The notes beneath the pieces are model-generated. The model did not search any database, was not told where the DNA came from, and was given only the letters and a program-made list of their open reading frames with translations. DNA of 64,000 nucleotides, from assembly GCF_013391105.1 (NCBI RefSeq), contig NZ_CP058335.1:2046001-2110000 (forward strand), read 5' to 3'. How positions within the stretch are numbered: position 1 is the first letter of the stretch; each line of letters starts with the position of its first letter. Positions 1 to 64,000 of this stretch are shown piece by piece. Source of the DNA: Natronomonas salina (GTDB lineage: Archaea; Halobacteriota; Halobacteria; Halobacteriales; Haloarculaceae). The position numbers were made by a program, and so were the translations under genes.

Positions 1-371
1 CGGTGCTTGCGGGCGGTGTCGCTGTCGGCGTTCCGGACCTTGCTGTGGTACTCCTGCTTGATCTTGTCGCACTGCCGCCCGGCGCTCATCACCTTCGAGA
101 GGTGCTGGCGGAGCGCGTCGACGCCGCCGACGTCGGTGTCGGCGAGCGTGGCGTCGGCCAGCTCGTAGTAGAACGGGTCGACGGTGTCGAAGTCCGGCCA
201 CGTCGTGACGACGTTCTGGAGGTTGTCGGAGAGGATGTTGCCGGCCGTCTGGAGCATCGACTCCTGGGCCTCCGTCCCCTGTTTGGCCCGCCCCGCCCGC
301 GCCGCCCGCGAGAACGCCTTGTCGACCAGCTCCTCCGACCGGGGCGTCGTCGGAAGGTCTTCGAAGTGCAT
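1..371 (-). CDS. NOG1-family GTP-binding protein, N-terminal part (runs off the left edge)
   Basis: The first 123 codons are present, from the ATG at 371-369, and the gene leaves the window before its G domain. The N-terminus (MHFEDLPTTPRSEELVDKAF) and the following helix-rich region match the NOG1 N-terminal domain that precedes the GTPase domain in archaeal and eukaryotic NOG1. NOG1-type GTPases act in large ribosomal subunit assembly; that role is family knowledge. The G1-G5 motifs cannot be checked here. The gene is transcribed away from the membrane-protein gene at 453. Confidence 0.85.
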   Translation of the reverse strand, partial: MHFEDLPTTPRSEELVDKAFSRAARAGRAKQGTEAQESMLQTAGNILSDNLQNVVTTWPDFDTVDPFYYELADATLADTDVGGVDALRQHLSKVMSAGRQCDKIKQEYHSKVRNADSDTARKH

Positions 372-452
372 GGGCTACGTTACGTGTGCGAGCCTATAAG
401 GCCGGTGTATCGGGTCGGTAGCGTTTTCCGGTCCAGCGGCCTACCTTCTGGT

Positions 453-812
453 ATGACAGACTGGCGCGCCGTCTTCGTCGGCTTCCTCGTCGGTATCGTC
501 GCCGGAATCGTCGCCTTCGCGCTCCCCGTCGTCGGCCACATCGGCGCCGGCCTCGTCGCCGGCTTCACGGCCGGCGTCCTCGCGGGCGGCGGCGCCGGCA
601 GCGGCGCCTGGCACGGCCTGCTCGCCGGCGCGCTCGACGGCATCGCGATTGCGGTGATTGCCGCGGTACTCGTCTCGCTGGTCGGAATCCCCCTCGCCGG
701 CCCGTTCGGCGTGCTGGGCGGCGTCGGCGTCTTCGCGGTCGGCATCGTCATCGCGTTCGTCTTCGCGGTCGACAGCGCCATCGGCGGCGCGGTCGGCGGC
801 CTCCTCGCCTAA
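453..812 (+). CDS. Small integral membrane protein (DUF5518-like)
   Basis: This 119-residue protein is almost entirely hydrophobic, with about four Gly/Ala-rich membrane spans and only short polar loops. The open frame extends far upstream, but the ATG at 453 is the first that gives a membrane-protein start (MTDWRAVFVGFLVG). It resembles haloarchaeal DUF5518 proteins, from memory. No catalytic motif is visible and the function is unknown. Confidence 0.75.
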   Translation: MTDWRAVFVGFLVGIVAGIVAFALPVVGHIGAGLVAGFTAGVLAGGGAGSGAWHGLLAGALDGIAIAVIAAVLVSLVGIPLAGPFGVLGGVGVFAVGIVIAFVFAVDSAIGGAVGGLLA

Positions 813-837
813 GTGGCCGGCGCCCGTACGTCGACCC

Positions 838-1158
838 ATGACAGCCATCGACCCCGAGTCCCTGCTCCCGAACGACCGCGTCCAGGAGGCCGTCCTGAAC
901 GGCGACGTCACGCAGATCAGCCGCGGCGCCTCGAACCGCTACGCCGACGAGGGCGACACCTTCGAACTCGACGGTACCGAGTTCGAGGTGACCGGAGTCA
1001 AGGAGCGCACCCTCGGCGACCTCACCGACGAGGACGCCCGGCGGGAGGGGTCGCCGTCGCTGGAGACCTACCGCGAGCGCCTCGAGAAGGTCCACGGCGG
1101 CGACTTCGAGTGGGACGACGACAGCACGGTCGTGACCTACCGGTTCGAACGGCGCTGA
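838..1158 (+). CDS. ASCH-domain protein
   Basis: The protein has 106 residues starting at the ATG at 838. The N-terminal pattern, in which a short helix leads to a strand rich in Gly and Asp and then FELDGTEFEVTGV, is typical of small haloarchaeal ASCH proteins. ASCH is a PUA-like fold thought to bind RNA. The gene lies 25 bases after the membrane-protein gene on the same strand, so co-transcription is possible. The family call is from sequence character, not from a search. Confidence 0.7.
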   Translation: MTAIDPESLLPNDRVQEAVLNGDVTQISRGASNRYADEGDTFELDGTEFEVTGVKERTLGDLTDEDARREGSPSLETYRERLEKVHGGDFEWDDDSTVVTYRFERR

Positions 1159-1212
1159 CCGTCCCCCCGAGCCACTCGCAGTGTTTTTATCGGAAGAACA
1201 CAACTGGATACT

Positions 1213-1425
1213 ATGATCGCCCCCGCAGAACCCATCCTCGACGCCCTCTCTGAGCTCTTCGAGGACGACTACGAGTCGGTCGTGATCTACGGCGACGTGG
1301 ACGGCGAGACCGTCCTCCACGAGGGGCCGGCGACGATCCGCGCGAACGGCTGGGTCGAGCTGCCCAGCGGGCGGCTGCTCTCCCCGGAGGCCGTCCACCA
1401 CGTCGACACCTACCCTGGAGCGTGA
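1213..1425 (+). CDS. Conserved small acidic protein of unknown function
   Basis: This is a 70-codon gene whose acidic product has haloarchaeal codon use. A T-rich TATA-like element (around 1181-1188) lies about 30 bases upstream of the ATG, as expected for a leaderless transcript. No domain is recognised. The C-terminal half (WVELPSGRLLSPEAVHHVDT) reads like a small beta-barrel, but no function can be assigned. Confidence 0.65.
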   Translation: MIAPAEPILDALSELFEDDYESVVIYGDVDGETVLHEGPATIRANGWVELPSGRLLSPEAVHHVDTYPGA

Positions 1426-1459
1426 CGCCCTCGGGCTGGACGGTCTTTCGTCCCCGGAG

Positions 1460-1804
1460 TCAGCGCCGCTCGCGCAGCTCCGCCCGCAGGTCCGCGAGGT
1501 CCATCTCCTTCATCGACAGCAGGACGAGCAGGTGGTAGACGATGTCGGCGGCCTCGTGAGCCAGCTCCTCGCGGTCGTCGTCCTTCGCCGCGAGAATCAG
1601 CTCGGTCGTCTCCTCGCCCAGCTTCTCCAGGACCGCGTTCTCGCCCTTCTCGTGGGTGAACAGCGACGCGGTGTAGGAGTCCTCCGGCAGCTCCGCCTTC
1701 CGGGATTCGATCACCTCGAACAGTTCGTCGAGTATCTCGGCGGTCTCGGCGCTCCCCTCGCCCGCAACGTCGTCGGTCCGCTCGTCTGTCGTCTCGTCGG
1801 TCAT
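1460..1804 (-). CDS. hisE: Phosphoribosyl-ATP diphosphatase
   Basis: HisE hydrolyses phosphoribosyl-ATP to phosphoribosyl-AMP, the second step of histidine synthesis. The 114-residue protein carries the all-alpha MazG-like signature: EKLGEETTELILAAKD followed by EAADIVYHLLVLL, where the acidic residues coordinate magnesium. The start at 1804 overlaps the stop of the BFN gene in an ATGA (1801-1804), indicating translational coupling. The Asp/Thr/Glu-rich N-terminal 20 residues look like a disordered haloarchaeal extension. Confidence 0.93.
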   Translation of the reverse strand: MTDETTDERTDDVAGEGSAETAEILDELFEVIESRKAELPEDSYTASLFTHEKGENAVLEKLGEETTELILAAKDDDREELAHEAADIVYHLLVLLSMKEMDLADLRAELRERR

Positions 1805-2247
1805 CGCTCCATCAGCTCCCGGATGTCGTCGAGGTCGTCGTACTCGTCGCGCGGTTCGGCGTTCGCTTCGAAGACGGCCTCGTCGACCTCGATGTCGCCG
1901 TCCGTCCGCGAGGCCAGCGCCAGCGAGTCGCTGGGGCGGGCGTCGACGACCACCGACTCCCGCGGCGTCTCGACGTGGAGGTCCGCGACGTAGGTGTCGT
2001 CGTCCAATTCGGAGACGACGACCCGCTCGACGCGGCCGCCGAGTTCCTCCATCACGTCGAGGAACAGGTCGTGGGTCAGCGGTCGGCCGAGGTCCGTCGC
2101 GTCGAGGCCGCGGGCGATGCTCGCCGCCTCGTCGAAGCCGACGAAGATGGGGAGGACGTCGTCCTCGTCCTCGACGCCGAGCGTCACGATCGCGGCGAGT
2201 CCCGAGGGCGTCTCCGCGACGCGGACGCCCTCGATGTATGCGTCCAT
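1801..2247 (-). CDS. Bifunctional nuclease (BFN, DUF151) domain protein
   Basis: The 148-residue protein matches the BFN/DUF151 family: an N-terminal strand with an interrupted V-x-x-T-P-S-G, then LPIFVGFDEAASIARGL, the TDLGRPLTHDLFLDVMEELGG block and VVDARPSDSLALA. The bacterial and plant relatives have been described as nucleases with both DNase and RNase activity; activity in archaea is not established here. It is the first gene of a two-gene unit with hisE, overlapping by four bases. Confidence 0.85.
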   Translation of the reverse strand: MDAYIEGVRVAETPSGLAAIVTLGVEDEDDVLPIFVGFDEAASIARGLDATDLGRPLTHDLFLDVMEELGGRVERVVVSELDDDTYVADLHVETPRESVVVDARPSDSLALASRTDGDIEVDEAVFEANAEPRDEYDDLDDIRELMER

Positions 2248-2413
2248 ACCCCCGCGAGAACGTGCAGGGCAAAAAACTCGTCCTTCCGGGGCGTGGAGCG
2301 GCGAGTCCCGACCTCGATCGGTCGTGTGGACCGGTCCCGTCCGTCACGCCCGCAAGCGACTCGCAAACGACTGGTGATAACCCACTACTGCGTGCCAGCG
2401 ATAGTTTCTGTCA

Positions 2414-3778
2414 ATGAGATTGTCCGTCCTCGCGGTAGTCTGTATGGTTCTTCTCTCGGGTTGCGGAAGCGTCCTCGACGGCTCCGACGGCTCGACGCCG
2501 ACGCCGGAGACCACCGACGGCACGCCGGTCAACAGTTCCACGACGCCCTCGGAGGAGGCGGTGGAGGCCGTCGCCAACGTGCGGTCGTCCGCGCCGGACC
2601 GCCCGATCGAGGAGTCCGAGGCGCAGCTCCCGGTCGAACCGCGCGGGTCGCCCGTCGACCACCTCGACCTGTTCGTCCGGTCGGTCGAACACCACGGCCA
2701 GAACGTCGAGAGCGCCTCGATGAGCGACGACGGCAGCGAACTCCGGTACAGCTTCCGCCGGGGTGACGACGTCGGCGCCGAACTGGAGGACGTCGCGATG
2801 ACCTTCGCGGTGCTGGTCGGCGAGTACGAGTGGGACGTCGACCGGCTGGACGGGACGATCCTGGACCAGCAGGGCCGGACGATTGCCACGTTCACGATCG
2901 ACGCCGACGTCGCCGAGGACACCTACCACGGCGAGTACACCCTGCAGGAGTACCACGAGCACGTCGAGAGCTCCATCCAGCTCGTCGAGCAGGCGGACGA
3001 CGAGGACACCGCGACGCCGGAGGCGGGGTCGACCGCGGCACCGGCTCCAGCACCCGGTCCGGGACCGACCGACACCGAGTCCGACCCCGCTACCGGGCCG
3101 GACTCGACGCCGGAGACGACCTCCCAGCCCGGGGACACGGCCACGCCGGGGTCGCCGCCCGCGGAGACCGACCAGTCGACCGCCGAACCCGGTCCCGGAC
3201 CCACCACGCCGGCAGACACGCCGGAGTCGACAGCGACGCCCGACTCGACCCCGAACGAGACACCGGAAGCGACCGACGCGTCAGACCCCACGGATACGCC
3301 CGACGACACGCCGGGATCGACCGACACGCCAGAATCGACCGACTCGCCGAACGAGACACCCCAGCAGACCGAGACAGAGTCCACGGACACGCCCGAGGAT
3401 ACGCCCGCAGAGACAGAGTCGTCGACCACCGAGCCCACCGACTCACCGACCGAGGAAACGCAGACGACCTCGACCGAGGAAACGCAGACGACCTCGACCG
3501 AGGAAACGCAGACGACCTCGACCGAGGAAACGCAGACGACCTCGACCGAGGAAACGCAGACGACCTCGACCGAGGAAACGCAGACGACCTCGACCGAGGA
3601 AACGCAGACGACCTCGACCGAGGAAACGCAGACGACCTCGACCGACAGTTCACCGGGGAACGGAACCAGAGGACCAGGGGACAACAACGGTACGGACGCT
3701 TCGCTGGCCCCGGTACTACTCCTCCCCCTCGGAGTGCTCCCCTACGCGAGGCGACTGCTCGGGTCCGGCGAGGACTGA
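2414..3778 (+). CDS. Repeat-rich surface lipoprotein with Thr/Pro/Glu stalk
   Basis: This is a 454-residue exported lipoprotein. The N-terminus is a short signal peptide ending in a lipobox (LSGC, Cys17). An acidic globular domain of about 160 residues follows, then a long Thr/Pro/Asp/Glu/Ser stalk (about residues 200-415) and a C-terminal hydrophobic segment with Arg residues. The stalk contains eight perfect copies of an eight-residue unit (TEETQTTS), encoded by perfect 24-base repeats. The C-terminus has PGNGTRGPGDNNGTD before the hydrophobic stretch and lacks a clean PGF motif. Thr-rich stalks of this kind are usually O-glycosylated in haloarchaea. Function is unknown. Confidence 0.8.
   Translation: MRLSVLAVVCMVLLSGCGSVLDGSDGSTPTPETTDGTPVNSSTTPSEEAVEAVANVRSSAPDRPIEESEAQLPVEPRGSPVDHLDLFVRSVEHHGQNVESASMSDDGSELRYSFRRGDDVGAELEDVAMTFAVLVGEYEWDVDRLDGTILDQQGRTIATFTIDADVAEDTYHGEYTLQEYHEHVESSIQLVEQADDEDTATPEAGSTAAPAPAPGPGPTDTESDPATGPDSTPETTSQPGDTATPGSPPAETDQSTAEPGPGPTTPADTPESTATPDSTPNETPEATDASDPTDTPDDTPGSTDTPESTDSPNETPQQTETESTDTPEDTPAETESSTTEPTDSPTEETQTTSTEETQTTSTEETQTTSTEETQTTSTEETQTTSTEETQTTSTEETQTTSTEETQTTSTDSSPGNGTRGPGDNNGTDASLAPVLLLPLGVLPYARRLLGSGED
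3449..3640 (+). repeat. Eight perfect 24-bp tandem repeats inside a lipoprotein stalk
   Basis: The unit ACCGAGGAAACGCAGACGAC+CTCG is repeated eight times without a single base change, in frame with the lipoprotein gene. Identity at the silent positions points to recent expansion or gene conversion. Copy-number change would keep the frame and only lengthen or shorten the stalk. Confidence 0.97.
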
Positions 3779-3872
3779 GCGGGCCGGCCGTCGGCGGAGC
3801 GACCGCTACCGGATGTGAAAGAAAACCGTGAACGCGGGCGCGCCGTTCGGGCGCGTCGGGAGGAGGGCCGCC

Positions 3873-4139
3873 TCAGGCGCCGGCCTGGCTTAACGCGCTC
3901 TCGAGGTCGTCGCGCTGGGTGACGCCGACGAAGCGCTCGACGATGCCGTCGTCGTTCTCGACGATGAGGGTCGGCAGCGAGCGCACCTGGTACTCGTTGG
4001 CGACGTCCTGCTCCTCGTCGACGTTGACCTTCTCGAAGTCGACGTCCGGGAAGTCCTCCTCGAGTTCCTCGAGGATGGGGTCCTGCGTCTTGCACGGGCC
4101 GCACCAGTCCGCATAGAAGTCCTTGAGGGTGACGGGCAT
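3873..4139 (-). CDS. trxA: Thioredoxin
   Basis: The 88-residue protein is a short thioredoxin with the active site WCGPCK at residues 12-17 and the cis-proline region RSLPTLIV. It reduces protein disulfides in the cytoplasm. The open frame continues upstream to 4169, but the ATG at 4139 (MPVTLKDFYADWCGPC) puts the active site where compact thioredoxins have it. It is divergent from the Sec61-beta gene. Confidence 0.92.
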   Translation of the reverse strand: MPVTLKDFYADWCGPCKTQDPILEELEEDFPDVDFEKVNVDEEQDVANEYQVRSLPTLIVENDDGIVERFVGVTQRDDLESALSQAGA

Positions 4140-4287
4140 GACTATCGGACGTTTTCTACCCGCGCGCATAAGGGTTTCCCAACCGGCGACGGAGGGGTGC
4201 GACGGCGGCCCGAGCGGCGCCGACTGCAGGCGGGTCGGCGACCGACCGTGCCGAAACCCTTAGGACCTCCGGCACGAACTGACGGGT

Positions 4288-4449
4288 ATGAGCAGCGGAG
4301 AGAACTCCGGCGGGCTGATGTCCAGTGCGGGACTCGTCCGGTACTTCGACAGCGAGGATCGCAACGCACCCACGATGGACCCCCGGACGGTGGTCGCCTT
4401 CGGCGTCCTCCTCGGGGTCTTCGTCCTGATGCTGAACGCGCTGGCCTGA
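4288..4449 (+). CDS. Preprotein translocase subunit Sec61-beta
   Basis: Only 53 codons long, this gene encodes the small tail-anchored subunit of the SecYEG/Sec61 channel. The typical archaeal layout is visible: a Ser/Gly-rich N-terminus, the [11 protein letters not shown] block, [12 protein letters not shown], and one C-terminal membrane span (about residues 35-53). The call rests on these conserved archaeal Sec61-beta features. Confidence 0.93.
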
Positions 4450-4614
4450 GCTGGCCGGCCCCGATTTTCACGTCTCGGTCCGATTCCCGAGCGGCCGTGC
4501 CGCCGCCAGTAGCCGTTGCAGCACCCGGCGAGTATCTTCTCACCCGGCCGCCACGTAATCTGAAGACAAGTTGGCCAGTGAACATTTTTGGGCTTCCGAG
4601 TGCTACCGCTACCC

Positions 4615-5037
4615 ATGAGGGGTGGCGGATTCGACGACGGATCGACGGACCGCGGCGAGGAGCCCGAGGACGGGGCTCCCGACCTCGACGAGTTCCACCA
4701 GTTGCTGTGTTCGGCCTCGCGACGCCGGATCCTCTACTACCTCCAGGAGCACCCCGAGATCCCCCTGGAGGAGCTGAGCGACGTCGTCGCGGGCTGGAAG
4801 GCCGTCGAGGAGAACACCGTGGTCGGCCCGCGCGAGCGGGACCGCATCAGGGTCTCCCTGCACCACACTGACGTCCCCCGACTCGCCGACAGCGACGTGG
4901 TCGCGTACGACCGAGAGAACCGTGAGGTGTCCCTGCAACCGCTCCCCGAGCCGCTCTCGCGGATCCTCCGGGAGTCCCGCGAGTACGAGCGCGAGCGTCG
5001 ATCCGCCGGGGCCGACGAGGCCCTCCCGGAGCCATGA
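4615..5037 (+). CDS. Winged-helix protein (DUF7344-like)
   Basis: The 140-residue protein has an acidic N-terminus followed by a winged-helix domain: FHQLLCSASRRRILYYLQEH, LEELSDVVAGW, and a recognition-helix/wing region ending HHTDVPRLADSDVVAYD. This matches the DUF7344 type of haloarchaeal regulators. The stop overlaps the start of the DICT gene (ATGA at 5034-5037), so the two proteins are probably made together and may act as a sensor-regulator pair. Upstream in-frame codons exist back to 4588, but the ATG at 4615 fits the domain better. Confidence 0.8.
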   Translation: MRGGGFDDGSTDRGEEPEDGAPDLDEFHQLLCSASRRRILYYLQEHPEIPLEELSDVVAGWKAVEENTVVGPRERDRIRVSLHHTDVPRLADSDVVAYDRENREVSLQPLPEPLSRILRESREYERERRSAGADEALPEP

Positions 5038-5741
5038 CGCTCGAGGCACTCTTCGAGGAGGTCGACCGGCCCCGCAAGGAGTTCGTCGTCTACACCGGCG
5101 CGTCGGACGCCGACGTCGTCGAGCGGTTCGCGGCCCGGAACGCCGACGTCGAACACCGGACGCTCCCCGACGAGGACGCCGAGGGGTTCCTCGTGGTCCG
5201 CGAGCGCGGCGGCTTCGCGGGCGCGCTGCCGGTCGCCGAGTTGCGCCGGCTGTTCGAGGCCGCCATCCTGGACCCCTGGGACCTCGAGAACGTCGACGAG
5301 GACCACCGCGCGCTGTTCGACCTGCTGGACGGGACGGTGTTCGCCTCCCTCGACCGCCGGCGGATGCTCGCCGCGTCCCGCGAGGTCGAGGAGCACGCCT
5401 GGCGGGTCGGCGCCGGGACGCTGTGCGCCGGCTTCCAGACGGCCGCCGCCTTCGGCAAGCAGCGCCGGGTCTACGAGCGGCTGGCCGACGAGACGGCGCT
5501 CGATATCCACGCCTACGCCGGGACCGTCCCCGACGACGCCCACGCCGGCATCGCGTTCCACACGGAACCGGCGTCGGTGGTCGAGGGCTTCTGGTTCGTC
5601 GCGTTCGACGGCTGCGGCGACGACGCCCGGAAGTGCGCGGTCGTCGGCCGCCAGCGGCACGCCGAGACGTACGCGGGTTTCTGGACCTACGACCCGGGGA
5701 CCGTCCAGGCGGTGTTCGACGCCGTGCCGACGGGCCGATAA
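5034..5741 (+). CDS. DICT sensory-domain protein
   Basis: The 235-residue protein has the layout of haloarchaeal DICT proteins: an N-terminal alpha/beta sensory part, then a DICT-like domain with WRVGAGTLCAGFQTAAAFGKQ followed by YERLADETALDIHAYAGTV and a final FWTYDP motif. DICT domains are associated with light or redox signalling proteins such as diguanylate cyclases and two-component systems (family knowledge). No DNA-binding or output domain is seen, so output probably passes through the coupled winged-helix protein at 4615-5037. Confidence 0.78.
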   Translation: MTLEALFEEVDRPRKEFVVYTGASDADVVERFAARNADVEHRTLPDEDAEGFLVVRERGGFAGALPVAELRRLFEAAILDPWDLENVDEDHRALFDLLDGTVFASLDRRRMLAASREVEEHAWRVGAGTLCAGFQTAAAFGKQRRVYERLADETALDIHAYAGTVPDDAHAGIAFHTEPASVVEGFWFVAFDGCGDDARKCAVVGRQRHAETYAGFWTYDPGTVQAVFDAVPTGR

Positions 5742-5793
5742 CTTCCGGTCCGGCCGGCGAACCCTTTTATTCGAGAACGACCCAACGACGGGT

Positions 5794-7983
5794 GTGTCAC
5801 AGTCGGACGGCCACCGGCGGTTCTTCCCTTACGACGAGCCGTACGACCACCAGACGGACGCGATGGGGCGGATCCGCGAGGCGCTCGTCGAGGAGCGGGA
5901 CGTCCTCTTCGAGGGCGCCTGCGGGACCGGCAAGACCCTCGCGTCGCTGACGCCCGCACTGGAGTACGGGCGGGCAGCCGGCAAGACCGTCGTCATCACC
6001 ACGAACGTCCACCAGCAGACCCGGCAGTTCATCGAGGAGGCCCGCGCCATCAACGCCCAGGAACCCATCCGCTCGGTCGTCTTCCGGGGGAAGGCGTCGA
6101 TGTGCCACATCGACGTCGGCTACGAGGAGTGCCAGGCGCTGCGCGATACGACCCGCGACCTCGTCGACAAGCAGCAGGACATCGCCGAACTCGAGGAGCG
6201 CGAAGAGGAACTCCTCGAGGCCAGCCAGGACGGCGACGGCGAGGCCGCCCAGGCCCGCGGCGCCGTCGTGGAGGAGATCGAGGACCTCGAGGCCGGCATC
6301 GAAGCCCTCCAGGAGGAGCGGAACGTCTGCGAGCGGTACTACAACAACCTCACCGGGAACACCGACGAGTTCTACTCGTGGCTCTACGACGACGTCCGGA
6401 CGCCCGACGAGATCTACGAGCAGGCCCACGAGATGGACCTCTGCGGCTACGAGCTCCTGAAGGACGGCATGGAGGGCGTCGACCTCGTCATCTGCAACTA
6501 CCACCACCTGCTCGACCCGATGATCCGCGAGCAGTTCTTCCGGTGGCTCGGCCGCGAGCCCGAGGACGTCATCGTCGTCTTCGACGAGGCGCACAACGTC
6601 GCCGACGCGGCCCGCGACCACGCCACCCGGACGCTCGCCGAGCGGACCCTCGACGGCGCGCTGGACGAACTCGAGGAGTGCGACGACGCCCGCGCCGACC
6701 CCGCGGCGAACGTCCTCCGGGCGTTCCGGACCGCGCTCGTCGACACCTACGAGGGCTCCTTCGGCTTCGGCGACCGCGAGGGCGTCGGCGAGGAGTGGGA
6801 GGACGTCTCCATCGACAGCGACGAGGGCCGCGACGACCTCTCGGTGGCGTTCCTCCAGGAGTACACCGGCCAGGGCTTCGACGCCGACCTCGAGCAGGCG
6901 CTCGCGCTCGGCGAGGAGCTGGACCGCCGCTACGAGCAGGCGTACAAGGACGGCGAGGCCACCACGCGGAAGGACTGCCCGACGCTGACCGCCGCCTCGT
7001 TCGTCGAGGACTGGATGGAGTCCAGCGTCGAACCCGGCCAGTACCCCGTCCTGGGCGTCCGGCGCACCGAGACCGGGGTCGTGGGACGCGCGGAGCTGTA
7101 CACCTGCCTGCCCCGGCAGGTGACCGAGCCGCTGTTCGAGGAGCTGCACTCGACCATCCTGATGAGCGCGACGCTGCGCCCGTTCGACGTCACCGAGGAC
7201 GTCCTCGGGCTCGACGACCCGCTCACGATGGCCTACGGCGAGCAGTTCCCCGAGGAGCGACGCCGCACCTACGCCGTCGAGACGCCCGCGCTGTTCGCCA
7301 GCAAGCGCGACGACCCCGCCGTCCAGGAGACCGTCGGCGACACCCTCGAGGACGTCGTCCGGTTCACGCCGGGCAACACCCTCGCGTTCTTCCCCAGCTA
7401 CGCCGAAGCGGAGCGCTACTACCACCGCTTCGCCGGCGACGCGACGCCCTACCTCGACGAGCCCGGCAAACGGGCCGAGGACCTCCGCCAGGAGTTCGTC
7501 GCCGACGACGACGCGGTGCTGTTCACCTCGCTATGGGGCACCCTCGCGGAGGGCGTCAGCTTCGACGACGACGACGCCCGCAGCGTCGCGGTCGTCGGCG
7601 TCCCGTACCCGCACCTCGACGACCGGATGGAGGCCGTCCAGCGCGCCTACCAGGGTGCCTTCGGCGAGGACGAACGCGGCGCGAGCGACGCGGACGGCGA
7701 CGCCGGCTGGCGCTACGCCGTGGAGATCCCCACCGTGCGGAAGACCCGGCAGGCCCTCGGCCGGGTCGTCCGGTCGCCGGAGGACTTCGGCGTCCGCGTG
7801 CTGATCGACGAGCGGTACACCCAGTCGAACCGCGTCGACCTCGGCGACTACAGCGTCTACCCCGCCTTCCCGCCGGAGGAGCGCAGCGAGCACGTCGACG
7901 TCGCTCCCGAGAAGCTGAAGTTCGCGATGCTGAACTTCTACGGCGACCTCGACGCCTGGGACGGCGACCCGCCGACGCCGTAG
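5794..7983 (+). CDS. XPD/Rad3-like superfamily 2 DNA helicase
   Basis: This 729-residue ATP-dependent helicase starts at the GTG at 5794. Walker A is GACGTGKT at residues 41-48, the DEAH box is at 264-267, and motif VI is QALGRVVRSPEDFG near the C-terminus. Cysteines at 104, 113, 179 and 217 lie between Walker A and the DEAH box, where XPD-type enzymes hold an iron-sulfur cluster. Their spacing is wider than in classic XPD, so cluster binding is inferred. Such enzymes unwind 5'-3' in repair (XPD, DinG). The HNH gene follows two bases after the stop. Confidence 0.9.
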   Translation: MSQSDGHRRFFPYDEPYDHQTDAMGRIREALVEERDVLFEGACGTGKTLASLTPALEYGRAAGKTVVITTNVHQQTRQFIEEARAINAQEPIRSVVFRGKASMCHIDVGYEECQALRDTTRDLVDKQQDIAELEEREEELLEASQDGDGEAAQARGAVVEEIEDLEAGIEALQEERNVCERYYNNLTGNTDEFYSWLYDDVRTPDEIYEQAHEMDLCGYELLKDGMEGVDLVICNYHHLLDPMIREQFFRWLGREPEDVIVVFDEAHNVADAARDHATRTLAERTLDGALDELEECDDARADPAANVLRAFRTALVDTYEGSFGFGDREGVGEEWEDVSIDSDEGRDDLSVAFLQEYTGQGFDADLEQALALGEELDRRYEQAYKDGEATTRKDCPTLTAASFVEDWMESSVEPGQYPVLGVRRTETGVVGRAELYTCLPRQVTEPLFEELHSTILMSATLRPFDVTEDVLGLDDPLTMAYGEQFPEERRRTYAVETPALFASKRDDPAVQETVGDTLEDVVRFTPGNTLAFFPSYAEAERYYHRFAGDATPYLDEPGKRAEDLRQEFVADDDAVLFTSLWGTLAEGVSFDDDDARSVAVVGVPYPHLDDRMEAVQRAYQGAFGEDERGASDADGDAGWRYAVEIPTVRKTRQALGRVVRSPEDFGVRVLIDERYTQSNRVDLGDYSVYPAFPPEERSEHVDVAPEKLKFAMLNFYGDLDAWDGDPPTP

Positions 7984-7985
7984 CC

Positions 7986-8705
7986 GTGGACCTCGACCCC
8001 CGTCCCGAGCGCCGCCGCACCCGCGACGGCGAAGGCCCGCGCTGGGACGCCGTCCGCGAGGCGGCCCTCGAACGCGACGACCGCACCTGCCAGCGCTGCG
8101 GCTACCGGCGACGACAGCGGCCGGGCGACCCCGAGCGCGACCTGGAGGTCCACGACACCGCCGGCTTCAGCGGCCAGGCGTCGCTGGCGGACCTCGACCG
8201 CCTCGTGACCGTCTGCCGGCCGTGCCACGCGACGCTGCACCCGGACGACCCCGCCTACCGCGACCTCGCGGAGGGAGCGCCGCTGTTCCCCCGGCCCGAC
8301 GCGCCGCCCGCGGTCGCGACGATGCGAACGGAGCGCCAGCACGTCTGCCAGCGCTGCCAGCGCATGGTCGACTCGGCGACCGACCTCGCGGCCTACGTGC
8401 CCATAGACGGCGGGACCTACGTCCTCTGTGAACCCTGCGCCGGCGCGTTGCTGGCGGCCGGCTACGACCCCGCGGACTTCGAGGTGGCCGGCGAGCTGGA
8501 CGTCGCGGCGCTGGAATCGCGGGCCCCGGATGCCCCGGTCCGGCCGGCGCTGTTCGCCACCGGGCCGGTCCGGGCGCTCCGGCCGCCGGAGACCGGCCTC
8601 GAGCGACTCCTCTTCGACACGCCGCTTCGGTACGTCGTGAACCCGTTCGGCCTGACCGCGCTGTTCATCCTCGTCGGCGTCTTCCTGTCGTTCTGGCTGT
8701 TCTGA
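7986..8705 (+). CDS. HNH-nuclease-like protein with a C-terminal membrane anchor
   Basis: The 239-residue protein begins at a GTG two bases after the helicase stop. Residues about 20-95 form an HNH-like zinc domain: CQRCGYRRR, then LEVHDTAGF and CRPCHATLHPDD. A second zinc pair, CQRCQRM and LCEPCAGA, lies near 120-150. The last 25 residues form one membrane span. HNH domains cut DNA. The usual second His of the HH pair reads as His-Asp (VHD), so activity is uncertain. The helicase-nuclease pairing suggests a shared DNA-processing role, which is inference. Confidence 0.75.
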   Translation: MDLDPRPERRRTRDGEGPRWDAVREAALERDDRTCQRCGYRRRQRPGDPERDLEVHDTAGFSGQASLADLDRLVTVCRPCHATLHPDDPAYRDLAEGAPLFPRPDAPPAVATMRTERQHVCQRCQRMVDSATDLAAYVPIDGGTYVLCEPCAGALLAAGYDPADFEVAGELDVAALESRAPDAPVRPALFATGPVRALRPPETGLERLLFDTPLRYVVNPFGLTALFILVGVFLSFWLF

Positions 8706-8738
8706 CGCCGGCGTCCGGATGGTACTCCAGCGGGCTCC

Positions 8739-9224
8739 CTAGGCGGGCAGGGAGATCCGCTCGACGGGCTCGCCGTAGCCGGCGGACCAGACGAAGACGG
8801 CGTCGACGGTCCACTCGTACTCGACCTCCCGGCCCAGCAGCCGGTGGGCGTCGCCGCCGCGGGCGATGGTGACGTGGGGGTCGTACTCGTCGGCCTCGAG
8901 GCCGGGGACGGGGTCGAACCGCTCGCAGAGGGCGGCGTGCAGGCGGCGGAGCCCGGGCGACTCGACGACGAGGTACGCGACGGGGGCGTTCCCGGTCGGC
9001 GGGTCCTGGAACAGGTCGACGCCATCGATGCGGGCGGCGAAGGGGGGAATCCCCGCGATGGCGTCGCGGACCTCCCGGGCGAACGTCCGCGGGTCGCCGT
9101 CGCCGAAGCGCTTGGCGACGAGCGTGTGGCGGTCCCGCCGGTCGGCGTCGATGAGCTCGGCGGCGAGCCCGCGGGCGAGCCGGGAGACCTCCGCCGGGAC
9201 GGGGACGTTGCAGCTGTAGTTCAC
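8739..9224 (-). CDS. 2'-5' RNA ligase / cyclic phosphodiesterase family protein
   Basis: This 161-residue protein of the 2H phosphoesterase superfamily has the two H-x-T/S-x motifs, HTLV in the first half and HVTI in the second, 90-100 residues apart. Relatives ligate or hydrolyse 2',5' or cyclic phosphodiesters in RNA. The likely start is the GTG at 9224, which shares its first base with the TAG stop of the upstream membrane-protein gene (TAGTG), so the two are coupled. Confidence 0.82.
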   Translation of the reverse strand: MNYSCNVPVPAEVSRLARGLAAELIDADRRDRHTLVAKRFGDGDPRTFAREVRDAIAGIPPFAARIDGVDLFQDPPTGNAPVAYLVVESPGLRRLHAALCERFDPVPGLEADEYDPHVTIARGGDAHRLLGREVEYEWTVDAVFVWSAGYGEPVERISLPA

Positions 9225-9409
9225 TAGATGTAGTCCAGGAAGTACGCGACGATGAGCGCGACGATCAGCAGCCCGAGGACGGACCCGAGCGCGCTGAAGG
9301 CGAACTCGAGGAGGTCGATGGCGATCTGGACGCCGATCCAGACGATGACGAGCACCAGGACGATCTTCAGCAGGTCCTCGACGTCCAGGTCCGCCCGGTC
9401 GGGGAGCAT
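9224..9409 (-). CDS. Small two-span membrane protein
   Basis: This 61-residue protein has a polar N-terminus (MLPDRADLDVEDLL) and two adjacent hydrophobic helices. It is coupled to the 2'-5' RNA ligase-like gene. The ATG at 9409 is preferred over the upstream in-frame ATG at 9436 because it gives the conventional acidic start. Function is unknown. Confidence 0.7.
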   Translation of the reverse strand: MLPDRADLDVEDLLKIVLVLVIVWIGVQIAIDLLEFAFSALGSVLGLLIVALIVAYFLDYI

Positions 9410-9497
9410 ACCGGTGGGTCGGACGGGGGTGCGCAAAAGCGCTACGGCCGAGCGGCGAGCGAAACCGATTTGTCACTCGACGGTACACGACAGAGGC

Positions 9498-10283
9498 ATG
9501 CGACACGCTCTCACGCTCGGTGCGCTCCTCCTGGTCTGTCTGACCTGCTTCGTCGGCGTCGGCGCCGCCGCCCACGAGGAGCCCGACCGGACGGGCATCT
9601 TCGGGGTCGAACTCGACGCCGACGGCAACGCGACCGTCTACAACGTCACCGCCTACGACCTCTCGAACGACGCCGAGCGCCAGCAGTACGGGGCGTTCGC
9701 CGACAACGAGACCGCCCAGGTGGAGTGGCGGGACATCGTCGCCCGGAACCTCCGGGAGGCGGCCGCCACCGGCCGGAACGCGACGGACCTGGAGATGCGC
9801 ATCCGGAACGTCTCGGTCAGGACGTACACGGTGGTCCACGAGGCCGACAACGAGACCACCGAGTACGGCCGCGTCGAGGTCCGCGCCGAGTGGGACCACC
9901 TCGCCTACCACAGCGGCGCGTACGAACTCGAGGGCAGAGACCGGAACTGGGTGCTCGTCACCGAGCCGTTCCGGAGCGGCTTCGAGCCGGGGCCGACGCG
10001 CGTCGCGGTCCACGGCCCGGAGGGCTACGAGCGGAGCGTCGACTCCCAGCCGCCGCAGATCCGGGCCCAGCGGAACAGCATGCTGTGGAACCCCCAGACG
10101 TCCAACTTCTCGAACTTCTACGCCGAGTTCCGCGAGGTCCAGGACGGCGGGTCGAACGGCGGCAGCGGGGCCGGCGACGGCGACGACTGGCTGGCCGGGA
10201 GCGGCGACTTCCTCACGGCGCTGCTCGTCGCGTTGATTCCGGTGGCGCTCGTGTTGCTCGCGGTGCGGCGGCGGCGCGCCTGA
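9498..10283 (+). CDS. Exported protein with signal peptide and C-terminal membrane anchor (DUF7345-like)
   Basis: The 261-residue protein has a cleavable signal peptide (about residues 1-24), a beta-rich extracytoplasmic domain with many N-x-S/T sites, a Gly/Ser linker near residue 215, and one membrane span followed by RRRRA. The topology is outside domain plus membrane anchor, without the PGF motif. No enzymatic motif is visible. In haloarchaea such domains often sit beside HTH regulators; here it stands alone upstream of argG. Confidence 0.75.
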   Translation: MRHALTLGALLLVCLTCFVGVGAAAHEEPDRTGIFGVELDADGNATVYNVTAYDLSNDAERQQYGAFADNETAQVEWRDIVARNLREAAATGRNATDLEMRIRNVSVRTYTVVHEADNETTEYGRVEVRAEWDHLAYHSGAYELEGRDRNWVLVTEPFRSGFEPGPTRVAVHGPEGYERSVDSQPPQIRAQRNSMLWNPQTSNFSNFYAEFREVQDGGSNGGSGAGDGDDWLAGSGDFLTALLVALIPVALVLLAVRRRRA

Positions 10284-10292
10284 CCCCCGCCG

Positions 10293-10353
10293 TGGCACGG
10301 TCGTCACGGCACCGTCTGGCACGGTTCTCTCGGCGTTTCGCAAGCGTTTAATA
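10293..10353 (+). promoter_or_regulatory. Candidate arginine promoter: paired direct repeats and TATA-like box
   Basis: Two identical copies of TGGCACGGT lie at 10293-10301 and 10317-10325, 24 bases apart, about two helical turns. A TATA-like TTTAATA follows at 10347-10353. The spacing places transcription start near 10376, just before an ATG at 10379. Repeats on one face of the helix upstream of TATA are a common place for an activator or for a repressor. Identification as an arginine-responsive site is inference. Confidence 0.5.
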
Positions 10354-10378
10354 GCACACTGGGGATAGAGACGAGTAC

Positions 10379-10471
10379 ATGACGCCGACTCACCGCCACG
10401 GCACGGCCGCTCCCAGCGGTGGGTCCACCCTTCTCTCGCGACCGCGACGACCGGGCCGTCAGGCCCGATAG
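10379..10471 (+). CDS. Possible leaderless, Arg-rich 30-residue leader peptide upstream of argG
   Basis: This is a 30-codon frame (MTPTHRHGTAAPSGG...) with six Arg codons, five of them in the last ten codons before the stop. Its ATG lies about 29 bases from the TATA-like box, the distance expected for a leaderless mRNA. A perfect hairpin (CGGGCC-GTCA-GGCCCG, 10452-10467) overlaps the final Arg codons. It lies in the 5' region of the arginine gene argG. It could be a regulatory leader peptide, or a chance frame in a long 5' UTR. Confidence 0.35.
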   Translation: MTPTHRHGTAAPSGGSTLLSRPRRPGRQAR

Positions 10472-10552
10472 TACTCACTTCCCACGTCGCGCTCGCCCGG
10501 CTTCCAACGATACCCGTCCGGTTGACGGTCCACCGATCTGAACCCCACACCA

Positions 10553-11761
10553 ATGTCCAACAACGACAACGAACGCGTCGCGCTCGCCTTCTCGGGCGGG
10601 CTCGACACGACGGTCTGCGTCCCGCTGCTCGAAGAGGAGTACGGCTACGACGAGGTCATCGGCGTCACCGTCGACGTCGGCCAGCCAGCCGAGGAGTTCG
10701 CCGAGGCCGAGGAGACGGCCGAGGCGCTGAACCTCGAGCACTACGTCGTCGACGCGAAAGACGAGTTCGCCGACCTCTGTTTCGACGCCGTCCGCGCGAA
10801 CGCCTCCTACCAGGGCTACCCCCTCGGCACCGCCCTGGCCCGCCCCGTCATCGCCAAGGCGATCCTCGAGGTCGCCGAAGAACAGGGCTGTACCGGCCTC
10901 GCGCACGGCTGCACCGGCAAGGGCAACGACCAGCTCCGCTTCGAGGCCGTCTGGCGCGACTCCGACCTGGAGGTCATCGCCCCGGTCCGCGAACTCGGCC
11001 TCACCCGCGAGTTCGAACAGGAGTACGCCGCCGAGCGCGACCTGCCCGTCGAGGGCGGCGACGAGGGCAAGTACAGCATCGACACGAACCTCTGGAGCCG
11101 CTCCATCGAGGGCTCCGAACTCGAGGAGCCGAGCTACGTCCCGCCGGAGGACATCTACCAGTGGACGACGGCGCCGACCGGCGAGACCGAGGAGATCCAG
11201 ATCGGCTTCGAGGACGGCTACCCCGTCAGCCTGAACGGCAGCGAGATGGCGCCCGTCGAACTGATCGAGGAGCTGAACGACCTCGCGGGCGACTACGGCG
11301 TCGGCCGCTCCGACATCATGGAGGACCGGATGCTCGGGCTGAAGGTCCGCGAGAACTACGAGCACCCCGCCGCGACGGTGCTGCTGAACGCCCACCGGGC
11401 GCTGGAGGACCTCGTGCTCACCAAGGAGGAGCGCGCCTTCAAGAAGCAGATCGACCACGAGTGGTCCGAGAAGGGCTACCAGGGGCTCGTGAACGCGCCG
11501 CTCGTCGGTGCCCTCGAGGGCTTCATCGACGAGACCCAGACCCGCGTGACCGGCACGGTGACCGTCCGCCTCGAGGGCGGGCAAGCCCGCCCGGTCGGCC
11601 GCGACTCGACGTACGCGGTCTACTCCGCGGAGGCGGCCTCGTTCAACACCGAGGACGTCACCGGCGGCATCGAGCAGAACGACGCCACCGGCGTCGCGAA
11701 GTACCACGGCTTCCAGGAGCGCCTGGCCAACCGCGTCATCGACAGCCAGAACGAGGAGTAG
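10553..11761 (+). CDS. argG: Argininosuccinate synthase
   Basis: ArgG joins citrulline and aspartate using ATP to make argininosuccinate. The 402-residue protein shows the PP-loop AFSGGLDTT at residues 12-20 and the conserved GCTGKGNDQ and KYSIDTNLWSRSIEG blocks, and has full length for the family. The start codon is ATG at 10553, about 200 bases downstream of the TATA-like box. Three bases separate it from argH. Confidence 0.98.
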   Translation: MSNNDNERVALAFSGGLDTTVCVPLLEEEYGYDEVIGVTVDVGQPAEEFAEAEETAEALNLEHYVVDAKDEFADLCFDAVRANASYQGYPLGTALARPVIAKAILEVAEEQGCTGLAHGCTGKGNDQLRFEAVWRDSDLEVIAPVRELGLTREFEQEYAAERDLPVEGGDEGKYSIDTNLWSRSIEGSELEEPSYVPPEDIYQWTTAPTGETEEIQIGFEDGYPVSLNGSEMAPVELIEELNDLAGDYGVGRSDIMEDRMLGLKVRENYEHPAATVLLNAHRALEDLVLTKEERAFKKQIDHEWSEKGYQGLVNAPLVGALEGFIDETQTRVTGTVTVRLEGGQARPVGRDSTYAVYSAEAASFNTEDVTGGIEQNDATGVAKYHGFQERLANRVIDSQNEE

Positions 11762-11764
11762 ACG

Positions 11765-13285
11765 ATGACCGAACAGGGAGACGAATCGCGAGACGTCGGA
11801 AGCGAGGCGCCACGCGCCTCGGAGCAATCGAGCGGGGAGCGGAGCGACCCGCGAGACGTGGTCCGCCGCGACCGCTTCAGCGGCGGGCCCGCCCGCGGGT
11901 TCCTCTCGAGCCTCGCGGCCGACGAGCGCATCTTCGCGGCGGACCTGGCGGTCGACCGCGCCCACGTGGTGATGCTCGCCGAGCAGGGCATCGTCGACGA
12001 CGCGGACGCCGCCGCCATCCTGGAGGCGCTCGACGACGTCGAGACCGCGGGCCACGGCGCGCTGCCGGACGGCGAGGACGTCCACGCGGCCATCGAGACG
12101 GCCGTCATCGAGCGCGTCGGCGAGCGCGGCGGGAAGATGCACACCGCCCGCTCGCGCAACGACGAGGTCGCGACCTGCATCCGCCACCGCCTGCGCGAGG
12201 ACGTCCTCGACGCCGCGGAGACGGCCATCGAGGCCCGCGAGGTGCTGACGGAGGTCGCCGAGGCCCACGCCGGGACGGTGATGCCGGGCTTCACGCACCT
12301 CCAGCCCGCCCAGCCCACCACCGTCGGCCACTACCTGCTGTCCTACGAGTCGGCGCTGGCCCGCGACACCGAGCGCCTGCTGGACGCCTACGACCGGGTC
12401 AATCGCTCGCCGCTGGGCGCCGCCGCGTTCGCGGGGACGCCCTTCGATATCGACCGCGAGCGCACCGCGGGGCTGCTCGGATTCGAGGGCGTCGTCGAGA
12501 ACTCGATGGACGCCTCGTCGGCACGGGACTTCCTCGTCGAGACGACGAGCGCGGTCGCGACGCTGGCGACGACGCTGTCCGGGCTCGCGGAGGACCTCGT
12601 GGTCTTCTCGAACAAGGGCTACGTCGAGCTATCCGACGACTACTCGTCGACCTCGTCGATCATGCCCCAGAAGAAGAACCCCGACACGATGGAGCTGGTC
12701 CGGGCGAGCGCGGGCGACGCGGCGGCGGGGCTGAACGCCCTGCTGTCCATCCTCAAGGGGCTGCCGCGGGCGTACAACCGCGACCTGCAGCGCGCCCACC
12801 CGCACGCCTTCGACGCCGTCGACGCGGTGACCGAGGCCACCGGGGTCGCGGCCGGCGCGGTCGCGACAGCCGACTGGAAGGCGGCGACGTTGGCCGAGGC
12901 GGCCGGCGAGGGCTTCTCGACGGCGACGGGCGTCGCCGACCTGCTGGCGATGGAGGGACTCCCGTTCCGGACGGCCCACGAGATGGTAGCTCACGCAGCG
13001 GAGCACGGCAGCGACTACGAGGCCCTCGACGACGCGGCCCGGGAGGTCCTCGGCCACCCCCTCGACGAGCGCGTCGACCGCGAGGCCGTCGAGGCGGCGC
13101 TGGACCCCGAGCGGAGCGTCGCCTCCCGGGACTCGCTGGGCGGGCCCGCGCCCGAGGCCGTCGAGGCGGCGCTGGATCGGACGCTCGACGACATCGGCGC
13201 CGACGTGGACGCCCTGGAGGACCGGCGCACGGCGCTGTCGGCGGCCGCCGACGAACTCAGCGAGGAGGTGGCCGGCTATGCGTGA
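11765..13285 (+). CDS. argH: Argininosuccinate lyase
   Basis: ArgH splits argininosuccinate into arginine and fumarate, the last step of the pathway. The 506-residue protein has the fumarase/aspartase superfamily signature SSIMPQKKNPD and the HTARSRNDEVAT active-site block. It carries an acidic N-terminal extension of about 35 residues before RDRFSGGPARGF, common in haloarchaea. It is transcribed with argG, three bases apart. Confidence 0.98.
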   Translation: MTEQGDESRDVGSEAPRASEQSSGERSDPRDVVRRDRFSGGPARGFLSSLAADERIFAADLAVDRAHVVMLAEQGIVDDADAAAILEALDDVETAGHGALPDGEDVHAAIETAVIERVGERGGKMHTARSRNDEVATCIRHRLREDVLDAAETAIEAREVLTEVAEAHAGTVMPGFTHLQPAQPTTVGHYLLSYESALARDTERLLDAYDRVNRSPLGAAAFAGTPFDIDRERTAGLLGFEGVVENSMDASSARDFLVETTSAVATLATTLSGLAEDLVVFSNKGYVELSDDYSSTSSIMPQKKNPDTMELVRASAGDAAAGLNALLSILKGLPRAYNRDLQRAHPHAFDAVDAVTEATGVAAGAVATADWKAATLAEAAGEGFSTATGVADLLAMEGLPFRTAHEMVAHAAEHGSDYEALDDAAREVLGHPLDERVDREAVEAALDPERSVASRDSLGGPAPEAVEAALDRTLDDIGADVDALEDRRTALSAAADELSEEVAGYA

Positions 13286-13462
13286 CCGGCGACAGGACCC
13301 GCGGCCGCGACCGCCGTCCCCCCTCGGGGACGTAGTACCACATTTCTGATATGCAACCGCAGCCGAACGCCCGATACGCCCTCTCGACGCCGGTAGAGTC
13401 GAGTACGCGTTGTTAATCTATTCTGACAAGTTCGAAGGCTTTAAGTGAATCCGACGGCGAGT

Positions 13463-13469
13463 AGGAGGT
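13463..13469 (+). promoter_or_regulatory. Strong Shine-Dalgarno site of lysW
   Basis: The bases AGGAGGT lie four bases before the lysW ATG. This is a near-perfect match to the anti-Shine-Dalgarno of archaeal 16S rRNA and is unusual in a genome where many genes look leaderless. A TATA-like CTTTAAGT at about 13439-13446 implies a leader of only a few bases to about 10 bases. Confidence 0.7.
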
Positions 13470-13472
13470 ACG

Positions 13473-13637
13473 ATGACAGAATGTCCCGAGTGCGGGGCCG
13501 ACCTGGACCTGCACGACGACCTGGAAGTGGGAGAGATCGTCGACTGTGCGACCTGCGGTGCCGAGCTCGAAGTCGTCGGGGACGACCCCGTCGAGCTCGA
13601 GACGGCGCCCGAACTGGAAGAGGACTGGGGGGAGTAA
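13473..13637 (+). CDS. lysW: LysW-type amino-group carrier protein
   Basis: This 54-residue acidic zinc protein carries arginine intermediates. Two metal pairs are visible, CPECG near residues 4-8 and CATCG near 25-29. The C-terminus ends in the EDWGE motif whose terminal glutamate is the attachment point for the substrate amino group. In haloarchaea this route serves arginine synthesis. The gene opens the lysW-argX-argC-argB-argD-argE-argF operon. Confidence 0.96.
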   Translation: MTECPECGADLDLHDDLEVGEIVDCATCGAELEVVGDDPVELETAPELEEDWGE

Positions 13638-13641
13638 GGTA

Positions 13642-13695
13642 ATGCACGTCGGCGCAGTCCGCCAATCGAGCGCGGAGACGGGGGGCCGAAGATGA
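13642..13695 (+). CDS. Possible 17-residue bridging mini-ORF between lysW and argX
   Basis: A 17-codon frame starts four bases after the lysW stop and ends in an ATGA overlap (13692-13695) with a second mini-frame. The peptide (MHVGAVRQSSAETGGRR) has no recognisable domain. It may only keep ribosomes moving from lysW to argX by coupled termination and reinitiation. Confidence 0.3.
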   Translation: MHVGAVRQSSAETGGRR

Positions 13696-13754
13696 ACGCC
13701 GGAGCGCCGGCGGCGCTCCGAGCTCACGGCGCACCGCGGGGTGGTCCGCCGTGA
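13692..13754 (+). CDS. Possible 20-residue bridging mini-ORF ending in the argX start
   Basis: This 20-codon frame begins in the ATGA overlap and ends in a GTGA overlap (13751-13754) with the argX start codon. The translated peptide is Ala/Gly/Pro/Arg-rich and looks non-functional. Its value is positional: with the previous mini-frame it fills the gap in an otherwise coupled operon. Confidence 0.3.
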   Translation: MNAGAPAALRAHGAPRGGPP

Positions 13755-14614
13755 ACGTCGGCGTCCTCTACTCGCGTATCCGCCGCGACGAGAAGCTCCT
13801 GCTGCGCGAGCTCCGCGACCGCGGCCACGAGGTGACGAAGATCGACGTCCGCAAGGAGCGCTTCGGCGTCCACGACGCGCCGGAGGCCTTCGACGACGTC
13901 GACATCGCCGTCGACCGCTGTCTCGCGACGAGCCGGTCGCGGTACGTCTCCCGGTTCGTCGACGCATACGGCATCCCGGTCGTCAACGGGCCGGAGACCG
14001 CGGCGATCTGCGCCGACAAGGCACGGAACAGCCTCGTCCTCGCCGAGGCGGGCATCCCGACGCCCGACACCGAGGTGGCGTTCACCAAGGAGTCCGCCCT
14101 CGAGTCCATCGAGCACTTCGGCTACCCCTGCGTGCTGAAGCCCGTCGTCGGGTCGTGGGGGCGGCTGATGGCGAAGATCGACTCCCGGTCGGCCGCCGAG
14201 GCCATCCTCGAGCACAAGGAGACGCTCGGCCACTACGAGCACAAGGTGTTCTACATCCAGGAGTTCGTCGAGAAGCCCGGCCGCGACATCCGCGTCGTCG
14301 CCACCGACGGCGAACCCGTCGCGGCGATGGCCCGCTCGTCGGACCACTGGCTCACCAACGCCGCGAAGGGCGCCGAGACCGAGGAACTCGAGGTCACCGA
14401 CGAGATGGCCGACCTGGTCGAGCGCGCCTCCGACGCCGTCGGCGGTGGCCTGCTCGGCGTCGACCTCATGGAGACCGGCGACTCCTTCACGGTCCACGAG
14501 GTCAACCACACCGTCGAGTTCAAGGCGCTCAACGAGGTCACCGAGGTCGACGTCCCCGCGACGGTCGTCGACTGGCTCGAGGCGAAGGTCCGCGACGTGG
14601 AGGTGACGGCGTGA
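13751..14614 (+). CDS. argX: Glutamate--LysW ligase (RimK-like ATP-grasp)
   Basis: The enzyme joins glutamate to the C-terminal glutamate of LysW with ATP. The 287-residue protein is a RimK-type ATP-grasp enzyme, showing VLKPVVGSWGRLMAKI, YIQEFVEKPGRDIRV and the metal-binding HEVNHTVEFKALN near the end. The GTG start at 13751 overlaps a mini-frame, and the stop overlaps the argC GTG start (GTGA, 14611-14614). Naming as ArgX rather than LysX rests on the arginine operon context. Confidence 0.94.
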   Translation: MNVGVLYSRIRRDEKLLLRELRDRGHEVTKIDVRKERFGVHDAPEAFDDVDIAVDRCLATSRSRYVSRFVDAYGIPVVNGPETAAICADKARNSLVLAEAGIPTPDTEVAFTKESALESIEHFGYPCVLKPVVGSWGRLMAKIDSRSAAEAILEHKETLGHYEHKVFYIQEFVEKPGRDIRVVATDGEPVAAMARSSDHWLTNAAKGAETEELEVTDEMADLVERASDAVGGGLLGVDLMETGDSFTVHEVNHTVEFKALNEVTEVDVPATVVDWLEAKVRDVEVTA

Positions 14615-15654
14615 CCGCCAGCTACGAGGCGAGCGTCGTCGGCGGCAGCGGCTTCACCGGCGGCGAACTCCTCCGCATCCTCGAGGGCCACCCCGAGTTC
14701 AGGGTCGCGCAGGCGACGAGCCGCAGCTACGAGAACAAGACCGTCGGCTCCGTCCACCCGAACCTCCGGGGGATGGACCTCCGTTTCTCCAGCCCCGAGG
14801 ACCTCGAATCGGTCGACGTCCTGTTCGCGTGTACGCCCCACGGCGTCTCGATGGAGCACATCGACGCCTTCCAGGCGGCCGCGGACACCGTCGTCGACCT
14901 AAGCGCGGACTTCAGACTCGACAGCGAGGAGCAGTACGACGAGTGGTACGACGGCCACGACCGGCCGGGGCTGCTGGCGGACTCGGAGTACGCGCTGCCG
15001 GAGCTCAACCGAGAGAACCTCCCCGGCGCGGACCTCATCGCGTCGGGCGGCTGCAACGCCACCGCGGCGATAATGGGCCTGAAGCCGCTGTTCGACGCCG
15101 ACATCCTCTCCGGCGAGGAGCAGATCGTCGTCGACGTGAAGGTCGGCTCCTCGGAGGGCGGCGCCGGCGGCGGCGACGCCTCCTCCCACCCCGAGCGCTC
15201 GGGCGTCGTCCGCCCGTACGCGCCGACGGGGCACCGCCACGAGGCCGAGATCGAGCAGTTCCTCGGCACGCAGGTCTCCTTCACCGCCCACGCGGTGGAC
15301 ATGACCCGCGGCGCCTCGGCGACCTGCCACGTCTACCCCGGCGAGCCCGTCTCGAAGGGCGACCTCTGGGGCGCTTACCGCGGCAGCTACGAGGACGAGC
15401 CGTTCGTCCGCCTCGTCGCCGGCGGCTCCGGGGTGTACCGCTACCCCGAACCGAAGGCCGTGGCGGGGTCGAACTACGCGGAGGTCGGCTTCGAGCTGGA
15501 CCCGCGGAACAAGCGGATCGTCGTCTTCTCGGCCATCGACAACATGATGAAGGGGTCGGCCGGCCAGGCCGTCCACGCGGCCAACGTCGCGCTCGGCCTC
15601 GAGGAGACGGCGGGCCTGGAGTTCACGGGGCTGCACCCCGTGGGAGCGCCGTGA
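14611..15654 (+). CDS. argC: [LysW]-glutamyl-phosphate reductase
   Basis: This NADPH-dependent enzyme reduces LysW-bound glutamyl-5-phosphate to the semialdehyde. The 347-residue protein has the nucleotide-binding start VVGGSGFTGGELLRIL and the catalytic Cys in SGGCNATAAIMGL, with the later HRHEAEIEQFL block containing the active-site His. The start is GTG at 14611. The lysW context marks it as the carrier-bound form rather than the N-acetyl form. Confidence 0.95.
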   Translation: MTASYEASVVGGSGFTGGELLRILEGHPEFRVAQATSRSYENKTVGSVHPNLRGMDLRFSSPEDLESVDVLFACTPHGVSMEHIDAFQAAADTVVDLSADFRLDSEEQYDEWYDGHDRPGLLADSEYALPELNRENLPGADLIASGGCNATAAIMGLKPLFDADILSGEEQIVVDVKVGSSEGGAGGGDASSHPERSGVVRPYAPTGHRHEAEIEQFLGTQVSFTAHAVDMTRGASATCHVYPGEPVSKGDLWGAYRGSYEDEPFVRLVAGGSGVYRYPEPKAVAGSNYAEVGFELDPRNKRIVVFSAIDNMMKGSAGQAVHAANVALGLEETAGLEFTGLHPVGAP

Positions 15655-15655
15655 G

Positions 15656-16507
15656 ATGACCGAGCAGGACGGACCCGTCGTCGTCAAGATCGGCGGCGCC
15701 CGCGCCGTCGAACCCGAGGGCGCGCTCGCCGATATCGCCGCCCTGGTCGACGAGGGGACGGACGTCGCCGTCGTCCACGGCGGGTCGACCGCGGTCGACG
15801 ACGCCCTCGAGCAGATGGGCATGGAACCGGAGTACGTCGAGACGCCCAGCGGCGTCGTCGGCCGGTTCACCGACGCGGAGACGATGGACGTGTTCAAGAT
15901 GGCGATGGCCGGCCTCGTCAACACCGACCTCGTGACGGGGCTGCAGGAGCAGGGCGTCGACGCGGTCGGCCTCTCGGGCGTCGACGGCCAGCTGTTCTAC
16001 GGCCCCCGGAAGTCCGCCGTCCGGGTCGTCGAGGACGGCAAGAAGAAGATCCGCCGCGGCGACCACTCCGGGAAGATCGAGGCGGTCAACGGCGACCTGC
16101 TGGAGACCCTCCTCGCCGACGGCTACACGCCGGTCGCCTCCCCGCCGATGCTCGCCGACGACGGCGTCGCGGTGAACACGGACGCCGACCGCACGTCCGC
16201 GGCCGTGGCGGGCGAACTCGGCGGGACGCTCGTCTCGCTGACCGACGTCGAGGGCGTCTACCGCGACCCCGACGACCCCTCGACGCTCATCGAGCGCGTC
16301 GAGACCCCCGAACAGTACGACGAACTGACCGACGCCGCGGAGGGCTTCATGGGCCGGAAGGTCATGGCGGCGACGGAGGCCCTGGAGGCCGGCGCGCAAC
16401 GCGTCGTCGTCGCCAGCGCCAACGCCGACAGCCCGGTCCGGTCGGCCGTCGACGGCGGCGGCACGCACGTCCTGCCCGGCGCACTCGCGGCCCAGTCAGA
16501 ACAATGA
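15656..16507 (+). CDS. argB: [LysW]-glutamate kinase
   Basis: This amino-acid kinase phosphorylates LysW-bound glutamate. The 283-residue protein shows VVKIGGARAVEPEG, VVHGGSTAVDDAL and the NTDADRTSAAVAGEL ATP-site block of the N-acetylglutamate/aminoadipate kinase family. One base separates it from argC, and ATGA (16504-16507) couples it to argD. Confidence 0.95.
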   Translation: MTEQDGPVVVKIGGARAVEPEGALADIAALVDEGTDVAVVHGGSTAVDDALEQMGMEPEYVETPSGVVGRFTDAETMDVFKMAMAGLVNTDLVTGLQEQGVDAVGLSGVDGQLFYGPRKSAVRVVEDGKKKIRRGDHSGKIEAVNGDLLETLLADGYTPVASPPMLADDGVAVNTDADRTSAAVAGELGGTLVSLTDVEGVYRDPDDPSTLIERVETPEQYDELTDAAEGFMGRKVMAATEALEAGAQRVVVASANADSPVRSAVDGGGTHVLPGALAAQSEQ

Positions 16508-17631
16508 GCGGCTTCGTCTTCTCCGAGAAACCCATCGGCATCGACCGCGGCGAGGACGTCTACCTCTACGCGAAGAACGGCACGGAGTACCTGGACTTCG
16601 GCGCGAGCTACGCCTGCGCCCCGGTCGGTCACTGCCACCCCGAGGTCGTCGAGGCGACGACCGAGCAGGTCGAGCGCCTGATGTACGTCCAGGCGTCGTA
16701 CCCCAACGCCGCGCGGACGGCGCTGTACGACCAGCTCGCCGACCTCGCGCCGGGCGATATCGACAACGTCTGGCTCTGTAACTCCGGTACCGAGGCCAAC
16801 GAGGCCGCGCTGAAGTTCTCGCGGCACGCCACCGGCCGCTCGAAGATCGTCGCGACGATGCAGGGGTTCCACGGCCGGACGATGGGCTCGCTGGCGACGA
16901 CCTGGAAGCAGAAGTACAAGGACGGGTTCGGCCCGCTGGCCGGCGACGTGGAGTTCGTCCCGTACGGCGACGCCGACGAGATGCGCGAGGCCGTCGACGA
17001 GGAGACCGCGGCGGTCGTCCTCGAACCGGTGCAGGGCGAGGGCGGCGTCAACCCCGCCTCCTCGGCGTACCTCCAGGCCGTCCGCGAGGCCACCGACGAG
17101 GCCGGCGCGGCGATGATCCTCGACGAGATCCAGACCGGCCTCGGCCGGACGGGGTCGCTGTGGGCCGCCGACGCCCACGGCGTCGTTCCGGACGTCCTGA
17201 CGACCGCGAAGGGTCTCGGCAGCGGCCTGCCCATCGGCGCGACGCTCGTGAAGGACTGGATCGCCGAGGACTGCGGCAACCACGGCTCGACGTTCTCCGG
17301 CGGCCCGGTCGCGACGGCCGCCGCCGGCGCGACGCTGGACGTCCTCACCCGCGAGGGGCTGCCGGGCCACGCCGCCGCGATCGGCGAGTACCTCGTCGGC
17401 GAACTCGAGTCCGCGCTCGGCCACGCCGTCCGGGAGGTCCGCGGCGAGGGCCTCATGGTCGGCGTCGAGGTCAAGCGCGGCGCCAACCCCATCCTGCGGG
17501 ACCTCGCGATGGACCACCAGGTCCTCGCGCTGCCCGCGGGCCGCAGCGTCGTGCGCCTGCTGCCGCCGCTGACCGTCGAGCGCGAGCACGTCGACGCGGT
17601 GGTCGACGCCCTGGAGGACGTCATCGCATGA
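16504..17631 (+). CDS. argD: [LysW]-ornithine aminotransferase
   Basis: This class III PLP-dependent aminotransferase turns the LysW-bound semialdehyde into LysW-ornithine. In the 375 residues the PLP-phosphate site NSGTEANEAAL, the Asp-containing ILDEIQTGLGRTG and the Schiff-base lysine in TTAKGLGSGLP are all present. It overlaps argB and argE by four bases each. Confidence 0.96.
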   Translation: MSGFVFSEKPIGIDRGEDVYLYAKNGTEYLDFGASYACAPVGHCHPEVVEATTEQVERLMYVQASYPNAARTALYDQLADLAPGDIDNVWLCNSGTEANEAALKFSRHATGRSKIVATMQGFHGRTMGSLATTWKQKYKDGFGPLAGDVEFVPYGDADEMREAVDEETAAVVLEPVQGEGGVNPASSAYLQAVREATDEAGAAMILDEIQTGLGRTGSLWAADAHGVVPDVLTTAKGLGSGLPIGATLVKDWIAEDCGNHGSTFSGGPVATAAAGATLDVLTREGLPGHAAAIGEYLVGELESALGHAVREVRGEGLMVGVEVKRGANPILRDLAMDHQVLALPAGRSVVRLLPPLTVEREHVDAVVDALEDVIA

Positions 17632-18707
17632 GCGACGCCGACGGAGCCGCCCCGGAGGACGGCGCCGCCGAGGTCGAGGCGGACGAGGAGGCGCGGGAGC
17701 TGCTGGAGACGCTCGTCTCCATCCCCTCGCCGACGCCGGAGGAGCGCGAGTGCGCAGAGGCGCTCGTCGCGTTCTTCGAGGAGCGTGGCCGCGAGGCCCA
17801 CCTCGACGACGTCGGCAACGTCCGCGCGCCGGCCGACGACTCGGTGCTGTACACCTCCCACGTCGACACCGTTCCGGGCGACATCCCGGTCCGGGTCGAG
17901 GAGGGAGAGGACGGCCCCGAGCTGTGGGGCCGCGGCTCCGTCGACGCGAAGGGACCGCTGGCCGCGCTGGCCGTCGCCGCCGTCCGGACCGGCGTCTCGT
18001 TCGTCGGCGTCGTCGGCGAGGAGGTCGACTCCCGCGGCGCCCGCCACCTGATCGAGGACCGCGCGGAGCCCGACGCCGTCGTCAACGGCGAGCCCTCCGG
18101 CTGGGACGGCATCACGCTCGGTTACCGCGGCATCCTGCAGGGCACCTACGTCGCCACCTCCGAGTCCGGCCACACCTCCCGGCCGGAGAACAACGCCATC
18201 CAGGACGCCATCTCGTGGTGGTCGGCCGTCGAGACGAAGTTCGACACCGACGACTACGAGCCCGTCTTCGAGCGCGTGACGCCCAAGCCCGTCAAAATCG
18301 AGGGCGGCGTCAGCGACGACGGCCTCGCCGTGGAGTCGACGCTCGACGTCCAGCTCCGGGTACCCCCGGAGTTCTCGACCGACGAGGTGCGGGAGCGCGC
18401 CGACGCCGAACTCGGGGCCGGCACCGTCAACTGGAAGGACTCGGTCGAGCCGACGATGCAGAGCCCCCGGACCGACGTCGCGCGGGCGTTCCGCGTCGCC
18501 ATCCGGCAGGCCGGCGGCGACCCGCGGCTGCTCCGGAAGACCGGCACCGCCGACATGAACATCTTCGCCGGCGCCTGGGACTGCCCGATGGCGACCTACG
18601 GCCCCGGCGACTCGGACCTCGACCACGCACCGGACGAGCACCTGCCCCTGCGCGAACTCGACCGCGCGGTCGCGGTGCTCGAAGCCGTCGCGGAGGACCT
18701 GCAATGA
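17628..18707 (+). CDS. argE: [LysW]-ornithine hydrolase (M20-like, LysK/ArgE)
   Basis: This zinc peptidase-like enzyme releases ornithine from LysW. In the 359 residues the M20 metal motifs are visible: SHVDTVPGD, the Asp in GRGSVDAKGPLAA and the catalytic GEEVDSRG. The N-terminal 20 residues are an acidic extension. It overlaps argD and argF by ATGA. It is distinct from E. coli ArgE, which acts on acetylornithine. Confidence 0.94.
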   Translation: MSDADGAAPEDGAAEVEADEEARELLETLVSIPSPTPEERECAEALVAFFEERGREAHLDDVGNVRAPADDSVLYTSHVDTVPGDIPVRVEEGEDGPELWGRGSVDAKGPLAALAVAAVRTGVSFVGVVGEEVDSRGARHLIEDRAEPDAVVNGEPSGWDGITLGYRGILQGTYVATSESGHTSRPENNAIQDAISWWSAVETKFDTDDYEPVFERVTPKPVKIEGGVSDDGLAVESTLDVQLRVPPEFSTDEVRERADAELGAGTVNWKDSVEPTMQSPRTDVARAFRVAIRQAGGDPRLLRKTGTADMNIFAGAWDCPMATYGPGDSDLDHAPDEHLPLRELDRAVAVLEAVAEDLQ

Positions 18708-19597
18708 ACTTCCTGAACATCGACGACCTGACGCGCGAACAGCTCTCGGAGGTCATGACCTGCGCGGTCGACCTCAAGGAGAAGCACGCCCGCGGGAAGA
18801 CCGGCGACGCCATGGAGGGCCGGAGCCTCGCGATGATCTTCGAGAAGCCCTCGACGCGGACGCGGGTGTCCTTCGAGACCGGCGCCACCCAGCTCGGCGG
18901 CCACGCCATCTTCCTCGGGCCCGACGACATCCACCTCGGACACGGCGAGCCCGTCAAGGACACCGCCCGCGCGCTGTCGCGGTACGTCGACGTCATCATG
19001 GCCCGCGTGTTCGACCACGCCGACGTCGAGGAGCTCGCCGAGTACGCCGAGGTCCCCGTCGTCAACGGCCTCACCGACGACGCCCACCCCTGCCAGACGC
19101 TCGCCGACCTCCTGACGATCCGCGAGCGCTTCGACGGCTTCGACGCCCGCGTCGCCTGGGTCGGCGACGGCAACAACGTCTGCCAGTCGTTCGTCCTCGG
19201 CGCCGCCATCGTCGGCCTCGACCTCGTCGTCGCCACCCCCGAGGAGTACGACGTCGACGACGAGGTCCTCGAGCGCGCCGAAGCACTAGGCTCCCGGCCC
19301 GAGACCACCACCGACCCCCGGGCCGCCGTCGACGGCGCCGACATCGTCTACACCGACGTCTGGGTCAGCATGGGCCAGGAGTCCGAGCGCGCCGAGAAGC
19401 TCGAGGTCTTCAACGACGGCGACTTCCAGGTCGACGAGGAGCTGCTGGGCGACCGCCTGCTCATGCACTGCCTGCCCGCCCACCGCGGCGAGGAGGTCAC
19501 CGACGCCGTCATCGAGAGCGACAACTCCATCGTCTGGGACCAGGCGGAGAACCGGCTGCACGCCCAGAAGGGCCTGCTGACGTACCTGCTGGACTAG
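18704..19597 (+). CDS. argF: Ornithine carbamoyltransferase
   Basis: ArgF carbamoylates ornithine to citrulline. The 297-residue protein has the carbamoyl-phosphate motif FEKPSTRTRVSFE, DDAHPCQTLADL and the MHCLPAHRGEEV ornithine-loop motif. It is the last gene of the lysW operon, overlaps argE by four bases and feeds ArgG upstream. A T-rich stretch after the stop (around 19603-19613) may end transcription. Confidence 0.97.
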   Translation: MNFLNIDDLTREQLSEVMTCAVDLKEKHARGKTGDAMEGRSLAMIFEKPSTRTRVSFETGATQLGGHAIFLGPDDIHLGHGEPVKDTARALSRYVDVIMARVFDHADVEELAEYAEVPVVNGLTDDAHPCQTLADLLTIRERFDGFDARVAWVGDGNNVCQSFVLGAAIVGLDLVVATPEEYDVDDEVLERAEALGSRPETTTDPRAAVDGADIVYTDVWVSMGQESERAEKLEVFNDGDFQVDEELLGDRLLMHCLPAHRGEEVTDAVIESDNSIVWDQAENRLHAQKGLLTYLLD

Positions 19598-19688
19598 GAG
19601 AATTTCTTCCCGTATTCGAGTCCACTCCAGTAGCACGACCTCGGGCGCCCTCGGCGCGCTCACGCGAGGACCTATCGAAACGGCCGAG

Positions 19689-20267
19689 CTACTCGAAGAA
19701 GGCGAGCCCGTGCAGCCGGGAGTCCTCGGTCAGTTCGGGGTGGAACGACGTCCCCAGCACGTTCCCTTGCTGCACGGCCACGGGACGCCCGTCCACGGAG
19801 GCCAGCACCTCGACGTCGCCGCCGACCTCGTCGATCACGGGAGCGCGGATGAAGACGGCGGGGAACGGCTCGTCGAGGCCCGTGATATCCAGGTGGGCCT
19901 CGAAGCTGTCCTTCTGGCGGCCGAATGCGTTGCGGTCGACCGAGACGTCGAGGACGTCCAGCGTCGCGACGCGGTCGTCCTTGGCGTCGCGGCTGGCGAC
20001 GATGAGGCCGGCGCAGGTCGCGAGCAGGGGGTCGCCGTCGGCGACGTGGGCGCGGATCTCCTCGTCGATCCCCTCGTCACGGAGGAGGCGGGAGATGGTC
20101 GTCGACTCCCCGCCCGGCATCAGCAGGAGGTCGCAGTCGGGGACGGAGCCGGCGGTGCGGATCTCCTCGACTTCGACGGACTCGCCGTGGCGGTCGGCGG
20201 CCCGGCGGATGGCGGCGGCGTGTTCGGCGACGTCGCCCTGGACGGCGATGACGCCCGCGCGGAGCAT
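19689..20267 (-). CDS. pdxT: Glutaminase subunit of pyridoxal 5'-phosphate synthase
   Basis: PdxT hydrolyses glutamine and passes ammonia to PdxS for vitamin B6 synthesis. In 192 residues it shows LLMPGGESTTI, the catalytic Cys in ATCAGLIV, and the His-Glu pair in SFHPELTED. The start at 20267 (MLRAGVIAVQGD) is the standard family start, although the frame stays open far upstream. pdxS is not in the window. Confidence 0.95.
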   Translation of the reverse strand: MLRAGVIAVQGDVAEHAAAIRRAADRHGESVEVEEIRTAGSVPDCDLLLMPGGESTTISRLLRDEGIDEEIRAHVADGDPLLATCAGLIVASRDAKDDRVATLDVLDVSVDRNAFGRQKDSFEAHLDITGLDEPFPAVFIRAPVIDEVGGDVEVLASVDGRPVAVQQGNVLGTSFHPELTEDSRLHGLAFFE

Positions 20268-20320
20268 ACCCGCTTTTGTCGACACGAGGGGAAAAACTGC
20301 TCGAAAGCGGCGGGGGACCG

Positions 20321-21286
20321 CTACCGCTCGGGCTCGATGTAGATGGTCTTCACGCGGCCGTCGCGCTCGCGCAGGTCGGCTTCGATGGCCCCGATGGCCT
20401 CGTCGACGGCGGCGGTGTCCAGACCCGGATCGAAGCTCACGTCGGCGGTCACGAGGAGCTGCTGGGCGCCGACGAACATGGTCCGGAAGTCGTCGACGCG
20501 GACGACCGCATCGTTGGACTCGACGGCCGCCCGGAGCTCGCCCTCGACCGACTCGTGGAGGCTCTCGCCGAGGATGAGTCGCTTGTTCTCGACGGCGAGC
20601 AGCACCGCGAAGCACATCAGCAGCACGCCGATGACGATGGCGCCGAGGGCGTCGAAGACGGGGTTGCCGGTGACGCGGTAGGCGGTGATGCCGACCAGGG
20701 CGACGACGAGGCCGACCAGCGCGACGGTGTCCTCGGTGAAGGCGGTGAGCGTCGTGATGTCGCTGGTGCGGTCGAACGTCTCGCGGTAGCCCGACCAGCC
20801 GTACTCCTGCATCTGCCGCTTGAGCTCGGCGCGGGCCTTCACGAACGCCCACGTCTCGAAGACGATGGCGCCGAGCAGGATGACCACCGAGATCCAGAAG
20901 GGGTCGACCGGCGTGGGGATGTCGACGGTGAACCCGAGGAACTCGGCGGCGCCGGCTTCGGGTTCGTGGCCGCCGGCCTGCAGCTCGTGGTAGCCGTGCT
21001 TGAGGCTCTCCCAGCCGGCGATGCCGAACAGCAGCACCGACACCAGGAACGCGTAGAAGAACTGCGCCTTCCCGTAGCCGAAGGGGTGGGCCTGCGTCGC
21101 CTCCTGGCCGCTGTACTTGATGCCGACGAGCAGCAGCACCTGGTTGCCCGTATCTGAGATCGAGTGATACGTCTCGGCCAGCATCGACGGGCTCCCGGTC
21201 AGCAGGAACCCGACGAACTTCAGGACGGCGATGCCGCCGTTGGCGAACATCGCCGCGAGGACGACGCCGGTACTGCCACCTGCCAT
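20321..21286 (-). CDS. Cation diffusion facilitator (CDF/ZnT) transporter
   Basis: This 321-residue transporter exports divalent metals such as zinc. There are about six membrane spans. The metal site of helix 2 is seen in YHSISDTGNQ (HxxxD), and helix 5 has TEDTVALVG in place of the usual His/Asp pair, a pattern also found in ZnT9-like members. The cytoplasmic C-terminal domain is an alpha/beta fold with VRVDDFRTMFVG. The ATG at 21286 is chosen over an upstream ATG because it directly precedes the first helix. Confidence 0.88.
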   Translation of the reverse strand: MAGGSTGVVLAAMFANGGIAVLKFVGFLLTGSPSMLAETYHSISDTGNQVLLLVGIKYSGQEATQAHPFGYGKAQFFYAFLVSVLLFGIAGWESLKHGYHELQAGGHEPEAGAAEFLGFTVDIPTPVDPFWISVVILLGAIVFETWAFVKARAELKRQMQEYGWSGYRETFDRTSDITTLTAFTEDTVALVGLVVALVGITAYRVTGNPVFDALGAIVIGVLLMCFAVLLAVENKRLILGESLHESVEGELRAAVESNDAVVRVDDFRTMFVGAQQLLVTADVSFDPGLDTAAVDEAIGAIEADLRERDGRVKTIYIEPER

Positions 21287-21372
21287 GTAACCACCGTCCC
21301 ACGGCAGCCACAAAGCCGTTGCTCCGTCGCCGGAAGCGGTGGCGTAATGGCGGGGGGCGCCGAACCGCCGCC

Positions 21373-21894
21373 ATGCTCGCCGTCCTCTCGGACACGCACG
21401 GTCGCGACGGCCCGCGCCTCGAGGGGCGGACCGCGGCGGCCGTCGACGAGGCCGACCTCGTGATCCACGCCGGCGACTTCATGTCCGTCGACGTCCTCGA
21501 GGCCTTCGAGGCCCGCTGCGACCTCCGCGCCGTCCACGGCAACAACGACCCGCCGGCCGTCCGCGACCGCGTCCCCGCGGAGCGACTCGTCGAGTGGGCC
21601 GGCCTCCGGATCGCCGTCGCCCACGGCCACGACCACAGCGAGACCGCCCTGGCGATGCTGGGTCGACAGTCCAGCGCCGACCTCGTGGTGTTCGGCCATT
21701 CCCACGACCCCGGATACACAGACGGACCCGTCCCGATGCTGAACCCCGGCAGCCACGCCGACCCGCGGTGGAACCGCCCGGGGCACGCGGAACTGGAGTG
21801 GGACGACGACGGCCTCGCCCGCGGCCGCCTCGTCGAACCCGACGGCGAGGTGTTCGACCGCTTCACCGTCGCGAAGCGGTCTCCGGAGGGATGA
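21373..21894 (+). CDS. Metallophosphoesterase (YfcE/MJ0936-like)
   Basis: This is a 173-residue calcineurin-like phosphodiesterase with all five metal motifs in order: LSDTHGR, HAGDF, HGNNDP, HGHD and FGHSHDPG. Relatives hydrolyse phosphodiesters such as bis-pNPP in vitro; the natural substrate is unknown. The start is ATG at 21373. Confidence 0.9.
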   Translation: MLAVLSDTHGRDGPRLEGRTAAAVDEADLVIHAGDFMSVDVLEAFEARCDLRAVHGNNDPPAVRDRVPAERLVEWAGLRIAVAHGHDHSETALAMLGRQSSADLVVFGHSHDPGYTDGPVPMLNPGSHADPRWNRPGHAELEWDDDGLARGRLVEPDGEVFDRFTVAKRSPEG

Positions 21895-22166
21895 GCGGTC
21901 GCTGCTGAGGTCGAGCGGTCACGTTCCGGACGACGGTGCCACTACTCGAGCGGAGTCGACACCGGAACCGAATGGCAGGGAGGGTCGTGCGCCGAACGCC
22001 GAGAGGGCCGAAGGGGCGGGCACCACATGCCTCGGAGGGCCGAAGCGTTCAGCGCATCCGGGCAGAAGGCCGGGTGTGATAAGGGACCACCGTAAGGTCA
22101 AAACGCCGTTTTACCTACCGGAATCGCGATCCGGAAGAGAGCCGGAAGAGAGCCGGAACGGGCTGC

Positions 22167-23036
22167 TCAGGGCCGGGCGCGCAGGTACGTCATCGCCACG
22201 ACCAGCGTCAGCACGGTCGCGCCGCCGAGGAAGAACGCCAGCCCCGGCGGGAGGCCGGAACCGACGGCGACGTCGAGGAATCCGAGTACGTCCCCAGCGT
22301 CGCCCGTCGGGGTGGGCGTCGGCGTCGCCTCCCGGACGGTCTCCGTGGCGGTCTCCAGCCCGTCGGTCGCGACCCCCCCGCCGTCCGTGGTGTCGGCGCC
22401 GGACTCCGTCGGCGTCGACGCGGCGCCGTCCATCGTCTCCGCGTCCTCCGCGGCGGGCGTTGTGTCGGTCCCCCGGGCGTCGAACGCCCCGGCGTCGCCG
22501 GCGTCGTCGCTGCCCCCGTCCGGAGTCGCCGTCTGCGACGGGGTCGGCGTCGGGGTCGCCGTCCCGCCGGCCGGCGCCGCGTCCTCGCCGCCGCTGCCGA
22601 GGAGTCGCTGCCCGAACACCTGCTGGATGGCGAGCGACCCGAGCGCCAGGGCCGCGAAGCCGCCGAACAGCCGCGAGAGCGCGGCGCGGAGCCCGGAGGC
22701 CCGCTCCTTCTCGCCGGCGAAGATGACCAGCGGGCTGTCGGCGGGGCCGTACACCCGCATCTCGCGGCCCTTCTCGGAGTAGGCGGTGCCGACGACCTCG
22801 ATGGCGCCGGCGTCCTCGAGGTTCTCGAGGTGGTACTGGGCGTTCTGCAGCGACGTGTCGACACGGTCGGCGAGCTCGCCGGGCGGCGCCGGCTCCTCGT
22901 GGAGTTCGGCGAGCAGCTTCCGCGCCGTCGCCGAGGAGAGGGCGGCCATCAGGTCGTCGGCCTCCTCGCTGTCGAGGCCGACGACCCGCGGCTCGCCGTC
23001 CGGGGCGACGTCCGGACTGGAGGGCAGGAGGCTCAT
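22167..23036 (-). CDS. Membrane-anchored ArsR-type winged-helix protein with Thr/Pro stalk
   Basis: The 289-residue protein has an N-terminal winged helix (about residues 30-95: ALSSATARKLLAELHEEP, LADRVDTSLQNAQYHLENL, VVGTAYSEKGREMRVYG), then a membrane span near 112-130. A Thr/Pro/Asp-rich linker of about 110 residues follows, and a second membrane span ends in MTYLRARP. It may carry signals from the surface to the DNA. An AT-rich sequence just upstream of the start (23060-23105) probably holds its promoter. Confidence 0.8.
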   Translation of the reverse strand: MSLLPSSPDVAPDGEPRVVGLDSEEADDLMAALSSATARKLLAELHEEPAPPGELADRVDTSLQNAQYHLENLEDAGAIEVVGTAYSEKGREMRVYGPADSPLVIFAGEKERASGLRAALSRLFGGFAALALGSLAIQQVFGQRLLGSGGEDAAPAGGTATPTPTPSQTATPDGGSDDAGDAGAFDARGTDTTPAAEDAETMDGAASTPTESGADTTDGGGVATDGLETATETVREATPTPTPTGDAGDVLGFLDVAVGSGLPPGLAFFLGGATVLTLVVAMTYLRARP

Positions 23037-23181
23037 TTGCCCCCCGTTTCGAGTCGTCCGGCATGAGTTTTTAGGAATTCAACGGTATAGTCGGTGGAAT
23101 TATCCCCGGCGATCGCCGGCTCACCGGCGAGACCTCTCGGGAGGCCGAAACGATTTTAGAGTGGCGCCGCAATCGGCGGGT

Positions 23182-23379
23182 ATGCTCCCGACGATCGCGT
23201 CGTCGTCGCGCCTCGCCGCCGGAGTGGCGCTGCCGCCCGCGCAGCTGCCCGGCGACGTCGACCCGGTCCTCGTCGGCATCATCGCGGTGCTGCTCATCAT
23301 CGTCTTCATGTTCTTCCTGCTGGTCCGCCGGACTCTCAAGAGCTTCACCCAGGGGATGCGCGAGGGGCGGAAGCGGTAG
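23182..23379 (+). CDS. Small single-span membrane protein
   Basis: This 65-residue protein has one central membrane helix and a basic tail (RRTLKSFTQGMREGRKR). A TTTTAG stretch about 28 bases upstream of the ATG fits a leaderless start. It resembles a small conserved haloarchaeal family of unknown role and is convergent with the threonine aldolase gene. Confidence 0.68.
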   Translation: MLPTIASSSRLAAGVALPPAQLPGDVDPVLVGIIAVLLIIVFMFFLLVRRTLKSFTQGMREGRKR

Positions 23380-23386
23380 GCGGCCC

Positions 23387-24391
23387 CTACAGCGCCTCGA
23401 TCCGCCGGATCGCCGCCTCGACGTCCGCCTCGTCGACGTCCAGGTGGGTGCAGAACCGCACGACCTTCTCGCCGAACGGGACGCCGAGGACGTCCTGCTC
23501 CGCGCAGCGCTCGAGGAACGCCTCCGCCGGCTCGTCGGTCTCGACGAGCACGATGTTCGTCTCCGGCTCGCGGGCGCGCAGGCCGTCGACCGCGTCGAGG
23601 CCCGCCGCCAGCCGCTCGGCGTTGGCGTGGTCGTCGGCGAGGCGCTCGCGGTTCTCCAGGGCGACGAGCCCCGGCGCCGCGACGATCCCAGCCTGCCGCA
23701 TCCCGCCGCCGAGCAGCTTCCTGACGCGGCGGGCCTCGGCGATAAACGCCTCGCTGCCCGCGAGCATCGACCCGACGGGCGCGCCCAGTCCCTTCGAGAG
23801 ACAGCACATCACCGAGTCGACCTCGCGGGCCAGCCGGGCGGCGTCGGTGTCGAGCGCCGCCGCGGCGTTGAACAGCCGCGCGCCGTCGAGGTGGACCGGG
23901 ACGCCGCGCTCGTGGGCGGCCGCGCAGGCGGCGTCGATCCGCTCGGCGGCGATTGCCGTCCCGCCCTTGCTGTTGTGCGTGTTCTCGAGGCAGAGCAGGC
24001 CGATCCCGGGCCGGTGGTCGTCGGCCTCGACGTAGCCCTCGACGACGGCCGCTGGCGTGACGACGCCCCGTTCCCCGCCGTCGACGGTCCGGACCTGCAG
24101 CCCGGAGTGCTGGGCCAGCCCGCCCAACTCCCACTTGTAGACGTGGCTCTCACGCTCGACGAGCGCCTCCTGGCCGTGCTCGGTGTGGACGCGAGCGGCG
24201 ACCTGGTTGCCCATCGTTCCCGACGGCACGAACAGCGCCGCCTCCTTGCCGACGACGTCGGCGAAGGCGGCCTCGAGTTCGTTGACGGTCGGGTCCTCGC
24301 CGTAGACGTCGTCGCCCACCTCGGCGTCGGCCGCCGACTCCCGCATTCCCAGCGACGGCCGCGTCACCGTGTCGCTCCGCAGGTCTATCAT
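23387..24391 (-). CDS. ltaE: Low-specificity L-threonine aldolase
   Basis: This PLP enzyme cleaves threonine to glycine and acetaldehyde. In its 334 residues the N-terminus DLRSDTVTRPS, VPSGTMGNQ and the PLP-lysine motif CLSKGLGAPVGS identify the fold-type I threonine aldolase family. HLDGARLFNA supplies the residues stacking on and binding PLP. Full length; start ATG at 24391. Confidence 0.93.
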   Translation of the reverse strand: MIDLRSDTVTRPSLGMRESAADAEVGDDVYGEDPTVNELEAAFADVVGKEAALFVPSGTMGNQVAARVHTEHGQEALVERESHVYKWELGGLAQHSGLQVRTVDGGERGVVTPAAVVEGYVEADDHRPGIGLLCLENTHNSKGGTAIAAERIDAACAAAHERGVPVHLDGARLFNAAAALDTDAARLAREVDSVMCCLSKGLGAPVGSMLAGSEAFIAEARRVRKLLGGGMRQAGIVAAPGLVALENRERLADDHANAERLAAGLDAVDGLRAREPETNIVLVETDEPAEAFLERCAEQDVLGVPFGEKVVRFCTHLDVDEADVEAAIRRIEAL

Positions 24392-24519
24392 ACCCGTACG
24401 CGGCGCGCCGGCGCCTTAGCGGTGGCGGGTCGACCGACCGAACGAGGTCGGCGGCGACGACCCGCGCGACCCCCGCTTCGGACCAGCGGTTTTTAACCCG
24501 TGACGGGCGAAGTCCCCCC

Positions 24520-24999
24520 ATGGACGTGAAGTCCCGCCACCACCTCCGGTCGGACGAGATCGACGAGCTGGAGGCCAAGCTCGCCGAACAGCTCGGCGTC
24601 GAGCTCGACGGCGACAGCTACGAACGCGTCGAGTTCGACGACGTCGACCGCGAGGTCGTCCTCGTCGACGGCGAACCGCTGGTGGCCTCCTTCGACGGCG
24701 AGCTCTTCCTCACCGTCCGCGGCGCCAACGAGCACCCGCCGGACCGCCACGTCGTCACCGTCGACTCCGGCGCCATCTCCTTCGTCTCCGACGGCGCGAA
24801 CGTGATGCGCCCCGGCATCACCGAGGCCACCGACGACGTCGAACCCGGCGACCTCGTGGTGATCGTCGAGGAGAACCACCGGAAGGCGCTGGCCGTCGGC
24901 CGCGCCGAGGCCAGCGGCGACGACATGGTCGGCGACGAGGGGAAGGTCGTCGACTCCCTCCACCACGTCGGCGACGACCTCTTCGAGTTCCACGTCTAG
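24520..24999 (+). CDS. PUA-domain RNA-binding protein
   Basis: The 159-residue protein has an N-terminal alpha/beta half (KSRHHLRSDEIDELEAKL) and a C-terminal PUA domain (VVTVDSGAISFVSDGANVMRPGI ... VEPGDLVVIVEE). The same layout occurs in archaeal proteins related to MCT-1/Tma20, which act in translation. A TATA-like TTTTTAAC lies about 30 bases upstream of the ATG, so it is likely leaderless. Confidence 0.87.
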   Translation: MDVKSRHHLRSDEIDELEAKLAEQLGVELDGDSYERVEFDDVDREVVLVDGEPLVASFDGELFLTVRGANEHPPDRHVVTVDSGAISFVSDGANVMRPGITEATDDVEPGDLVVIVEENHRKALAVGRAEASGDDMVGDEGKVVDSLHHVGDDLFEFHV

Positions 25000-25123
25000 G
25001 CGTTCTCGACGCGCCTTTTCGCCGGGCGTCTACCGGTCGACCGAGCAACTACCCTTGGACGAGTGCCGTAGTCGATCGGTCCTGTACCCGTTCGACTCGA
25101 AACAGAGGGGGTCTAGCGCCGAC

Positions 25124-25372
25124 TCACACCGTGAAGGAGACGGCCTCCATATCGAGGGACGCGCGCTCGCACCCTTCGTGTCGGGCGACCTGCGGCGGCG
25201 TCTCGGTCGCGACGACGAGCTGGTCGCCGGCCCGGAGGTCGGTTTCGAGTGCGGTGCCGTAGTGGTAGCCCAGTTCGGGGTCCAGCGTCCGGTCGAACTC
25301 CAGGTGGGTGGCGGCGGTGCCGTCCCGGCGGACCGTCGCCGACAGCGCCGCCGCGGATGCGGTCGACGGGAC
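25124..25372 (-). CDS. Small protein lacking an identifiable start codon
   Basis: The reading frame ending at 25124 has protein-like character over about 80 codons (RRDGTAATHLEFDRTLDPEL, then YHYGTALETDLRAGDQLVV and ERASLDMEAVSFTV). A good TATA box for this strand is at about 25420-25430. No ATG or GTG lies in frame downstream of that box. The only nearby ATG (25382) is one frame off, so a frameshift, an assembly error or a rare start codon is needed. The 25372 limit is approximate. Function unknown. Confidence 0.45.
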   Translation of the reverse strand, partial: VPSTASAAALSATVRRDGTAATHLEFDRTLDPELGYHYGTALETDLRAGDQLVVATETPPQVARHEGCERASLDMEAVSFTV

Positions 25373-25450
25373 CGCCGCGCATCGCCGTTCGATCGCCCCT
25401 GCAACCGCGTTCGGCCGGTATTTTATACCCGGTGGCCGTCGGTTCCGGGT

Positions 25451-26572
25451 GTGTCCCTCTCCGCGCTCGACGCCATCGACGACGCCCTGACCGCGACGGG
25501 GCGGTACCGGCCGCAGGGACTCCGCGAGTGGGTGTGGGCCGTCCTCGTCGCGGGCACCGTCGCCAGTCCCGGCTTCGGCGTGCCGACCGGCGGGAACTCC
25601 AGCGGCGAGATGCCCGCCGACAGCCGGGCCGCCATCGAGGAGTTCCTCCCGGCCGCCCTGCCGGACGTCCTCCTGCTCGCCGGCGTCGCCGCCGTCGCCC
25701 TCTGGCTCGTCTTCGTCGCCGTCGGGGCCTTCCTCGAGTTCCCGTTCCTCCGGTGGCTCAACAGCGGCGAGCGCTCGCTCCGCGCCGAGATCGGGGCCAA
25801 CCGGAACCGGGCGCTCGGCCTGGCGGGCTTCCGACTGCTGTTGAACCTGCTCTCGCTGTCGGTGCTGGTCGGGGCCACCGTCTCCCTCGCGGGTCCCGAG
25901 GCCGGCCCCCTGACGTACCTGGTCGTCCTCGGGGAGTACTGGGTCCTGTTCGCCCTGCTGGGGCTGGTGACCGGCCTCGTCTCGGCGTTCACCACCGCGT
26001 TCGTCGTCCCGGCGATGTGGATCCGCGACCTCGGCGTCGTCGCGGGGTGGCGGCGGGTCTGGCCGACGCTGGCCGACGCGCCGAAGGAGTTCCTCGTCTA
26101 CGCCGTCGCCGTCGCGATATTCGGCACCGTCGGCGGGATGCTCGTCGGGCTCGCGGCGCTCGTCGGGCTCGCGCCGGCGCTTGCCGTCGGGCTCGCGGTC
26201 GCGGCGGTCGCCGGGAGCACCGCCGGCATCGCCGTGGGCGCCGTCCTCGGCGGGGTCGGCATGACCGTCGCCGCGGGGCTCGTCTACGCCTTCGTCCAGG
26301 TGTTCCTCCGGTTCTACGGGCTGTTCATCCTCGGCGACGTCGACCCCACCCTCGACGCCATCCCGGAGCGGCGACGCGCCGTCCGGTCCACCTCGGACGA
26401 CGGCGACGGCAGCGTCAGCCTGGCCGCCAGTAGCGGGAAGAAGGGCGGTGGCGGGGACGGCGGGGACGCGAACGGAAGTGACGGCGACGACGGCGACGAC
26501 CCGGGCGGCAGCGACGGAGACGCCGACGGAGAGGGCGACGACGGTGGCGGCGGCATCATGCACGCCCCGTGA
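25451..26572 (+). CDS. Multi-span membrane protein with Gly/Asp tail (DUF7544-like)
   Basis: The 373-residue protein has about six to eight membrane spans over residues 25-320, followed by a Gly/Asp/Ser-rich cytoplasmic tail of about 60 residues. It starts at a GTG at 25451 with a TATA-like TTTTATAC at 25419-25428, consistent with a leaderless mRNA. The pattern fits haloarchaeal DUF7544 proteins, from memory. No transport or enzymatic motif is seen. Confidence 0.75.
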   Translation: MSLSALDAIDDALTATGRYRPQGLREWVWAVLVAGTVASPGFGVPTGGNSSGEMPADSRAAIEEFLPAALPDVLLLAGVAAVALWLVFVAVGAFLEFPFLRWLNSGERSLRAEIGANRNRALGLAGFRLLLNLLSLSVLVGATVSLAGPEAGPLTYLVVLGEYWVLFALLGLVTGLVSAFTTAFVVPAMWIRDLGVVAGWRRVWPTLADAPKEFLVYAVAVAIFGTVGGMLVGLAALVGLAPALAVGLAVAAVAGSTAGIAVGAVLGGVGMTVAAGLVYAFVQVFLRFYGLFILGDVDPTLDAIPERRRAVRSTSDDGDGSVSLAASSGKKGGGGDGGDANGSDGDDGDDPGGSDGDADGEGDDGGGGIMHAP

Positions 26573-26645
26573 CCGGCGCGCCCGCTGCGTGTTTCACTTT
26601 CGCTTTGCGGCGTGGTTTTACCCAGTAGCGCGACCAACGAGGCGT

Positions 26646-27107
26646 ATGAGCCAGGCGACGCTCGAAGACGACGAGCTGTTCGACGAGGCGGCCAGCGAGA
26701 TGCGCGAGGACGTGGAGGCGAGCCTCGCGGAGGCCCGGGGCGCCCTCCCCGAGGCCGACGCCATCTGGGACGTCGAGGCGGACAACACGCTGGGCGTCCT
26801 CAACGCCCTGAAGGGCGCCCTCGACGTCGGCGACGCCGAGGACCACCTGCGGGACGCCAAGAAGTGGTTCGCGATGGGCCGGAAGGCCGACGCCTTCGAG
26901 GACGCCGACGACCTCGAGGAGGACATCGCCGAGGTCGAGGCGCTGCTCGACCAGATCGTCGACGCCAACGAGCAGGTCGGCGAGCTCACCGCCACCATCC
27001 CGGAGCTCCGGGGGGCCCTCGAGGACGCCGAGTCCGAGGCGGCCGACGAGGAAGCCGACGAGGAGGAAGAAGAAGAGGAGGAGGAAGAAGAGGAAGAAGA
27101 GGAGTAA
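26646..27107 (+). CDS. Acidic coiled-coil protein with poly-Glu tail (DUF5790-like)
   Basis: The 153-residue, mostly helical protein has about 130 residues of amphipathic helices (LNALKGALDVGDAEDHLRDA, KKWFAMGRKADAFEDADDLE) and a C-terminus that is nearly pure Glu/Asp. The start ATG lies about 29 bases after a TTTTAC element. Function unknown. The poly-acidic tail may be an interaction surface or an extreme salt adaptation. Confidence 0.78.
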   Translation: MSQATLEDDELFDEAASEMREDVEASLAEARGALPEADAIWDVEADNTLGVLNALKGALDVGDAEDHLRDAKKWFAMGRKADAFEDADDLEEDIAEVEALLDQIVDANEQVGELTATIPELRGALEDAESEAADEEADEEEEEEEEEEEEEEE

Positions 27108-27116
27108 CGACGCCTC

Positions 27117-27848
27117 TCAGTCCCGCCGGCTCGCGACCGCCTCGAGCAGTTCGACCAGCGCGTCTGCAGACTCCTCCAGTAGCTCCTCGCCGAGCGCCGC
27201 GTCCCCGTCCCGCGGGTCCCCGACGGCGCCGCTGTCGGTGAACTCCGCGGCGTCGTACGCCAGGTTCGTCCCGTGGAGCCACTCGCCCCACCGCTCGGCG
27301 CCGCCCTCGGCTGCCTCGTCCGTCCGGTCCTCGTGAATCAGCTCCGGCCGCAGGTGCCGGACGAACGACGTCTCCGCCGGCCCGCCGTGGCCGAGGTTCT
27401 CCACCGCGACCGCGTCGAACCACGTGTACGGGACCGCGTAGGCGTCCGTCGACGCCTCGCGGGACACCCGCCCGCAGACCTCCCGGAGCGCGTCGACGTT
27501 CCCGCCGTGGCCGTTGACGACCACCACGCGGTCGAGGCCGTGGTGGACCAGGCTCTCGATCGTCTCTCGGACGTACGCCCGGAACGTGTCCTCGGAGACC
27601 CACAGCGTGCCGTCGAAGTCCCGGTGCTCCTCGGCGACGCCGACCGGGATGGCCGGCCCGACGACGGCCTCGCTGCCGTACTCGTCGGCGTAGCGCTCCG
27701 CGCCCGCCTCGGCGATCGCCTCGGCGGTCATGACGTCGACGCCCAGCGGCGCGTGCGGCCCGTGCTGCTCGGTGCTCCCGACCGGCAGGACCGCCAGGTT
27801 CGTCTCCGCGTCGCGGACGTCCGTCCACGTCGACTCGGCGAGGTTCAT
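27117..27848 (-). CDS. Creatininase-family amidohydrolase, probably ArfB-like
   Basis: This is a 243-residue metal-dependent amide hydrolase. The metal ligands appear in STEQHGPHAPLGVD, the VVNGHGGN block and HGGPAETS. In archaea this family includes ArfB, which deformylates the pyrimidine intermediate of riboflavin and F420 synthesis; other members act on creatinine or mycofactocin precursors. The substrate here is inferred. It is transcribed toward the DUF5790-like gene. Confidence 0.85.
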   Translation of the reverse strand: MNLAESTWTDVRDAETNLAVLPVGSTEQHGPHAPLGVDVMTAEAIAEAGAERYADEYGSEAVVGPAIPVGVAEEHRDFDGTLWVSEDTFRAYVRETIESLVHHGLDRVVVVNGHGGNVDALREVCGRVSREASTDAYAVPYTWFDAVAVENLGHGGPAETSFVRHLRPELIHEDRTDEAAEGGAERWGEWLHGTNLAYDAAEFTDSGAVGDPRDGDAALGEELLEESADALVELLEAVASRRD

Positions 27849-28016
27849 GCTGGGTCTCTGGGGTGGGTCCGGCTTGTATGCGATGGTCTAGGAGGTGCCT
27901 TCTGGGGTGCCGAACTACGAGCCGTTCGACCGGTCGAGCAGTCGCCAGACTCACCGAAGAGTTACGACTGGCGACTGGCGTCAGAGAACGAAAAGCCCGA
28001 AGAAGCCGAACCTGCC

Positions 28017-28550
28017 TTACGCGATCAGGAGGTCCTCGCCGCGCTCGACGCGGATGGTGCACGGCGGGGAGATCTTGTTGTACGCGCGGCGGAAGGCGTC
28101 CTTGGCGACCTCGGCGTCCTCGGGGTGACACCAGATGGTGAACAGCTGCTCGCCCTTCTGGATGCGGGCGGCCGTCCCGACGATCTTACCGAAGGCCTGC
28201 CGCATCCCGTCGGAGACACGGTCGGCGCCGGCGCCGGTCGCCTGCTTGTTCTCCCGGATGACCTGGTGGGGGAACTTCCGGAGGATCATCTTGTAGTCGC
28301 CGTTCTCGCCGAGTTCCTTCAGCATCCGGCGGTTCGCCGAGAGGCGGGAGGCCTCGAGGGAGCCGTGGCGGATCTGGACCTCCTCGTCGACGATGAGGCT
28401 AATCTGGACCTCGTAGTCTTCGGGCTCGGCGTCGAGGTTACCCATCTTGTACTGGGCGACCTTCGAGCCGGGGATGCCCGTGATGTACTCCCGTCGCGTG
28501 TACGCGGGCTTGTCGATGGCCCGGTACATGGAGGCGGGCTTGTCACTCAT
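28017..28550 (-). CDS. rpl10e: Ribosomal protein L16/L10e
   Basis: The 177-residue protein is the archaeal L10e (uL16) of the large subunit. It starts [20 protein letters not shown], and the tRNA-site loop region around [14 protein letters not shown] and the C-terminal [10 protein letters not shown] are conserved. It is a single gene with its own promoter, as usual for L10e. Confidence 0.97.
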
Positions 28551-28716
28551 AGTACGTCGAATGAGGTCGAGTCCGCGGATAAAGCCTTCGAACCGCGGTG
28601 TTCGTGTGAGAGCGTGGCGTGACTCCGGACACGTCGGCAGGTTCAGCAATGACTGGGAGGCGGGTCAGCAGAGAAGGGAGTGGGCGGACGGACCGGACGG
28701 AGAGCGGGCGGCGGGG

Positions 28717-29514
28717 TCAGCCGCGCCGCGGGAGGAACGCCAGGGCGGCGATGAGGAACGCCGAGAACAGGCTGAAGATGATGACGTAGTTCAGCCCGCT
28801 CAGCCGCTGCTGGAAGTACTCCTGGTGGCCGGCCTGCTCCTGGTAGCTGGCGACGTCCTCCGAGAGCATGACTGTCTGGTCGTCGGGGAACGTCGCGACG
28901 TACGTCTGGTTGTCGACGGTGACGTTCTCGCCCTCTGCGAGGGTCTCCGACTGCTCCTCCTCGGTCTCCCAGGTGAGCGCGACCGACTCGCTGGTCACGT
29001 TCTCGGCGGTCTTCGACTCGTTGTCGTGCTCGACGGTGTCGTTCTCGGAGTAGGTCACTTGGTTCGGTTCGGGGAGGTACTCCTCGAGCGGTTCGGTGCT
29101 CCCGTCGCGGTAGCGGACGAACTCGGTCCCGTCCTCGGCGGTGTACGTCTGGTTGTCCACCTCGGAGTCGTTCTGGAGGATGCTCTCGACGTCGAACTCC
29201 TCGGTCAGGCCGAACCGGTCCGGGTCCTCGGCCGGTTCGATGGTGACGTTGTAGCTGGCGTCCTCGAACTCGACGGCCGAGTTGTTGTCCCAGGAGTCCT
29301 CGTTCGAGACAGTCTCGTTGTACACGAGCGAGCCGGACCCGCCCTCCACCTCCACGGTGTAGGTGGTGCCGTTCGTCTCGAACGTATCGTTGTTCTGGTA
29401 CGTCTCGCCCTCCATGTCGATCTCCGGTCCCTCCGCGAGCGCCTGCACGCCGTAGGCACCGGCGGCCGTGACGAGGAAGAAGGCGAGGCAGATCGCCGCC
29501 CATCGTCGTTGCAT
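28717..29514 (-). CDS. Exported membrane-anchored protein with many N-glycosylation sites
   Basis: The 265-residue protein has an N-terminal signal or anchor (residues 1-27) and an acidic beta-rich exterior domain with more than ten N-x-S/T sequons (NDTF, NGTT, NVTI, NQTY). The C-terminal hydrophobic helix ends in LPRRG. No PGF motif is seen. It is the divergent neighbour of the surface-protein array beginning at 29821. Function unknown. Confidence 0.75.
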   Translation of the reverse strand: MQRRWAAICLAFFLVTAAGAYGVQALAEGPEIDMEGETYQNNDTFETNGTTYTVEVEGGSGSLVYNETVSNEDSWDNNSAVEFEDASYNVTIEPAEDPDRFGLTEEFDVESILQNDSEVDNQTYTAEDGTEFVRYRDGSTEPLEEYLPEPNQVTYSENDTVEHDNESKTAENVTSESVALTWETEEEQSETLAEGENVTVDNQTYVATFPDDQTVMLSEDVASYQEQAGHQEYFQQRLSGLNYVIIFSLFSAFLIAALAFLPRRG

Positions 29515-29820
29515 ACGCGGGAGAATGGCAGGCCCGCGTATAGGCGTTACTAACTCTCGTGAGGTCCGGAACGGAACCGCTCGTCGCGAGCGAGCGGCGG
29601 GCGGGCTAGGCGCACGACCGCGGCGATGGCGGAACTCACGACCGTGGTCCGGGATCTGCGCTGGGTATGGGGCCAGTCGAACTACGTTCCAGCTTCGATT
29701 CGATGTATCTAATCCTGTTAAAGAATAACCGAGAGAACCTTTCAGTGGTTCATCAGTATAAGAACCCCGGCAAATTGCCTGCAGCGGATATACGTCTGTG
29801 ATTACCAATGGAAGAGTTGT
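29515..29820. promoter_or_regulatory. Divergent intergenic region before the surface-protein array
   Basis: This 306-base gap holds no convincing gene. Toward the right it becomes AT-rich (29700-29765), with TATA-like TGTTAAAGAA at 29716-29725 and AGTATAAGA at about 29755-29763, the latter about 60 bases before the first array gene. This suggests a 5' leader of around 35 bases. Confidence 0.45.
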
Positions 29821-30936
29821 ATGACAGACGAGACAATGACGAAGACGTCACTGCGGTCGGTCGCGCTGATCGTCGTCGGCGTGGCCGTCGTCGGAGCGTT
29901 CGCGGCAGTCGTGATCGGTCCGGCCGCCGCAGACCACACCGACTACGAGAACGGAGATTACACGGTCGTACTCCCGCACAACTCGGACCACCTTCCGGGC
30001 AACCAGAACGAGGAGAACGCGAGCATGCAGAACTTCGCGCAGTCTGGCGACGCGATGCGGGAGGCGGGAGCGCCCAACGGCTTCGAGACGCTCGAGTACC
30101 TCGAGACTGGCTCCCCGGAGATCGACTACTCCGGTTGTAGCAGCGCCAACACCGCCGTCTTCGGCGTCGACCGCGGCAACAACAACTCCGGGACCAAGAC
30201 GGACACCGACCTCCTGAAGCACATGAAGGAGTCACGGTTCAAGGAGCACAAGATCGAGGTCGAGTTCTACAGCGAGGACGACCTCGGCGGGAACCCGACC
30301 TACCTCAACCCTGAGGACGCCATCGTCTCCGTGCAGGGTGCGGGCTCCTCGGGCGGCCCCTGCTTCACGATGCCCACCGAACCCGGCTGGTACCAGACCA
30401 ATGGGCTGGTCCGCGGCACCACGGAGGACGGCGAGACCGTAGAGGTCACCTCGGAGTCCCACTACTTCCCGATCTGCGAGGGCTGCCACAACGAGGAGAC
30501 GGCCCGAGAGAAGCTCGGTCCGAAGCCGAGTGCGGACGGCGGTACCACGGACGACGGCGGTGACGAGTCGACGCCGACGCCGACCTCGACCGCCCAGGAC
30601 GACACCGGCGGCGATGGCGACGGCGACGCCACTGCGACGCCGACGTCCGATTCCACCGACGACACGACGGGCGACACCACAGACACGACGGACGATACCA
30701 CCGACGACACCACAGACACGACGGACGACACCACCGACGACGGCGGCGAGCAGACCAGCGGCGACCAGAATACCGACGGGCAGAACGGCGGCGCCGAACA
30801 GAACGATACCGGCGGGAACGGCTCGGCGGGCCAGAGCGACGCCACGCCGACGCCCGGCGGCGGTCCCGGCTTCGGGCCGATCGTCGCGATACTCGCGGTG
30901 CTCGGCGCGGCGCTGCTCTCGATGCGGCGTCGGTGA
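29821..30936 (+). CDS. PGF-CTERM surface protein, type A, copy 1
   Basis: The 371-residue exported protein has a signal peptide (to about Ala37), a globular domain to about residue 235, a Thr/Asp-rich stalk, and a C-terminal sorting signal with PGF followed by a helix and RRR. PGF-CTERM proteins are processed and lipid-anchored by archaeosortase ArtA (family knowledge). Four Cys at 106, 181, 219 and 222 lie in DYSGCS, GGPCF and ICEGC. Shared blocks are DHLPGNQNEE, FGVDRGNNN and PEDAIV. It is closest to the third array gene (32343). Function unknown. Confidence 0.85.
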   Translation: MTDETMTKTSLRSVALIVVGVAVVGAFAAVVIGPAAADHTDYENGDYTVVLPHNSDHLPGNQNEENASMQNFAQSGDAMREAGAPNGFETLEYLETGSPEIDYSGCSSANTAVFGVDRGNNNSGTKTDTDLLKHMKESRFKEHKIEVEFYSEDDLGGNPTYLNPEDAIVSVQGAGSSGGPCFTMPTEPGWYQTNGLVRGTTEDGETVEVTSESHYFPICEGCHNEETAREKLGPKPSADGGTTDDGGDESTPTPTSTAQDDTGGDGDGDATATPTSDSTDDTTGDTTDTTDDTTDDTTDTTDDTTDDGGEQTSGDQNTDGQNGGAEQNDTGGNGSAGQSDATPTPGGGPGFGPIVAILAVLGAALLSMRRR

Positions 30937-31053
30937 ATCCGTCCCCGAGCGGGGCGGACCGGCCGTCTGGTGAGGGCCGTTAGCGGTTGACAGGGATAAA
31001 CGGCCCAACATATCCAGCGTTACCCTTAGGATATTGGTTGGCTATGGACGGCT

Positions 31054-32181
31054 ATGCCCCGCATTCGAGAGTTGAGTGTTACCGTCGTGGCGACGGCCCT
31101 CGTGCTGTCGCTCGCGGCGACGACCACCCTCCTCGGCGTCGGCGTCGCCGGCGCCGCACACCCCGACGACGCACCGGACCTCTCCGAGTACGCCGACTTC
31201 CAGGTGAACTTCCCGAACCCCTCCGACCACTACCCCGGCGACCAGAACCCCGAGGGCGGCAGCATCGAGTACTTCGCCTCCGGCGCCGACGCCTTCCGCC
31301 AGCAGGACGCCGAGGAGGGCGTCTACATCGACCGGATCGTCGTCCACGCCGAGTACGAGGGCGAAGACTGGATCGACTACTCGGCCTGCAGCACCGACAA
31401 CACCGAGTCCTTCGGCATCGACCGCGGCAACGACAACGACGGGACGGAGTACGACGAGGGCCTCGTCCAGCGGCAGAAGCAGGTCGACTTCCGGGACGAC
31501 GGCATCGACATCCAGTTCTACAAGTGGGGGGACCTCGGCGGTGACCCGCCGTACATGGCTCCCGAGGACGCCATCGTCGCCTCCCAGGGCGAGGGGTCGG
31601 CCGGCGGGCCGTGCCTGACGCTGACGAACGAACCCGGCTGGTACCGCATCGCCGCCTACCTGCAGGGGACCGTCGCCGACAACGGCCCCGACCAGCAACC
31701 CTCCGACAGCGCGGGGGAGGTCAGCCTCGAGCTGAACTCCAACAACTACCTCTACGTCTGCGAGTGCGACAGCGAGGAGGAGGCCCGCGAACAGCTCGGC
31801 GCCCCGCCGAACGAACGGTCGGGCGGTCAGGAGACCCCGGAGCCGACCGAGACAGACCCCGGCGGCGACGAAACGCCCGAACCTACCCAGACCGATACCG
31901 GCGGCGACGAAACGCCGGCGCCGACCCAGAGTGGCGGCGGCGACGCGACGCCCGAACCCACCCAGGAGAACACCGGCGGCGACGAAACGGCGGAACCCAC
32001 TCAGAACAACAACGGCGGCGACGGCGGCCAGACCAGCCAGGGCGGTGACGACACCACCGGCGGCAACGGCGGCGACGACACCGACCGGACGCCGACGCCC
32101 GGCGACGGTCCCGGCTTCGGCGCGCTCGCGGCGCTGCTCGCCCTGCTCGCCTCGGCACTGATCGCGCTTCGTCGCGACTGA
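31054..32181 (+). CDS. PGF-CTERM surface protein, type B, copy 1
   Basis: The 375-residue protein has a signal peptide, a domain with DHYPGDQNPEGGSI, DYSACSTDNT, FGIDRGND and GGPCLTL, and then a stalk and a PGF-CTERM end. Cys are at 112, 187, 236 and 238. The last two form CEC (NYLYVCECDSEEEAREQLGA) instead of the type A CEGC. The stalk contains repeated ETPEPTQT-like units. Its nearest relative is the fourth array gene. The 117-base gap before it suggests its own promoter. Confidence 0.85.
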   Translation: MPRIRELSVTVVATALVLSLAATTTLLGVGVAGAAHPDDAPDLSEYADFQVNFPNPSDHYPGDQNPEGGSIEYFASGADAFRQQDAEEGVYIDRIVVHAEYEGEDWIDYSACSTDNTESFGIDRGNDNDGTEYDEGLVQRQKQVDFRDDGIDIQFYKWGDLGGDPPYMAPEDAIVASQGEGSAGGPCLTLTNEPGWYRIAAYLQGTVADNGPDQQPSDSAGEVSLELNSNNYLYVCECDSEEEAREQLGAPPNERSGGQETPEPTETDPGGDETPEPTQTDTGGDETPAPTQSGGGDATPEPTQENTGGDETAEPTQNNNGGDGGQTSQGGDDTTGGNGGDDTDRTPTPGDGPGFGALAALLALLASALIALRRD

Positions 32182-32342
32182 GACCCCCGCGGCCCCTCCT
32201 CCATCGATCCCCGAACGTGGAGCCAATCCCACTCCTGAATATACGTCCGCCGGTTATTGACGGCTCTCGGTAGAAACAACCGGGGAGTTCCGGTAATTTA
32301 ACAAAGGTTTTTACCCTACGAGCTGGAGTTACGTATCAGTTC

Positions 32343-33374
32343 ATGACCAAATACGTTCGATTTAGAAACACCGCTCTGGCGACGGTCGTGGTGCTCGCGA
32401 CGGTCGCCGCGGTGACCGTCGTCGGTGCCGGCGCGCTCGTCGTCGGGACCCAGGAGGCGGCTGCGGCCCACGATAGCGCGGCCAACTACACCGTCACGCT
32501 GCCGAACGAGGACGACCACCTGCCCGGCGACCAGAACCCCGAGGGCGCGAGCATCAAGCACAACGCCGCCGGCGGGGAGTCGTTCGACGACGTCGCCCCG
32601 AACGGGTTCGAGACCTTCGACCGCCTCGAACTCCAGAGCGACCACGTCGACTTCTCGGCGTGTACGAGCGAGAACACTGCCGTCTTCGGCGTCGACCGCG
32701 GTAACAACAACCCCGGCACCCAGACCGACGACAGCCTCCTCCAGCACATGAAGGACTCCACCTTCAGCGAGGACAGCCTCGAGGTCGTCTTCTACGACGA
32801 GGGCGACCTCGGCGGGAGCCCGACCCACCTCAACCCCGAGGACGCCATCGTGGCACTCCAGGGTGCGGGCTCCTCGGGCGGCCCCTGCTTCACGATGCCC
32901 ACCGAACCCGGTTGGTACCAGATCAGCGGGACCCTCGAGGGGACCAACCACGACGGCGAGTCGGTGACCATCGAATCGAAGTCCCACTACTTCCCGATCT
33001 GCGAGGGCTGCCACGACGAGGCCACCGCCGAAGAGAAGCTCGGTCCGGCACCGAGCAAGGAGGGCGGCGACCCCGACCCGACGCCGACGGCGACCGAGAC
33101 GCCCGTCGAGGTGACGGCGACCGAGGAACCCGGCGAGGCCACGCCGACGGCGACCGCCACGCCGGAAGGCGCGACCGGCGGGGACTCCACGGCGACGGCG
33201 ACCGAGGCGTCGGGCGACGAGACGCCGGCGGCACGCGCGACGGAGGGCGGCTCCGCCGGCGGCGCCCAGGGTGACCACCAGGGCACGCCGACGCCCGGCG
33301 GCGGTCCCGGCTTCGACGCGCTCGCGGCGCTGCTCGCCCTGCTGGCCGGTGCGCTGCTGGTCCGACGACAGTAA
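32343..33374 (+). CDS. PGF-CTERM surface protein, type A, copy 2
   Basis: The 343-residue paralogue of the 29821 gene shares GSSGGPCFTMPTEPGWYQ, LNPEDAIV and SHYFPICEGCH nearly unchanged. Cys are at 107, 182, 220 and 223. The stalk is Thr/Glu/Pro-rich and shorter, and the end is PTPGGGPGF plus a helix. A TTTTTACC TATA-like element about 30 bases upstream of the ATG fits a leaderless start, unlike copy 1. Function unknown. Confidence 0.85.
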   Translation: MTKYVRFRNTALATVVVLATVAAVTVVGAGALVVGTQEAAAAHDSAANYTVTLPNEDDHLPGDQNPEGASIKHNAAGGESFDDVAPNGFETFDRLELQSDHVDFSACTSENTAVFGVDRGNNNPGTQTDDSLLQHMKDSTFSEDSLEVVFYDEGDLGGSPTHLNPEDAIVALQGAGSSGGPCFTMPTEPGWYQISGTLEGTNHDGESVTIESKSHYFPICEGCHDEATAEEKLGPAPSKEGGDPDPTPTATETPVEVTATEEPGEATPTATATPEGATGGDSTATATEASGDETPAARATEGGSAGGAQGDHQGTPTPGGGPGFDALAALLALLAGALLVRRQ

Positions 33375-33509
33375 CGCGCGAACCGGCCCTCGAGGGCCGT
33401 GACCGACGCCCCGAGGACCGTCCGAGAACCGAACGCGGATATTTTCGACGCATCCTGACATAAATAGCAGCGAATACACAGCGATATCGTTAGATACGTA
33501 GTAACAAGG

Positions 33510-34586
33510 GTGTGGAGCATGGGACGAAGGGAGATCGACGCGGTGGTGCTGGCGACGCTCGTCACCCTGAGCGCCGTCGCCGGCGTCGCCGCTCTCAGCG
33601 CGGTCGCATCGCCCGTCGCCGCCGACCAGCACACGGTCGACACGGCGACGGACTACACGGACGAGGCGAACTTCACGGTGGCCTTCCCGTTCACGACCAA
33701 CCACTATCCAGGCGACCGGAACGCCGAGAACGGCAGCATCCAGTACTCGGCCGTCGGCGAGCAGGCGATGCGCGAGGTGGACGCCGAGGAGGGTGCCTTC
33801 ATCAGCCACATCGTCATCTCGGCCGACTGGATCGACTACTCGGCCTGCAGCACCGACAACACCGCGGCGTTCGGTATCGACCGCGGCGACGACGACCCGG
33901 GCACGGAGTACGACGAGGACCTCGTCAGCCGGATGAAGGAACCGACCTTCCGCGACGACGGGCTCACCGTCGAGTTCTACAACTGGGACGACATCGGCGG
34001 CGATCCGCCCTACGCGGCGGCGGACGACGCCATCGTCGCCGAGCAGGGCGCCCGGTCGTCGGGCGGCGCCTGCCTGACGCTCACCGACGACCCAGGCTGG
34101 TACCAGGTCCAGGGGTTCATCAACGGCACCGAGGCCGACAACGGTCCCGACCAGCAGCCCTCCGAGGACGCCAACCACGCCGGCATCCTGGCGATGTCGA
34201 ACTACCTGTACGTCTGCGAGTGCGACAGCGAGGCCGAAGCCCGCGAACAGCTCGGCGCCCCGCCGAACGAGGAGCCGACCGGCGGGGAGACGCCGACGCC
34301 CACCGCGACGGAGTCGGGCGAGGACCCCACTCCGACGGCGACCGAGGGCGGCGACACCGGTGCCGACCCGACCCCGACGGCCACCCAGAGCGGCGGCAGC
34401 GGGGCGACGACGACACCCACGGCCACCCAGGGTGGTGACGGCCCCACCCCCACGCCTGGCGGTACAGCCGGCGGCCAGGGCGACGACAGTACGACGCCCA
34501 CGCCAGGTGACGGCCCCGGCTTCGGCGCGCTCGCGGCGCTGCTCGCCCTGCTCGCGGGTTCGCTCCTCGTCCATCGACGCGGTTGA
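33510..34586 (+). CDS. PGF-CTERM surface protein, type B, copy 2
   Basis: This paralogue of the 31054 gene has 358 residues if the GTG at 33510 is used; an ATG at 33519 is the alternative. It shares WIDYSACSTDNT, GGDPPY, NGPDQQPS and NYLYVCECDSEAEAREQLGA with copy 1. Cys are at 113, 188, 236 and 238, and the end is PGDGPGF plus a membrane helix. It is the last of the four-gene array and lies 240 bases before the ABC-transporter binding protein on the same strand. Confidence 0.84.
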   Translation: MWSMGRREIDAVVLATLVTLSAVAGVAALSAVASPVAADQHTVDTATDYTDEANFTVAFPFTTNHYPGDRNAENGSIQYSAVGEQAMREVDAEEGAFISHIVISADWIDYSACSTDNTAAFGIDRGDDDPGTEYDEDLVSRMKEPTFRDDGLTVEFYNWDDIGGDPPYAAADDAIVAEQGARSSGGACLTLTDDPGWYQVQGFINGTEADNGPDQQPSEDANHAGILAMSNYLYVCECDSEAEAREQLGAPPNEEPTGGETPTPTATESGEDPTPTATEGGDTGADPTPTATQSGGSGATTTPTATQGGDGPTPTPGGTAGGQGDDSTTPTPGDGPGFGALAALLALLAGSLLVHRRG

Positions 34587-34826
34587 GCGGCACGCAGCGA
34601 GGGTGCAGCCCTCGAGAGACGACCACCGCGAGTCGCCGACGGACGACCGAAACGGTCCCCGGGTCGTTCTCCCGAGCAATCCATCGACCGCCAATGACGA
34701 CGAGCGGTCCGGAAGCTATCGATTCCGGCCGTTCCGGAACCGGGCGGCAGCCCGTGCTATAGTCTTAAATGCCCGGACAAAACCACCGAAACACACAGGG
34801 GAGTCGATGGTAAGGCACGAACACAT

Positions 34827-36272
34827 ATGGCCGACGTGCCAGAGAACGAACAGCAAGAGGAAAACGAGGGGCGGCTCGACCGGCGTTCGGTCCTCAAGTA
34901 CGGGGGGACCGGCGCCCTCGGCGCCGGGCTCGCCGGCTGCCAGAGCCGCGAGAACCCCCTTCCGGGGAGCAATATCAGGCCCCCCGAGAGCGAGGATGGC
35001 GGCGTTGGCGGTAACGTCAAGGACGCAGAGGGACCCCTGGAGGGCGAGACCTTCAAGATCGGCGTGCTCGCGCCGATGGAGCTCCCTCTCGGAGAATCGA
35101 TGTGGCAGGCAGCACAGATGGCCGCCGAAGAGATGAACGAGGCCGGCGGGCTGCTCGGCGCCTCGGTCAAGGTCGAACTCGGCGACACCGAGGTGTCACC
35201 GGGGAAGGCCCAGTCCGAACACCGGCGGCTCACAAGTCAGGCGGGTTGCGACATGACCGTCGGTGTCTTCCTCGGTTCGGCGTTGCTCCAGACGATGACG
35301 TCGATCGCCAACCAGCAGAAGCTCCACGTGACCACGGCGGCGGCCGACCCCCGCGTCGGGAAGCTGGTCTCGAAGTCCGCAGCCTATCAGCAGGGTGCCG
35401 ACCCCCAAGAAGAGTACGAGAAGTACAAGTACCACTTCCGCGCCGGCCCGATCCACCTGCTCGACCTCGCCGACGCGATGCTTGAGTTCATCGAGGACAA
35501 GAAGGACGAGTACGGCTGGGAGCGAGCCGCGCTCCTGACGGAGGACATCGGCGAGTTCACGCCGTACGCCGACCGGCTCCAGGAGCGGCTCAGCGACGTC
35601 ATCGACGTCCCCATCTCCCAGCGGCCGGGCGGCGTCAGCGATTGGTCGCCGCTCTACAGCGATATCGAGGAGGCAGACTGCGACGTCGCGCTCATCGGGA
35701 TGGCCCTCGGCGGCACCACCGCCGTCAACCAGTGGGCCCAGCAGCAGCGCGACTTCGAGTTCGGCGGCATCCACGTGTTCGCCCAGTCTTTCGAGTACTG
35801 GGAGTCGACCGACGGCAACGTCGAGCACGTCTTCACCATGAACGCGATGACGCCGCAGACGGAGAACACGGACACCACCCAGGAGTTCGTCCAGAACTTC
35901 GTCGACACGTGGGAGAGCGTCCCCATCTACACGGCGCCGATCACCTACGACGCGATCAGCACGATCGAGGAGGTCTTCGCGGCCATGCACGAGGAGGAGG
36001 GTCTCGACGGCACCCCGGAACCCGACGCCGTCATCCCGTACCTCGAGGACATGACCTTCACCGACTCGACCATCCTCGAGGAGGTCCAGTTCACGCCGGC
36101 CGACGCCGAGTACGCCCACGAGCCGCAGTGGACCTCCATCGCCGAGACCGGCGTCCCGGTGTTCCAGCAGTGGCAGATGGACGAGGAGATCCGCGAAGAC
36201 TACGGGACGATGCACTCGTTCTACCCGCCGGAGAACAAGACGGCTGAGAAGACCGAACCGGAGTGGTTGTAA
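34827..36272 (+). CDS. livK: Branched-chain amino acid-type ABC transporter substrate-binding protein (Tat lipoprotein)
   Basis: The 481-residue binding protein has a twin-arginine signal (RLDRRSVLKYGGTG) and a lipobox ending LAGCQ. The mature part is a periplasmic-binding-protein type I fold of the LivK/AmiC class (FKIGVLAPMELPLGESM, AAQMAAEEMNEAGGLLG, ITYDAISTIEEV). It delivers a ligand, likely an amino acid or amide, to the permeases encoded next. The ligand cannot be told from sequence alone. A TATA-like CTTAAATG lies near 34762. Confidence 0.9.
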   Translation: MADVPENEQQEENEGRLDRRSVLKYGGTGALGAGLAGCQSRENPLPGSNIRPPESEDGGVGGNVKDAEGPLEGETFKIGVLAPMELPLGESMWQAAQMAAEEMNEAGGLLGASVKVELGDTEVSPGKAQSEHRRLTSQAGCDMTVGVFLGSALLQTMTSIANQQKLHVTTAAADPRVGKLVSKSAAYQQGADPQEEYEKYKYHFRAGPIHLLDLADAMLEFIEDKKDEYGWERAALLTEDIGEFTPYADRLQERLSDVIDVPISQRPGGVSDWSPLYSDIEEADCDVALIGMALGGTTAVNQWAQQQRDFEFGGIHVFAQSFEYWESTDGNVEHVFTMNAMTPQTENTDTTQEFVQNFVDTWESVPIYTAPITYDAISTIEEVFAAMHEEEGLDGTPEPDAVIPYLEDMTFTDSTILEEVQFTPADAEYAHEPQWTSIAETGVPVFQQWQMDEEIREDYGTMHSFYPPENKTAEKTEPEWL

Positions 36273-36274
36273 CT

Positions 36275-37177
36275 ATGGCAGGCATCACAGGCGCGATACT
36301 GACAGCGACGTTCATCAGTGCACTGTACGCGATCATCGCGATCGGCTTCACGCTGATCTTCGGCGTCGGGGGCGTCCTCAACTTCGCCCACGGCGCCTTC
36401 ATCACCGTGGGGGCGTTCACGGCGATGATCGTCTCGAGTAGCTCGGGGCTCGACCTCCCGATAGCCGTCGGCCTCCTGGCCGGCACCCTCATGGGCGCGG
36501 TCATCGGCGCCGGGACCTACCTCGGCGTCATCCGCTACGTCCGCAAGCGACCGGTGACGGTCCTGATACTCACGTTCGTCATCGGGTTCTTCATCATGTA
36601 CGCGCTGCGGATCCTGGCGAACGACATCATGAACGTCAACGCCCTCCAGATCCCCGTCTCGCCGGTGATCAACGAGGGTCGCTTCGGCATCGGCGCGAGT
36701 ACGCTCAACAACCTCTTCATCTTCGTCTCGTCGTGGGTCCTCATCGGGGCGCTGATGTGGTTCGTCAACTATACGCGGACCGGCCGCGCCATCATCGCGG
36801 TCAGCCAGAGCGACAAGGGCGCCTCGCTGGTCGGCATCAACGCCGAGAAGATCAACGTCATCACGTGGACGCTGGCGGGCGCCTTCGCCGGCTTCGCCGG
36901 CGTCCTGCTGGCCGGCCGCCTCGGCGGCGGCAGCTGGCTGATGGCCATCGACCCGCCGGCGCCGCTCGTCCTGTCGTTCGCCATTGTCATCCTCGGCGGA
37001 CTCGGCTCCATCAAGGGCAGCGTCGTCGGAGCCTACATCATCGGCTTCTTCGAGACGTTCACGGTCAGCTTCGTCCCGAACGGCTCCCAGCTCGCGGGCA
37101 TCTCGTCGCTGGCGCTACTACTGGTGTTCCTGATCGTGAAACCCGAAGGACTGTTCGGTAGGGAGGCTGCAGAATAA
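36275..37177 (+). CDS. livH: ABC transporter permease, LivH family
   Basis: The 300-residue membrane protein has the LivH signature GVGGVLNFAHGAFITVGAF and the EAA-like loop region near DPPAPLVLSFAIVILGGLGS. It starts at the ATG at 36275, two bases after the binding-protein stop; an earlier in-frame ATG overlaps that gene. It shares one base with the next permease gene (TAATG). Confidence 0.92.
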   Translation: MAGITGAILTATFISALYAIIAIGFTLIFGVGGVLNFAHGAFITVGAFTAMIVSSSSGLDLPIAVGLLAGTLMGAVIGAGTYLGVIRYVRKRPVTVLILTFVIGFFIMYALRILANDIMNVNALQIPVSPVINEGRFGIGASTLNNLFIFVSSWVLIGALMWFVNYTRTGRAIIAVSQSDKGASLVGINAEKINVITWTLAGAFAGFAGVLLAGRLGGGSWLMAIDPPAPLVLSFAIVILGGLGSIKGSVVGAYIIGFFETFTVSFVPNGSQLAGISSLALLLVFLIVKPEGLFGREAAE

Positions 37178-38409
37178 TGGCTACGCAAAACCCACTCGAC
37201 GGCGACGTGCAGAAGCGACGCAAGCAGGCCGTCAAGGAGCGGCTCAAGTTCGGCAACCTGCCGCTGCGCCACCGGCTCGGCGCCTACGGGTTCGTCATGC
37301 TGGGGCTGCTGCCGGTGATCCTGCAGCCCTCGGAGCTGCTCAACTTCACGTACGTCCTGTTCCTGATGATGTTCGCCATCAGCTGGGACGTCGTCTCCGG
37401 CTACACCGGCCAGCTGAGCTTCGGGCACGCGTTCTTCTTCGCGCTCGGCGGCTACGGCACGGCCGTCATCACGACCCAGCACAACATGCCCATCTTCGTG
37501 GGCATCGCGGGCGCGACGCTCCTGGCCGCCATCGGCGGCGTCCTCATCGGCGTCCCCGCGCTCCGGCTCGACGGGCCGTACCTCTCGCTGGTGACGCTCA
37601 TTGCACCGCTGCTGCTCTTCCAGATGTTCGTCCTCTTCAGCGAGGGGCTGCCGTTGCTCGCCCCGCAGGGGCTCGGCGGCACCGGCGGCCTGACCGTGCA
37701 GCCGCCGCAGCTTGTCAGCATCGGCGACGGCGCGTTCATCACCGTCGAGACGACGATGATGGAGTCGCTGGGGCGGTACTACGCGGCCTTCATCGCGCTG
37801 CTCATCGTCTTCGGGGTCTGCTACGCCGTGACCCGCTCCTCCGCGGGGAGCGTCTTCACCGCCATCCGCGAGGACGAGGACGCGGTCCGCTCGGCCGGCC
37901 TCAACCCCGCGAAGTTCAAGATCTTCGCGTTCGTGCTGGCGGGCGCCGTCGGCGGCTTCGCCGCCGCCGTCTGGATGCACGTCGGCCCGTTCGGCTACCC
38001 CAACACCGAGAACCTCTTCGGCCCGGGGAAGATCGACCTCAGCATCGAGGTCATCGTGATGGCCATCCTCGGCGGCATGGGGACCATCGTCGGCGCGGTC
38101 GTCGGCGCGCTGCTGTTCGCGGCCACGACCGCGCTCGTCGGCTGGCTTGACTTCACCATCCCCGTGCTGGGACTGGAGTTCTCCGCCCTCTCGCCGCTGC
38201 CGGAGTTCCTGCTCGCCATGCTGACGCTCGTGTTCATGCCGGAGGGCGTCGTCCCCCGGAACATCAAGGACGGCCGGAAGCTGCTGGCCCGCTACCGCGG
38301 CGAGGCGCCGCCGGAGCCGGCCGACGCCGACGGCCGGTCGGCCTCCGAAAGCGTCGTCTCGAAGTACCGCGACGAGATCGAGGAGATCATCGGAGGTGAC
38401 AACAGATGA
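37177..38409 (+). CDS. livM: ABC transporter permease, LivM family
   Basis: The 410-residue permease has the LivM motif VVSGYTGQLSFGHAFFFALGGYG and IREDEDAVRSAGLNPAKFKIFAF. It has a 30-residue basic N-terminal extension and a long C-terminal cytoplasmic tail. The stop overlaps the ATPase start by four bases (38406-38409). Confidence 0.93.
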   Translation: MATQNPLDGDVQKRRKQAVKERLKFGNLPLRHRLGAYGFVMLGLLPVILQPSELLNFTYVLFLMMFAISWDVVSGYTGQLSFGHAFFFALGGYGTAVITTQHNMPIFVGIAGATLLAAIGGVLIGVPALRLDGPYLSLVTLIAPLLLFQMFVLFSEGLPLLAPQGLGGTGGLTVQPPQLVSIGDGAFITVETTMMESLGRYYAAFIALLIVFGVCYAVTRSSAGSVFTAIREDEDAVRSAGLNPAKFKIFAFVLAGAVGGFAAAVWMHVGPFGYPNTENLFGPGKIDLSIEVIVMAILGGMGTIVGAVVGALLFAATTALVGWLDFTIPVLGLEFSALSPLPEFLLAMLTLVFMPEGVVPRNIKDGRKLLARYRGEAPPEPADADGRSASESVVSKYRDEIEEIIGGDNR

Positions 38410-39194
38410 GCACCGAACCGGAACGCGCCGCGGTCGACGACCGGACGTACGGTCCCGACGACGGGATCCTCGTCGCAAAGGACCTCCGCAAGGAGTTCGG
38501 CGGTCTCGTCGCCGTCGACGACCTCTCCTTCGCGGTGCAGGAACAGGAGATCCTCGGCTTCATCGGCCCGAACGGCGCCGGGAAGTCGACGACGTTCAAC
38601 TGCGTGACCGGCACCTACCCGCCGACCGACGGCACGGTCTACTTCAAGGGCCGCGACGTCACCGGCATCCCCGCCCACGAGATGGTCAAGGAGGGGATGG
38701 CCCGGACGTTCCAGGAGTTCGCCCCGCTGGAGGACCGGACGGTCGTCAAGAACGTCGAGCTCGCGCTGGCCCCCGACGAGTTGTTCACGCTGTCGGGGAT
38801 GGGCGGCGAGACCGAGCGGCTGGCCGAGGAGATCTGCCGCCGCGTCGGCCTCGGCGAGGTCCTCGACCAGACGCCCTCGGAGCTACCCCACGCCGGCATG
38901 CTGAAGCTGGAGCTGGGCCGCGCCATCGCGACCCAGCCCGACCTGATGCTCGTCGACGAGCCGTTCGCCGGCCTCTCCGGCAAGGAGGTCGAGGAGCTCT
39001 CCGAGGTGATGCGCTCGCTGCGCGACCACGGCATGACGCTCATCGTCGTCGACCACAACATGCGCGGCCTGCTGAACCTCATCGACCGGGCGTTCGTCAT
39101 CCAGTTCGGCTCGAAGATCGCCGAGGGGAGCCCCGACGAGATCAAGAACGATCCCCAGGTCCAGGAGGCGTACCTCGGAGGTGACGAGATATGA
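38406..39194 (+). CDS. livG: ABC transporter ATP-binding protein, LivG family
   Basis: The 262-residue ATPase has Walker A GPNGAGKSTT, Walker B LMLVDEPFAGLS, and the LivG C-terminal HNM/LIDRAFVIQFG region. The ABC signature reads ELPHAGMLKLELGRA rather than the usual LSGGQ, a known LivG-type variation but more divergent than most. It is coupled to livM and livF by four-base overlaps. Confidence 0.92.
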   Translation: MSTEPERAAVDDRTYGPDDGILVAKDLRKEFGGLVAVDDLSFAVQEQEILGFIGPNGAGKSTTFNCVTGTYPPTDGTVYFKGRDVTGIPAHEMVKEGMARTFQEFAPLEDRTVVKNVELALAPDELFTLSGMGGETERLAEEICRRVGLGEVLDQTPSELPHAGMLKLELGRAIATQPDLMLVDEPFAGLSGKEVEELSEVMRSLRDHGMTLIVVDHNMRGLLNLIDRAFVIQFGSKIAEGSPDEIKNDPQVQEAYLGGDEI

Positions 39195-39967
39195 GCGCGC
39201 CGACGGACGACGAGGCCGACCGCTTCGAGTTCCAGTCGACGTCCGACACGACACAACAGCGGCCGACCGTCCTCGAGGCCGAGGACCTCCGGGTCTCCTA
39301 CGGGAAGGTCACCGCGCTGCGCGGCCTCGACCTCGAGGTGCGGCAGGGCGAGATCGTCTCGCTCATTGGCCCCAACGGCGCCGGCAAGACCACGTTCGCG
39401 AACACCGCCTCGGGTTTCCTCGACTACCAGGGGAGCGTCCGCTACCGCGACCAGGAGGTCGCCACGGTCGGCCAGACCGAACTCGTCGAGCAGGGGATGA
39501 TCCACTGCACCGAGGAGCGCGACCTCTTCGGCTACCTGGACGTCGAGGACAACCTCGAACTCGGCGGCTACCTGCAGGACGACGCCGTCATCGAGGAGCG
39601 CAAGGAGTTCGTCTACGACCTCTTCCCGCGGCTCGACGAGCGCCGCGAGCAGAACGCCCGCTCGATGTCCGGCGGCGAACAGCAGATGCTCGCCATCGGC
39701 CGCGCGCTGATGGGCGACCCCGACCTCCTCATCCTCGACGAGCCGACGCTGGGGCTGGCACCGGTCATCCTCCAGGACATCGCCGAGGCGCTCGACCCCA
39801 TCGTCGAGCAGGGCGTCACGGTGCTGCTCACCGAGCAGAACGTGACCTTCGCGCTCAAGCACGCCGACCGCATCTACCTGCTCGAGAACGGCGAGGTCGC
39901 CAAGGAGGGCACCCCCGAGGAGCTCAAGGGCGACGACTACATCCGGGAGTCCTACCTCGGCGGGTAA
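39191..39967 (+). CDS. livF: ABC transporter ATP-binding protein, LivF family
   Basis: The 258-residue second ATPase has Walker A GPNGAGKTTFANT, the signature ARSMSGGEQQMLAIGRAL and Walker B LLILDEPTLGLAP. It ends the five-gene operon, which is complete: binding protein, two permeases and two ATPases. The acidic N-terminal 30 residues are a typical haloarchaeal extension. Confidence 0.93.
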   Translation: MSAPTDDEADRFEFQSTSDTTQQRPTVLEAEDLRVSYGKVTALRGLDLEVRQGEIVSLIGPNGAGKTTFANTASGFLDYQGSVRYRDQEVATVGQTELVEQGMIHCTEERDLFGYLDVEDNLELGGYLQDDAVIEERKEFVYDLFPRLDERREQNARSMSGGEQQMLAIGRALMGDPDLLILDEPTLGLAPVILQDIAEALDPIVEQGVTVLLTEQNVTFALKHADRIYLLENGEVAKEGTPEELKGDDYIRESYLGG

Positions 39968-39974
39968 CGACCCG

Positions 39975-40979
39975 TCACTCCCCCGGCTCTCGGTCCCCGT
40001 TCTCTGGCACGTTCTCTCGTTCTCCGCTCCGATCCCGGAGCGACGGCACCGCGACCGCGTCCTGGAGGCCGCGACCGGTCGCGCGACCGTAGGCGACGAC
40101 GGCGACGCAGCCCAGCAGCGTCGCGGCCAGCCCGAGCACGCCGCCCTCCGGACCGAACGCGCCGCCGTGGACGAGTTCGCGACCCGACGTCGAGGTCTCG
40201 AGGAGCCGGACGCCGAGTTCCAGGCCGCTCACCGGGACGCCGAGCAGGACGTGCGTCAGGTTCCAGGTGACGTGGAGGCCGACGGGGAGGCCCAGCCGGT
40301 CGGTGTAGACGTAGCCCAGGCCGAGCAGGACACCGGCGAGGGTGATGGTGACGACGGCGAGGGTCGTCGCGCTGGGGTTGCGGCCGTGCAGCAGGCCGAA
40401 CGCGACGCTGGAGAGCGCCAGCGCCGCGACGACCGCGACCCGCCGGTCGACGAAGGCGGTCAGGCCCTCGGCCAGGTTCGTCAGCAGGTACCCCCGGAGG
40501 AGCAGTTCCTCGTAGACGCCGACCGCGACCATCGTCGCGCTCACCAGCGCCAGCCAGGCGGGCAGCGAGTAGCCGGCGGGGCCGCGGGGGTCGAGCGTCG
40601 CCTCGTAGACGCCCACCGCGAGACCGGCGGCGTAGGCCCCTCCGACGAGGACGACGCCGAGGGCGGCGCCGACCGCGAGGTCGCGCCACCAGACCGCGTC
40701 GAGCGACAGCCCGAGGTCGGCGACCCGCCGGTGGTCGAGGTACCGGCCGGCGACGAGAACCGCGGCGGCGACCGCGAGCCCACTGCCCGCCAGCGCGACG
40801 AGGACGCCGGCCAGTCGCGGGCCGTCGGCGTCCCCGGGGTCGAGCGCGAGGCCGGCGGTCACGAGGACGACGGCGACCGAAAGGTTCACGAGGAGGAACA
40901 GGAGGCCGGCGACGAGCAGACGCCACGGCGTCCGCAGCCGGCCGGTCGGCGCGCGGAGCAGCGACCGGGAGCGGGACAT
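39975..40979 (-). CDS. CPBP-family intramembrane metalloprotease
   Basis: This 334-residue CAAX-protease/bacteriocin-processing (Abi) family protein has about eight spans. The catalytic motifs are VYEELLLRGYLL (EExxxR), FGLLHGRNP and the HVTWN region, which provide Glu and His metal ligands. Eukaryotic relatives cleave prenylated proteins; targets in archaea are largely unknown. The ATG at 40979 (MSRSRSLLRAP) is preferred to an earlier frame extension. It lies between the ABC operon and the fifth Cys-motif surface protein. Confidence 0.85.
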   Translation of the reverse strand: MSRSRSLLRAPTGRLRTPWRLLVAGLLFLLVNLSVAVVLVTAGLALDPGDADGPRLAGVLVALAGSGLAVAAAVLVAGRYLDHRRVADLGLSLDAVWWRDLAVGAALGVVLVGGAYAAGLAVGVYEATLDPRGPAGYSLPAWLALVSATMVAVGVYEELLLRGYLLTNLAEGLTAFVDRRVAVVAALALSSVAFGLLHGRNPSATTLAVVTITLAGVLLGLGYVYTDRLGLPVGLHVTWNLTHVLLGVPVSGLELGVRLLETSTSGRELVHGGAFGPEGGVLGLAATLLGCVAVVAYGRATGRGLQDAVAVPSLRDRSGERENVPENGDREPGE

Positions 40980-41056
40980 AGCCGGCGGTTCAGCCGGCCC
41001 CGCCATCAAACCTGCCGTCGAAAGTTTTTATCGGGTACCGGCGCCACGATATTTCG

Positions 41057-42007
41057 ATGAAGCCGCGCACGACCGCCGCCCTCGCCCTCCTGGTCCTCGT
41101 CGCCGCGTCGCTCGCCCTCCTCGCGGCCCCGGCCGCCGCCGGTCACGGCGAACAGCAGGCCGACTTCACGGTCGACCCGGATAGCCACGACACCGGCGCG
41201 GAGTCGGTCAGCTACGAACTGACCGTCGAACTGGCCGACTCCGTCGACCGGGCGCCCACCGTCGCCTACCCGGACCGGATCGTCTTCGCGGTCGAGGGCG
41301 CGAACCTCGACGCCTGCGAGTCGGGCGGCTTCTTCGGGGGGCCGAACTACGAACTCGGCGTCAATCAGACGACCGCAGACGGCTATCAGTTCCAGCCGTA
41401 CGCGGTGGGCGACGTGACCTGGGACGGCGAGGCCGTCGTGTTCACGTTCGACGACAGCGACAACGACGACCAGCCGAACTACGGCCAGGGCGACAGGCTC
41501 GAACTGCGCCTGGACTCCTGCGTGGCGAACGCCGGCGACGACGGCTGGTACCTCGGGGGCGTCAACGTCACGGGCGGCTCCCGCACCGACCGGACCGTGA
41601 CGTTCGGCCGCCTCGTCCCCGCCCACTACTTCGGTATCTGTGACGGCTGCCGGTCGGACGCCGACGCCCACGAGTCGATGGGGGCCCCGCCGTCCGAGCA
41701 GACGCCGACCCCGACCGCCACCCCGACGCCGGCGGTCACGGAGACCCCGACGCCCAACGGACTGCAACTGCCGACGGAGACCTCGACGCCGGTCCGGGTC
41801 GGATCGCCGACCGGCACGGCGACGCCGCCGCCGAACGAGACGCAGACGTCCACCGGGACGGCTATCGACGGCGCGGCGGGCGACGGCGACCCCGCGGAGC
41901 GGGACCCCGCCGACCCGGAGGTCTTCGGGATGAACCCCCTGGCCGTCGTGGGGATGATCGCCCTCGCCTCCCTCGGCCTCGCGGCCCTCGGCGCGCGGCG
42001 GGTCTGA
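41057..42007 (+). CDS. Diverged Cys-motif surface protein with membrane anchor
   Basis: The 316-residue exported protein keeps the hallmark C-terminal block HYFGICDGCRSDADAHESMG, close to type A of the array at 29.8-34.6 kb, and CVANAGDDGWYLGG, equivalent to the Cys-GWY block. Cys are at 87, 155, 195 and 198. The N-terminal half differs, and the end has a membrane helix but no PGF motif. A TTTTTATC TATA-like element sits about 30 bases before the ATG. It is likely a distant relative of the array. Confidence 0.78.
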   Translation: MKPRTTAALALLVLVAASLALLAAPAAAGHGEQQADFTVDPDSHDTGAESVSYELTVELADSVDRAPTVAYPDRIVFAVEGANLDACESGGFFGGPNYELGVNQTTADGYQFQPYAVGDVTWDGEAVVFTFDDSDNDDQPNYGQGDRLELRLDSCVANAGDDGWYLGGVNVTGGSRTDRTVTFGRLVPAHYFGICDGCRSDADAHESMGAPPSEQTPTPTATPTPAVTETPTPNGLQLPTETSTPVRVGSPTGTATPPPNETQTSTGTAIDGAAGDGDPAERDPADPEVFGMNPLAVVGMIALASLGLAALGARRV

Positions 42008-42056
42008 AGCGTTCGGCCGCCGATCGCGGCACGCTGACTCCGGTTTCCGGCACCTT

Positions 42057-42072
42057 TTTAGGTCCGCCTAAA
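42057..42072. promoter_or_regulatory. Candidate iron box 1 (TTTAGG-TCCG-CCTAAA)
   Basis: This perfect 6-4-6 palindrome resembles the DtxR/IdeR consensus (TTAGGTTAGCCTAA). It lies 16 to 31 bases before the ATG at 42088, over the expected TATA region, so a bound repressor would block transcription. Haloarchaea have DtxR-family iron regulators (SirR/Idr). Specific binding here is inferred. Confidence 0.75.
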
Positions 42073-42087
42073 ATAACGTACACCGAG

Positions 42088-43245
42088 ATGACCGACACCT
42101 GCGTTATCGTCCCGACGGTCCGGGAACCCGAGTGCGTCCGCGCGTACGTCGAGAACGCGCGGGCCCACGGGTTCGACACCGACCGCCTGGAGTTCGTCCT
42201 CGTCACCGAGACGTTCTGCGACGTCCGGGAGATGGAAGCGATGCTCGAGGACCTCGACGTCGACGGCGAGGTGTTCGACGGTCCGCGCCGCGAGGAGTGG
42301 TTCGCCGAGCGCGGCCTCTCCGAGTACGAGCACCTGATCCCCGAGGCCAGCCACGCCGAGACCAGCTTCGGGCTGCTGTACCTGTGGGCCGGCGACTACG
42401 AGTACGGCGTCCTCATCGACGACGACACCCTCCCCCACGAGGAGTACGACTTCTTCGGCCGCCACCTCGCGAACCTCAACTACGAGGGGGAACTGGAGGC
42501 CGTCTCCTCCGACGAGCGGTGGGTGAACGTCCTCTACCAGAACGCCGACGAGCACGGCCTCTACCCGCGCGGCTACCCCTACGGCGCGATGGACGAGACC
42601 GTCGAGACCGAGCCCGTCGCCGTCGACGACGTCGTCGCCTCCCAGGGCCTCTGGACGAACGTCCCCGACCTCGACGCCGTCCGCATCCTGATGGACGGCG
42701 ACCTGCAGGGGCAGGCCCAGACCCGCACCTCGGCGGCCGACTTCGAGAACGACTTCGTCGCCGCCCGCGGCAACTACCTCACCGTCTGCTCGATGAACCT
42801 CGCCTTCCGCCGGGAGGTGATCCCGGCGTTCTACCAGCTCCCGATGGACGACAACGAGTGGGCGGTCGGCCGCTTCGACGACATCTGGTCGGGCGTCTTC
42901 CTCAAGCGCGCCTGCGACGTCCTCGGCAAGCGCATCTACAACGGCGCGCCGCTCTGCGAGCACAACAAGGCCGCCCGCTCGACGTTCTCGGACCTGAACA
43001 ACGAGGTCGCGGGGCTCGAACTCAACGAGCACCTCTGGGAGGTAATCGACGACGTCGGCGGCGACGCCGACGACTACGCCGGCGTCTTCGAGGCGATGGC
43101 CGAGACGCTCGCCGCCGGCGACTTCTCGGCGTACGAGAACGGCGCCTTCCTCAACCTGGTCGGCGAGACGATGCTGGAGTGGCTGGACTGTCTCGACGCC
43201 CTGGGGACCGCCGAGGCGACCCCGACGGAGGTGACGGCGGATTGA
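42088..43245 (+). CDS. Reversibly glycosylated polypeptide (RGP)-like glycosyltransferase
   Basis: The 385-residue protein resembles the RGP/UDP-arabinopyranose-mutase family, annotated in archaea as alpha-1,4-glucan-protein synthase. The nucleotide-sugar region has the acidic metal triad LIDDDTLPHEEYDFF, and the N-terminus (CVIVPTVREPECVRAYVENA) is a GT-A Rossmann start. Whether the archaeal protein is a mutase, a transferase or a primer is unknown. It leads a three-gene operon under iron box 1, and its stop overlaps the TTG of the binding protein. Confidence 0.8.
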   Translation: MTDTCVIVPTVREPECVRAYVENARAHGFDTDRLEFVLVTETFCDVREMEAMLEDLDVDGEVFDGPRREEWFAERGLSEYEHLIPEASHAETSFGLLYLWAGDYEYGVLIDDDTLPHEEYDFFGRHLANLNYEGELEAVSSDERWVNVLYQNADEHGLYPRGYPYGAMDETVETEPVAVDDVVASQGLWTNVPDLDAVRILMDGDLQGQAQTRTSAADFENDFVAARGNYLTVCSMNLAFRREVIPAFYQLPMDDNEWAVGRFDDIWSGVFLKRACDVLGKRIYNGAPLCEHNKAARSTFSDLNNEVAGLELNEHLWEVIDDVGGDADDYAGVFEAMAETLAAGDFSAYENGAFLNLVGETMLEWLDCLDALGTAEATPTEVTAD

Positions 43246-44378
43246 CGTCCCGTCGTCGGTTCCTGGCGGCGGCCGCCTCCGCCGGCGGCGTCGGACTGGC
43301 CGGCTGTAGCGACCTGCTGCCGGGCGGCGGCAACGGCGACGGCAACGGCGGCGACGGCGATTCGCCGGTCGGCCAGATCGGCTCCGCCCGCGCCGGCCGG
43401 GGCACCCCCGGCGGCACCTCGATGGAGGACATGCCGCCGCTGGAGGGCGAAGTCACGGTCTACTCCGGGCGGTCGGAGGTGCTCGTCGGCGACCTCGTCG
43501 CCTACGTCCAGGACCTCTACGACGACCTCACCCTCGACGTCCGCTACCTGGGGGCTAACGAGGCGGTCAACCAGATCGAGACGGCCGGCCAGAACAGCGA
43601 GGCCGACGTCTTCTTCTCGGTGAACGCCGGCGCCCTCGGCCAGCTCGCCGAGGCCGGGCGGACAAGGCCACTCCACGAGGACGTCGCCGGACTCGTCCGC
43701 GAGGAGTTCCGCGACGACGACAACCGCTGGATCGGGACCTCCGGGCGCGCCCGGACGATCCCGTTCAACACAGAGGCCTTCTCCGGGGGCGACGTCCCCG
43801 AGGACATCCTCGCGTTCCCCGACGAGGACGCCTTCGACGGCGAGATGGGGTGGGCGCCGAGCTACGGGTCCTTCCAGGCGTTCGTCACCGCGATGCGGCT
43901 CCTCGAGGGCGAGGACACCACCCGCCAGTGGCTCCAGGGGATGCTCGACTCGGGCGTCCAGCGCTACCCCGACGAGTACCAGGTCTGTCAGGCCATCGCC
44001 GACGGCGAGATCACCGCCGGGTTCACGAACCACTACTACATCCAGCGCGTCCTGGACAACCGGCCGGACGCGCCGCTGGAGACCGCGTTCACCCGCGGCG
44101 ACGCCGGCGCCATCTTCAACGTCGCCGGCGCCGCGGTCGTCGACTCCGCGAACGACCCGGAGATGGCCGCGAACTTCGTCCGCCACCTGCTCTCCGGGGA
44201 GGCCCAGGACTACTTCGCCCGGACGACCTTCGAGTACCCCCTGATCCCCGGGGTCGAGCCCATCGGCGCGCTGCCGACCATCGACGAGCTGAACCCGCCG
44301 TCGGACCTGGACCTCACGCAACTCTCCGACCTCGAACCGACCATCCGACTGATGCGGGACGCCGGCGTCGACGTCTGA
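43242..44378 (+). CDS. Ferric iron-type ABC substrate-binding protein
   Basis: The 378-residue protein starts at a TTG that overlaps the RGP stop (TTGA, 43242-43245). Its Tat signal is TSRRRFLAAAASAGGVGLAGC with a lipobox. VTVYSGRSEVLVGDLV, QNSEADVFFSVNAGALGQL and the Tyr-Tyr pair at 265-266 (FTNHYYIQRV) match FbpA-type ferric-binding proteins, where two Tyr bind iron. No permease or ATPase gene of this type is nearby, so it must use a remote partner or act alone. Confidence 0.85.
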   Translation: MTSRRRFLAAAASAGGVGLAGCSDLLPGGGNGDGNGGDGDSPVGQIGSARAGRGTPGGTSMEDMPPLEGEVTVYSGRSEVLVGDLVAYVQDLYDDLTLDVRYLGANEAVNQIETAGQNSEADVFFSVNAGALGQLAEAGRTRPLHEDVAGLVREEFRDDDNRWIGTSGRARTIPFNTEAFSGGDVPEDILAFPDEDAFDGEMGWAPSYGSFQAFVTAMRLLEGEDTTRQWLQGMLDSGVQRYPDEYQVCQAIADGEITAGFTNHYYIQRVLDNRPDAPLETAFTRGDAGAIFNVAGAAVVDSANDPEMAANFVRHLLSGEAQDYFARTTFEYPLIPGVEPIGALPTIDELNPPSDLDLTQLSDLEPTIRLMRDAGVDV

Positions 44379-44379
44379 G

Positions 44380-46407
44380 ATGCGCGGCGGGCGGGTGCGC
44401 GAAAGGCTCCGGCGGCGCTGGCCGACGCTCGCGCTCGCCGCCCTCGCCTTCGGCGTCGTCCTCGTCGTCGCGCTCGTCCTCTTCCCCTACCACTCGAACA
44501 ACCACGACGAGGCCGTCTACCTCCAGCAGGCGGCGATGCTCCTCGAGGGGCAGCTCCGCCTGCACCCGCCCGTCGACGACGCCTTCCGCCCGTGGTTCTT
44601 CGTCGACGGGCCGGAGGGCCTCTACTCGAAGTACAGCCCCGTGCCGCCGGCCGTCTTCGCCGTCGGGCTGCTGGCCGGCGAACCCCGGCTCTCGCTGGCG
44701 CTGGTCGCCGCGGGCAACGTCGCCCTCGTCGCCACGCTCGCCCGCTGGGCCTTCGACCGGCCGACCGGGCTCGCGGCCGGCGCGCTCCTGCTCTGCGCGC
44801 CGCTGTTCGCGATCACCTCGTCGGTGTTCCTCCCGTACGCGCCGACGTTCCTCCTGAACCTCTCGTTCGCGTACTGCTACGTGCGGGCCTGCCGCGAGCG
44901 GTCCGTCCGGTGGGCCGCGCTGGCGGGGCTGGCCAGCGGCGTCGCCTTCTTCTCGCGGCCGTACACCGCCGTGCTCTTCGTGGCCCCGTTCGCCGTCCAC
45001 GCGCTGTGGACGCTCGCGACGGAGCGCCGCGACGCGCTCGCCCAGTACCTCGCGCTGGGGGGCTGCGGCCTCGCGATGGTCGCCGTCACCCTCGGCTACA
45101 ACGCCGCGCTGACCGGCGACCCGCTCGTCTTCCCCTACCAGGCGTTCGCCCCGCTGGACGGCCTGGGCTTCGGCGAGCGCCGGTTGCTCGACCACTCGAT
45201 GGACTACACGCCGGCCCTGGCGCTGGAGGTCAACGGTTACGTGCTCTGGTACCTGGCGACCCGGTGGGCGCCCCTCGGCGCCCTCGGGACCGCCCTCGCC
45301 GTCGCCGGCGCGGTCCTGGCCCGGTCGGCGCCCGAGCGGGCCGCCGGAGCGTGGCTCACCGACCGGCAACTCCGGGCCGTCGTCCTCGGCGTCGCCGCAA
45401 GCGTCGCCCTCGGCAACGTCTACTTCTGGGGCAACGCGAACCTGCTGGCGACGCCGACGGACCCGACCGACGGGCTGCTCGGCGTCGTCGGCACGGTCTA
45501 CCACTTCGACGTGCTGTTACCGCTAACCGTGTTCGGCGGCTACGCCGTCGTCCGGGGTGGCAGGGCGCTGTGGTGGAGGACAGCAGAGCTCCCTCGCAGC
45601 CAGCGCCGCGCCGTCGCCTTCGCGGTCGTCCTCGTCGCGGTCCCGGTCGCCGGCGGCGCGGCCGCGGCGTCGTTCGGCCCGCCGACCGAGCGGAACGCGG
45701 CGTACACCGACACCTACGAGCAGGCATACGAACCGTTCGAGCCGCAGCCGCCGGCCGACAGTGTCGTCCTGCTGCCGACGCCGTACGGCCCCTGGCTCAA
45801 CCACCCGTTCCAGCCCCTCCGGAACGACCCCGGCTACGACGGCCGGACGGTATACGCGCTGGACCGCGGCGCCGAGCGGACGTGGGCGGTTCTGGACGCC
45901 TTCCCCGACCGGACGCCGTACCGCTATCGCTACCGCGGGGAGTGGACGCCCGCCCCGGACGATGCCGTCGAACCGACGCTGCACTCGACGGAGCGGCTCC
46001 GGACCGGCGACCTCTCGGCGACGACGCGGGTCGGCGTCCCGGATGGGGCAACCAGCGCGACCGTGGCCGTCTCCGCGGACGGCGAGACCGACCGACGGAC
46101 CGTCCGCCCGCAGGGGGAGACGTTGGCAGTGGACTGGACCCTCGTCGACGGTGCGTTCTCCAGTGGCGAGGCGTCGGTTCCCATCGAGGGGCCGACGCGG
46201 GCGGAGCTCTCGGTCGTCGTCGTCGGCCGGCAGGGCGGGACCGTCGCCTACGAGTCCGAGGTGCTGGTGCGGCCCGGTGACGGCGGCGTGGAGGTGGTGT
46301 GGCCGCCGGCGGAGCAGGTCTGTCTCGCCGCGACGACCTGCGACGACGCCTACGTGCCCGGCAGTCGCTACCCGTCGTTCGTTGAGATGGAGACCGAACG
46401 CCGCTAG
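44380..46407 (+). CDS. Multi-span GT-C glycosyltransferase-like protein
   Basis: The 675-residue protein has about ten membrane spans and an acidic motif in the first outside loop (NNHDEAVYL), typical of lipid-linked sugar transferases of the ArnT/PMT group. A soluble C-terminal domain of about 220 residues faces out, with YGPWLNHPFQPLRN. It follows the iron-binding protein with one base between stop and start. The stop overlaps the convergent GT2 gene. The donor and acceptor are unknown. Confidence 0.82.
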   Translation: MRGGRVRERLRRRWPTLALAALAFGVVLVVALVLFPYHSNNHDEAVYLQQAAMLLEGQLRLHPPVDDAFRPWFFVDGPEGLYSKYSPVPPAVFAVGLLAGEPRLSLALVAAGNVALVATLARWAFDRPTGLAAGALLLCAPLFAITSSVFLPYAPTFLLNLSFAYCYVRACRERSVRWAALAGLASGVAFFSRPYTAVLFVAPFAVHALWTLATERRDALAQYLALGGCGLAMVAVTLGYNAALTGDPLVFPYQAFAPLDGLGFGERRLLDHSMDYTPALALEVNGYVLWYLATRWAPLGALGTALAVAGAVLARSAPERAAGAWLTDRQLRAVVLGVAASVALGNVYFWGNANLLATPTDPTDGLLGVVGTVYHFDVLLPLTVFGGYAVVRGGRALWWRTAELPRSQRRAVAFAVVLVAVPVAGGAAAASFGPPTERNAAYTDTYEQAYEPFEPQPPADSVVLLPTPYGPWLNHPFQPLRNDPGYDGRTVYALDRGAERTWAVLDAFPDRTPYRYRYRGEWTPAPDDAVEPTLHSTERLRTGDLSATTRVGVPDGATSATVAVSADGETDRRTVRPQGETLAVDWTLVDGAFSSGEASVPIEGPTRAELSVVVVGRQGGTVAYESEVLVRPGDGGVEVVWPPAEQVCLAATTCDDAYVPGSRYPSFVEMETERR

Positions 46408-47135
46408 AAGCGCTCCTCGAGGCCGACCTTGAGGATGGACTTCGCGATCTCGGCGCCGCCGGTCAGCGGGTCCAGCTTCGTCTCGCCGGCGCGCTCGGCG
46501 TAGTCGATTGGGTGCTCGCGGACCCGGTAGCCGCGGGCCAGCGGCCGCATCAGCAACTCGGCGGAGAGGCCGGTGTTCTCGGTCCACTCGATGGCCTCGA
46601 TGACCTCCCGGCGGTACGCGCGCATGCCCGTCGTGGTGTCGTGGACGCGCTCGCCGAGGAGGACGCTCGCGCCGAGGGCGAAGGCGACGTTTCCGAGGCG
46701 GTTGAACGCCGGCATCGCGTCGGCGCCGTGGTAGATCCGGTCGCCGCTGACCACGTCGTACCCCTCGTTGATCGACTCGAGGAACTCCGGGAGGGCGTCC
46801 ATCGGGTAGGTGTCGTCGCAGTCGGTGGTGACGATCACGTCGCGGCTCGCGGCCCGGAGGGCCGCGTGGACGGCGACGCCGTACCCCTGCGGCTCCTGTC
46901 TGATGACGCGGGCGCCGTGCTCCTCGGCGATCTCGGGCGTCCGGTCGTCGGAGCCGTCGACGCAGACGACCTCTGCGCGGCCGTCCGTCACCCGCTCGAT
47001 GTCCGACAGCACCGTCGCGATGGCCGCCTCCTCGTTGTACGTCCCCATCACGACGCTCAGGTCCTCGAACGTGTACTCCTCGGACGCCGCCGTCGCGGAC
47101 TCCACCTCGGCCGCCTCGACCTCCGTCTCGCTCAT
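46404..47135 (-). CDS. GT2 glycosyltransferase (dolichol-phosphate sugar synthase-like)
   Basis: The 243-residue cytoplasmic GT-A enzyme has VVMGTYNEEAAI, the metal site TTDCDDTYPMD and TTGMRAYRREVIEA, similar to DPM1/AglD-type enzymes that load sugars on dolichol phosphate. No membrane helix is present. It has its own promoter with iron box 2 upstream. A pairing with the GT-C protein is plausible because GT-C enzymes use dolichol-linked sugars. Confidence 0.88.
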   Translation of the reverse strand: MSETEVEAAEVESATAASEEYTFEDLSVVMGTYNEEAAIATVLSDIERVTDGRAEVVCVDGSDDRTPEIAEEHGARVIRQEPQGYGVAVHAALRAASRDVIVTTDCDDTYPMDALPEFLESINEGYDVVSGDRIYHGADAMPAFNRLGNVAFALGASVLLGERVHDTTTGMRAYRREVIEAIEWTENTGLSAELLMRPLARGYRVREHPIDYAERAGETKLDPLTGGAEIAKSILKVGLEERF

Positions 47136-47168
47136 TGCCCGTCCGTTCCCGGTCGGCGCACTTGAGCT

Positions 47169-47184
47169 TTTAGGTTCGCCTAAA
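47169..47184. promoter_or_regulatory. Candidate iron box 2 (TTTAGG-TTCG-CCTAAA)
   Basis: This perfect 6-4-6 palindrome is 34 bases upstream of the GT2 start (47135) and overlaps the GMC oxidoreductase stop codon (47180-47182). Its half-sites are identical to boxes 1 and 3, and only the four spacer bases differ. Regulation of the GT2 gene is the likely role. Confidence 0.75.
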
Positions 47185-48763
47185 GTGTCTGCGAGAGCGC
47201 CTCGTCGACGTGTTCGGCCGCCTTCAGGGAGAGCGCGGCGATGGTGAGCGTCGGGTTCATCGCCCCGCCGGTGACGAAGACGCTCGATGAGGCGATCCAG
47301 CAGTTCTCGAGTTCGTGCGTCCGCAGCCGCGGAGACACGACGCTCTCGGCGGGGTCCACGCCCATCCGGGTCGTCCCCATGTGGTGGAACGCCGGACGGA
47401 CGCTGCCGGGCCCGTCCGCCCACTCCACGTCGACGTCCAGTTCCGCGAGGATCGACCGCTGGATCTCGTTGGCCCGGGCGAGCGTCCGGTCCGTGTAGTC
47501 GTCGACGCGCCACTCGATCCTGGGGACGGGGCGGCCGTGGTCGTCGGTGCGGTCGGGGTCGAGCGTCACTCTGTTCTCCTTCCGTGGCATCTGTTCGACC
47601 AGCGCGCCGACCTCGAGGTACGTCCCGTAGGCGTCCCGGAGGTCCTCGAGCAGCGCGTCGCCCCAGTCGTCGGCCCGCAGGGCCTGCTCGACGGGCGAGG
47701 GGCCGGCGTAGTTGATGAACTCCAGTTTCAGGCTGCCGGACTCCGCGTCGACGTCGTCGTAGAACTGGTGGGACTCGGTGGTGTTGAAGCCGACGTGCTT
47801 CTGTCTGGTCGGGCCGTCGTACCGGCCGCCGACGCCGGCGTAGAGGTGGTCCATGAAGTACCGCCCGACCGCGCCGCTGCCGTTGGCTAAGCCGTCCGGG
47901 TGCCGGTCGGAGCGCGAACAGAGCAGGAGGCGGGGCGTCTCAACGCCCCCGCAGGCGACGACGAACGACCGCGCCTCCTGGCGGCGCTCCTCGCCGTCCT
48001 TCGCGTAGACCGCGGCGGTCACCCGCTCGCCGGAGGCGTCGTGTTCCAGGCGCTGGACCGGCGCCTCCGCGACGACGCGGGCACCGGCGGCCTCGGCCCG
48101 GTCGACGTGCCGCTCGGCGGTGTACTTCGCGCCCGACGGGCAGACCGGCTGGCAGGTGCCGTAGCCGACGCAGGCGCCGTCGCCGTCGTACGGCTCCGAG
48201 TTCCGCGCGTTCGGCACCGAGTGCGTCGCGATGCCGAGTGCCTCGCAGGCCTCGGCGAAGATGGAGTCGCTGTACGACGGCGGGAACGCCGGCAGCGGGT
48301 GCGGCTCCTCCCGCGGCGGCCCGAAGGGGTTGTCCGAGGCGCCGGCGACGCCGAGTTCCGCCTCCGCGCGGGTGTAGTACGGCCGCAGGGCCGCGTAGTC
48401 GATCGGCCAGTCCGACCCGACGCCGTAGCGGGACGCCATCTCGAAGTCGGTCTCGTGAAGCCGCATCACCATCCCCTGCCAGTGGAGCGTCGTGCCGCCG
48501 ACGCCCTTGACCCTGGCCCGGTTCAGCGGGTAGCCGTCGCCGGCGGTGGTGTAGGCGTCCCGCTCGCCGCCCATCTCCCAGACGTCCGGGATGGAGTAGG
48601 CGGGGCGTATCGACCGCTCCATCCGGCGCTCGCGGTCCGCGTCCTCGAACCGCGGCCCCGCCTCGAGGACCACCACGTCGTACGAGCCGGCGAGTTCGGC
48701 CGCGAGGATGCCGCCCGCCGGCCCCGCGCCGACGACGCAGACGTCGGCCGCGTCGTCGGTCAC
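47180..48763 (-). CDS. GMC-family FAD-dependent oxidoreductase
   Basis: This 527-residue alcohol/sugar dehydrogenase is of the gluconate/glucose dehydrogenase large-subunit type. The FAD site VVGAGPAGGILAAELA is at residues 10-25. The GMC signature region near KGVGGTTLHWQGMVMR and the active-site His in HHMGTTRMG are present. CQPVCPSG is a Cys pair as in FAD subunits of membrane-bound dehydrogenases. It is coupled (ATGA) to the Tat subunit upstream, under iron box 3. Confidence 0.88.
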   Translation of the reverse strand: MTDDAADVCVVGAGPAGGILAAELAGSYDVVVLEAGPRFEDADRERRMERSIRPAYSIPDVWEMGGERDAYTTAGDGYPLNRARVKGVGGTTLHWQGMVMRLHETDFEMASRYGVGSDWPIDYAALRPYYTRAEAELGVAGASDNPFGPPREEPHPLPAFPPSYSDSIFAEACEALGIATHSVPNARNSEPYDGDGACVGYGTCQPVCPSGAKYTAERHVDRAEAAGARVVAEAPVQRLEHDASGERVTAAVYAKDGEERRQEARSFVVACGGVETPRLLLCSRSDRHPDGLANGSGAVGRYFMDHLYAGVGGRYDGPTRQKHVGFNTTESHQFYDDVDAESGSLKLEFINYAGPSPVEQALRADDWGDALLEDLRDAYGTYLEVGALVEQMPRKENRVTLDPDRTDDHGRPVPRIEWRVDDYTDRTLARANEIQRSILAELDVDVEWADGPGSVRPAFHHMGTTRMGVDPAESVVSPRLRTHELENCWIASSSVFVTGGAMNPTLTIAALSLKAAEHVDEALSQTL

Positions 48764-49269
48764 GGTCCCCTCCGATAGCTCTCCAGCCCGCCGGGGTGGC
48801 CCTGCGGGTTCTCGATCCCGACCAGCTCCCCGCCCGTCGGCGAGGCGTACAGCGCCAGCAGCAGGTCGCCGACGACGAAGTAGCGCACCCGCTCGGCGGT
48901 CGTCCCCCGGGGGTCCTCGTCGGCGGTGTCGACGCCCATCTCCCGGAGCAGCGAGTCGCGATCCTCCGGCGGGAGGTCGGCGAACGGCGCCCCGTACCAG
49001 TCCCGGGCCCTGGCGTCCACGCGCTCGGTCGCCCTCCGGACGCCCTCGGCGTGGTCGTCGTCGCTCGCGGCCCGGCCGGCGGCGTAGGTCTCGACGAACG
49101 CCTCGATCCCCTCGACCTCGCTCGGGTACACTACTGTCGCGACCGCCGTCAGGGTCTCGACGTCCGGCGACGGCTCGGGGTCGTCGCGACGCCAGACGTA
49201 CGCGGTCCCGCCGGCGCCGGCGCCGACGGCCGCGAGCGCGGCGACGGCGTCGCGACGCGACAGTTCCAT
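48760..49269 (-). CDS. Gluconate 2-dehydrogenase subunit 3-like Tat protein
   Basis: The 169-residue exported partner protein has an N-terminal Tat signal (MELSRRDAVAALAAVGAGAGG). The remainder is helical, with the family features VVYPSEVEGIEAFV and LPPEDRDSLLREMG. In bacterial enzymes the small subunit escorts the flavoprotein through Tat. No cytochrome subunit is visible nearby. Iron box 3 lies nine bases before its ATG. Confidence 0.84.
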   Translation of the reverse strand: MELSRRDAVAALAAVGAGAGGTAYVWRRDDPEPSPDVETLTAVATVVYPSEVEGIEAFVETYAAGRAASDDDHAEGVRRATERVDARARDWYGAPFADLPPEDRDSLLREMGVDTADEDPRGTTAERVRYFVVGDLLLALYASPTGGELVGIENPQGHPGGLESYRRGP

Positions 49270-49277
49270 ACCGCGGC

Positions 49278-49293
49278 TTTAGGTAAGCCTAAA
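49278..49293. promoter_or_regulatory. Candidate iron box 3 (TTTAGG-TAAG-CCTAAA)
   Basis: This perfect palindrome, closest of the three to the DtxR/IdeR consensus, starts nine bases upstream of the subunit-3 ATG (49269) and overlaps its expected transcription start. On the other side it is about 110 bases from the E1-alpha gene, which has its own TATA-like TTAAT at about 49377. Confidence 0.78.
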
Positions 49294-49404
49294 CAAATGC
49301 GTTGTGCATCCGCCGGGGGGTCGCGACGGTCGGTGCGATGCCCGCGGTCCGATTCCGTCCCCGCTCGGGAAACCCGTTAATGCGCTGGAGGGAGAAACCT
49401 CGGT

Positions 49405-50478
49405 ATGCCCCGCGAGACCGTCGCCGAGTTCGCCGTCGAGGAGGTCCAGGTGCTGTCCGAGGACGAGACGGTCGACGAGGAACTCCTCCCGGACCTCTCC
49501 GACGACGAGTTGCTGGAGATGTACGAGTCGATGAAGCGCTCGCGGCGCCTTGACGAGCGGGCCATCTCGCTGCAGCGGCGCGGCGAACTCGGCACCTACG
49601 CCCCGGCCATCGGCCAGGAGGCCGCCCAGGTCGGCAGCGCCTACGCGCTGGCGGACGACGACTGGGTCGTCCCCTCGTTCCGCGAGGGGCCGGCGCTGCT
49701 GGTCCACGGGACACCCCCCGAGCAGATGCTCCAGTACGCACTCGGGATGGAGGAGGGCGCGGAGATCCCCGGCGGCACCGGCGCGCTGCCCCCCGCCATC
49801 CCCGTCGGCAGTCAGCCGCTGCACGCCGTCGGCATCGGCTGGGGAGAGGCGCTGCAGGACCGGGACAACGTCGCGGTCACGTACTTCGGCGACGGCGCCA
49901 CGAGCGAGGGCGACGTCTACGAGGCGTTGAACTTCGCGGGCGTCTACGACGCCCAGACCGTCTTCCTCTGTCAGAACAACCAGTACGCCATCTCCACGCG
50001 CATCGAGAAGCAGACGCAGGCCGAGACGCTCGCCCAGAAGGCCGTCGCCGCTGGCATCGAGGGGATCCGCGTCGACGGCAACGACGTCCTCGGCGTCTAC
50101 CGGGTCGCCCGGGAGGCCATCCGGAAGGCCAGGAACGGCGAGCCCGTCCTGATCGAGGCGCTCACCTACCGGCGGTCGATGCACACGACCTCAGACGACC
50201 CCTCCGCCTACCGCGAGGACGAGGAGAGCGAGGCCTGGGAGGCACGCGACCCCATCGTCCGCCTGCAGGTGTTCCTCGAGGACCGCGGCATCCTCGACCA
50301 GGAGCTGGAGGAGGACATCGACGAGCGCGTCGAAGAGGAGATCGCCGACGCCATCGACGCCGCGCGGGCGGCCAACGAGGCCCTCGACCCCGCCGACATG
50401 TTCCGGCACGTCTACGACGAGATGCCACCGGAGCTCGAACGGCAGTTCGAGGCCTTCGGGGGTGAGGCCGATGAGTGA
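49405..50478 (+). CDS. 2-oxoacid dehydrogenase E1 alpha subunit
   Basis: The 357-residue ThDP-binding subunit has YFGDGATSEGDVYEALNFAG...NN, which contains the GDG-x(~25)-NN diphosphate motif, and the phosphorylation-loop-like RRSMHTTSDDPSAY. It decarboxylates pyruvate or a branched-chain oxoacid and passes the acyl group to E2. The N-terminal 45 residues are acidic. It overlaps E1 beta by eight bases. Confidence 0.9.
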   Translation: MPRETVAEFAVEEVQVLSEDETVDEELLPDLSDDELLEMYESMKRSRRLDERAISLQRRGELGTYAPAIGQEAAQVGSAYALADDDWVVPSFREGPALLVHGTPPEQMLQYALGMEEGAEIPGGTGALPPAIPVGSQPLHAVGIGWGEALQDRDNVAVTYFGDGATSEGDVYEALNFAGVYDAQTVFLCQNNQYAISTRIEKQTQAETLAQKAVAAGIEGIRVDGNDVLGVYRVAREAIRKARNGEPVLIEALTYRRSMHTTSDDPSAYREDEESEAWEARDPIVRLQVFLEDRGILDQELEEDIDERVEEEIADAIDAARAANEALDPADMFRHVYDEMPPELERQFEAFGGEADE

Positions 50479-51439
50479 CGGCGAACGGCTCCGGATGATC
50501 GAGGCGGTCCGGGAGACCCTCCGCGCGGAGCTCGAACGCGACGACGACGTCGTGGTCTACGGCGAGGACGTCGGCCGCGCGGGCGGCGTCTTCCGCGCGA
50601 CGCAGGGCCTCGCGGAGGAGTTCGACGACCGGGTGTTCGACGCGCCCGTCGCGGAGGCCGGCATCGTCGGCGTCGGGGTGGGCCTCGCCGCGACGGGGCT
50701 GCGACCCGTCCCCGAGATCCAGTTCCAGAGCTTCCTCTACCAGGGGTTCCACCAGCTCGCCCAGCACGTCGCCCGGATGCGCAGCCGCACCCGCGGGACC
50801 GTCAGCTGTCCGATGACGATCCGGACGCCCTACGGCGGCGGCATCCACGCCCTGGAGCTCCACTCCGAGAGCTTCGAGGCCGGCTTCGCGCACGTCCCCG
50901 GCCTGCAGGTGGTCGTCCCCGCCTCCCCCGCCGAGACCGCCGGCCTGCTCCGGTCGGCCATCCGCGACCCCGACCCCGTCGTCTTCATGGAGCCGACGCG
51001 GCTCTACCGCGCCGCCGGCGAGTCGGTCCCCGACGACCACGAGGTCCCCCTCGGGGAGGCCCGGGTCGTCCAGCCCGGCGACGACGTGACCGTGGTCGCC
51101 TGGGGGTCGATGCTGAAGGAGACCCTCGAGGCGGTCGAGGACGTCGACGGCAGCGTCGAGGTCGTCGACCCCCGGACGCTCTACCCGATGGACACCGCGA
51201 CCATCGTCGAGTCCGTCCGGAAGACCGGCCGCTGTGCCGTCGTCCACGAGGCGCCGAAGACGAGCGGCCTCGCCGGCGAGATCTTCGCCCGCGTCAACGA
51301 GGAGGCCTTCTACCACCTCGAGGCGCCGATGGAGCGGGTGACCGGCTACGACGTCCCCGTCCCGATGTTCGCCCGGGAGGACGCGTACGTCCCCGACGCG
51401 GCGCGGATCGCGGAGGGCATCGAGCGGACCCTGGAGTGA
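50471..51439 (+). CDS. 2-oxoacid dehydrogenase E1 beta subunit
   Basis: The 322-residue transketolase-like partner of E1 alpha has VYGEDVGRAGGVFRATQGL, QFQSFLYQGFHQLAQHVARM and VVDPRTLYPMDTATIVESV. The start ATG at 50471 fits the family; an in-frame ATG at 50462 is possible. E2 and E3 genes are not found downstream, so the complex is either completed elsewhere or incomplete. Confidence 0.9.
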   Translation: MSDGERLRMIEAVRETLRAELERDDDVVVYGEDVGRAGGVFRATQGLAEEFDDRVFDAPVAEAGIVGVGVGLAATGLRPVPEIQFQSFLYQGFHQLAQHVARMRSRTRGTVSCPMTIRTPYGGGIHALELHSESFEAGFAHVPGLQVVVPASPAETAGLLRSAIRDPDPVVFMEPTRLYRAAGESVPDDHEVPLGEARVVQPGDDVTVVAWGSMLKETLEAVEDVDGSVEVVDPRTLYPMDTATIVESVRKTGRCAVVHEAPKTSGLAGEIFARVNEEAFYHLEAPMERVTGYDVPVPMFAREDAYVPDAARIAEGIERTLE

Positions 51440-51737
51440 GATAGATGCGACTACGCGACTGTCGAACGTATCAGCGTTCCACGCCTCACCGATTATGGGA
51501 TAGTTTACCAGCGCGGTAGCGCCGTCGCCGTCGCCGTCGGAAACCGGTACGCACGACGTTATCCAGATATTTACCACCGGCCGCTCCTCGTTTCTGTCGG
51601 TTCAAGGTCGTTCCAATAGTTCACCCCGATCCTCGAATCATACGATATCGCGTGTTAGAATCCCCATACCGCGTGAACCGTTCGAACGAACTTCTCCCCT
51701 TATGGCCTCGACGGGCATATCGTAGGGTGAAGCGACC
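51440..51737. other. Intergenic region without recognised genes
   Basis: About 300 bases follow the E1 beta gene. The sequence is less GC-rich in its second half and holds short AT patches (51565-51575, 51630-51650), possible promoter elements for the small exported protein. No ORF or repeat of note is visible. Confidence 0.5.
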
Positions 51738-52106
51738 ATGAATACCGCAAAACTGGCAAGCGTGGTAGTCGCGATCGCACTCGTCGGGACGGCCTTCGTC
51801 GGCGTCGGCGCCATCGGCGCCGTCGGAGCCGATCAGGCAGAGGAGTCGGACGACGAGGTACGCATCGTGGACGAGCACGTGGAGATCAACGACGGACTCC
51901 TCACGATCGACGACACGACGATCGAGGGGCCCGGCCTCGGTGAGCGGCACATCGAGGACCGGAAGTACACCATCGACTCGACGATGAGCTTCGACGGGTT
52001 CCACGTGAACTACGACGGGACTGAGTACACGTTCTGTCGCATCACCGTCGAACTCAACGACATCGGCGTCCAGCTCGAGAACGTCACGCTGACCGAGGGC
52101 GAGTGA
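51738..52106 (+). CDS. Small exported protein of unknown function
   Basis: The 122-residue protein has a cleavable signal peptide (MNTAKLASVVVAIALVGTAF, cut near the Gly-Ala stretch), then an acidic beta-rich domain with a single Cys. No anchor is seen, so it may be secreted or held by partners. Function unknown. Confidence 0.7.
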   Translation: MNTAKLASVVVAIALVGTAFVGVGAIGAVGADQAEESDDEVRIVDEHVEINDGLLTIDDTTIEGPGLGERHIEDRKYTIDSTMSFDGFHVNYDGTEYTFCRITVELNDIGVQLENVTLTEGE

Positions 52107-52459
52107 TCGCCACCCGGGCGACGCAGTACCGCCCTCCGTCGGGCGGGGTCGCCGACTTCTGAGGCGGGACTCCTTCTCACTCCGTTCGGAATCTCACTAC
52201 TCGCGGCTCGCTACCGCTCGCGTTTCCCCACGGGCACCGCTCGCCGTTCGTGTATCCGGAGCCGGTCACTTCGTTCGCGTCTCCCGGGCCGGGTGCCGTC
52301 CACCCACATGCAACGACCGGACGGCAGACCGTCCCGCTCCGCCTCACCCGGGTCTCCGTCGGCACCGACAGTCCACCGGGACGCCGTCCGGGTGGACTGG
52401 ACGGGCGAACAGTACCGACGAACCGTGAGAACCTCGAGACCGGAGAGACGGATCCCCGA
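52107..52459. other. Intergenic region between a secreted protein and an O-antigen ligase-like gene
   Basis: About 350 bases with chromosome-like GC content. Several open frames exist but overlap each other and lack protein-like composition, so they are treated as shadows. Nothing else is identified. Confidence 0.45.
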
Positions 52460-53983
52460 TCAATCCACGTCGGTCGGCACCCAGTCTCGGTCGCCGAAGA
52501 GCAGGAAGCCGGTGACGAGCACCGCGAGCATCGTACTGCTCCCGTAGTTGTACAGGGAGTAGGCCTCGAACTGCTGGTGGGCGGCGAACCCGACACCGAG
52601 TGCGAGCAGAATCACCGCGACCGTCACGTCGCCGTGGCGCCGGCGGATCTCCTGGGCGCCCGATACCAGACTGCCGACCACGAGGGTGAGGTACGCGAGG
52701 CCGCCGAGGAGGCCGGCGCGGATCGTGGTGCGGAGGTAGGCGTTGTGGGGGCTGCCGGGGGCCTCCGACGCCGTGTACGTCTCGACGAAGGAGGGCTTCG
52801 CCGTCTCGATGTAGGGTGCGATGTAGTCCGTGGTGCTGATGAAGCCCTGGCCGAGCAGCGACGGGTTGTCGACGATAGCGGCGATGGCGGGATACCAGCG
52901 CTCGGCGCGCGTCGGCGTGTCCTCGCCGATCGGGGCGAGGCCGGTGTGGACGGCGGCTATCCCCGCAAAGAGGTACGCGAAGCCCGCGACGACGGCCAGG
53001 GGGACGGCGCGGCGGCCCCACGCGAGGTACGCGAGGTAGACGCCGACGGCCATCGGCGTGACCACCCACAGCACCCGACCGAACGAGATCGCGAGGCCGA
53101 GCGCGTTGATCCCGAGGAGGGCGGCCGGCACGAGCGCGGTCCAAGCGGGGCGGTCACTGGCGGCGGCGCGGTGGAACTCTCCGATGGCGGCGACGAACCC
53201 GCCGAAGGCGGCGACGGCGAAGGCGTTGCGGTTGACGTACAGCGACCGGGCCGCATCCACATCGTAGCCCAGGAACGGAATCGTGTAGGAGCGCATGAAC
53301 CCGATCGACAGCCCGAACAGCGTGTACTCGCCGACGACGTACGCCGGCAGCGCCAGCACGATCACGGCGGCCGCATACCGGTTGGCGGCCCAGAGGAACG
53401 CCGTCCGCGAGAGGTACTGTGGAACGACGGCGATCCCGACGGCCATAATGGCGCCGAACCAGAACGGAATCCGGGTCGTGCTCGCGAGGCCGTGATAGAA
53501 GAAGATCCCGGTGACGGTCGCGAGACAGCCCAGCGCGAGCCACTGCACAGGCCGATACTGCCGTGGATCCCTGGCGGTCACGCAGACGGCGACGAGCAGC
53601 AGCCAGACGACGACTGTGGAGACGCGCCGGCTTTCGGCGAGCCCGTACCCCGGCGAGAACGACTGGTAGAGCACGACGAGCAACAGCCCGAACAGCACCG
53701 CCCGGACGGCGAACAGGTACGGCTCCAGGTCGGAGGTGAATCCCCGCCGCGCGACGGCGACGAACCGGCCGACCATCGCCGCTGCCCCCAGCGCCACCAT
53801 CGCGGCAGCGACGTACCGGCCCGTGAGCCACTCCGGCCCGCCGGAGGCCACGCTCAGGGCGCTCACACTCAGCACCGCGAGGAGCCCGAGGCCGCCGAGC
53901 CGCGTGCCAACGGCCAGCGCGCGCCGGTCGCGGGACGTACGGTCGTTGTCGAACCGCCGTCCGTCGCCGTCGAACTGCGGCAT
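52460..53983 (-). CDS. O-antigen ligase/polymerase-like membrane protein
   Basis: The 507-residue protein has about twelve membrane spans and a long exterior loop (RAERWYPAIAAIVDNPSLLGQG, then NAYLRTTIRAGLLGG), the typical Wzy/WaaL arrangement. Such enzymes join surface sugars. A role in S-layer or other glycan assembly in this organism is inferred. It is the last gene before the base-composition change. Confidence 0.82.
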   Translation of the reverse strand: MPQFDGDGRRFDNDRTSRDRRALAVGTRLGGLGLLAVLSVSALSVASGGPEWLTGRYVAAAMVALGAAAMVGRFVAVARRGFTSDLEPYLFAVRAVLFGLLLVVLYQSFSPGYGLAESRRVSTVVVWLLLVAVCVTARDPRQYRPVQWLALGCLATVTGIFFYHGLASTTRIPFWFGAIMAVGIAVVPQYLSRTAFLWAANRYAAAVIVLALPAYVVGEYTLFGLSIGFMRSYTIPFLGYDVDAARSLYVNRNAFAVAAFGGFVAAIGEFHRAAASDRPAWTALVPAALLGINALGLAISFGRVLWVVTPMAVGVYLAYLAWGRRAVPLAVVAGFAYLFAGIAAVHTGLAPIGEDTPTRAERWYPAIAAIVDNPSLLGQGFISTTDYIAPYIETAKPSFVETYTASEAPGSPHNAYLRTTIRAGLLGGLAYLTLVVGSLVSGAQEIRRRHGDVTVAVILLALGVGFAAHQQFEAYSLYNYGSSTMLAVLVTGFLLFGDRDWVPTDVD

Positions 53984-54048
53984 CTGTCGTGTCCTTCCGC
54001 TCGACGGCCCGTAGTTATCACCTTCCTACTGGATCTGTACGCCGCCCG

Positions 54049-54117
54049 CTGATACGGGTGGTCTCGACACCGCACTCGGTGTCGTCCGTCCCCGAGACCG
54101 AGCGGCGCGCGTATCAG
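54049..54117. other. Nested inverted repeats (three-tier stem) at the island edge
   Basis: Three perfect stems nest inside one another: CTGATACG/CGTATCAG (54049-54056 with 54110-54117), GGTCTCG/CGAGACC (54060-54066 with 54093-54099) and ACACCG/CGGTGT (54067-54072 with 54077-54082) around the loop CACT. This is more than expected by chance in a noncoding stretch. It could be a structured RNA or a DNA recombination element, since it lies between an O-antigen ligase gene and a broken integrase. Confidence 0.55.
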
Positions 54118-54222
54118 AGAGATACTCTCGCGGGTTGTGATCGTCTGGAAGGAGCGAGGACCGCTGAAGGCGAGCGGCGACCGAAGGGAGCCGAGCGCGA
54201 AAGGAGTCTTCCTGCGGGGACG

Positions 54223-54813
54223 AGACCCCGTGGAAAGCGTGGTGAGCGAACCGTACATCTCGTAATTGCTGTGCCCTACCTCCAGCGGTGCCTCAACGAG
54301 CACCCCGGCGACGGCGAGGATTACCTGTGGTCGAAGCTCTCCTCGCCCGATCGGCCGTCGTACAACACCTTCCTCGGATACTTCAAGAACGCCGCTGGCC
54401 GCGCCGGCGTCGACAAGGCAGTGACGCCGACGAACTTCCGAAAGTCGAACACGCGCTGGCTCGTCAACCTCGGATTCAGTCAGGCCCGGATCGAGGATCG
54501 ACAGGGTCGGCAGCGTGGGAGCGAACACACTCGGAGGTACCTCACGCGGTTCGGCGAGGATTCGAATGAACGCACGTACGCGCGACTCCACGGGAAGGAC
54601 ACCCCGCAGAATCGTGATCGCTGTATGTGGTGTCACTTCGCGCTCTCGCATGACGCCGCGAGTGAAGCAGAAGCCAAGCAGGAAGCGGCCCTGCGAGCGG
54701 CTGCGGAACTCACCGAGGAGGTGGATATCGATGAATCGGAGGCTGCCGTCGCGCTGAACGCGTTGATCGAGGGCCGTGTTCAGTCGGCGCTTGATCGGCA
54801 CCGTCATTCCTGA
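54223..54813 (+). pseudogene. Tyrosine recombinase/integrase, C-terminal remnant
   Basis: About 190 codons of the C-terminal part of a haloarchaeal XerC/D-like integrase remain (RTVHLV, then AVPYLQRCLNEHPGDG, TPTNFRKSNTRWLVNLGF and EHTRRYLTRFG with the likely catalytic Tyr). The N-terminal domain and first catalytic Arg are absent; upstream there is only GC-rich noncoding sequence. Only one CxxC pair (CMWC) remains of the zinc knuckle usually present. A GTG at 54271 could start a shortened product, but a working recombinase is unlikely. Confidence 0.75.
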
Positions 54814-54971
54814 GCCTCCAGTTCGTCGAGAATCGCAAGTGCGTGTTTGGCGTCCTCGCTGAGTTCGTTGTCGAGCTCAGCGAGTGCCTCGAGTACCTCG
54901 CGGTGCGGACCGAGGGTCTCCTGGACGTGCTCTTCGAGTTCACGATGGTGGTTGTGTTGCTGGAGTGCCAT
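54804..54971 (-). CDS. Small acidic helical protein convergent with the integrase remnant
   Basis: This 55-residue protein (MALQQHNHHRELEEHVQETL, continuing acidic and helical) has a good haloarchaeal composition and a likely coiled coil. It overlaps the integrase remnant by ten bases at the 3' ends. Its closeness suggests a shared history with the element. Function unknown. Confidence 0.55.
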   Translation of the reverse strand: MALQQHNHHRELEEHVQETLGPHREVLEALAELDNELSEDAKHALAILDELEAQE

Positions 54972-55383
54972 CGAAGCAGTGGTGCTCGGATAGGCTCCGA
55001 ACGGGCCATGCACTGGTGTCCTTGACAGCGGGCAGTTAGACACGATTGCTACCCTATCGGGTGTCACGGTGCAGCTGCGAAGGATGGGAACCTCTCGGGC
55101 CCCTAGTTGATGTCATATCGTCGAATGAATCGATTTGGCCAGATTGACAGCGATGGAAGATGGGGGCCTGCTATCCTCGTCATCGTTTTCGAGATATCGC
55201 TACAGGAGGGTACGCAATCGATGTATGAGGGGATGTGAATCGGGCCCATTTGGCTTTCTGGGCCTTAGCACGGTCGCGAAGACCGTGTTGTTCTGGTCGT
55301 CGCTTGCTCGAGTTCCGTGGTGAGAGTTTCATAGTCGTTCGGTGGGGTGATTTGCTCAGTGATTGGTAGCGGGGCTATGCCAC
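54972..55383. other. Gap with no supported gene
   Basis: Mixed-composition noncoding DNA. On the minus strand a 50-codon basic frame (55180-55332, MKLSPRNSSKRRPEQHGLRD) and an overlapping frame with PLPITEQITPPNDYETLTTE look weakly protein-like, so this could be a decayed gene. Neither is strong enough to call. Confidence 0.35.
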
Positions 55384-55503
55384 CTACGTCTGCTTGCCCC
55401 GGTTTTCTGATATAAATCTGAGGGCGTGTTCTTGCCACTCATATTGGAACCCGGTGTTTCTGTCATAGTCAGCTGGCAGGCGAATACTGATTGTCACGCT
55501 CAT
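55384..55503 (-). CDS. Possible 39-residue small protein
   Basis: A 39-codon frame from ATG at 55503 encodes MSVTISIRLPADYDRNTGFQ followed by an aromatic-rich, acidic/basic mix ending in FISENRGKQT. The composition is protein-like, unlike the other frames here. No domain and no clear promoter are seen. It may be a small functional protein or the tail of a decayed gene. Confidence 0.3.
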   Translation of the reverse strand: MSVTISIRLPADYDRNTGFQYEWQEHALRFISENRGKQT

Positions 55504-55926
55504 CTATGACATCGAGCATTGGGAGAGAATCTGGCCCAGGTCGACCAGACATCTCAACCCCGAGGAAGAACAGCCCTGCCACACTATCGGCGTCAAGAAA
55601 GACCCCTTCAACGACAATCCATCAACTCTACGACATTCACCTTGTCCTCAGAAGTCCCCTCCGCAGCATTCGGATGCCTCACATCTACTTCTAGTCTCCT
55701 GTCTATTCCCTATTCGCCAGCCCTAGCGTAGCTGTTCCAATACTAGTGGCATTCTTCAGGCTCTTCGTAGGCCATAGATTTCGGTGGCCATTCGTATTAC
55801 AGACTCACATCTTGTTGGCAACAAGCTCACTCCGGCCCTTTATTTTTGAATACCAGTTTTAGACCTTACTTACATCCATCACTAGGGATATTACTGAAGG
55901 TGGTAGCGATTCTCCATCCATTCAAG
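55504..55926. other. Gap with no supported gene
   Basis: About 420 bases. The open frames on the plus strand have Ser/Pro/Thr-rich, unconvincing products. An AT-rich stretch at 55835-55865 probably serves as promoter region for the zinc-ribbon gene at 55927. Confidence 0.4.
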
Positions 55927-56067
55927 ATGTCGAGCCTGGCAGAGTATATCGAATGTCTCAACTGCGGATTTGTCACGTACTCGAAGAACGCCTCTTCCCC
56001 TGAACCGAGAAAGTGGGAGGCGTGCCCGGGTTGTGGTTCGATAGAATTTGAGTTCACAGGGCACTGA
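55927..56067 (+). CDS. 46-residue zinc-ribbon protein
   Basis: The protein starts MSSLAEYIECLNCGFVTYSK and later has CPGCGSIEFEF, giving two CxxCG knuckles 27 residues apart, a classic small zinc ribbon. An ATG in frame further upstream (55846) would add a hydrophobic segment not expected for this class, so the shorter start is preferred. Haloarchaea carry many such mini zinc proteins, mostly of unknown role. Confidence 0.65.
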   Translation: MSSLAEYIECLNCGFVTYSKNASSPEPRKWEACPGCGSIEFEFTGH

Positions 56068-56356
56068 ATTGGAGCGGGGTGAATCAAGACTCGAATTGGC
56101 GCTTCTGAGAAACCGAACAGCAAGGGGTAGTGATGGGGATGCGAGTACTGCTGCTTCGCTACCTGCGGTGTATCCGGGGAGTTGATCAAAAAAAGATACC
56201 TCTACTGTTGGATAGATCCGGTCCGGGATGGAGATGGAATTGACAGTCCTGATTCGACTCGTTGTTTTCTTGTTCTGAGAACGGCGATATAGGTATAAGC
56301 AGATTGAGGGTGTTGTGACGAACGACGGAGAAGGTTAATCCCTTTTCGTTGGTGTA

Positions 56357-56476
56357 ATGATGAAAACAGGATACATCAATTGTGATTGTGGTGGGGAAGT
56401 ATCGTTCACCGGGACAGACAACAGATCCGAGTGCGAGTGCGGTCGCAAAATACGCTATCACTGTGACCGAACTTAA
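56357..56476 (+). CDS. 39-residue zinc-ribbon protein
   Basis: This 39-codon gene starts with tandem ATG codons (56357 or 56360). The product MMKTGYINCDCGGEVSFTG continues to CECGRKIRYHC, with two CxCG metal pairs and an additional Cys near the end. The size and knuckles match archaeal mini zinc-finger proteins. The role is unknown. Confidence 0.6.
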   Translation: MMKTGYINCDCGGEVSFTGTDNRSECECGRKIRYHCDRT

Positions 56477-56604
56477 TGCGGCCACCTCTAAGCTGTAGCA
56501 GAGGGTGATTACCTAGTGGAGCGTGGAAACGCTCGTTGGAGGGGCGAAAGTAGGAGTGACGGCCTGGCAGGTCAAGAGAGTGGATTCCTCATCTGGTGGT
56601 AAAC

Positions 56605-56946
56605 TCAATTTTCCTCTGGGTGTTCGAGCGGGGCAAGCACACCCAATAATCCTTCAAGGATCGTTGGAGGGTCCATGTACCGAACCATCCCAGTCCGTTC
56701 ATCGTACTCGATGCAGCCGGCATCTCGAAGCCGATTGAGGTGATTGTGCCGAAACTCCATGATGAGTTGCTGAAGTTCGTCGTCGGTTATCTCATCGATG
56801 GGTTTCTCTTCGCTCCAGGCGACGACCTGCCGAGCGAGCATTTCGATCTCTGCCTCGTCCTCCGCCTGGAGGTAGTAAAGTGCGAGGCGGCGGTCGTGGT
56901 CCGCTAGCGCGCGGAGTATGTCGTCAACGAGTGCAAAACTAGCCAT
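56605..56946 (-). CDS. DUF7344-like winged-helix regulator
   Basis: The 113-residue protein contains ALVDDILRALADHDRRLALY, DDELQQLIMEFRHNHLNRLR and DAGCIEYDERTGMVRYMD, the helix-turn-helix and wing of DUF7344 proteins. A TATA-like TTATACTAG for this strand lies 15-30 bases upstream of the ATG at 56946, favouring that start over the longer frame (57120). It is related in fold to the gene at 4615. Confidence 0.75.
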   Translation of the reverse strand: MASFALVDDILRALADHDRRLALYYLQAEDEAEIEMLARQVVAWSEEKPIDEITDDELQQLIMEFRHNHLNRLRDAGCIEYDERTGMVRYMDPPTILEGLLGVLAPLEHPEEN

Positions 56947-57485
56947 TTGGTTATTCCTTGCTAGTATAACCGGTCCGGGATTATTTTCCTTTCGGTCAGA
57001 GAATATCATAACGTCATACATATTACTGGAAGTTGATAAAAGGCGCTCGGTGTCAATTAAAACTCGTACATCCGCAGACGGCAACGAGTAGTACTCATGA
57101 CTCCCTGAGCCACTGCCCACAGGCCCCTGAGAATACTCGCAGGAACGATTACTCGACGGTGCTGTTGGTGTCCTGAGGGCGGTGCCACAGGTTACGAGGA
57201 CTGCATCGGCGACGTTGGCCGATACAATGGTCTCAGAAAGACGGCCAATGGTTGTTACTGGCAGATGATCGGGATTGGCCGCCGATTCTCTCCGTCACTG
57301 GGGGTAATGACTCAAATGGTAAAGCACCTAGAACCACTCCGATTTACGTCAAACGAGATAAAACTAAGAACTGCTCTGCGTGCAGTGGAGACAGCTATCT
57401 TGGATGGGAGAACAATGAGCGATTGCCCCCTCGGGATATCGGGGGGCCTCTAGAGGAACGACACTAATCGGTCGCGAGGGGAAAA
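56947..57485. other. Intergenic region of about 540 bases
   Basis: It includes an open but unconvincing stretch on the plus strand (57150-57453), which has Trp/Cys-containing but low-quality protein character and could be a decayed gene. The minus-strand promoter of the DUF7344-like gene is at its left end. No RNA gene or repeat is visible. Confidence 0.35.
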
Positions 57486-57671
57486 TCAGTCGCTGCCCGC
57501 CCCGTTCATCCGACAGAAGTCAGCCTCCCCACAGGTGCAGTCAGGGGCAATGCTGATCGATTTAATTGTCCCATCTGATCGAACTATCGCGGAAAATATC
57601 GAACCGCATAATCGGCACTTCGCAAAACACCTTTGTTCCCCTCTAATTTGGACATTATCCCACCCCGACAT
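57486..57671 (-). CDS. 61-residue Cys-rich protein
   Basis: The start is MSGWDNVQIRGEQRCFAKCR, with CRLCGSIFSA, then DCTCGEADFC near the C-terminus. Six Cys in CxxC-like spacing suggest one or two zinc sites. The start and family are not confirmed. It belongs to the group of small Cys-rich genes in this island. Confidence 0.5.
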   Translation of the reverse strand: MSGWDNVQIRGEQRCFAKCRLCGSIFSAIVRSDGTIKSISIAPDCTCGEADFCRMNGAGSD

Positions 57672-58139
57672 GGGTATGCGTTAACAAATAATACTATGGT
57701 TTTTTGAGTAAATTGGCAGAGACCCCAGTCAGGCATAAACGAGATCGATCGCTAAGCACGTTTACGCCACGGATGGGCAGTGGGTGGCTCCACAATTTAA
57801 GCCACTTTAAATCGGCCACTACAGGCGATAGACACGACGCCTTTTGTATATTCGAAGTACCCAGGGTGGCCGCAGCTGAGGAGACGCATCTACCTACCCG
57901 ATGCTTATTCTTGGCTCCCATTGTTATCTATAAACATACCTAACTGGTTATCCAATAAGTTTACTCCCCGAGTTGACAAGAACACTTATTATGGTGAATC
58001 AGTGGAGCGCTCGCATGAGGGAGGACAGAAACCAACGGACAACCTGGCTATTGCCCACCATAGCGCGTATTCTGGTTGCGTTCGCATGTATCCACACGTC
58101 AAACGCGCAGTTCGCGGGTCCAAAGGCAGGTGAGCAGGA
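57672..58139. other. Gap with no supported gene
   Basis: About 470 bases, AT-rich near 57680-57710 and 57910-57990. The open frames on both strands (for example 57704-57943) lack recognisable domains and are not called. A promoter for the HTH gene at 58140 is likely in the right half. Confidence 0.4.
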
Positions 58140-58502
58140 ATGAACGTCGTAAACGTCCTCGTGAGCGCCGTCAAAGAGGGCGTACCGAATACTCTCCAAG
58201 ACAACCCCCAAAACAGCGAGAACCCATCGTCCGGGACAGCCCCAGCGAACACTACGCCCACGATTATCGAACACGAGAAGATGATTTCCTCGGAAGAGCA
58301 GATTCTCACCCTACTTGATGCCCACGAGGGACGGATGTGGCAGCAAGACGTGGTCACTGAAACTGGGTTTTCGCCGGCAAAGGTCAGTCGTGATCTCTCA
58401 GAGCTGGAGGCCGACGGACAGATTGCACGCGTACGGAAAGGTCGGCAGAAGATCGTTGTTGACCCCGAGCGTTTACCTGGGGCACTCACCGAGGAGCGAT
58501 AG
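58140..58502 (+). CDS. DUF7343-like winged-helix protein
   Basis: The 120-residue protein has a poorly structured N-terminal half (Asn/Ser/Pro/Thr-rich) and a C-terminal HTH: SSEEQILTLLDAHEGRMWQQ, DVVTETGFSPAKVSRDLSEL and EADGQIARVRKGRQKIVV. In many haloarchaea this domain ends larger membrane proteins, so this may be a stand-alone or truncated version. The target genes are unknown. Confidence 0.68.
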   Translation: MNVVNVLVSAVKEGVPNTLQDNPQNSENPSSGTAPANTTPTIIEHEKMISSEEQILTLLDAHEGRMWQQDVVTETGFSPAKVSRDLSELEADGQIARVRKGRQKIVVDPERLPGALTEER

Positions 58503-58797
58503 CAATCATGCTGTTGGCGTGGCGTAGCGACTCAATCGCCCCAGCCCCAAGTAGCGTCACGGGGAGCTGACTGGAAGATAGCGTGGGGGCGGAGACTACG
58601 ATGATTAGCAGATCCCTCTTTACGGTTAGCCACGTCGGGGTGTGGGATTCGTGGATTGTAGGCTCTATACAGTCGGATTGGGACTGGCTGGCGGAGGGGG
58701 CTCGCATTTTGGAACGGGGATCTGGAAAGGGAATTTAGGATAATATCAACGAACCTATAGAAAAGGTACTTAAACAACCACCCTAATCAAGAAGGTA

Positions 58798-59238
58798 ATG
58801 GGATGGTATATCGAGAAGAATGGCTCTCTAGCCGAGATTCTCATCGTGGAAGATAACCCGGGAGACGCTAGGCTCTTTCAGGAATATCTTTCCGAGGCGG
58901 ATATCACCAATCCGATTGCCCACGTCTCTACTGCAGACCAAGCCCTCGATTATGTCCACCAGCGCGGTGAGTTTGCCGATCAAGCAGTACCGGATATAGT
59001 CTTTCTCGATTGGCGCCTTCCAACAGCGACTGGTGATGAAATCATCCGTCGACTCCCCGATGAATCCGGACCGGATATATTTACGATCGTGTTGACGGGT
59101 TCGATGCAAGACCCAGACTCCATCGTGCCAGCTGATCTTGGCGTTGACGGGTTCATGACGAAACCGCTCGATACCGATGAGTTGATTTCGCTTGTCCGCT
59201 CCTCTCAGACGCTCTCACTCATCGAGAGGAAGGCGTGA
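58798..59238 (+). CDS. Response regulator receiver-domain protein
   Basis: The 146-residue CheY-like protein has the acidic pocket VEDN (Glu18, Asp19), phospho-acceptor Asp71 (FLDWRLP), Thr100 (VLTGS) and Lys122 (MTKPLD). It is a stand-alone receiver of the Rcp1 type with no output domain. A TATA-like TACTTAAAC 30-35 bases before the ATG suggests a leaderless mRNA. The partner kinase is not in the window. Confidence 0.9.
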   Translation: MGWYIEKNGSLAEILIVEDNPGDARLFQEYLSEADITNPIAHVSTADQALDYVHQRGEFADQAVPDIVFLDWRLPTATGDEIIRRLPDESGPDIFTIVLTGSMQDPDSIVPADLGVDGFMTKPLDTDELISLVRSSQTLSLIERKA

Positions 59239-59352
59239 AATACGAGTCAAGGCTCATATTCGGTGAACAGAAGGAAGCGTCACCGGATTCGTCTGAAGGG
59301 ATGTCACAAGTTGGTGAATTGTCAAATTATACATAGTAGGCGAAATAAAACT

Positions 59353-59661
59353 ATGAGCTATCTGCAGGTGAATACGTCTATCGGCATGACGGACGAATGG
59401 AATAACATAGGATTTATCGTTTCCTCGCGGTATCGAAAGATCGTTATCCGCGAATTGCACGAGAACCCGTCAACGCCCTCACAGATAGCCGAGCGAGCGG
59501 ATGTTTCCATTGCCAATATCAGCAATGCTCTCTCGCAACTCCGGGAGAACAACTGCGTCGAACTTCTCGTCGACGAGGAGCGTCGGAAAGGTCGCGTCTA
59601 CGGACTCACCGAAACTGGTCAGGCTATTTGGGACGACCTGGAAGAAAAACAATTACTGTAA
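59353..59661 (+). CDS. MarR/ArsR-type winged-helix regulator
   Basis: The 102-residue protein has YRKIVIRELHENPSTPSQIA, ERADVSIANISNALSQLREN and a wing with DEERRKGRVYGLTETG. It starts at the ATG at 59353. It lies 114 bases after the response regulator gene and might be co-transcribed or have its own promoter (AT-rich 59325-59350). Confidence 0.75.
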   Translation: MSYLQVNTSIGMTDEWNNIGFIVSSRYRKIVIRELHENPSTPSQIAERADVSIANISNALSQLRENNCVELLVDEERRKGRVYGLTETGQAIWDDLEEKQLL

Positions 59662-59853
59662 TACCCACCGGCGGCCGCTCTATCTCCCATCCACGGACAC
59701 GCATTTATCGGCGGGCTGAAGTCATCCCTCGGGTTCGGTGTTTAGGATATTTACGAATCAGTCGGTACAGGGGACGTAGGGATCGGTCAGCGAGATGCTT
59801 CAGGAAGCAATCGGTGGACGCGGGTGTTCCCGGTCTGCTTCCGGACGGTTCAG

Positions 59854-60423
59854 TCAGCCCAGAATGAGGCCGAGCTGTGGGTATTTCTCGATGAAGGGCT
59901 CGCCATCGATCTCGTACTGTTCGACGTACTGATCGAGTCCGAGGATGCGGCCAGCGCCGAAGGCGGCCACCGAGAGGAACACCAACATGTACATGAAGTC
60001 AGCGTTGATGGGGCCGTGCGCCATATCCCAGTTCCCGAAGTAGAACAACAGCATCATGAGTGCGCCGAAGAACGCGGCTAGGCGGGTCAACAGCCCGACG
60101 ATGATGCCGAGGCCGATGGCTACTTCGCCCCACGGAACGGCGACGTTCACGAACTCGACGAACCAGGGGGTCTGGCTCATCCAGAGGAACATGCCCTCGA
60201 GGGGATTCCCGTTGGTTGCAGCGACGTTCCCGAGATACCCCTGAGCGGCGAACCCGCCGAGGATCTTCTCGACGCCGGAGTAGAGGAACGCGAACCCGAT
60301 GACGAGGCGTAACGCGAGGACGAACCACGCGCTGAGCGAGTGGGCTTGTCCCTCGACGGTGACGCCTCCGAGAGTCGAACGGAGTTCGTTATACCGAGTC
60401 TGCCCATCAGTTGGGGAACTCAT
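59854..60423 (-). CDS. DoxX-family membrane protein
   Basis: The 189-residue protein has four membrane spans, with FVLALRLVIGFAFLYSGVEK and VPWGEVAIGLGIIVGLLTRL. DoxX/DoxD relatives act in thiosulfate:quinone oxidation or redox control; the role here is open. The promoter is probably the ATTAAC element near 60450 on this strand, 25-30 bases before the ATG. Confidence 0.85.
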   Translation of the reverse strand: MSSPTDGQTRYNELRSTLGGVTVEGQAHSLSAWFVLALRLVIGFAFLYSGVEKILGGFAAQGYLGNVAATNGNPLEGMFLWMSQTPWFVEFVNVAVPWGEVAIGLGIIVGLLTRLAAFFGALMMLLFYFGNWDMAHGPINADFMYMLVFLSVAAFGAGRILGLDQYVEQYEIDGEPFIEKYPQLGLILG

Positions 60424-60729
60424 GAGAGAAGATTGCCTCCAGTAAGAGTTAATAGTACCTCTGAGTCCCGTCCCGTTGGAAAGGACACCGTATCCTCCGC
60501 CGGTCAGTAAGCAGGCCCGGTCGTTCGACTGATTCAGCAGTCTTGACGCACTGGAACCATTCCACCCCCAATCCGGTCGATACAGGTGGCATATAGCATA
60601 GTCTGGCGCGCAGACGGCAGGCCTTCGTTTCCGGCTCACCGCACGATAGCAGAGCGTTCGTCCTCCCCACTATATACAGCCTGTGAGTACAACGGTCATA
60701 GGCATTCGGTGCAGAACCCATAGTCAATC
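60424..60729. other. Divergent gap between DoxX and a mini zinc-protein gene
   Basis: About 306 bases. It holds the DoxX promoter on the left and a TATATAC element at about 60670 as possible promoter for the gene at 60730. No further gene is supported. Confidence 0.45.
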
Positions 60730-60894
60730 ATGGACTGCATAGACTGTGAGGGGGGCGGAGGCAAATTGACGGAGGTGACCTTCGATAGCGGTGATTCCCT
60801 TGAAGGGTTCGTATGCGAGCGCTGCATTACTCGCTATATCGCTGACCCCGCGGTCGTAGAGATCGACCGAGTGCGATTACCGCGGAATGGATAG
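60730..60894 (+). CDS. 54-residue Cys-pair protein
   Basis: The product begins MDCIDCEGGGGKLTEVTFDS and later has VCERCITRYI, two CxxC pairs about 24 residues apart. A clear counterpart with the same layout lies at 61077-61238 on the opposite strand, indicating a small two-member family. Zinc binding is inferred. Confidence 0.6.
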   Translation: MDCIDCEGGGGKLTEVTFDSGDSLEGFVCERCITRYIADPAVVEIDRVRLPRNG

Positions 60895-61076
60895 GTAGGC
60901 TGGTTCTCCAATAGTGGAGTGAACGAAACAGGAGGTAAACGACATCCAGTATCGCTGACGAAGCCTTCACCGACCCCACACACTCCCGATCGACCAATGC
61001 AAGTGATCAACGTATCCCGTTGAGTTGACCGTCAACTGGCAATCTGATCCAACCTGTGTGTCGGTCGTAGCGGTGG

Positions 61077-61238
61077 TTAGTGGGTCAGTTCTGTTCGAAC
61101 AACCTCCGTAACGAACCCGCCGTTCTCGAATTGCATCACGCAGCGATCACACAACTCGAGAGTCTCTGTCGCGCCGGTCGTGTATGTCACTCGAACGTCC
61201 CGTGCCCCATCCTGATCGCATTCGTGGCATTCGTTCAT
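61077..61238 (-). CDS. 53-residue Cys-pair protein, paralogue of 60730
   Basis: MNECHECDQDGARDVRVTYT and LCDRCVMQF repeat the plan of the 60730 gene: CxxC after three residues, beta strands with a Thr/Gly-rich turn, then a second C-x-R-C. The stop is at 61077-61079. The pair stands tail to tail, 182 bases apart. Function unknown. Confidence 0.6.
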   Translation of the reverse strand: MNECHECDQDGARDVRVTYTTGATETLELCDRCVMQFENGGFVTEVVRTELTH

Positions 61239-61344
61239 GGTCCCAACCATCGTGACGAGTGGCCGTTCCCCACTCTCATTCGAATCTCAGGTTGGCAAGC
61301 AGTGTCAGAATTGCCGTTGGCTATACAACACCCTTTTATGCGGG

Positions 61345-62004
61345 TTAGTCATTCGACTGCTCTGTCTCTGGGAGCGTATCGTCGAGGATGTGCTTGATTC
61401 CGTTCCGAAGGCGAGACGCAACGGCCTGCTGGGAGATCCCAAACTCGTCACCGAGTTCTTCCATCGTCACCTCACGCGGAGTTTCGAAGTATCCACGGTC
61501 GAAGGCGAGCACCAGTGCTTCTTCCTGTTTGTCCGTGAGTGCCGCTTCGGTTTCGGTTTCGACTGGTGTCAGATCGTGCAGTGCCGTCAGTGTCACCGGA
61601 ATCCCGACCTCTCGACAGCGCGAGTGAAAGGCTGCAACATCGCTTCGAGAGTCTCCCCGTATATCGAACGTCCACTCCTTGTTCGTGCCGGTTGCTTTGA
61701 TGAGCGGGATGTCGGTCTCGGTCAGCACACTCAGGACATCGTCGTACTCGAGTGACCACTCGACCCGCAGGAGGTACTCGTCCTGGACGGAATCGACGAG
61801 TTGGATGTCTTTCACCCCCGGATGCTCGGTGAACGCCGCCTCGATGTCCTCGACCTCTGTACCGCGCACCCAGAAGTACGGGATCACCACGTCTCGTGAG
61901 GGGATTAATCGCTCTAATTCGACCGAGACGTCCGGGAGTTGGGCGAAGACGGTGCCCAGAGGAAATTGGTCGGCTGGGACGGTGACGGTCGCCTCAGTAG
62001 CCAT
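61345..62004 (-). CDS. Bacterio-opsin activator-type HTH regulator
   Basis: The 219-residue protein has an N-terminal sensor-like domain (residues 1-150) and a C-terminal HTH: LTDKQEEALVLAFDRGYFET, PREVTMEELGDEFGISQQAV and ASRLRNGIKHIL. This is the HTH_10 (Bat) pattern widespread in haloarchaea. The start is the ATG at 62004. Its neighbours DoxX and the TrmB-like gene suggest a local regulatory unit. Confidence 0.88.
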   Translation of the reverse strand: MATEATVTVPADQFPLGTVFAQLPDVSVELERLIPSRDVVIPYFWVRGTEVEDIEAAFTEHPGVKDIQLVDSVQDEYLLRVEWSLEYDDVLSVLTETDIPLIKATGTNKEWTFDIRGDSRSDVAAFHSRCREVGIPVTLTALHDLTPVETETEAALTDKQEEALVLAFDRGYFETPREVTMEELGDEFGISQQAVASRLRNGIKHILDDTLPETEQSND

Positions 62005-62281
62005 ACCCCGAACGATGTCGTCCCCGCTGTAAAAGGTGTCCACGCATCAAGTCATCTAGGGATGATACACAGCGGTCGCTGATGATCGTAGGATGGTGGC
62101 TCCAGTATTGCTACTGGGTTCCCGACCATCATCTTGTGGCCTTCAGTATAGTGTATGCTATCAATGAACAAACGTATTTTGACCAGCAAGGTCTCGTACC
62201 GTATTTCATTGCATGCCAAATACCGCATGTCGTAAATTGTTCAACGAGACGCGGTTGATCGTGGGATGCATACGGTTCCTC

Positions 62282-63085
62282 TTAGACTCCAGGATCACGT
62301 CTCGGGAGTAGTCCTTGCGAGAGGAGTCGGCGGGCGATCACGATCATCCCGTTCCCGAACCCTTCGCCGAAGATCGCGTGCTCGGACTCCGTCGCCAACA
62401 CGAGCGTACTGACCAGGATCGCCGAACGGTCGGCCAGGAGGAGACGACCGATCTCGGTGTCCTTCTCGGATCGCCCGGGACCGTGAAGCCACTCCAGTCC
62501 CGAGATGAACGTCGTCGCCTCTGGCACCTTCCCCTGAATCTGTTCTCGCAGTGACTCGGTCAACGCCCCGATGATGATCTCGGCGCCATCACCGACGTCG
62601 TTGAGCGTGGTGATGAGCCCTTGGGTCAGCAGCGACTCGTCGCCGATCACCAGGACGATCTCGTCGGTCGCCGAACTGATGAGGGTGTTCGCCCGGGTCT
62701 CGATGCTGGGTTGGCCCGATATCGACCAGACTTCCTGGACGGGGGTTTCTTCTGTTACCTCGGCTCGATCGACACGCTCGAGGGAGTCTTGGAGCTGTGA
62801 GATTCTGCCTTCGTAGGTCTTTCGGAGGGTCTCAGTGGCTTCGTTAATCGTGACTGCTCGGAATCGTTTCGGGCTCGAATGATGTACTTCAACCAGCCCC
62901 AACTCCTCCAAGGCTTTGACCGCGTCGTAGATGCGCGTCCGGGGGACGTCGGTGATTTCACTGAGTTCTTTCGCCGTTCCCGCGTCGAGCCGAGAGAGGC
63001 CGACGAAGGACCGGGCTTCGTACTCTTTCAAGCCGAACTGTTGGAGAAGTTCGGTCGCCTCCTCCAGTGGTTGATCTGGTGGCAT
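62282..63085 (-). CDS. TrmB-family sugar/redox-type transcriptional regulator
   Basis: The 267-residue protein begins MPPDQPLEEATELLQQFGLK and has the TrmB N-terminal winged helix (YEARSFVGLSRLDAGTAKEL, ITDVPRTRIYDAVKALEELG). A C-terminal effector domain follows, with EVWSISGQPSIETRAN and a phospholipase D-like fold in other members. The ATG at 63085 is preferred to a longer frame. The ligand is unknown. Confidence 0.87.
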   Translation of the reverse strand: MPPDQPLEEATELLQQFGLKEYEARSFVGLSRLDAGTAKELSEITDVPRTRIYDAVKALEELGLVEVHHSSPKRFRAVTINEATETLRKTYEGRISQLQDSLERVDRAEVTEETPVQEVWSISGQPSIETRANTLISSATDEIVLVIGDESLLTQGLITTLNDVGDGAEIIIGALTESLREQIQGKVPEATTFISGLEWLHGPGRSEKDTEIGRLLLADRSAILVSTLVLATESEHAIFGEGFGNGMIVIARRLLSQGLLPRRDPGV

Positions 63086-63405
63086 GGGCCCGACCCCTCG
63101 GAGTGTTCCGAGAAGTGCTAGAATACTGGCCCGAGGAGGGAAAGGTGTTCGGCCTGCCAATCACAAAGCTATTTCAAGCAGGAGTCCTCCTCATCGACTT
63201 GGCCTCGTCCAGATAGTAAGACACTCTATTTGCCAGCTAGTCCTCACAGTTGATTGAGGCAGACTCTAGTGATACCTGTCACCCTCATCTGATTAATACA
63301 GGCGATAGACCTGCCGATTGTTGGAGAGTGGCCTAAGACCCCCTGATAGATCGGGGAATGGAAAGGACGTCGGATTACGCATACTGCATCACTGATGGAG
63401 TCTGG
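63086..63405. other. Gap with no supported gene
   Basis: About 320 bases with mixed composition. It includes the likely promoter of the TrmB-like gene. No other ORF of protein-like character is seen. Confidence 0.4.
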
Positions 63406-63654
63406 TCAGCGTCCGTCTTGGTGAGGAGCATTGACCCGTTCGACGCCGTCGATTGGTGCTTCGTCCGGTAACTCAACCACGATATGGTTGTACACCTCGT
63501 CAGGAGGATAGTGGGCATCAATCCGCTCGATGCATTCTTCGATCTCCCCTCCCCACCGGCCCTGATAGTTGACATCCAAGTCGTCAGTGATGGTTCCCTG
63601 ATGCCCCTGTCTGTCCCTGAAGAGGATTCGTCTCATCTCATTGTGTGAGTACAA
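63406..63654 (-). CDS. Hypothetical 82-residue protein
   Basis: The frame from the ATG at 63654 (MYSHNEMRRILFRDRQGHQG) has balanced acidic composition, with an aromatic middle (NYQGRWGGEIEECIERIDAH). A shorter start at 63636 is possible. No domain is recognised. The composition is good for haloarchaea, so it is probably real. Confidence 0.55.
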   Translation of the reverse strand: MYSHNEMRRILFRDRQGHQGTITDDLDVNYQGRWGGEIEECIERIDAHYPPDEVYNHIVVELPDEAPIDGVERVNAPHQDGR

Positions 63655-63958
63655 TCACACGACGGTTAAGCGAGTCGATTGTCCAGGCGTAACTTGAACG
63701 TATATTCACTGTTGAGCCTATCCTAACCGGAGTAAGCTCACCTCTCGTCAGTGGTTCAACCTCCCTCCTCCATTAGCAGGCGAGGCAGTGTGGCTGATTC
63801 AGTCTCGTCGTACCGAAACCATCATACTCCCGATTCGGTCGGTATACGGTAGAAACATATCGTTCGGTAGCGTAAGCGATTACCTATTGGGGGATCGGTT
63901 TCGTGGTCACTCACCAGTAGGGTTTATCCTCACCGTTGACAGACAACTATGTGAACAG
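63655..63958. other. Gap with no supported gene
   Basis: About 300 bases, AT-rich in places. A TATA-like TTTATC at 63922-63927 could serve the partial frame that starts at 63959. Confidence 0.4.
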
Positions 63959-64000
63959 ATGACTCACCGACGAGGACGAGGGATTCATTACGAATTCGGG
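63959..64000 (+). CDS. Possible start of a gene truncated by the right edge
   Basis: An ATG at 63959 opens a frame (MTHRRGRGIHYEFG) with no stop before the window ends. A TATA-like element about 35 bases upstream is consistent with a start. Only 14 residues are available, so no function can be assigned. Confidence 0.3.
   Translation, partial: MTHRRGRGIHYEFG

Follow-up and report, generated by a model that had tools for sequence, protein, structure and literature searches.

The Four-Gene Array and the Adjoining Import Locus

The window analyzed here is a stretch of 64,000 nucleotides from the 3.75 Mb genome of the haloarchaeon Natronomonas salina, in which positions 29821–34586 hold four tandem paralogous open reading frames, all full-length and on the forward strand. 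Gene 1 (A1; 29821–30936) encodes a signal peptide, an immunoglobulin (Ig)-like domain with a CEGC end, a stalk of 110 residues and a PGF-CTERM tail. Gene 2 (B1; 31054–32181) has the same architecture, with a CEC end and a longer hairpin insert (ADNGPDQQPS). Gene 3 (A2; 32343–33374) is built like gene 1 and gene 4 (B2; 33519–34586) like gene 2, the start codon of gene 4 being either the GTG at 33510 or the ATG at 33519. All four are coding, with a third-position GC content of 0.89–0.92. Gene 1 is homologous to gene 3 (E = 6.6e-96), gene 2 (E = 6e-63) and gene 4 (E = 3e-53), and domain identity is 63% between A1 and A2, 62% between B1 and B2, and 42–46% between the A and B types. In each protein, a signal peptide, judged by eye to be of the Sec type, precedes a domain of about 200 residues, a Thr/Gly/Asp-rich stalk of 81–110 residues and the PGF-CTERM tail. 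An insert of ten residues further distinguishes the two types and appears in structure models as a longer hairpin loop.

The array is followed on the same strand by the genes of a Liv-type (amino-acid-type) ABC importer. The first encodes its substrate-binding protein (SBP; 34827–36272), assigned by a Peripla_BP_6 match (PF13458, 9.7e-29) and by synteny, and having an N-terminus like that of a Tat lipoprotein. It is followed by permeases of the LivH type (36263–37177) and LivM type (37177–38409), both matching PF02653, and by ATPases of the LivG type (38406–39194) and LivF type (39191–39967). Against solved structures the SBP gives weak matches (4n03, 1.6e-5; 3ip5, 0.0015), and models for urea and branched-chain transport score the importer far under their cut-offs. 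At the far end of the operon, past an opposite-strand CAAX protease, lies a distant relative of the four genes (41057–42007, forward strand), of the CxxC type and with a variant C-terminal tail. A family profile built without this gene recovers it at E = 1.6e-10, and the alignments agree; its place after livF is conserved in four genomes. The distant relatives (41057–42007, L069:18486, L070:13269 and L078:6333) share a tail that is not of the PGF-CTERM type, FG[MV][DN]P[LF]xVVG...ALGARRL, which may represent another kind of sorting signal. Two further features were observed in this genome. A Peripla_BP_6 gene elsewhere (G000:C1:3742065-3743150) is split by an in-frame TGA, probably reflecting the decay of an importer gene, and between positions 54001 and 64000 of the window the GC content falls from about 70% to 51–57%, suggesting an integrated element or recent transfer.

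The Protein Family

The N. salina genome contains five further full-length members away from the array, in addition to the distant one at 41057–42007. In a survey of 391 Halobacteria genomes, the family was found in seven, all of one GTDB family, including 5 of the 11 sampled members of the window's genus; since seven candidates were scored per genome, copy numbers are lower bounds. A scan of named genomes added Haloglomus, Halorarius and several metagenome-assembled genomes, bringing the collection to 66 distinct proteins. The family is kept across at least three genera. For the head domain of about 200 residues, Pfam and NCBIfam gave no match, and only the C-terminal tail is recognized. The family is real and coherent, with a conserved core (FGIDRGNNN...TD, GWY) that is not hypervariable. 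It is not described in the titles and abstracts searched on PGF-CTERM arrays, branched-chain transport and Natronomonas, and, as far as these searches reached, it is undescribed.

Predicted Fold and Surface Anchoring

AlphaFold models were built on alignments of 37 relatives for the domains of A2 (32463–33056; pLDDT 93.3, pTM 0.87) and B2 (33654–34268; pLDDT 92.5, pTM 0.86). Both are predicted to form an Ig-like beta-sandwich with a short C-terminal helix just ahead of an LGPPP motif. Foldseek, run with A2 only, returned TTHA1873 (E = 3.8e-5) together with adhesin domains, and VIA-align, run with both models, gave TTHA1873 (Z 9.1–9.2), YcnI (8.1–8.5), and UafA, ClfA and pilins (7–8.7), the ligand-binding domains of the adhesins ClfA, UafA and Als being among the fold matches. 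Z-scores near 8–9 support the modelled Ig-like fold and point to no particular function.

The tails were scored with the PGF-CTERM profile TIGR04126 (cut-off 24.5 bits), which describes a PGF motif, a transmembrane helix and basic residues. Genes 1, 2 and 4 pass it (30.2, 35.0 and 32.9 bits), and gene 3, at 23.0 bits, falls just below, with its GPGF, helix and RR all present. Two genes for archaeosortase A (ArtA; TIGR04125) occur in the same genome, at 324.9 and 305.5 bits; both are far above the cut-off, and they lie less than 4 kb apart (G000:C1:578898-579761 and 581608-582459). The mechanism of PGF-CTERM anchoring has been established in Haloferax (PMC8559796). From the tails, the two ArtA genes and this mechanism, we infer that the four proteins are cut and lipid-anchored by archaeosortase A.

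Association with Liv-Type Import Loci

At least one family gene directly adjoins SBP-livHMGF in eight genomes, namely N. salina itself, its congener G288, N. gomsonensis, Natronomonas CBA1123, two Haloglomus, QS_4_70_19 and G306; at the H. halophilum locus, the stretch examined ended before livMGF. The conserved block comprises a common gene, the array, the SBP gene and livHMGF. The gene at 28717–29520 was considered as a part of the system and set aside as a mere neighbor, being a common haloarchaeal gene present in 95 of 145 genomes. Two associations concern other loci: H. halophilum has another array, four genes long, next to a different livG-livM-livH-SBP cluster (L064), and in CBA1123 a family member adjoins livM, the SBP gene and livH at a further Liv locus (L100). 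With about eight Peripla_BP_6 loci in some 3700 genes, the chance of Liv adjacency is roughly 0.4% per site. This rough figure treats the sites as independent, although common ancestry among the loci is possible. That family genes directly adjoin three distinct Liv loci is thus unlikely to be due to chance.

On this basis we tentatively propose, at somewhat below an even chance, that the four genes encode lipid-anchored surface proteins that would assist the Liv-type importer by capture or docking. The attachment to three distinct loci and the distant member placed after livF in four genomes argue for such a role. Against it, genome G310 has the whole Liv locus and the 41057-type gene with the array absent, most single copies of the family lie near regulators rather than Liv genes, only one of the roughly eight Peripla_BP_6 loci of N. 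salina carries the array, and in Haloglomus and G306 the array points away from the importer genes. Its orientation relative to SBP-livHMGF in Haloglomus, QS_4_70_19 and G306 (L054, L055, L071 and L080) is the reverse of that in the Natronomonas group (the window, L052, L069 and L070). Among other Halobacteria, thirteen related Liv loci contain no family member, as would be expected if the family is absent from those genomes.

The same array could instead encode adhesins or recognition proteins. Anchored Ig-like heads, expanding as a lineage-specific set, would then serve contact with cells, surfaces or polymers, or would vary so as to evade viruses, with the Liv locus only a site where tandem duplication was tolerated. 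We regard this as possible, if on the unlikely side. The fold matches are mostly adhesin domains (ClfA, UafA, Als and pilins), copy number and sub-type differ between close relatives, and dispersed copies lie away from Liv genes. However, any Ig-like sandwich commonly draws adhesin-type matches, the core is conserved and not hypervariable, and a family tied to three different Liv loci and retained in at least three genera fits poorly with a merely tolerated site.

Single Copies and Adjacent Regulators

Most single copies, away from Liv genes, adjoin a regulator of the HVO_0513_N/HTH_10 type (PF24278 + PF04967). An orthologous regulator stands beside the singles at L020, L057, L058, L059, L062, L065, L066, L072, L075 and L079 and that of G288 (L157), mostly divergent and across a short gap (at L063 it is about 1.4 kb away), and a paralogous one beside those at L019, L083 and L073. 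The N. salina genome has only 12 regulators with HVO_0513_N and HTH_10. The adjacency could mean that the ancestral unit was an envelope sensing or response module, made up of a surface protein and a divergent regulator, with the Liv arrays as derived copies. Much of the adjacency, however, traces to one inherited locus with a macro protein, the regulator, the family gene and an aldo-keto reductase, and in genome G099 the same flanks and the regulator are kept while the family gene is missing. The adjacency is therefore in part the descent of a single locus, and the arrays themselves are without such a regulator. We consider a sensing origin improbable.

Cysteines and the History of the Array

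The original prediction saw in the alternating order A-B-A-B the duplication of an ancestral two-gene unit, whose products would work together, perhaps as a heteromeric receptor or a metal-binding pair. The cysteines, at residues 106/181/219/222 in gene 1, 112/187/236/238 in gene 2, 107/182/220/223 in gene 3 and 113/188/236/238 in gene 4, agree with its description of a CEGC (CxxC) domain end common to genes 1 and 3 and a CEC (CxC) end common to genes 2 and 4. They also bear out an identical spacing of the first two cysteines in all four, with the correction that an offset of 75 leaves 74 residues, not 75, between them. This fixed spacing follows from homology; the same offset recurs throughout the B-B-B-B arrays of two congeners and, in a third, for four genes out of five, whereas elsewhere in the family it ranges over 64–99. 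In an alignment of 66 domains, the first two cysteines (C1 and C2) are present in 66/66 and the last two (C3 and C4) in 64/66. Four cysteines occur in 58 members, six in 6, two in 2 and an odd number in none. The two members without C3 and C4 (L019 of N. salina and its G288 orthologue L083) miss both together, and the six with six cysteines have one extra pair. In exported proteins, even numbers and joint loss point to disulfides, probably C1–C2 and C3–C4, rather than to thiolate ligands of a metal; a metal-binding cysteine cluster is thereby disfavored. A B sub-type bearing its extra pair within the hairpin insert (e.g., GCNEEGNPDC) was seen at L052:9182, L070:4350, L061, L074 and L076.

Phylogenetic analysis upholds A (genes 1 and 3) and B (genes 2 and 4) as alternating paralogous sub-types. 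Trees that group neighbors, 1 with 2 and 3 with 4, are ruled out by approximately unbiased (AU) tests (A1+B1, p-AU 4e-70; A2+B2, p-AU 4e-120), and A and B are hence real sub-clades. The step from there to duplication of a conserved A-B unit is not supported. A1 pairs with gene 2 of the G288 array (support 99/87) and A2 with gene 1 of that array (99/94). The G288 array runs A-A-B-A-B (A2' A1' B A'' B), and in it the orthologues of A1 and A2 are adjacent and in reversed order. On these trees, the split between A1 and A2 is older than the separation from G288. The closest relative of B2 is a dispersed copy within the N. salina genome (98/99), and B1 groups weakly with another such copy (93/55). 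Exclusive groupings of A1 with A2 (p-AU 0.023) and of B1 with B2 (p-AU 0.019) are both disfavored, which speaks against a plain duplication of the unit. A single clade of the four B copies of the N. salina genome is not rejected (p-AU 0.38), leaving some room for an A-B duplication followed by dispersal.

Nor does the alternation recur in the other genomes compared. N. gomsonensis and CBA1123 each have a B-B-B-B array with no A, and the CxC ending alone is found in the three-gene array of QS_4_70_19 and in every Haloglomus array, those of H. halophilum comprising five and four genes. The A type was seen in two genomes only, with B present in both, and B-B-B-B arrays in other Natronomonas indicate that B is independent of A. 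From the differing orders and sub-types in relatives, A-B-A-B is best read as one local arrangement of a variable, changing array, and an obligate A+B pair is, on the genomes compared, not a conserved unit. The two sub-clades do stand side by side in two genomes; nevertheless, the G288 order, the arrays without A, the absence of exclusive sister pairs and the even cysteine numbers make a heteromeric receptor or metal-binding pair very unlikely. Least likely of all, and only faintly plausible, is surface metal (copper) handling in the manner of YcnI, which ranks near the top of the fold matches (Z 8.1–8.5), since such Z-scores are common, identity to YcnI is 6–11%, a Pfam scan up to E = 1 finds no DUF1775 in the four proteins, and none of the array neighbors noted is a copper gene.

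A Possible External Layer of the Importer

Under the accessory capture or docking role that we favor, each paralogue, after export, would be cleaved and given its lipid anchor by archaeosortase A, and would display a single Ig-like domain, braced by disulfides, on a stalk that is probably glycosylated. Encoded by a variable-copy array attached to a Liv-type import locus, these proteins may bind the importer's substrate, a carrier of that substrate or the surface-tethered SBP, so that the transporter would be better supplied locally. Specificity would differ among the paralogues (A, B and others), with no single obligate A-B complex. The broader form of this proposal, in which a new, lineage-restricted family of archaeosortase-anchored Ig-like proteins constitutes the external capture layer of the importer, its tandem arrays being swappable and a distant member standing at the operon's far end, we hold to be unlikely as a whole, though worth stating: if it were true, changes in the array would retune which substrates reach the importer. 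To our knowledge, the passage of substrates across the S-layer to surface-anchored archaeal importers is largely unexplored. A surface-protein family with no existing model, tied to Liv-type loci and varying in copy number between close species, is a gene set open to deletion and assay, and it illustrates that what looks like an A-B-A-B pattern can be a single moment in the history of a changing array.

Comparison with Known Systems

The best fold match to A2 and B2 is TTHA1873 of Thermus thermophilus (Z 9.1–9.2 over 142 residues), at 8–11% identity; a literature search on this protein found no paper. The copper-binding YcnI (DUF1775) is likewise a surface-exposed Ig-like sandwich (Z 8.1–8.5). 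MSCRAMM-type adhesins (ClfA, SdrG and UafA; fold Z 7–8) resemble the array proteins in having an Ig-like sandwich head, a repetitive stalk and a C-terminal sorting signal. They differ in having two adjacent IgG-like ligand-binding domains and an LPXTG sortase signal, whereas here a single domain of about 200 residues, with two likely disulfides, lies between signal peptide and stalk and the tail is PGF-CTERM; identity is 4–12%. The PGF-CTERM-anchored ABC substrate-binding protein (TIGR04281) is also an ArtA-anchored component linked to an ABC importer, but the full-length match fails, the tail alone matching at 20.0 bits against a cut-off of 325. The PGF-CTERM (ArtA-sorted) surface proteins of haloarchaea (TIGR04126/PF18204) have in common with the array proteins a signal peptide, a low-complexity stalk, the PGF motif, a transmembrane helix, a basic tail and ArtA in the genome, and what sets the array proteins apart is a head of about 200 residues that lacks a Pfam or NCBIfam model. 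The array proteins would belong among the ArtA-anchored Ig-like surface proteins, and it is their genomic attachment that is unusual.

Follow-up and report, generated by a model that had tools for sequence, protein, structure and literature searches.

Predicted surface proteins with four conserved cysteines flank a Liv-type ABC importer in Natronomonas salina and recur beside such importers in related haloarchaea

To our knowledge, little has been established about the way in which bulky or hydrophobic nutrients cross the haloarchaeal S-layer and reach their importers, and we know of no canonical Liv or Urt operon that is flanked by anchored surface proteins. Surface capture followed by import is described for haem in the Isd/NEAT system (IsdA/B/C/H, IsdE-IsdF), where the captured haem is then transferred to the binding protein (PMC7815599). 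In Haloferax volcanii the substrates of archaeosortase are lipid-anchored (PMC7157517). Binding proteins of the “branched-chain amino acid” class in R. palustris mostly bind fatty, dicarboxylic or aromatic acids (PMC3223731).

The window analysed here, a stretch of 64,000 nucleotides of the N. salina genome, carries a four-gene array of Cys-motif surface proteins and a fifth, diverged member, Cys5 (41057..42007, + strand), on the two sides of an importer operon. The array comprises A1 (29821..30936, +; 371 aa, alternative start ATG 29836), B1 (31054..32181, +; 375 aa), A2 (32343..33374, +; 343 aa) and B2 (33519..34586, +; 355 aa from ATG, GTG 33510 being also possible). Its types alternate A-B-A-B, genes 1 and 3 being of type A (CEGC) and genes 2 and 4 of type B (CEC). 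The array genes each have an intergenic region of their own, therefore co-transcription is not implied. All five ORFs lie at the coordinates of the preliminary description of this DNA. They share a signal peptide and a core in which four cysteines are conserved (C...C...CxC or CxxC), and the core domain is carried by Thr/Pro-rich linkers. The four array copies have 38–56% identity to the first gene overall and 44–64% in the core, compared to only 24–26% for Cys5. The latter retains all four cysteines, a GWY motif and the C-terminal signature Y..(I/V)C..C..A.E..G..P, and is recovered by the family profile at E 2.5e-61, a value that is partly circular because Cys5 was included in the profile.

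The Cys core has nothing above cut-off in Pfam, NCBIfam, PADLOC or PHROGs. A DUF7685 match on gene 1 (E 0.009) does not reach the DUF7685 cut-off and was disregarded; the PHROG match on Cys5 is weak and spans the Thr/Pro-rich tail only. A reading as a defence system was rejected. Judged from their sequences, the Cys-motif proteins are an undescribed haloarchaeal family, found in the Natronomonas/Haloglomus group. The array expansions of Natronomonas and Haloglomus are separate. One member, at locus L054, has lost both cysteines of the CxC motif and its gene is still kept.

The C-termini point to anchoring. Array genes 1, 2 and 4 score 30.2, 35.0 and 32.9 bits with the NCBIfam PGF-CTERM model TIGR04126 (cut-off 24.5 bits) and the PGF-CTERM-like tail of gene 3 lies slightly below this cut-off with 23.0 bits. 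Cys5 has no TIGR04126 match in NCBIfam and bears instead a different, conserved tail of tripartite, non-PGF organization. The source genome (G000) codes two archaeosortase A genes (TIGR04125; E 5e-97 and 4e-91). These signals suggest that the Cys proteins are displayed at the cell surface in vivo. AlphaFold2 models the B2 core (window 33642-34292) with pLDDT 89 as an Ig-like beta sandwich that holds the four conserved cysteines, which probably form disulfides. The model is a beta-rich single domain without the bilobed fold of substrate-binding proteins (SBPs), and profile comparison of the Cys proteins with the SBP gave a probability of 2%. The nearest solved folds identified by Foldseek and VIA-align are mostly surface binding proteins, with an Ig-like match that is generic (Z about 8); for the top match, TTHA1873, no paper was found in a literature search. 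Homology to NEAT was rejected: the Pfam scan gave no NEAT match up to E 1 and no solved structure is related to the Cys core by sequence.

The array ends 240 bp ahead of the gene for a Liv-type substrate-binding protein (34827..36272, +; PF13458), a distance that had been correctly noted before. The protein has a twin-arginine signal with lipobox (RR...LAGC) that is kept across its relatives (alignment A6). It is followed by genes coding a LivH-type permease (36275..37177, +; PF02653, E 2.6e-39; alternative start GTG 36263), a LivM-type permease (37177..38409, +; PF02653, E 1.4e-34), a LivG-type ATPase (38406..39194, +; PF00005 and PF12399, BCA_ABC_TP_C) and a LivF-type ATPase (39191..39967, +; PF00005; best NCBIfam match LivF, under the equivalog cut-off). 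The full HAAT/Liv-type set (PF13458, two BPD_transp_2 and two ABC_tran domains) is thus found in one operon of order SBP-H-M-G-F, and the transporter is complete as had been proposed. The CPBP protease assigned between the operon and Cys5 is also borne out by a PF02517 match (CPBP/Rce1-like membrane protein, 39975..41009, − strand; E 2e-16). Its gene is at the same place in L050, L096 and L098; L046–L049 leave no room between LivF and Cys5. The CPBP protein is probably not an essential part because it occupies this place in some Natronomonas-group genomes only. Upstream, and divergent from the array, lies the gene of a secreted protein of 265 aa with a C-terminal membrane segment and many Asn-glycosylation sites (12 NxS/T), up28717 (28717..29514, −), which the preliminary description did not list. 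The Pfam scan gave no significant match for it. Homologues 36–57% identical to up28717 make it a near-constant partner of the cluster, which they adjoin at L046–L050, L056, L058, L096, L098, L099, L122–L125 and L213–L216.

The importer had been regarded as amino acid-type. NCBIfam scores point to the LIV/urea/amide superfamily; the amino acid label is doubtful, as all scores are far below every equivalog cut-off and the neighbours of relatives point to acyl metabolism. Related haloarchaeal liv operons adjoin genes for AMP-binding ligase, enoyl-CoA hydratase and acyl-CoA dehydrogenase, the last being found after Cys5 in three genomes (G001, G002, G010) and also beside the orphan members L052 and L102. 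Such acyl-CoA metabolism genes make a fatty acid or another carboxylic acid a likelier ligand than an amino acid, a judgement made from the neighbours of related operons and not of the window operon, whose own immediate neighbours include no catabolic genes. The binding protein distantly matches PDB 4n03, an entry that presumably carries a palmitate ligand and that was not counted as evidence. Modelling of the binding protein on seven sequences reached a pLDDT of only 49, and the result was not used.

The association of the Cys proteins with the importer is strong. Across 11 near-complete genomes, 62 of 105 family members are within 10 kb of a liv-type (PF13458) binding protein. The same holds for 19 of 57 clusters when 2.8 are expected by random placement, and none of 20000 random placement trials reached 19. 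No liv-type binding protein lies within 10 kb of the other 43 members (about 40%) or of 38 clusters. In the Haloglomus genome G414 each of four clusters is located at a different liv-type binding-protein gene (approximate binomial p 0.001). A survey of 146 genomes of the taxonomic family gave 17 with an orthologue of this binding protein (E ≤ 1e-95), every one of which has the Cys family. Of the 129 genomes without orthologue, 128 have no Cys family and the one that does is 72% complete; these counts are uncorrected for shared ancestry, and within Natronomonas the presence pattern tracks a few clades.

The gene order is [<up28717][Cys array>][SBP-LivHMGF>][Cys5>] in Natronomonas and [<LivFGMH-SBP][Cys array>][up28717>] in Haloglomus and Halorarius. 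Cys5 orthologues are found downstream of liv at L046–L050, L096, L098 and L099. The array is absent beside the operon in G011, G013 and G014; G007 is not judgeable owing to a short contig. A second, distant liv operon, whose binding protein is 31–32% identical, bears one to four copies in five genomes (L057, L210, L211, L212, L226) and a third liv type has members at L220. In G155, from a different taxonomic family, a weakly related lipoprotein without Cys pairs is encoded divergently from the liv operon. Weak profile matches in other haloarchaea (about 24–38 bits; L161, L162, L169–L179) were rejected as members since they have no Cys pairs. They are PGF-CTERM proteins or lipoproteins with a similar stretch, remote relatives at most. 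The preliminary description had reasoned that a family scattered without liv genes would make the link to the importer accidental. About 40% of the members are indeed elsewhere, but the link is not accidental because co-location exceeds chance, co-occurrence is near-perfect, the association survives rearrangement and it recurs at other liv operons. Members away from liv genes, together with P0006-like genes that have no Cys gene nearby (L217, L218), indicate that neither part strictly needs the other.

We favour, with a confidence that falls just short of even, a function of the Cys proteins in surface capture of a ligand for the adjacent Liv-type importer, by analogy with Isd/NEAT. In the five proteins, Ig-like domains stabilised by disulfides and mounted on Thr/Pro-rich linkers would be tethered to the cell surface through C-terminal anchors of the archaeosortase type. 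Their ligand would be poorly soluble, most likely a fatty acid, a dicarboxylic acid or a related carboxylic acid; they would bind it at or within the S-layer and hand it over to the Tat-exported lipoprotein binding protein for import by LivHMGF. The tandem copies A, B and Cys5 may work at different depths or serve different ligands.

The Cys proteins could instead be adhesins or structural components of a surface coat. Their Ig domains, resembling those of MSCRAMMs, would then attach to a polymer or particle that feeds the cell, and the importer would take up small products with no direct hand-over. Staphylococcal clumping factors, UafA, Candida Als adhesins and pilins are among the nearest folds, and the Thr/Pro-rich linkers, the surface anchors and the many members away from transporters would suit such a role. 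The Ig-like matches are generic, however, at Z about 8, and the recurrent, specific adjacency to liv binding-protein genes exceeds what a general adhesin needs, which makes this explanation unlikely. We consider it distinctly unlikely that the Cys proteins carry no ligand and serve to dock or organise the binding protein and importer, holding them at the S-layer, or to sense ligand for signalling. The membrane-anchored, secreted up28717 is kept in the cluster as a scaffold might be, and at L096, L098 and L099 the Cys5 orthologue remains with the operon though the array is missing; yet repeated expansion to two to five diverged copies is more readily reconciled with diverse ligands than with a lone scaffold, and no signalling domain was seen. 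Binding of a metal such as copper by a mature N-terminal His and the CxC/CxxC motif, as in YcnI, to protect or mature surface proteins, is quite improbable. Some of the best structural matches are YcnI chains (Z 8.0–8.3, lowest rmsd); the Pfam scan gave no match to the YcnI family (DUF1775). A His lies no more than six residues from the predicted cleavage site in 38 of 68 members compared to 29 of 182 other secreted-looking proteins of the same examined loci, the sites being set by a crude signal-peptide rule. This His is common, not universal, and is missing in several members, and no metal genes are found at the liv clusters; persistence of the L054 protein without its CxC cysteines is equally compatible with a disulfide role. 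Historical linkage of ancestral neighbours without functional coupling, to which the clade-wise presence in Natronomonas and the 38 clusters away from liv could be ascribed, is very improbable and already disfavoured, for the parts stay together while order and orientation differ between genera, members are also found at distant liv operons and no random placement matched the observed co-location.

Ligand capture for the importer, our preferred reading, can be extended to an archaeal stepwise relay, which as a whole we regard as rather doubtful: a hydrophobic carboxylic acid would move along archaeosortase-anchored Ig-like chaperones at different S-layer depths, reach the binding protein, a lipoprotein exported by Tat, and enter through the Liv importer, and other family branches would serve the second and third liv types, perhaps also FecCD-type importers. 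Such a relay, if true, would be an independent archaeal counterpart of the Isd/NEAT haem relay. Multi-copy Ig-like surface proteins, a lipoprotein SBP and an ABC importer are found in both systems, anchoring being predicted here. They differ in the anchor, a PGF-CTERM/ArtA lipid anchor in contrast to sortase and peptidoglycan, and in the importer, which is of Liv/HAAT type instead of a haem importer. With LivJKHMGF and UrtABCDE the locus shares the same complete set of parts, to which flanking anchored surface proteins are added. Signal peptide, Thr/Pro-rich linker and PGF-CTERM tail are common to haloarchaeal surface proteins of the TIGR04126 class. That class includes anchored binding proteins (TIGR04281), whereas the Cys core is without a match in Pfam or NCBIfam and its predicted structure is one beta sandwich, not a substrate-binding-protein fold. 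The R. palustris COG0683 proteins RPA3723/RPA3724, encoded beside pimFABCDE, also place a binding protein near acyl-CoA genes, a proximity found here for related operons; surface accessory proteins are not reported for that system (PMC3223731).

The window belongs to a single-contig haloarchaeal genome of 3.75 Mb, and the nearest named genomes carrying the Cys family are those of Natronomonas gomsonensis and Natronomonas sp. CBA1123, which makes Natronomonas its probable genus. The four genes of the Cys array (29821-34586, + strand) code secreted proteins of 343-375 residues composed of a signal peptide, a ~200-residue core, a Thr/Pro/Gly/Asp-rich linker and a PGF-CTERM tail, the archaeosortase A (ArtA) sorting signal. 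The four conserved cysteines of the core end in a CEGC motif in genes 1 and 3, which are also the most similar pair, and in CEC in genes 2 and 4, so the array reads A-B-A-B. It is followed, after 240 bp, by the gene of a Tat lipoprotein binding protein (PF13458; 34827-36272, +) and then by those of two permeases with BPD_transp_2 domains and two ABC ATPases (36275-39967, +). A CPBP gene on the minus strand lies between the LivF end of the operon and Cys5 (41057-42007, +), the fifth, diverged member. Genes, domains and spacing thus bear out the five Cys-motif surface proteins around a complete Liv-type ABC transporter reported in the preliminary description. Further along, at 54000-64000, the G+C content is only 0.51-0.57, down from about 0.70, as would be expected of an acquired island.

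The core domain has no family above cut-off in Pfam, NCBIfam, PADLOC or PHROGs, and no sequence-related solved structure was found. Its AlphaFold2 model, built from 38 sequences, is rich in beta-strands (mean pLDDT 89). Among solved folds it comes closest to TTHA1873, to adhesin domains of staphylococci and fungi, to pilins and to YcnI, each with Z about 8, a likeness of the generic Ig-like sort. The four cysteines are all invariant in alignment A5, and in the only aligned member without C3 and C4 (L054) the two are missing together; this invariance and joint loss suggest that they form two disulfides.

The neighbourhood is conserved, its parts occurring together in several genera while their order varies. 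Five genomes of the Natronomonas group (G001, G002, G010, G016, G017) share the order of a uL16-like gene, which we take to be archaeal uL16/L10e, up28717 (a secreted protein gene, 28717-29514, - strand, divergent from the array in the window), an array of 2-5 copies, the SBP-LivHMGF operon (SBP, the binding protein) and Cys5. Three others (G011, G013, G014) keep up28717, operon and Cys5 and have no array. In Haloglomus halophilum, H. irregulare, Halorarius litoreus and MAG QS_4_70_19 the operon is divergent from a 2-5-copy array followed by up28717, an order repeated in three more genomes (L214, L215, L216; L213 is apparently H. halophilum again). In G033 the operon diverges from a single Cys copy and up28717. 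The up28717 product, without known family, is secreted, rich in glycosylation sites and has a C-terminal membrane segment; in the genera seen it accompanies the cluster almost constantly. A second type of operon, its binding protein sharing just 31-32% identity with that of the window, carries 1-4 Cys members immediately after LivG; five genomes show this (L057, L210, L211, L212, L226), and a third type with the family is found at L220. Outside the taxonomic family, one genome has a lipoprotein (L160, 10254-11114) divergent from the related liv operon, with a weakly similar FGIDRG domain and no Cys pairs.

In a tree of 74 cores the Natronomonas A and B copies and the Haloglomus copies fall in separate groups, so the arrays expanded separately beside the operon in the two genera. 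Cys5 forms its own clade, whose members are nearly all liv-linked. Cys5 and its orthologues (L046-L050, L096, L098, L099) share a C-terminus, (F/L)G(V/M)(D/N)P..VVG followed by a membrane segment and A.R(L/V), distinct from PGF-CTERM and possibly a variant sorting tail.

All PF13458 binding proteins and Cys-family members were counted in 11 near-complete genomes. Within 10 kb of such a binding protein lie 62 of 105 members and 19 of 57 clusters, against a mean of 2.8 for randomly placed clusters (19 was never reached in 20000 trials), a figure that overstates independence because related genomes share ancestry. Within the single genome G414, four Cys clusters are each found at a different liv-type binding-protein gene (approximate binomial p 0.001). 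Of the 146 genomes covered in the taxonomic family, the Cys family is present in 18 and the binding-protein orthologue in 17, all of them among those 18 (Fisher 2.7e-21, uncorrected for phylogeny). The linkage would be accidental if the family were scattered without liv genes: 43 of the 105 members do lie elsewhere, but the association is above chance and an accident is unlikely. The tie is not strict in the converse direction, similar binding proteins occurring without Cys genes at L217 and L218. Of the members lying elsewhere, one clade, spread over several genera, adjoins an aldo-keto reductase gene (L055, L059, L105, L110, L115, L166, L228), in some genomes with an ABC-2 type exporter alongside. 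Another (L054, L108, L225) has a FecCD permease with its Peripla_BP_2 binding protein within a few kb; in G002, G027 and G414 this clade is about 6-12 kb from the archaeosortase genes.

The domain set of the importer is that of a complete Liv-type system, but its label as amino acid-type does not hold equally well, as its NCBIfam matches reach no Liv or Urt equivalog. At most of the loci examined, related haloarchaeal operons (binding proteins 30-38% identical) have genes for AMP-binding ligase, enoyl-CoA hydratase, acyl-CoA dehydrogenase or SDR on their flanks (Pfam check on examples). An acyl-CoA dehydrogenase gene follows Cys5 in G001, G002 and G010, and the orphan members L052 and L102 adjoin acyl-CoA genes; no catabolic gene stands beside the window operon. 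Of the R. palustris COG0683 binding proteins with a ligand unlike the prediction, very few responded to leucine, isoleucine or valine; the ligands of this set were fatty, dicarboxylic or aromatic acids and amino acids of other kinds (PMC3223731). Given the missing equivalog, the neighbours of the relatives and these ligands, a hydrophobic or carboxylic acid would be the better guess.

Archaeosortase substrates of Haloferax volcanii are processed and lipid-anchored (PMC7157517). The window's genome (G000) has two ArtA-type genes side by side at G000:C1:578898-582459; such a pair of archaeosortase A genes is likewise present in G002, G027, G033 and G414, all five genomes having the Cys family. 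The Cys proteins are predicted to be anchored at the cell surface, where we propose that they capture a ligand and hand it over to the lipoprotein binding protein of the Liv importer. They might instead mediate adhesion to a food source, the nearest folds including adhesin domains at the same generic score, or have a docking or sensor role beside the importer. A third alternative is metal binding: a His near the predicted mature N-terminus is found in 38 of 68 members versus 29 of 182 other secreted proteins, and is possibly a metal site.

Neither the Cys family nor its link with Liv-type importers appears to have been described in the libraries and papers searched, the papers covering part of the literature; the Cys proteins would be surface accessory proteins of ABC importers. 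In the Isd system haem is captured by NEAT domains, which deliver it to IsdE (PMC7815599). Capture and hand-over by the Cys proteins would follow the same logic without homology, the common plan being several anchored Ig-like proteins that serve an ABC importer together with its lipoprotein binding protein.
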